Source: Actinomycetes bacterium
GTDB lineage: Bacteria; Actinomycetota; Acidimicrobiia; Acidimicrobiales; Palsa-688
Direction of reading: 5' to 3'
Assembly: GCA_021827225.1 (NCBI GenBank)
Contig: JAKAXG010000018.1
Span: 1-16,786 of the forward strand
DNA length: 16,786 nt
Numbering within the stretch: position 1 is the stretch's first letter; the number at the start of each line of letters is the position of its first letter. A program made the position numbers and the translations under genes. Positions 1 to 16,786 of this stretch are shown here, piece after piece. The notes under the pieces were generated by a model. That model saw only the letters and a list, made by a program, of their open reading frames with translations. It searched no databases and was not told the origin of the DNA.

Positions 1-753
1 CCCGGCGCGCCCTCCCGACTCCCAGTGCACGTGCCATTCCGCGACGCTGGGCCCGAAAGCACGGCTGACGTAGAAGTAGTAGATCATCCCGTTCTGGCCA
101 CCGGCGGACTTCGATCCCCTCCCACCACGGTACATCTCCCGGTCCCGCCACAGCAGCCCGGCCTCCGCCAGCCTCACCAACAGCCCTTCGGCGAGAGAAG
201 GATTGCCCGTGCTGTCATAGCCGTCCCTCACCTCCTCAGCGAGCCCCGGGTTGACCCGGTAGATGGGCAGCAGGGCCCTTTTGAGTTGGTGGGCCCTGAT
301 GGTGGCCTCGAAGATCTTCTCGGGCGACGGCGGTTCCTCGACAGGCTCCGGCTTCGGGCCGCCACCAACCTCCAGAGGGGTGGACACGGGCGTCGATACG
401 GGGACCGACGGGAGTCCAAGGGGCGGCGACGACGGGTCGCGCAGGGCGTGCAGGCGATCGGTGATCAGAGGCATGACGTCGTCTTCCCAGTCGGCGTCCA
501 GCTTGGCCCACTCCTCCAGCTGGTGGATGTCGGCCTTCCCCACCATCTCGGCGGTGATCTCCTTACCCTCGGCGTCCTGCAGACGCTGGACGACGGCGCG
601 GTTGCCGGCGCTGCGCTGCAGAGCGAGGACGCCTCCGGGGTCGCCGACAGTTCGAGGCGAATCCGGGGCGCCTGAGGGCCGTGGCCTGAACGGCTTCGAC
701 CCGGACGGCTCCTGCCGTGCTGCTGCCCTGTCGATCCTCGTCCGTGCCCCCAT
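1..753 (-). CDS. Partial protein with N-terminal LQR-AGN (eCIS-associated type) motif
   Basis: The reading frame is open from an ATG at 753 down to the left edge, giving 251 visible residues with no stop, so the C-terminus is missing. ATG 753 is the only ATG/GTG/TTG start between the upstream in-frame stop (near 845) and the coding body; a GAGAGGGG stretch lies about 10 bases before it. Residues 43-58 read LALQRSAGNRAVVQRL. From family knowledge, this short motif recurs near the N-terminus of actinobacterial proteins tied to extracellular contractile injection systems, often before a DUF4157 domain. A Pro/Ser/Thr/Val-rich linker follows (about residues 108-140). After it comes a region with predicted helices and an aromatic-rich segment (GMIYYFYVSR, residues 222-231) that I do not recognise. 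No HExxH protease motif is visible. The function is unknown; a cargo, toxin or structural accessory of a contractile injection system is an inference from the motif alone. Confidence 0.75.
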   Translation of the reverse strand, partial: MGARTRIDRAAARQEPSGSKPFRPRPSGAPDSPRTVGDPGGVLALQRSAGNRAVVQRLQDAEGKEITAEMVGKADIHQLEEWAKLDADWEDDVMPLITDRLHALRDPSSPPLGLPSVPVSTPVSTPLEVGGGPKPEPVEEPPSPEKIFEATIRAHQLKRALLPIYRVNPGLAEEVRDGYDSTGNPSLAEGLLVRLAEAGLLWRDREMYRGGRGSKSAGGQNGMIYYFYVSRAFGPSVAEWHVHWESGGRAG

Positions 754-866
754 GCGACGCGTCGCCCCTCTCTCCCGCCACTCAACCTCGCGCCTCGGAT
801 GGGTGGTGTCAAGCAGCGCCGGGACCCTGAACCCGCCTTCGGATTACAGACCTCCAACCGATCGAT

Positions 867-1019
867 TTGTCGGCCGTGTTCATCTTCCTCATGACCGGAC
901 GCTGGAGCCCCAAGCGGGCCCGCCGGGACGCCGCCGATCACGAGAAGATGGTGGAAGCCCAGTTGGCCGAACTGGCGGCCCGGCGAACGCTTGTAGGCCA
1001 GCAGCAGCGGCCCAGCTGA
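867..1019 (+). CDS. Possible small protein of about 50 residues
   Basis: A short open frame ends with TGA at 1017-1019. Its third codon positions are almost all G or C, as in real genes here. Possible starts are TTG 867, GTG 876 and ATG 891; none has a good Shine-Dalgarno sequence, so the start is uncertain and TTG 867 is a guess. The product from TTG begins with a short hydrophobic stretch (SAVFIFLMTG). A basic segment follows (WSPKRARRD), then a charged, probably helical part (HEKMVEAQLAELAARR). This resembles a small membrane-associated or coiled-coil peptide, but I do not recognise a family. It lies between a divergent gene on the left and the oxidoreductase starting 35 bases downstream, and could be co-transcribed with the latter. 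A chance frame remains possible. Confidence 0.4.
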   Translation: MSAVFIFLMTGRWSPKRARRDAADHEKMVEAQLAELAARRTLVGQQQRPS

Positions 1020-1053
1020 GGGCCGCCGTCATGGAAGTAGCTAGGATGCACCC

Positions 1054-1944
1054 ATGACCATCGACATCGGCCGGGTCGGCATCTGGACGTCGGCGCTGGA
1101 GGCCCAACCGGCGGACCGGGCACGCCAGGCGGCCGAGGAGCTGGAAGCCCTCGGCTTCCCGATCCTGTGGGTCAACGAGACCACTGGCCGGGACCCTTTC
1201 GTGCTGGCGACGATGCTGCTGGCATCCACGTCGAAGCTGAAGCTCGCCACCGGGATCGCCAACATCTACGCCCGCGACGCCCTGACGATGGCAGCCAGCC
1301 AGAAGACCCTGGCCGAGGCCTTCCCAGGCCGCTTCCTCCTGGGCCTGGGCGTCAGCAGCCCGGTTCTCGTCGAGAAGGTGCGCAAGCACTCCTACGGCAA
1401 GCCGCTGACCCATATGCGGGAATACCTGGAGGCTATGGACGCCGCCCCGTACCACTCGGTGCCGCCGGAGGAGAAGCCTCTGCGGGTGTTGGCTGCGCTC
1501 GGCCCGCGGATGCTCGAGTTGGCGGCGACTCATGCCGACGGCGCCCACCCCTATCTCACCACCCCCGATCACACCCGCTCGGCCCGGGAGCTCATCGGAT
1601 CCGACGTGTTGCTCGCCCCGGAGCAGATGGTGGTGCTCGAGACGGACCCGACCACGGCCCGGGACATAGCCCGGGCGTCTGTGAGCTTCTACCTGCGCGC
1701 ACCCGGGTACCTGGCGAACCTGCGCCGCATGGGTTACACCGACGACGACTGGGCGGATCCCAAGGCCCCGTCGGACCGGCTCATAGACGGGATCGTCGCG
1801 TGGGGGGACATGGAGACGATCGCCCGCCGGGTCCGCGAGCACCACGACGCAGGAGCGGACCACGTCTGCGTACAGGTCCTGGCGCCCCCTCGCGAGCTGC
1901 CGCTTCCGCAGTGGAGGGAGTTGGCGTCGGCGCTGCTCGGCTGA
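1054..1944 (+). CDS. F420-dependent LLM class oxidoreductase (TIGR03620-like)
   Basis: This 296-residue protein has the luciferase-like monooxygenase (TIM-barrel) pattern. An N-terminal strand (IGRVGIWTSALE) is followed by an ALGFPILWVNET segment, a T-SKLKLATGIANIYARD block at about residues 59-75, and LAEAFPGRFLLGLGVSSPVLVE at about 85-106. A late RRVREHHDAGADHVCVQVL segment matches the end of the barrel. The family uses reduced cofactor F420 (some relatives use FMNH2) for hydride transfer to varied substrates; the substrate here cannot be told. The length is normal for the TIGR03620 group. ATG 1054 is preceded by AGGA with about 7 bases spacing. No partner gene is adjacent; the next gene, encoding a STAS protein, starts 73 bases downstream. 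Assignment to the LLM superfamily is firm, to the subfamily probable. Confidence 0.9.
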   Translation: MTIDIGRVGIWTSALEAQPADRARQAAEELEALGFPILWVNETTGRDPFVLATMLLASTSKLKLATGIANIYARDALTMAASQKTLAEAFPGRFLLGLGVSSPVLVEKVRKHSYGKPLTHMREYLEAMDAAPYHSVPPEEKPLRVLAALGPRMLELAATHADGAHPYLTTPDHTRSARELIGSDVLLAPEQMVVLETDPTTARDIARASVSFYLRAPGYLANLRRMGYTDDDWADPKAPSDRLIDGIVAWGDMETIARRVREHHDAGADHVCVQVLAPPRELPLPQWRELASALLG

Positions 1945-2017
1945 TCCGGGTCGGTCTGTCGGAGATTCTGCGACGCCTCTCAGCCGGCACTCAGATCCGT
2001 CCGCTTGACTTCAGCGC

Positions 2018-2314
2018 GTGGAACCCACGCCGACAGACGAAGAGTGCTGGACCGTCATGGTTCAGGGCGAACTGGACATAACCAGCCGGCGGCACCTGGC
2101 GGACATGGCCGGGATTCTGGCGGGGCTGCGGGGAGGGGTGGATTTCGACCTGAGCCGGGTGAGGTTCATCGACTCCGCCGGATGGGACGCGCTGACCCAC
2201 GCCGTGCAGACGCTGGAAGCGGCCGGAATGTCGGCCCGGGTCAGCCGGCAGAGCGACGCCGTGCGGCGACTCAGGGCCCTCCTGGATGCCTCGGTTCTCG
2301 CGCCGGCGGCCTGA
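2018..2314 (+). CDS. STAS-domain anti-sigma factor antagonist-like protein
   Basis: This 98-residue protein consists of a single STAS domain. It shows GELDITSRRHL (residues 17-27), the core strand VDFDLSRVRFIDSAG (41-55), and the C-terminal helix region ending in ALLDAS. Ser53 in DSAG corresponds to the phosphorylated serine of SpoIIAA (first Ser of its DSSG), so reversible phosphorylation by an anti-sigma kinase is possible. Such proteins bind anti-sigma factors and free a sigma factor. The gene starts with GTG at 2018. No anti-sigma kinase, sigma factor or PP2C phosphatase gene is visible in the window, so its partner must be encoded elsewhere. Linkage with the upstream oxidoreductase (73-base gap) and the downstream DUF929 gene (118-base gap) is unclear. 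Confidence 0.8.
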   Translation: MEPTPTDEECWTVMVQGELDITSRRHLADMAGILAGLRGGVDFDLSRVRFIDSAGWDALTHAVQTLEAAGMSARVSRQSDAVRRLRALLDASVLAPAA

Positions 2315-2432
2315 GGCGGCCGGGGCGGAGAGCGCAGGGCCTCGGCTGACCGGCCGACCGGTCCCTTCGCGAGGCGCCTGCAGCGGGCGTCCGCAGCCAG
2401 CACCAGCGATCTAGGCGCTAATCTCTGTCGAG

Positions 2433-3425
2433 ATGGCCAGCTCGCCCCGAGCCGAGTCCGGCGGGAAGCGACCCTCCGACGGCTCCACCCCCGTCCCTCC
2501 CCGCAAGGGCACCAAAGCGGCCCGGCAGGCCGCTCGGCGGCCCGCGCCCCGCAGCGGGAGCCAGGCCCGCCAGGCGCGCCGCCGCAACCAGCGGCTGATC
2601 GCCATCGGCGCCACCGGTCTGGTCGTCATCGTGATCGCCGTGCTGGTGGCGGTGAAGCTTTCCTCAGGCTCGAGCACCAACGCCGAGGTCCGTACCGCGG
2701 TCAGCCAGAGCCAGGTGTCCCAGCTCAGTGGCATCCCGGTCTCCACCCTGGTGGAGGCGGCCCAGGCCGCCCAGTCGAGCGCGGCGAGCCCCCCCACCGC
2801 CCTGCCGGCCGGCGCCAAGCCGCTGACCAGTGCCGGCAAACCGGAGATTCTGTACATGGGCGCCGAGTACTGCCCGTATTGCGCAGCCGAGCGGTGGCCG
2901 ATGGTCATGGCCCTGTCCAAGTTCGGGACCTTCACCAATCTGCACGCCACCAAGTCCTCCTCCACGGACGTCAACGCCAACACCCCGACCTTCACCTTCG
3001 TCGGGTCCAGCTACTCCTCGCCGTATCTGGCGTTCACCCCGGTGGAGATGGAAGACAGGGCCGGTAAGCCCCTGCAGAACCCGACCGCTCAGCAGACCAC
3101 CATCCTGAGCACCTACGACGCCCCGCCCTATACCACCAGCACCGGCACCATCCCGTTCGTCTACTTGGGCGGCAAGTTCATCGTCAACGGCACGCAGTAC
3201 GACGCGGCGGCTCTGGCCGGCAAGAGCTTCAGTTCCGCCGTCAGCTACATCACCAGCGCCAACAACCCCACGTCCCGGGCGGCCGAGGCGGTGGCAGGCC
3301 ACCTGGTCGGAGCCATCTGCACCCTGACGAACAACCAGCCGGCCAACGTCTGCACCGCCGTACCGGCGTCGCTGAAGACCGGGGTGTCGTCATCCGCCAA
3401 CCAGGGGTCCAGCACCGGCGGATGA
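2433..3425 (+). CDS. DUF929 family membrane-anchored thioredoxin-fold protein
   Basis: This 330-residue protein starts with a basic, Pro/Arg/Lys-rich cytoplasmic segment (residues 1-53). One transmembrane helix follows (about 54-75), then an extracytoplasmic domain. That domain carries a thioredoxin-like CPYC motif at 147-150, in [15 protein letters not shown], and a TIPF segment with Pro241 that fits the cis-proline loop. A second cysteine pair lies at C296 and C307. This layout matches DUF929 (PF06053). The likely role is thiol-disulfide exchange on exported proteins, by analogy with DsbA-like enzymes. The VKOR gene 75 bases downstream on the same strand would reoxidise it, which supports an oxidative-folding role. 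The ATG at 2433 has only a weak ribosome binding site. Family assignment is good; the catalytic direction (oxidase versus isomerase) is inferred. Confidence 0.85.
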
Positions 3426-3500
3426 CCGGCCGGGGCGGCTGGCCCTCCGTCGGTACGCTGATCTGTCACTGAGGAACCGAAGACCGACGCCGAGGATGAC

Positions 3501-3998
3501 ATGGGGACCGACACTGCTGTAGAGGCCGTAGACGTGCCGGGCGGGATCGTTGGCCCCCGCTGGCCCTGGATTCTGGGGACGGTGCTGTCCGTTCTCGGAT
3601 TCGGCGTCTCGGCCTACCTGACCTACGAGCACTTCACCGGTTCGACCAGCCTCGCCTGCCCGGCGGTCAGCGGCGGGGTCAACTGCCTGAAGGTCACGAC
3701 GAGCCCCTGGTCGGTTCAGTTCGGCATACCGGTCGCCGTGCTCGGGCTCGTCTTCTTCGCGGTGATGGTCGGGCTGCAGTCGCCCTGGGTCTGGCACTGG
3801 CAGCACAGGGCGGTCCGGGCGGCCCGTATCGCATGGTGCCTGGTGGGGGTGGGAAACGCCATCGCCCTCATCTATGACGAACTGTTCAAGATCGACGCCA
3901 TCTGCGAATGGTGCACGTCGGTTCACATAATGACGTTCATTCTGTTCGTGTCGACGGTCTTCGGCACCATCTCCACCGCCCCGGTCCCGGAGGACTGA
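3501..3998 (+). CDS. Vitamin K epoxide reductase (VKOR) family protein
   Basis: This 165-residue integral membrane protein has four hydrophobic segments (about residues 22-41, 75-93, 108-127 and 141-158), the size of a minimal VKOR domain. The cysteines are those expected: a loop pair at C53 and C62 (LACPAVSGGVNC) and the active-site CEWC at 135-138. Bacterial VKOR takes electrons from a periplasmic or extracellular thioredoxin-fold partner and passes them to quinone, as DsbB does. The upstream DUF929 protein is the obvious partner. The ATG at 3501 follows a GAGGA stretch with about 5 bases between. The acidic C-terminal tail (PVPED) is not unusual. Confidence 0.92.
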   Translation: MGTDTAVEAVDVPGGIVGPRWPWILGTVLSVLGFGVSAYLTYEHFTGSTSLACPAVSGGVNCLKVTTSPWSVQFGIPVAVLGLVFFAVMVGLQSPWVWHWQHRAVRAARIAWCLVGVGNAIALIYDELFKIDAICEWCTSVHIMTFILFVSTVFGTISTAPVPED

Positions 3999-3999
3999 G

Positions 4000-4016
4000 C
4001 CGGGGTTCATCCCCGG
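4000..4016 (+). terminator. Short hairpin after the VKOR gene
   Basis: A perfect 6-bp inverted repeat CCGGGG/CCCCGG with a 5-base loop (TTCAT) begins two bases after the VKOR stop codon. There is no T tract after it, so termination is only a possibility. Confidence 0.3.
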
Positions 4017-4334
4017 AGGCGACGACCGCAGCCGGTCGGTAGGCACTGGACGGGCGGACAGGCAACGAGCCCGGCCCGGGCGGCGGACCCCGGGGACCGG
4101 ACTCGCTGGCGGCGGGATGTTGTGACTCGCGCGCCGTTTCGTTTCACGCTAGGAGGGGCGGGTCGCGAACCGATGACGGCGGCAACGCAATGCGATGACA
4201 GTCGGATCGACCAGGGGGGACGGCCACCGACGGCGGTAAGCGACCTTCCTGCGTAGTATCGATCCCGGCACCACGCAGTGCGGCGGGCCCTGGTCGAAGC
4301 ACTTAGCATCGGTCCCGACAAAGGAGGAGTCAGA
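4017..4334. other. Non-coding stretch before the VOC gene
   Basis: About 318 bases without a convincing gene on either strand. Frames through here lack the third-position G/C bias seen in neighbouring genes. A TAGTAT at 4254-4259 could be a -10 element for the VOC gene, but no matching -35 box is clear. The stretch ends in AAGGAGG (4321-4327), a strong ribosome binding site that fixes the GTG start at 4335. Confidence 0.5.
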
Positions 4335-4688
4335 GTGAGCGACTACGACGTGCGAATGGTGGTTCTTTCGACCGACGACCTGGAAGAGTCGATCCGGTTC
4401 TACACCGAGACCCTCGGGATGGCGCTGAAGTTCCGCGACGGCGCGCACTACGCCGCCCTCGACGGGGGGTCCATCACCGTGGCGCTGGCCACGGCGGTGG
4501 ACCATCCCATGCCGGGTAAGGTCGTCGTCGGGGTCAAGACCGCCGACGTCGACGCTGCTGCTCAGGCCATCGAGGCCAACGGCGGTGCTGTAGTCAAGGG
4601 ACCCTACGACGACGCCCACGAACGGCGGGCCGTGGTGTACGACAACAAGGGCAACGGGCTCGTCTTCTATAGTCCGCTACAGCGGTAA
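4335..4688 (+). CDS. VOC superfamily (glyoxalase/bleomycin-resistance fold) protein
   Basis: This 117-residue protein is a single vicinal-oxygen-chelate module of two beta-alpha-beta-beta-beta repeats. The first half has VRMVVLSTDDLEESIRFYTETLG and a YAALDGGSITVAL strand. The second has VVVGVKTADVDAAAQAIEANGG and ends AVVYDNKGNGLVFYSP, the usual last strand. The GTG start at 4335 is chosen because a near-perfect AAGGAGG lies 7 bases upstream; an in-frame ATG at 4278 has no such site and would add residues not seen in the family. Substrate and metal dependence cannot be told from the sequence, and members range from dioxygenases to resistance proteins. The membrane-protein gene starts 30 bases downstream and may be in the same transcript. 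Confidence 0.85.
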   Translation: MSDYDVRMVVLSTDDLEESIRFYTETLGMALKFRDGAHYAALDGGSITVALATAVDHPMPGKVVVGVKTADVDAAAQAIEANGGAVVKGPYDDAHERRAVVYDNKGNGLVFYSPLQR

Positions 4689-4718
4689 GGAGACAGGCAC
4701 CCGGGGGGGTGGGGTCGG

Positions 4719-5213
4719 ATGCGGCGCTTGTGGAGGGGCTTCGACGGGACCGGCGTCCGCACCGCGGTCGGGGCCTGCCTCCTGGCGGTGGCGGCGCTCT
4801 TCGCCTACCTGGTGCTGTCGAGCGGCGGTGGCTGGCAGTGGTTCGGCGGCCGGGCCGTGGCCGGCAGGGAAGACACCGGGACCGTCGCCTACGTCTACCG
4901 CGGGCAGCACTACGACATCGACGACCCGACGTCGTTCAGGAGCGGCCCCAGGACCGTGTGGGTGAACCCCGCCAGTCCGTCCGAGGCCACCCTGCACATC
5001 ACCGTCGCCCGGGTATCGGACTCCCTCTTCGTGGGTGTTCCCGCCGTGCTGGGATCCGCCCTCATCGCCGCCGGCCTCGTACAGAAGCACCGCCGCAGGT
5101 CGCGACCGGCTCTCGGCGGCGGGGACGGCACCGGTTACGGCCGCGGTATCGACTCGGCCACCATCGCGGGGATCCTGGCCAGCCGCCGGCGGCCCCGGCG
5201 GGCGCCGCCATGA
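4719..5213 (+). CDS. Two-TM membrane protein of unknown function (DUF3592-like layout)
   Basis: This 164-residue protein has one transmembrane helix near the N-terminus (about residues 14-34) and another at about 101-121. Between them is an extracytoplasmic domain of mostly beta character, containing GTVAYVYRGQHYDIDDP and RTVWVNPASPSEATL. A basic, Arg-rich cytoplasmic tail ends in RRRPRRAPP. The TM-beta domain-TM layout and the YVYRG-x-HYD / WVNP pattern resemble DUF3592-type proteins, but I cannot confirm the family. The ATG at 4719 follows a G-rich GGGGTGGGG site. Function is unknown. Confidence 0.7.
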   Translation: MRRLWRGFDGTGVRTAVGACLLAVAALFAYLVLSSGGGWQWFGGRAVAGREDTGTVAYVYRGQHYDIDDPTSFRSGPRTVWVNPASPSEATLHITVARVSDSLFVGVPAVLGSALIAAGLVQKHRRRSRPALGGGDGTGYGRGIDSATIAGILASRRRPRRAPP

Positions 5214-5228
5214 GCCGTGGACGGCCGC

Positions 5229-5259
5229 GACCACCCCCGGTCCGGGTCAGCCCGTGGTC
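5229..5259. terminator. Hairpin between two convergent genes
   Basis: GACCAC (5229-5234) pairs with GTGGTC (5254-5259), enclosing a smaller CCGG/CCGG pair. It lies between the converging membrane-protein and DUF1801 genes and overlaps the DUF1801 stop codon. TTGTTC follows on the plus strand, giving slight T-richness. It may serve as a shared terminator. Confidence 0.3.
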
Positions 5260-5654
5260 TTGTTCGACTGGGCCTTGTTCAGGGCCACGGCCGCTCGAAC
5301 GAGGGCTTCGAAGGCGGCGCCGTCCACCTCGTCGCTCTGGTAGATGTCGATGGCACGGCGGAGGTTGCCTCCGAGGCTGGCGTTGAACAGCCCGCGCGGA
5401 TCCTCCAGGAAGGCGCCCTTGGCGAAGGTCAGCTTGACGTGGTCCTTGTAGACCTCTCCCGTGCAGATCATGCCGCCTTCGGACCACACCGGGACGCCGG
5501 CCGGGTTGGAGGGCTTCTTCCACTTGAGCTCCTCGACCACGCCGGGGGCAGCCCGCCGGATCAGTGCCCGGAGTCTGGAGAGGGTGGCGCCCCGCCAATC
5601 GTCGAGATCGGCGAACATCGCATCGATCACCTGCGAGGGGCTCTCGTCGCTCAT
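5247..5654 (-). CDS. DUF1801 domain-containing protein
   Basis: This 135-residue protein matches the DUF1801 (YdhG-like) pattern. An N-terminal helical part (VIDAMFADLDDWRGATLSRLRALIRRAAPGVVEELKW) is followed by the strand pair VWSEGGMICTGEVYKDHVKLTF, the KGAFLEDPRGLFNASLGGNLRRAI segment, and a C-terminal helix ending in LVRAAVALNK. Family members are small, soluble and of unknown biochemical function; some relatives bind metal or resemble iron chaperones, so no specific role is claimed. The gene has its own upstream gap of 176 bases to the hemerythrin-like gene and is probably transcribed separately. Confidence 0.88.
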   Translation of the reverse strand: MSDESPSQVIDAMFADLDDWRGATLSRLRALIRRAAPGVVEELKWKKPSNPAGVPVWSEGGMICTGEVYKDHVKLTFAKGAFLEDPRGLFNASLGGNLRRAIDIYQSDEVDGAAFEALVRAAVALNKAQSNKTTG

Positions 5655-5663
5655 CGAACGAGC

Positions 5664-5678
5664 ATAGGGTTCGCCTAT
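5664..5678. promoter_or_regulatory. Small inverted repeat upstream of the DUF1801 gene
   Basis: ATAGG and CCTAT form a perfect 5-bp inverted repeat with a 5-base spacer, 10 bases upstream of the DUF1801 start. On the minus strand TATAGG could also serve as a -10 element. It may be an operator or promoter part; there is no independent support. Confidence 0.25.
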
Positions 5679-5830
5679 ACGCTGGACCAGAGCTCCTGAC
5701 GAACCCGGGCCGCGGACGACGGGTCCATCACGTGACCGCCGCCCCAGTCGTGACCCTCCCCGGTCGACGGCCGGATCGGGGCCGAAGGCCGGGGAGGCGG
5801 CGGCCCCGCCGGCAGCCGGACCGGGGGGGC

Positions 5831-6370
5831 CTACTGGCCCCGGCCGGTTATCTTGTCGGCCATCTTGTCCATGGCCGCGGTGGCGGTGCCGACCGTCTTG
5901 AGGGCGCCGGGGCTGTCAGGTGCGTTGGGGTGCGGCCTGGTCGGCGCCGCCTGCTTCGCCCGCTCGATCTTCTCGCCCATCTCCTCGCGCTCCTGAACGC
6001 TGAGCACCGCGAGCAGCTTGGGCCAGACCTGGTTCTCCTCGTAGGCGATGTGAGCGCGTCCGGCGGTCGCGAACTTGGCGACCAGCTCGTCGAACTCCCG
6101 GGAGCCGGCCTCCGCCTTGCGCAACTGATCCAGCACCTTCTTGCCCTCGTCCTCCTGGGCGAGCGCCACCTCGGCGAGGCTCTCCCCGCCTTCGACCTTC
6201 TCCTTCACCGCCGGCCAGAAGTACATCTCCTCCACCGCCTCGTGGCGGGATTCCTCCATGACGAGCTTCTCGCCGAGTGCGGCCGCGTCCGGGTTGCCCG
6301 GAACCAGGCGGATCAGCATGGACTCCACTTCTTCGTGGTCCTTGCGCAGAATTTCGAAAACATCGCTCAT
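5831..6370 (-). CDS. Hemerythrin-like (HHE) domain protein
   Basis: This 179-residue protein carries one HHE cation-binding domain. Likely iron ligands are H12 (KDHEEV), H43 and E47 (SRHEAVEEMYFWP), and H107 and E111 (RAHIAYEENQVWP). The EH pair usually found in the third helix is replaced by QED (residues 72-74), so one common ligand is not obvious. The C-terminal 45 residues (from about KQAAPTRPHP) are a flexible Pro/Thr-rich extension outside the domain. Such proteins bind a di-iron centre and have been linked to oxygen, NO or redox sensing and protection. The ATG at 6370 has a perfect AGGAGG 6 bases upstream. It lies downstream of the liv operon on the same strand but beyond a strong hairpin, so it is probably transcribed independently. 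Confidence 0.88.
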   Translation of the reverse strand: MSDVFEILRKDHEEVESMLIRLVPGNPDAAALGEKLVMEESRHEAVEEMYFWPAVKEKVEGGESLAEVALAQEDEGKKVLDQLRKAEAGSREFDELVAKFATAGRAHIAYEENQVWPKLLAVLSVQEREEMGEKIERAKQAAPTRPHPNAPDSPGALKTVGTATAAMDKMADKITGRGQ

Positions 6371-6451
6371 GGCAACCTCCTGTAGAAGTCCAGGCTCAGC
6401 CCCTACCCCTCCGCCGCCGTCCTATGCGTCCCCTCCCCCGTCGCGACGAGG

Positions 6452-6489
6452 GCCGGAGCCCGGGAGCGGCGCTGGTCCCGGGCTCCGGC
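6452..6489 (-). terminator. Strong hairpin at the end of the liv operon
   Basis: A perfect 13-bp inverted repeat (GCCGGAGCCCGGG and its complement) with a 12-base loop lies 36 bases beyond the stop codon of the substrate-binding protein gene. There is no T tract. Position and stem strength make it the likely end of the liv transcript; in actinobacteria, terminators without a U tract are often reported. Confidence 0.6.
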
Positions 6490-6524
6490 ACCTCAACGGC
6501 CGTGCGGATCGGTATCCGGGCCGC

Positions 6525-7790
6525 TCAGCCGGCTCCCGTCGCTACCTGTTGCGGGGTGACATAGGCCACCTGCTGCAGCTGGTCGGCGGTCGTGAACCCG
6601 TCCACCGCGAAACCGCTGAACGTGTTGTGGTACTGGTTGAAGTCCTCCGGTCCGGTCGCCCCCTCGTAGTTGATCTTGGTGCCCTTGTTGAGAAGGGCCA
6701 CGCAGGAGGCGTACGTGTAGCAGGCGGTACCCGGAGGGTTCGACACCTTCGTGATGTAGTTCACCCACTTGGTGGGGTCGGTGGAGTGGGCGGCGGTCAT
6801 GGCCAGAGCCGAGATGATCACCGAGTCGTACATGTTGTACGACGAGCTCAGGATGTTCCTGGTGTGGTACACGGCCTGGTAGTCGTCGAGGTAGTGCTGG
6901 TAGGCAGCCCCACCCGGCGAGCCGCCGGTCACCGAGAAGAGGTACTTGGAGGCGGCCGGCTGACCGAAGGCCTTGGCGTAGCCCGGCGAGCCGAGGACAT
7001 CCTCACCGACCCACGGAAGGTTGAGATCACCGAGCTGGCTGGCGTCCGCGAAGAGGGTGGTGGCGGTCTGCTGGTCGAACGCGCAGAACACCACATCGGG
7101 ATGGTGCGAGAACACCTCCGTCAACTCGGAGCGGTAGGAGCTCTGGTCGGGCACGATCTTCACGTTGGCGACCACCTGGCCGCCCTGGGACTCGTAGGCC
7201 TTGGTCAGAGGCTGCACCAGTCCCTGGGTGTTGGCGGAGTTGTCGAAGACGAACGCGGCGCGCTTCAGGCCCTTGTGGGCGGCGTAGTACGCCATGGCAA
7301 CCGTCTCCGCCGAGTCCGACGCCGTCGTGCGGTACACGTACTTGTAGTTCATCTGGTCCAGCTGGGTGGTGCCGCCGATCACGTAGTCGACCACGTGGTT
7401 CGGGTCGAACTGGTTGATGACGGCCATGACCGTCAGCGAGTACGGCCCGACAATGAAGTTGGGGTGGCTCAGCAGCAGTTTGCGCAGGGCGGGGACGGCG
7501 TCTGCCTCGTCACCGGCGTCGTCCGCGCTGACGGACTTCAGCATCTTGCCCATGACCCCGCCGTTGTGATTCACGTCGTAGACGGCGGCGTTGTCACCGT
7601 GAACCGCCCAGCTGGACAGGAACGCCTTCGTTCCTGTGAAGGGCAGTAACTGTCCGAAGGTTATCGTCCCCCCGCTGCTGTGGGCGCCTCCGCTGGCCGC
7701 TGACCTGGTGGAGCCGCACGCGGCGGCGGCCAGGGCCACCGCCGCGCCGACCGCGGCCACCTTCACTGTCGATACTCGTTTCCCGGTCAC
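6525..7790 (-). CDS. ABC transporter substrate-binding lipoprotein, branched-chain amino acid type
   Basis: This 421-residue exported protein has a lipoprotein signal peptide: basic MTGKRVSTVK, hydrophobic VAAVGAAVALAAAA, and the lipobox cysteine at C25. The mature part is a type I periplasmic-binding fold (Peripla_BP_6/LivJ class). It begins ITFGQLLPFTGTKAF, contains NHNGGVMGKMLKSVSADDAGDE, and LLLSHPNFIVGPYSL at the first hinge strand. It is the last gene of the liv operon, 33 bases after livF. It captures the solute outside the membrane and hands it to LivHM. The family binds branched-chain amino acids, urea, amides or aromatic acids, so the ligand cannot be named. The start is GTG at 7790, with purine-rich AGAAGAA just before it. 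Confidence 0.92.
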   Translation of the reverse strand: MTGKRVSTVKVAAVGAAVALAAAACGSTRSAASGGAHSSGGTITFGQLLPFTGTKAFLSSWAVHGDNAAVYDVNHNGGVMGKMLKSVSADDAGDEADAVPALRKLLLSHPNFIVGPYSLTVMAVINQFDPNHVVDYVIGGTTQLDQMNYKYVYRTTASDSAETVAMAYYAAHKGLKRAAFVFDNSANTQGLVQPLTKAYESQGGQVVANVKIVPDQSSYRSELTEVFSHHPDVVFCAFDQQTATTLFADASQLGDLNLPWVGEDVLGSPGYAKAFGQPAASKYLFSVTGGSPGGAAYQHYLDDYQAVYHTRNILSSSYNMYDSVIISALAMTAAHSTDPTKWVNYITKVSNPPGTACYTYASCVALLNKGTKINYEGATGPEDFNQYHNTFSGFAVDGFTTADQLQQVAYVTPQQVATGAG

Positions 7791-7823
7791 TTCTTCTGTT
7801 CCCTCCCTTTCTATTTGCTTCCG

Positions 7824-8585
7824 CTAGTTGCCGACCCGACCGTCGGCGCCGACGGCTGGAGCGCCTGCCCGGTCGAGTTGCTCGTCCCGGCCGAGGAAGA
7901 TCCCGGCCAGGTCCAGGGCCGCCACCTCGGCTGCGGGTCCCTGGACGTGGTTGGCGCCTGCCACCAGCACGTACACATAGGCGGCGTTCGCCAGCGCCCG
8001 GTCCACGTTCTGCTCCACCACCAGCACCCCGGTGCCGGTAGCGGCGATCCGGGCGACCTGCGACCACACCACGTCGGTGTAAGCCGGCGACAGGCCGGCG
8101 GTCGGTTCGTCCAGAACGATCACCCTCGGGTCGAGCATGAGGGCGCGGGCCATGGCCAGCATGTTCTGCTGACCGCCGGAGAGGGCACCGGCCCGCTTGC
8201 GGGCCGCGACCTGGAGGTCCGGGAAGATGTCCAGGACCTCACCGACGCGCTCGCGCACGCCCTGGGTCCGGGTGAACGCCCCCATCTCCAGGTTCTCGAC
8301 CACCGACAGGGAGGCGAACACGTTGCGGTTCTGAGGGACGTAGGCCAGGCCCTCCCTCACCACGAGATGAGCCGGCAGCCCGGAGATGTCGGTGTCGCCG
8401 ACGTAGACACGGCCGGCTTGCTTCTTCACCACGCCGGCGATGGACTTGGCGAAGGTGGACTTCCCGGCGCCGTTGGGGCCGACGATGGCCGCGACCTGGC
8501 CGCCGTCCACGGTCACCGACACGTCCTGGATTATCGGCACCCGGCTGTAGCCCGCCGTCACCTTCTCAGCGTGCAGCGCTCTCAC
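7824..8585 (-). CDS. livF: Branched-chain amino acid-type ABC transporter ATPase LivF
   Basis: This 253-residue ABC ATPase has Walker A GPNGAGKST (36-44), Q-loop Gln85 in YVPQNRNVF, signature LSGGQ (135-139), Walker B VIVLDEP (155-161) and the VEQN switch segment (190-193) typical of LivF rather than LivG. It energises uptake together with LivG. The gene starts with GTG 8585, with GGGAGG about 8 bases upstream, and overlaps the end of livG by 20 bases, which implies translational coupling. The C-terminal 20 residues (after GRDEQLDR) are an Ala/Gly/Val-rich extension slightly longer than usual. Confidence 0.93.
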   Translation of the reverse strand: MRALHAEKVTAGYSRVPIIQDVSVTVDGGQVAAIVGPNGAGKSTFAKSIAGVVKKQAGRVYVGDTDISGLPAHLVVREGLAYVPQNRNVFASLSVVENLEMGAFTRTQGVRERVGEVLDIFPDLQVAARKRAGALSGGQQNMLAMARALMLDPRVIVLDEPTAGLSPAYTDVVWSQVARIAATGTGVLVVEQNVDRALANAAYVYVLVAGANHVQGPAAEVAALDLAGIFLGRDEQLDRAGAPAVGADGRVGN

Positions 8586-9396
8586 TCAACGCACCTCCCA
8601 GGTAGGCTCGGACGACTTCCGGATTGGCTCTCATGTCGGCCATGGACCCCGACGCCAGCGCCTTGCCCTCGGCCATGACCACCACGTGCTGGCAGATGCG
8701 CTCGACCACGTTGAGGTTGTGCTCCACCATGAGCACGGTCACCCCGTCGTCGCGCAGCCGGGCGATGTGGTCGCCGATCTGGTCGATCAGGGCCGGGTTG
8801 ATACCCGCCATGGGCTCGTCGAGGAGCAGCACCCGCGGTTCGGCCATCACCGCCCGGGCCAGCTCCAGCAGGCGTTTCTGCCCTCCGCTCAGCTCCCCCG
8901 CCAGGTTGTCGCGCTTGGCGGCCAGGCCGAAGGTCTCCAGGATCTCCATGGCCCGGGCCAGGTTGGCCCGTTCCTCGGCCTGCACCTTCCCCGGGCGGAA
9001 GAAGACGTTGAGCAGCGACTCGCCGGCCTGATCCACGGGCGTGGCCATCAGGTTCTCGAGCACGGTCAGGCGGGCGTACTCGCGCGAGAGCTGGAAGGTG
9101 CGGATCAGCCCGGTGCGGGCGACCCGGTCGGCCGACCACCCGGTGACGTCGGTGCCGCCCACCCGCACCCGGCCGGAATCGGGGCGCAGGGCCCCGGAGA
9201 TCAGGTTCACGGCGGTGCTCTTGCCGGCACCGTTGGGACCGATCAGGGCGCAGATGATGCCGGCGGGCACGGAGAAGCTGGCCCCCCGGACGGCCTGCAC
9301 CCCGTCGAAGCCCTTCACCAGGTCCTGGACCTCCACGGCCGTCCCCGCATCCCCGCGGCTGTCGGCCGGGCGGGACGCCACCGGAACCCCCGCCAT
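8566..9396 (-). CDS. livG: Branched-chain amino acid-type ABC transporter ATPase LivG
   Basis: This 276-residue ABC ATPase has Walker A GPNGAGKST (53-61), Q-loop Gln102 in RTFQLSREY, signature LSGGQ (169-173), Walker B VLLLDEP (189-195) and switch His226 in VEHNLNVV. The inserted VFFRPGKVQAEERANL region and the C-terminal PEVVRAYLGG are characteristic of LivG. ATG 9396 is chosen because its A is shared with the livM stop (TGATG), giving a tight coupled junction. A longer in-frame start at 9501 would lie inside livM and adds a Pro/Gly-rich stretch not seen in the family. Confidence 0.93.
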   Translation of the reverse strand: MAGVPVASRPADSRGDAGTAVEVQDLVKGFDGVQAVRGASFSVPAGIICALIGPNGAGKSTAVNLISGALRPDSGRVRVGGTDVTGWSADRVARTGLIRTFQLSREYARLTVLENLMATPVDQAGESLLNVFFRPGKVQAEERANLARAMEILETFGLAAKRDNLAGELSGGQKRLLELARAVMAEPRVLLLDEPMAGINPALIDQIGDHIARLRDDGVTVLMVEHNLNVVERICQHVVVMAEGKALASGSMADMRANPEVVRAYLGGALSESAAR

Positions 9397-10397
9397 CACG
9401 CCGCCTCCTCCAGGGCGGGGCTCGTGCGACCCGGCAGGGTCGAGATGAGCCGGGCGAACGAGGTCTTGCGCTCCGGAACCAGACCCTGGGGGCGGAACCA
9501 CAAGGTGACGATCAGCAGGACTCCGATGATCATGTTGTCGATCTCCGATATAAGGGCAGGGTTGCTGCCAAGTTGGGGCAGGAGCTTGGGCAGCTCCACG
9601 AAGATCACCGGCACGGCCAGGCTGCCGATCACCGCCCCGGTGTTGTTACCGGAACCACCGATGATGACGGCGGCGAAGATGACGAACGTCTCCGGTGTGG
9701 TCCAGGCGCTCGGGTTGAACGCGCTGACGAAGTACATGAGCAGGCCGCCGCCGATGCCGGCGTAGAACGAACCGATGAGCAGGGAGGTCATCTGGTAGCG
9801 GAACGGGTTCTTGCCCGTCGAGCGCACCACGTCGGGGTCGTCGCGGATGGCCCGGAAGGTGCGGTCCAGCGGCGACCGGGTGATGCGGCTCATCACCCAC
9901 CACATCAGAAGGGCCAGCACCCCGGCGAAGGCCGTGAACACGTAGGTGAAGCTGTTGGCGTTCAGGTTGAAGGCCCCGGCGAAGGGCTGGGGGACGCTGT
10001 TGAGCCCGTCGGAACCGTCGAACAGCTGGGTGTAGTTGGTGATGACGTCGTAGAGGACGATCGACAGTGAGATCATGACGATGGCCAGGTAGTCGCTGCG
10101 CAGACGCCGGAACGCCACCAACCCGATGACCAGGCCGAGGACACATGACGCCAACCCGCCCAACACGAGGGGGACCGGGAACGGCAGGTGCCAGCCGAAG
10201 ATGTAACTCTCGCCGCTACCGGAGAGTGGCCGTCCGAGGCTGAAGACGCCGGTGATGTAGGCGCCGACAGCCACGAACGCGATGTAGGCGAAGTTCAGTA
10301 TGCCGGTACGACCGAACTGGATGTTCAGGCCCCAGTTCAAGATGGCGTACAGGAAGAAGAAGAACAGCAGTGTGATGATGTAATTGAGGATTGCCAT
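9396..10397 (-). CDS. livM: Branched-chain amino acid-type ABC transporter permease LivM
   Basis: This 333-residue integral membrane protein has many hydrophobic helices, beginning ILNYIITLLFFFFLYAILNW. It contains the LivM hallmarks NIQFGRTGILNFAYIAFVAVGAY, the FRRLRSDYLAIVMISLS segment, FRAIRDDPDVVRSTGKNPFRYQM (the coupling region that contacts the ATPases) and VIIGGSGNNTGAVIGS. It pairs with LivH to form the membrane channel. The gene lies 9 bases after livH and shares one base with livG. Confidence 0.93.
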   Translation of the reverse strand: MAILNYIITLLFFFFLYAILNWGLNIQFGRTGILNFAYIAFVAVGAYITGVFSLGRPLSGSGESYIFGWHLPFPVPLVLGGLASCVLGLVIGLVAFRRLRSDYLAIVMISLSIVLYDVITNYTQLFDGSDGLNSVPQPFAGAFNLNANSFTYVFTAFAGVLALLMWWVMSRITRSPLDRTFRAIRDDPDVVRSTGKNPFRYQMTSLLIGSFYAGIGGGLLMYFVSAFNPSAWTTPETFVIFAAVIIGGSGNNTGAVIGSLAVPVIFVELPKLLPQLGSNPALISEIDNMIIGVLLIVTLWFRPQGLVPERKTSFARLISTLPGRTSPALEEAA

Positions 10398-10406
10398 GGC
10401 GGGGCC

Positions 10407-11282
10407 TCAGTGCTTTCCGGCGGCCGCCAGGATCCCCTGGGGTCGCAGCAACAGGACGATTACGAGGAGCGCGAAGGCCACATCGAGCTTGTAGGCGGAG
10501 TTGATGACCACGGCCGATATCTCGGTGGCCAGGCCGATCACCACTGCGCCGAGCATGGCCCCGTACGGCTTGCCGATCCCGCCCAGGATCACGGCGGCGA
10601 AGATGACGAACAGAAAGGTCTCACCGAGAGCCGGTGTGATGCTGGCCACGTTGATGGCCAGGACGGTTCCCGACAAGCCGGCCAGGGTCCCGGTGAGGAA
10701 CCACGTGAGGGTGGTGACCCGGTCCACCGCGATGCCGCACACCGATGCCAGGGACCGATCGTCGGACATGGCCCGCATGGCCTTTCCCAGGCGCGTCCTG
10801 GTCAGCAGCAGGTGGATGGCCGCCATGGCCGCCACCCCGATGCCCATGATGACCAGTTGGTCGGCCGTCCACAGGAACGGGCCGGCGTGGAGAGGCTGCT
10901 GCCGACCCACCGCGTACTGCTTGTAGTTGGGTCCCCATACCGCCTGGATGAAGTTGAGCAGGATCAGCGACACACCGAAGGTGACGATGAGCACGAAGAA
11001 CAGGTTGCTGAAGCGCCTGACAAAGGGGTCGAGCAGGTAGCGGCCGAGCAGCACACCGCAGAGCCCGACCACGAACGCAGCGACCACCATGGACAACCAG
11101 ATGTCAAGGTGGGCTTTGGCGTTCATGACCCAGGCGATGTAGGCGCCCAGCGTCATGAGATCGCCGTAGGCGAAGTTGACGAAGTTGGTGACCCCGAACT
11201 GCAGGGTCAGCCCCATCGACGCCAGAGCCAGGATGGATGCGGTCACCAGACCGAAACCCACGGACAGCTCGAACGATTGCAA
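10407..11282 (-). CDS. livH: Branched-chain amino acid-type ABC transporter permease LivH
   Basis: As annotated this is 291 residues with about eight membrane helices. It shows the LivH signatures GLTLQFGVTNFVNFAYGDLMTLGAY, MRAMSDDRSLASVCGIAVDRVTTLTWFLTG and FAAVILGGIGKPYGAMLGA. It is the first gene of the operon. I choose the TTG at 11282 because a strong GGGGGAGGAG lies immediately upstream and the protein then begins QSFELSVGFGLVTASIL, as other LivH proteins do. An in-frame GTG at 11363 would add 27 Thr/Ser/Gly/Pro-rich residues and lacks a ribosome binding site, but it cannot be fully excluded. Confidence 0.9.
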   Translation of the reverse strand: MQSFELSVGFGLVTASILALASMGLTLQFGVTNFVNFAYGDLMTLGAYIAWVMNAKAHLDIWLSMVVAAFVVGLCGVLLGRYLLDPFVRRFSNLFFVLIVTFGVSLILLNFIQAVWGPNYKQYAVGRQQPLHAGPFLWTADQLVIMGIGVAAMAAIHLLLTRTRLGKAMRAMSDDRSLASVCGIAVDRVTTLTWFLTGTLAGLSGTVLAINVASITPALGETFLFVIFAAVILGGIGKPYGAMLGAVVIGLATEISAVVINSAYKLDVAFALLVIVLLLRPQGILAAAGKH

Positions 11283-11497
11283 ACTCCTCCCCCTTGTGTC
11301 TATTCCTTGGCCTGTCCCGGCAGGCACCGGTCCATTTGAGGGGGATGCGGTGGCGGATGTCACGGTTAATGACTTAAAACCTGCCGAAATTGCATTCTGC
11401 GACTTCTGCTCGTTCTGCTCAGGTCCTGGTCCAAACCCACGGTTATGCGGTCGGTTAGAGTGGGGCCCGTCGCCGCGTCCGGGGGGAGGGCTGGAAT
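11283..11497. promoter_or_regulatory. Divergent regulatory region between livH and the sensor kinase
   Basis: This 215-base gap must hold promoters for both the liv operon (leftward) and the two-component genes (rightward). It contains an unusually A/T-rich island (about 11364-11396), an inverted repeat GCCTG/CAGGC (11310-11325, 6-base spacer) and three tandem 9-bp repeats (11395-11421). A ribosome binding site GGGGGGAGGG sits 7 bases before the kinase ATG. Exact -10 and -35 boxes cannot be assigned; TTAGAG just after 11450 is a weak candidate for the kinase promoter. Confidence 0.65.
11395..11421. repeat. Three tandem 9-bp repeats with TTCTGC core
   Basis: TTCTGC occurs at 11395, 11404 and 11413, an exact 9-base period (TTCTGCGAC, TTCTGCTCG, TTCTGCTCA). 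The repeats lie beside the A/T-rich island in the divergent promoter region, so they are candidate binding sites for the adjacent response regulator. Confidence 0.55.
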
Positions 11498-13198
11498 ATG
11501 CGGTGGTTGCGCAACCACCGGAATCTGTCGAATCAGGTGGCGCTGGCCCAGGTGGCGGTGCTGGTCGTCGTGCTCGCCGCGGCCTTCATCATCTCCGCCC
11601 GGCAGGTGGACCAGATGGTCAAGCAGCAGTACGAGAAGCGGGCCCTGGCGGTCGCCACTTCAGTGGCCGCCATGCCTCAGGTGGCAGAGCAGGTATCGAC
11701 GCTGCCCCCTGGCGGACCGGTACAGGCAGAGGCCTCTGCGGTCATGGCCCAGACCGGTGCTGCCTACGTGGTGATCACCAACGACGCCGGCATCCGCTAC
11801 TCGCACCCCGACCCGCGCCTGATCGGCAAGTCGGTGGTCTACGACGATCCGGAGCCGGTGAGCAGCGAACCGTTCCGCACCGGGCGACCCTGGACCGGTG
11901 TTCAGGAAGGAACCCTCGGCTTCACGGCGCGGGGCAAGGCGCCCATCCTGATGGGGCAGCAGGTGGTCGGCGAGGTGTCGGTCGGGTTCCCGGTCGAGGC
12001 GGTGTCGGACCGGTTCCTGGAGGCGCTGCCGTGGATGGCCGGCTTCGTCGCCGCCGCCCTGGCCTTCGGCATCGGCGCGGCGGTGCTGGTCGCCCGACGG
12101 CTCAAGCGTCAGACGCTCGGCCTGGAGCTTCGCGACATCACCGCCCTGGTGCAGGAGCGCGAAGCCCTCCTCCACGGCATAAGGGACGGGGTCGTCGGCT
12201 ACGACAACCAGGGCCGGATCCTCTTCGCCAATGACTCGGCGCGGGACCTGCTGGACCTGCCACCCACGTTCCTCGGCTCCCAGGCCTCCGACCTGTTCCC
12301 GGCCGGCCGGTTCGCCGACGCCGTCACCGGTGCGCTGACCGGTAGCAACCTCACCGTGGTCTACGGTGACCGGATCCTCGTGGTCAACCGCAGACCTTTG
12401 CGGGTCGATCACCGGCGCCAGGTCGGATGGGTGATCACGCTGCAGGACCGCACCGAATCCGAGACCCTGCTGCGGGAGCTGGAGCGGGTGACCGGGATGA
12501 CCGACACGCTGAGGGCACAAGCCCATGAGTTCGCCAACCAGATGCACACCTTCGTTGGACTCGTGGAGTTGGGAGAGCACGAGGAGGCGATCCGCTACGC
12601 CACCGACCGGTCCACCTATCGCCACCGGGAGGCGGACCGGATGCTCGATCAGCTGCTGGACACCAGGTTGGTGGCGCTGCTCATGGCCAAGACCGCCCTG
12701 GCCGAGGAGCGGGGTATCGCCCTGACGCTGACGGCGGGCAGCCGGATCGCCGGGGCGTGCACCCACATCGGCGACACCCTCACGGTCGTCGGCAACCTGG
12801 TGGACAACGCCATCGACGCCGCCGCCGGCAGCCCGGACGCCAGCGTCGAGGTACACATGGTCTCGCGGGGAGACACCCTCACGGTGACGGTGCGCGACAG
12901 CGGTCCGGGGGTGCCCCGGGACCTGCGCAACGAGGTGTTCCGGGAGGGGTTCACGACCAAGCCCGACCGCGGCGGCTCCGGGAGGGGACTCGGCCTGGCC
13001 ATCGTCCGCCAGCTGGCCGAGCGTCAGGGAGGGCTGGTCGAAACCGGGGACGGCGAGGGCGGAGAGTTCACCGCCGTGCTCCCGGGTTGCGTGGCGCCTC
13101 CTCCGCCGACCGACCCGTCCGCCCGGGCCGGCTGGCAGCCGGCGACCCCTCGGGCCGTCGTGGGTGCGCCCTCCCGCTCGGGGAAGCAAGACCCGTGA
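11498..13198 (+). CDS. CitA/DcuS-type sensor histidine kinase
   Basis: This 566-residue membrane kinase has TM1 at about 14-34 and an extracytoplasmic single-Cache sensor at about 35-178. The sensor carries the CitA/DcuS pattern YSHPDPRLIGK (101-111) and EGTLGFTARGKAPI. TM2 is at about 180-199 and a cytoplasmic PAS domain at about 215-320. The phospho-acceptor His343 lies in RAQAHEFANQMHTF, the CitA/DcuS H-box. The ATPase domain has N-box GNLVDNAID (432-440), DSGPGVP (467-473) and GRGLGL (495-500). Known relatives sense citrate, C4-dicarboxylates or similar carboxylates; the ligand here is unknown. A Pro-rich 36-residue tail after the usual end (LPG, 530) is unusual. The stop codon overlaps the response-regulator start. 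It faces the liv operon divergently, suggesting control of that transporter. The ATG has a strong G-rich ribosome binding site. Confidence 0.93.
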   Translation: MRWLRNHRNLSNQVALAQVAVLVVVLAAAFIISARQVDQMVKQQYEKRALAVATSVAAMPQVAEQVSTLPPGGPVQAEASAVMAQTGAAYVVITNDAGIRYSHPDPRLIGKSVVYDDPEPVSSEPFRTGRPWTGVQEGTLGFTARGKAPILMGQQVVGEVSVGFPVEAVSDRFLEALPWMAGFVAAALAFGIGAAVLVARRLKRQTLGLELRDITALVQEREALLHGIRDGVVGYDNQGRILFANDSARDLLDLPPTFLGSQASDLFPAGRFADAVTGALTGSNLTVVYGDRILVVNRRPLRVDHRRQVGWVITLQDRTESETLLRELERVTGMTDTLRAQAHEFANQMHTFVGLVELGEHEEAIRYATDRSTYRHREADRMLDQLLDTRLVALLMAKTALAEERGIALTLTAGSRIAGACTHIGDTLTVVGNLVDNAIDAAAGSPDASVEVHMVSRGDTLTVTVRDSGPGVPRDLRNEVFREGFTTKPDRGGSGRGLGLAIVRQLAERQGGLVETGDGEGGEFTAVLPGCVAPPPPTDPSARAGWQPATPRAVVGAPSRSGKQDP

Positions 13199-13893
13199 TC
13201 CGCACGGTGGTGGTGGAGGACGACTTCCGGGTGGCCAGGATCCACACCGCCTACGTCCAGAAGGTGCCCGGCTTCGAGGTGGTCGGCGAGGCTCACACGG
13301 CAGCCGCCGCCATCGAGATGGTCGACACCTACCGGCCGGATCTGCTGCTCCTGGACCTGTACCTCCCCGACGAGCACGGCCTCGACCTGGCGGCCAGGCT
13401 TCGTCACGAGGACCATCCGCCGGTCGATGTCATCGTCATCACTGCGGCCAAGGACATCGAGTCGGTGCGGGCCGCTCTGCGCCACGGGGCTCTGCACTAC
13501 ATCCTGAAGCCTTTCACCTTCGACCAATTCCGGGACAAGCTCGCGTCGTACGCCACCATGCGATCCCGCCTGGGCGACGCCGGGGAGGCCGACCAGGCCC
13601 GCGTCGACCGGGTGTTCGGAGCCCTGCGGGCGGAACCGGTGAGCCCCACCCCGAAGGGCCGTTCGCCGCTGACCCTCGAGAAGGTCGAAGGCGTGCTGTC
13701 CGCTTCCCCCGATGGGGTGACCGCCCTGGACGTGGCCGAGAGCACCGGGATGAGCCGGGCCACAGCCCAGCGCTACCTCTCGTACCTGGAGACGACCGGC
13801 AGGGTGTCGGTGCACCTGCGCTACGGGAGCGCAGGACGCCCGGAGCACATCTACCGGGTGGGACCGGGAATGCCTCCGTCAGCGAGCCTTTGA
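13195..13893 (+). CDS. CitB/DcuR-type response regulator
   Basis: This 232-residue regulator has an N-terminal receiver domain with acidic pocket E8-D9-D10, phospho-acceptor Asp54 (LLLLDLYLPDEHGLDL), Thr83 and Lys105 (ILKPF). A C-terminal helix-turn-helix follows at about 176-203 (VTALDVAESTGMSRATAQRYLSYLE), typical of the CitB/DcuR family. The start is the GTG at 13195, which overlaps the kinase stop by four bases (GTGA), so the pair is translationally coupled. The probable target is the divergent liv promoter region. Its 3' end overlaps the convergent HD-GYP gene by 15 bases. Confidence 0.93.
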   Translation: MIRTVVVEDDFRVARIHTAYVQKVPGFEVVGEAHTAAAAIEMVDTYRPDLLLLDLYLPDEHGLDLAARLRHEDHPPVDVIVITAAKDIESVRAALRHGALHYILKPFTFDQFRDKLASYATMRSRLGDAGEADQARVDRVFGALRAEPVSPTPKGRSPLTLEKVEGVLSASPDGVTALDVAESTGMSRATAQRYLSYLETTGRVSVHLRYGSAGRPEHIYRVGPGMPPSASL

Positions 13894-15522
13894 GTGCCCC
13901 GAGGTCGGTGCCGGACCAGCCGGGGCTGAGGTCGATGTGGTGGAGGTGGGCGCCGGCACCGGTCGCGTCGTGGGGGTCGCCTGGCCGGACGCGGCTACCG
14001 TGGCGGCGGTCGATCCGGTCTGGGAGGGGGTCCCGGGGCCGGCAGGGGCCGATCCTGGCCGGGCGGCGGGGGGACCGGGCTGCGCCGGCGTCGGGCCGGT
14101 GTGGCTCGGCACCGAACCCGACAGACCCGCAGCCGACGACGCATGACTCGGCACCGAGCCCGACCGGCCCGGAGCCGACGAGGCCGCGGTGGGCAGGGAA
14201 CCAGCGGGGGGCAGGGAAGCAGCGGTGGGCAGGGAGGCAGCGGTGGCAAGGGAAGCAGCGGCCGCCGGCGCCGGCGCGGGGGCTGCGGAGGACGGCGGCC
14301 CCGTCGTCGGGACAGGGAGCGGGGCGCCGGCCGACGCCACGGCCGGATCAGCGGGCGCGGGGGGCTTCGCCAGGTGGCGGACGACGGTCGTTGCCGGGGC
14401 CGGGGCGGTGGCCACCTCGGCCGGGGTGAGGGACACCACGCTGGGGGCGACGGCATGGATAGCGCTGGCCAGCACGATCGTCCGCCCGACAGTGGAGAGC
14501 GTCGCCGGCAGGGCGGAGGGCGCCGTCCACCCCAGGAACGGCAGCTGGGCCACCCACGTCACCGGTCCCATCGCCCAGCCCAGCCGGCCGATGGACAGTG
14601 ACAGCAGGGCCCTGACGACGGCCGGGTCGAACTGGCCGCCGGCGCACCGGGTCAGTTCCCGACGGGCGGCCGAAGGTGACATCGGTTTCTTGTACGAGCG
14701 GGTGGCCGTCATCACCTCGAAGGCGTCGGCGACCGCGACGATGCGCCCCGACAGGGTGATCTGGTCCCCGCTGATGCCCCGGGGGTAGCCGTGGCCGTTC
14801 CAGAACTCGTGGTGCTCCCACGCCGCCGCCGCCCACGGCCCCAGCCATCCGATCAGCGGCTCGATCAGGTTGCGGCCGGCCTCGGGATGGCCCTTCAGCA
14901 CCTCCCACTCCTCGGCCGTCGGCTTCCCGTTCTTGTTGAGGATCGACCCGGGGACCTCGAGCTTGCCGACGTCGTGCAACAGGGCGGCCCAGTGCAGCTT
15001 CTCCCGGTCGGAGCGGGAGAGTCCCATCTCCTTGCCGATCATGTCGGCGTACACCCGGACCCGCTCGCAGTGTCCCCGGGTACGCCGATCGTGCAGGCGC
15101 AGGGTGGTGGCCAGTTCCACGACGCGCGCGGCCGTCTCGTCCAGCGTCTCTCCGGGCCGGCCGCCCTGACGGGCTTCGTCGAGGCGCTGTTCCAGCATCC
15201 GTACCGACCCGATGCGCATCGCCGAGCGGAAGCGGGACGGGGCCTGGTCCGGGAAGACGAGGCTCAGCCGGAGCAGGGTCACAAGGGGCAGGAACCGGCG
15301 CAGGGCGACGCTGGTGATGATCAGCACCACAGTGGAGATCACCACGACCATGCCGAGCCACAGACTTTGCGTCCCCGGCCGGGTCGGCTCGCTGACCACC
15401 CGGCTCGCCGTGGCGCTGACCGCGATGGCGGCGACCATCGGGACGAGGGTGATCAGGGACCGGAGCACGAACGCGTGCGGTTTGCGACTGGCCCATTGGT
15501 TGGTCTTCTTGTGATCCGCCAC
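13879..15522 (-). CDS. Membrane HD-GYP domain protein with low-complexity C-terminal tail
   Basis: This 547-residue protein has two N-terminal transmembrane helices (about 19-43 and 54-74). An HD-GYP domain spans about 130-310, with H183-D184 in LLHDVGK, HH at 237-238 and NGHGYPRG containing G245-Y246-P247. Such domains hydrolyse cyclic di-GMP. A further hydrophobic segment (about 315-362) is followed by a roughly 185-residue Ala/Pro/Ser/Thr-rich tail with short repeats. If the last hydrophobic stretch spans the membrane, the tail would be outside the cell. The GTG start at 15522 has GGGAG 5 bases upstream; a longer in-frame start at 15909 would run into the AraC gene and adds low-complexity sequence. 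The leader before it has a CCCCG/CGGGG hairpin (15541-15556). The 3' end overlaps the response-regulator gene. No GGDEF or EAL gene is nearby. Confidence 0.92.
   Translation of the reverse strand: MADHKKTNQWASRKPHAFVLRSLITLVPMVAAIAVSATASRVVSEPTRPGTQSLWLGMVVVISTVVLIITSVALRRFLPLVTLLRLSLVFPDQAPSRFRSAMRIGSVRMLEQRLDEARQGGRPGETLDETAARVVELATTLRLHDRRTRGHCERVRVYADMIGKEMGLSRSDREKLHWAALLHDVGKLEVPGSILNKNGKPTAEEWEVLKGHPEAGRNLIEPLIGWLGPWAAAAWEHHEFWNGHGYPRGISGDQITLSGRIVAVADAFEVMTATRSYKKPMSPSAARRELTRCAGGQFDPAVVRALLSLSIGRLGWAMGPVTWVAQLPFLGWTAPSALPATLSTVGRTIVLASAIHAVAPSVVSLTPAEVATAPAPATTVVRHLAKPPAPADPAVASAGAPLPVPTTGPPSSAAPAPAPAAAASLATAASLPTAASLPPAGSLPTAASSAPGRSGSVPSHASSAAGLSGSVPSHTGPTPAQPGPPAARPGSAPAGPGTPSQTGSTAATVAASGQATPTTRPVPAPTSTTSTSAPAGPAPTSGHSKAR
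14105..14184 (-). repeat. Two copies of a 42-bp-spaced repeat in the HD-GYP tail
   Basis: Two similar blocks of about 38 bases begin CTCGGCACCGA at 14105 and 14147. They encode two copies of a 14-residue unit (SAPGRSGSVPSHAS and SAAGLSGSVPSHTG) in the low-complexity tail. Confidence 0.7.
14188..14259 (-). repeat. Four tandem 18-bp repeats in the HD-GYP tail
   Basis: Four consecutive 18-base units (14188, 14206, 14224, 14242), with consensus close to GGTGGGCAGGGAAGCAGC, keep the frame. They encode the six-residue pattern (A/G)SL(P/A)(T/P)A four times. In-frame tandem units are prone to copy-number change by slippage. Confidence 0.8.
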
Positions 15523-15656
15523 TACTGCTCCCTCGCAACACCCCGGCAAAACGGGGGTCTTCCCAAGATCGGCGGCTCCGCAGCATCCTGAAGCAGGTCT
15601 TCTTGGCGTTCCGGTCAGTCCGCTTTGCCGAGAATGGAGGGCCGGGCCCTCGGCCC

Positions 15657-15688
15657 CGCTGGCGTCTCCCCAGGGAGACAGCTCAGCG
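15657..15688 (-). terminator. Hairpin at the end of the AraC-type gene
   Basis: GTCTCCC (15664-15670) and GGGAGAC (15673-15679) are perfect complements. Outer arms CGCTG and CAGCG (15657-15661, 15684-15688) can also pair. The structure overlaps the stop codon of the AraC-type gene and lies before the HD-GYP leader, so it may terminate or attenuate read-through. The inner loop is only two bases, so at least one pair must open. Confidence 0.4.
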
Positions 15689-16621
15689 CCGCAGGGCGAC
15701 GCTGGGCGGCTCGCCGTAGACGCGCCGATAGTCCGTGGCGAAGCGCCGGGGACTGGCGAATCCCCACCGGGCGGCGATGGCCGCCACGGTGGCCCCGGAG
15801 GCCGGATCGGCCTGTTGGAGGTCGTGGCGGGCGGCTGCCAGGCGAACCTGGCGTAGGTAGGAGATGGGGGTGGTGTCGAGACAGGTGCGGAACCCGGCCT
15901 GGAGGGCACGAGGTGTCACCCGGGCGGCGGCGGCCACGTCGGCCAGGCTGATGTCGCTCGCCACGTTGGACTCGATGAAGCTGATGGCGCGGCGCAGGCT
16001 GGCCGGCAGGGCCCGGCGGGGGAGGTCTCCGGACTGGTCGACAGCCGTGTTGGCGAAGCTGGTCAGGGCGCAGGCCGCCAGGTTGCGGGTCATGGCCGCC
16101 GCCACCAGTGGGCTGCGGAGCACTTCGGAGTTGCTGCTGACCACGCGGTAGGTGTAGGCCAGGGTGGCCAGCCAGTGGTTCCCCGCCGCCGACGATACGG
16201 GCGGCATGGCCAGGAACGACACGCTCCCCGGTTCATAACCGGTCAGGTCAGCGGCGGCCGCCAGGATGGCCGACTTCGGGAGGCTGACGATGTCGAAGTC
16301 GACGTTGTCGAACGAGAAGTCGAATCCCCGATCGGCGTAGGTCACGAAGATGTCGCCTCGGTTCACCTGGTATGACTGGCCGGGAGGGCTGGCGACGTAG
16401 CGGCCGCCGCGCGAATGGCACACGAACACCGTGTCCAGAGGGTCGTAATGGCACGAGGCGGTGGCGGAATGGCGCAACCGGGTAACCGAGGCGTCCCCTA
16501 CCGGGGCGGTGACCGCGGAGAACACATAACCCGCCGGGTCTACGGCCGACATGGAGATCCGCGACAGGTGGGCGTCGATCCAAGCCTCGGCCGCCGCCGG
16601 ATCACCGGTCGAGAAGTTCAC
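15683..16621 (-). CDS. AraC family transcriptional regulator
   Basis: This 312-residue regulator has an N-terminal ligand-binding-like region (about 1-190), with HYDPLDTVFVCHSRGGRYVASPPGQSYQVNRGDIFV typical of the cupin-like AraC-binding fold. The C-terminal AraC DNA-binding domain (about 208-312) has two helix-turn-helix units: ISLADVAAAARVTPRALQAGF (224-244) and TVAAIAARWGFASPRRFATDY (278-298). It ends in the usual RRVYGEPPSVALRR. The start is GTG 16621, with GGAG 6 bases upstream. No effector or target can be named; the HD-GYP gene 160 bases downstream on the same strand or an off-window gene are possible targets. Confidence 0.93.
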   Translation of the reverse strand: MNFSTGDPAAAEAWIDAHLSRISMSAVDPAGYVFSAVTAPVGDASVTRLRHSATASCHYDPLDTVFVCHSRGGRYVASPPGQSYQVNRGDIFVTYADRGFDFSFDNVDFDIVSLPKSAILAAAADLTGYEPGSVSFLAMPPVSSAAGNHWLATLAYTYRVVSSNSEVLRSPLVAAAMTRNLAACALTSFANTAVDQSGDLPRRALPASLRRAISFIESNVASDISLADVAAAARVTPRALQAGFRTCLDTTPISYLRQVRLAAARHDLQQADPASGATVAAIAARWGFASPRRFATDYRRVYGEPPSVALRR

Positions 16622-16702
16622 CAGACGCTCCGAGCAGGCAGATGTCCCCTCCCAGCCGTTGCTGCGCCGGCGTCTGAAGCGCCGGTCGTCCCGATAAACG
16701 CA

Positions 16703-16712
16703 GTGACGTCAC
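16703..16712. promoter_or_regulatory. 10-bp perfect palindrome upstream of the AraC-type gene
   Basis: GTGACGTCAC is a perfect palindrome about 80 bases upstream of the AraC-type start. It could be an operator for that gene or for a gene to the right. A single short palindrome may also arise by chance. Confidence 0.3.
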
Positions 16713-16786
16713 CGAAAGCGTAACAGGTGCGGGACCGCGCTCGGTCACGCTGGTTTGATGCCAGTGCGGGTACTCGGAACCCCCAG

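Follow-up and report, generated by a model that had tools for sequence, protein, structure and literature searches.

A putative contractile injection system cargo with an undescribed C-terminal domain encoded at a contig edge of an Actinomycetes bacterium

The product of the gene that enters the analysed DNA from the left is probably a modular cargo of a contractile injection system, with an undescribed and possibly toxic C-terminal domain; its delivery, target and activity are what we infer. The window, which is the whole stretch of 16,786 nucleotides analysed here, contains the edge open reading frame (ORF) on the minus strand at 1..753, and the 251 amino acids encoded there comprise a leader with a motif, a linker and a C-terminal domain. 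Contractile-injection cargo is the best reading because a related protein, P0013, joins the same C-terminal domain to the eCIS_core (DUF4157) domain, and the cargo is probably undescribed because a cargo-type motif is joined to a domain that matched no family in the catalogues searched. The sequence-only reading had put the gene forward as a candidate undescribed cargo without DUF4157, and it stands as such a candidate.

The ORF begins with ATG at 753 and continues past the left window edge. A database protein, P0001, is identical to it over the common part and supplies the missing C-terminus, giving a full protein of 295 aa if 753 is the start (69 + 226, P0001 included). P0001 is annotated from M70 (226 aa), which would place the motif outside the protein, and AAGGAG is located 12 nt ahead of this ATG (nt 546); besides, codons 1-42 taken alone have no clear coding signal (GC by codon position 0.69/0.74/0.74). 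Nevertheless, it seems highly improbable that translation begins at M70 and the upstream motif is not made. The segment LQDAEGKEIT... (residues 59-106, minus strand 436..579; model confidence mostly 64-72 for the modelled part, from M70 onward) is common to the closest relatives. Upstream of M70, the pattern LxDxxGKEIT is present with the frame kept in P0002-P0005, P0007 and P0009, and the relatives stay in frame through GKEIT and further upstream. The third-position GC content over codons 1-69 is 0.80, and the 28.5-bit score of the motif model described below would hardly be expected of an untranslated stretch. The only in-frame start codon (ATG/GTG/TTG) ahead of the motif is ATG 753, the next one being ATG 546 (codon 70), and the lengths of P0002-P0009 (277-312 aa) are near the 295 aa counted from 753. 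Since the frame just upstream of M70 is conserved in relatives, ATG 753 was taken as the likelier start.

As the sequence-only reading had stated, the minus strand at 580-627 encodes LALQRSAGNRAVVQRL near the N-terminus of the edge ORF (residues 43-58), a motif common to eCIS_core (DUF4157) proteins of Streptomyces. The preceding leader (residues 1-42, minus strand 628..753) is Arg-rich, hydrophilic and disorder-prone, with a Kyte-Doolittle sum of -42.5 over the first 50 residues and a charge of +2 over residues 6-21. Its hydrophilicity, charge and disorder index are similar to those of nine Streptomyces motif proteins, and of 13 window genes used as controls, those for the DUF929 and HD proteins encode an equally hydrophilic N-terminus. 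A motif HMM made from 13 Streptomyces proteins, with the window excluded and locus L021 left out, gave the window peptide 28.5 bits (E 4.5e-6 over 84,623 peptides), the model being partly circular, because three of the 13 sequences (L011-L013) were originally found using the window's own leader. The top score among 200 codon-block shuffles of the window was 12.1 bits. The motif Q is residue 46 in the window protein, is found at 30-42 in seven proteins with annotated starts (L011-L014, L018, L022 and L023) and at 12-47 in four others where the frame start was chosen by the analyst (L015, L017, L019 and L020); L016 and L024 were read from stop to stop. Searching viral_contigs with the motif as a DNA pattern gave one locus, at about residue 1,060 of a 1,521-aa protein (ALQRLAGNYAVV), which was set aside as chance or unrelated.

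The link of the motif with DUF4157, which the sequence-only reading had put forward, was borne out in the plasmids searched, where the loci examined are all from Streptomyces. A tblastn search of 72,556 plasmid records with the window leader (E <= 10) returned 34 records, the best match (E = 0.5) being to DUF4157 proteins of Streptomyces zaomyceticus. The motif fits 20 of these records, namely 16 of S. clavuligerus (one identical match), three of S. zaomyceticus and one of Streptomyces sp. NBC_01431, of which one record each was examined (H5, H25 and H30). The other 14 matches, without a motif fit, are to other proteins or unannotated; the two examined, H23 and H28, are due to chance. A 30-residue query from L011 matched 40 places in 31 plasmid records, every one from Streptomyces. 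Fourteen loci were examined, comprising the best place in 13 of the 31 records together with L013 from the window-leader search; the 18 other best places (15 in S. clavuligerus, two in S. zaomyceticus, one in S. californicus) show the same or a similar match. PF13699 (eCIS_core) was detected behind the N-terminal motif in 11 of the 14 loci, L016, L022 and L024 among them. The exceptions are L021, which is a broken frame of 105 aa, L023, and L013, where a PARP-like match reached 18.6 bits against a cut-off of 26.7. The L013 gene (L013:14965-16467; CP065237.1, S. clavuligerus pF1D25A) is annotated DUF4157 despite having no PF13699 match, and the L023 gene (L023:2911-4287; NZ_CP108701.1) encodes a 459-aa motif protein in which the part behind the motif matches no Pfam family.

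The window protein thus resembles the Streptomyces eCIS_core proteins in its N-terminal motif of the LQxxxGNAAVVxxL type after a basic, disorder-prone leader, but, unlike the PF13699 proteins with the same leader, it has no eCIS_core domain. The C-terminal domains of the Streptomyces motif proteins are varied; on the plasmids they include a DNA/RNA endonuclease (L012 and L024) and Stv (L020), and the rest are unnamed. The match to the motif model, the presence of PF13699 in 11 of 14 loci and the likeness of leader properties argue for a cargo, as does the occurrence of the motif without PF13699 in L023 and in L013, the latter on the replicon pF1D25A that also bears an eCIS-type cluster.

A sheath gene is present on four of the 14 plasmid records with motif loci, at distances, obtained by subtraction of coordinates on plasmid records only, of ~9.5 kb (L016), ~26 kb (L017), ~126 kb (L012) and ~366 kb (L013, on the same linear plasmid, pF1D25A). 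The L013 record contains a second motif gene, annotated DUF4157 and located 9.5 kb from the sheath, near which DUF4255, ATP-binding, sheath, phage tail, LysM, VgrG, gp25 and baseplate genes are found. Since this second gene stands near sheath and baseplate genes, the motif is tied by position to an eCIS-type cluster on the L013 record, and distant motif genes exist. The connection with eCIS is thereby sustained for S. clavuligerus pF1D25A, where a motif-bearing gene annotated DUF4157 adjoins an annotated eCIS-type cluster, which is a further argument for a cargo.

Genes recognised to the right of the edge ORF (1054..16621) belong to metabolism, transport and signalling, and encode a luciferase-like monooxygenase, DUF929 and VKOR proteins, and DUF1801, hemerythrin, DcuS-like histidine kinase, HD-domain and AraC proteins. 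The DUF929 gene followed by the VKOR-family gene (2433-3998) is likely a thiol-oxidation pair. A branched-chain amino-acid ABC operon (binding protein, two ATPases and two permeases) occupies 6525-13198, and the DcuS/MalK-like sensor kinase adjoins it on the opposite strand. Scanning of ORFs in the 16 kb to the right (by Pfam for 27 of the 72 ORFs of the window, the edge ORF included) brought up none of the tail genes within about 20 kb that the sequence-only reading had named as support. This counts against a cargo, and it favours the view, which we consider unlikely, that the gene encodes a stand-alone protein, for instance a toxin or enzyme acting in its own cell or otherwise exported, which gained the leader by recombination and has no contractile delivery. 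It also differs from the pattern of eCIS-associated toxins (EATs), 88% of which are encoded no more than ten genes away from the operon according to Danov 2024 (PMC11297309). Missing tail neighbours alone would not refute cargo status, because motif loci stand 9.5-366 kb from a sheath, beyond 20 kb in three of the four sheath-bearing cases; the motif gene 366 kb from the sheath sits on a replicon with an eCIS-type cluster, which argues against a stand-alone protein.

No Pfam family was detected in the 251 aa at E <= 0.01, PF13699/DUF4157 included, and PF13699 was found in none of the 11 members of set A1 (P0001 included), whose Pfam scan gave only two unrelated families, in one member each (E 0.15 and 0.18). 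Inspection by eye showed no HExxH zinc motif in the 251 aa of the window or in P0001. The remark that no DUF4157 HExxH is visible therefore holds for both. DUF4157 occurs in 36% of EATs according to an excerpt of Danov 2024 (PMC11297309), so most EATs would lack it. Like the window protein, EATs are modular and have a hydrophilic leader. The same excerpt describes an aromatic residue among the first eight as commoner in EATs; the window leader has none there, which counts against a cargo, and two of the nine Streptomyces motif proteins have one. It further states that the signal peptide of PVC and Afp cargo yielded no specific conserved sequence, while signal peptides of lineage I were grouped by alignment in the part of Evans and Waterfield 2024 concerned with them. 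Putative toxins with an N-terminal DUF4157 are mentioned in a section of Geller 2021 (PMC8213781), and PMC8651086 contains DUF4157 together with the words 'conserved motif' and 'actinobacteri'. Searches of the main texts of open-licence papers with LQRSAGN, EWHVHW and AGNAAV together with 'contractile' found no paper.

The C-terminal domain begins at about residue 144 and is cut by the window edge (minus strand 1..324), its last 44 aa being available from P0001 only. Three protein searches yielded 17 proteins, and 16 of them, P0001 included, share this domain. Alignment A5 (16 rows) keeps Y-R, G-G-x-N-G-M-x-Y, E-W-H-V-H-W and P-G-W-K without variation, together with single columns of K, G, W and V; in the window, the conserved blocks GGQNGMIY and EWHVHWE are encoded on the minus strand at 79..102 and 19..39. 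P0013, a JGI protein of 449 aa, has the eCIS_core domain at residues 141-217 (E 5.8e-31), followed by the window-type C-terminal domain, which is 43% identical to that of P0001 over 118 columns. It differs from the window protein by its full eCIS_core domain and by having no motif leader, and the fusion of the same domain to eCIS_core speaks against a stand-alone protein. P0014, with no Pfam family, aligns with P0013 from residue 245 on (54% over 203 columns). A search with P0014 for a second leader type gave 48 records (47 Burkholderia and one Mycetohabitans; E 3-7 among the 20 listed) and was uninformative.

The C-terminal domain thus occurs behind different leaders. P0017 and P0011, a protein of the Solibacteraceae genome SbA3, are 57% identical over 176 columns of the leader and middle part and then diverge, and this module swapping supports the assignment to cargo. 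The C-terminus of P0017 is another unnamed domain and a second candidate payload. A mix-and-match domain layout is typical of polymorphic cargo. The motif HMM did not find the motif in P0002-P0008, P0010, P0012, P0013 and P0014, and the N-termini of P0002-P0008 differ; its absence from these close relatives P0002-P0008 counts against a cargo and favours a stand-alone protein. On the other side, P0009 (15.4 bits) and P0016 (12.9 bits) carry LQR(K/R)YGN(Q/R)(T/A)VQR and P0015 carries RRAGNTALVQR, as read by eye; these motif-like N-termini argue against a stand-alone protein, though weakly, the score of P0016 being scarcely above that of the top shuffle.

The region after the motif, described earlier as unrecognised, includes the C-terminal domain, for which neither Pfam, NCBIfam and PHROGs nor the solved folds offered a clear match. 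The NCBIfam search with 12 members of set A3 (E <= 10) gave only three unrelated weak families (best E 0.038), and PHROGs gave no family for the 10 proteins submitted. Relatives of the domain were absent from 26 viral_contigs stretches, and matches were found neither in plasmids (queries P0005 and P0016), nor in phages (P0009), nor in PDB sequences (A1).

When genome_contigs was scanned with the window protein, a search that detects close relatives only, one relative appeared, on contig C167 of the Solibacteraceae metagenome-assembled genome SbA3. Contig C78 of the same genome encodes an eCIS, with a sheath, with gp19 tube, Phage_base_V, gp25 and Baseplate_J above their cut-offs and CIS_tube just below its own, and with four PF13699 matches. 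The presence of both a relative and, on another contig, an eCIS in SbA3 is consistent with a cargo. This co-occurrence is weak support because in the phylum sample of 396 genomes one had the C-terminal family and 48 had PF13699; being confined to one genome, it also counts against a cargo. Contig C167, the home of the relative, has no match to the sheath or PF13699, which favours a stand-alone protein. An AAA ATPase ORF (L001:8235-9842) appears to open ~19 bp past the SbA3 relative and may be a loading partner. On C78, an eCIS_core domain is split across two adjoining matches (G001:C78:12890-13109), so the gene may be broken or misassembled.

The papers on contractile injection systems (CIS) of Streptomyces used here are presumably those known as "Nagakubo-type". 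In the part consulted of these papers (PMC13277306, PMC11126660), Sle1 of Streptomyces lividans provides a close parallel, a CIS cargo without DUF4157, as proposed for the window protein (PMC13277306). Unlike the window protein, Sle1 has a long coiled-coil N-terminus, comes from a gene that directly precedes the sheath gene, and binds Sle2, a DUF4157 protein that may link Sle1 to the particle. Together with the suggestion in the excerpt of Danov 2024 (PMC11297309) that DUF4157 is possibly a chaperone, in cis or in trans, this would suit an accessory protein of the injection system (an adaptor, chaperone or structural plug) instead of an effector. Such a role appears rather improbable, as the window protein has no DUF4157 and its C-terminal domain is conserved behind different leaders, like cargo domains.

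In AlphaFold2 models of P0001 (pLDDT 76.6) and P0010 (pLDDT 75.7), helices precede a beta meander, after which comes a last helix, and EWHVHWE falls within a strand. It follows from the alternation of residues that E, H, H and E of this block would lie on one face of the strand, making it a candidate active-site strand. Searches of solved folds with both models gave weak unrelated matches only, which does not mark the fold as either new or old, and the P0010 model had no viral structural match at E <= 0.001; the lack of a clear fold match counts against a cargo. The function of the domain is a guess, because the models match no solved fold well. Our tentative choice, with a rather low chance of being right, would be an enzyme that works inside the recipient cell, an RNase-like toxin being the likeliest, on account of the predicted helices followed by three strands, the conserved E-x-H-x-H-x-E strand and the conserved Y-R, Q-N and K. 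The topology and conserved polar residues make an RNase-like protein preferable. A nuclease with what we take to be the WHH motif of HNH nucleases was considered for EWHVHWE and set aside, since this block has no His after it and lies in a predicted strand.

According to the preferred interpretation as a contractile-injection cargo, the disordered basic leader ending in LALQRSAGNRAVVQRL would address the protein to the particle, probably via a loading ATPase or a DUF4157 protein acting in trans, and the conserved C-terminal domain of ~110-150 aa, joined through a linker, would be the working part. It is conceivable, albeit doubtful, that L-Q-x-x-x-G-N-x-A-V serves actinobacterial-type contractile injection systems as a conserved address tag, functioning whether or not DUF4157 is present and also from genes distant from the tail cluster, the EWHVHWE domain being one undescribed payload. 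Contractile injection cargo is usually sought beside tail genes or via DUF4157. The C-terminal domain would add a payload family with no Pfam, NCBIfam or PHROG match among the members scanned. A sequence tag would make the loading signal testable, and one that works far from the cluster and marks cargo without either feature would expose a scattered cargo repertoire and open whole repertoires to a simple profile search.
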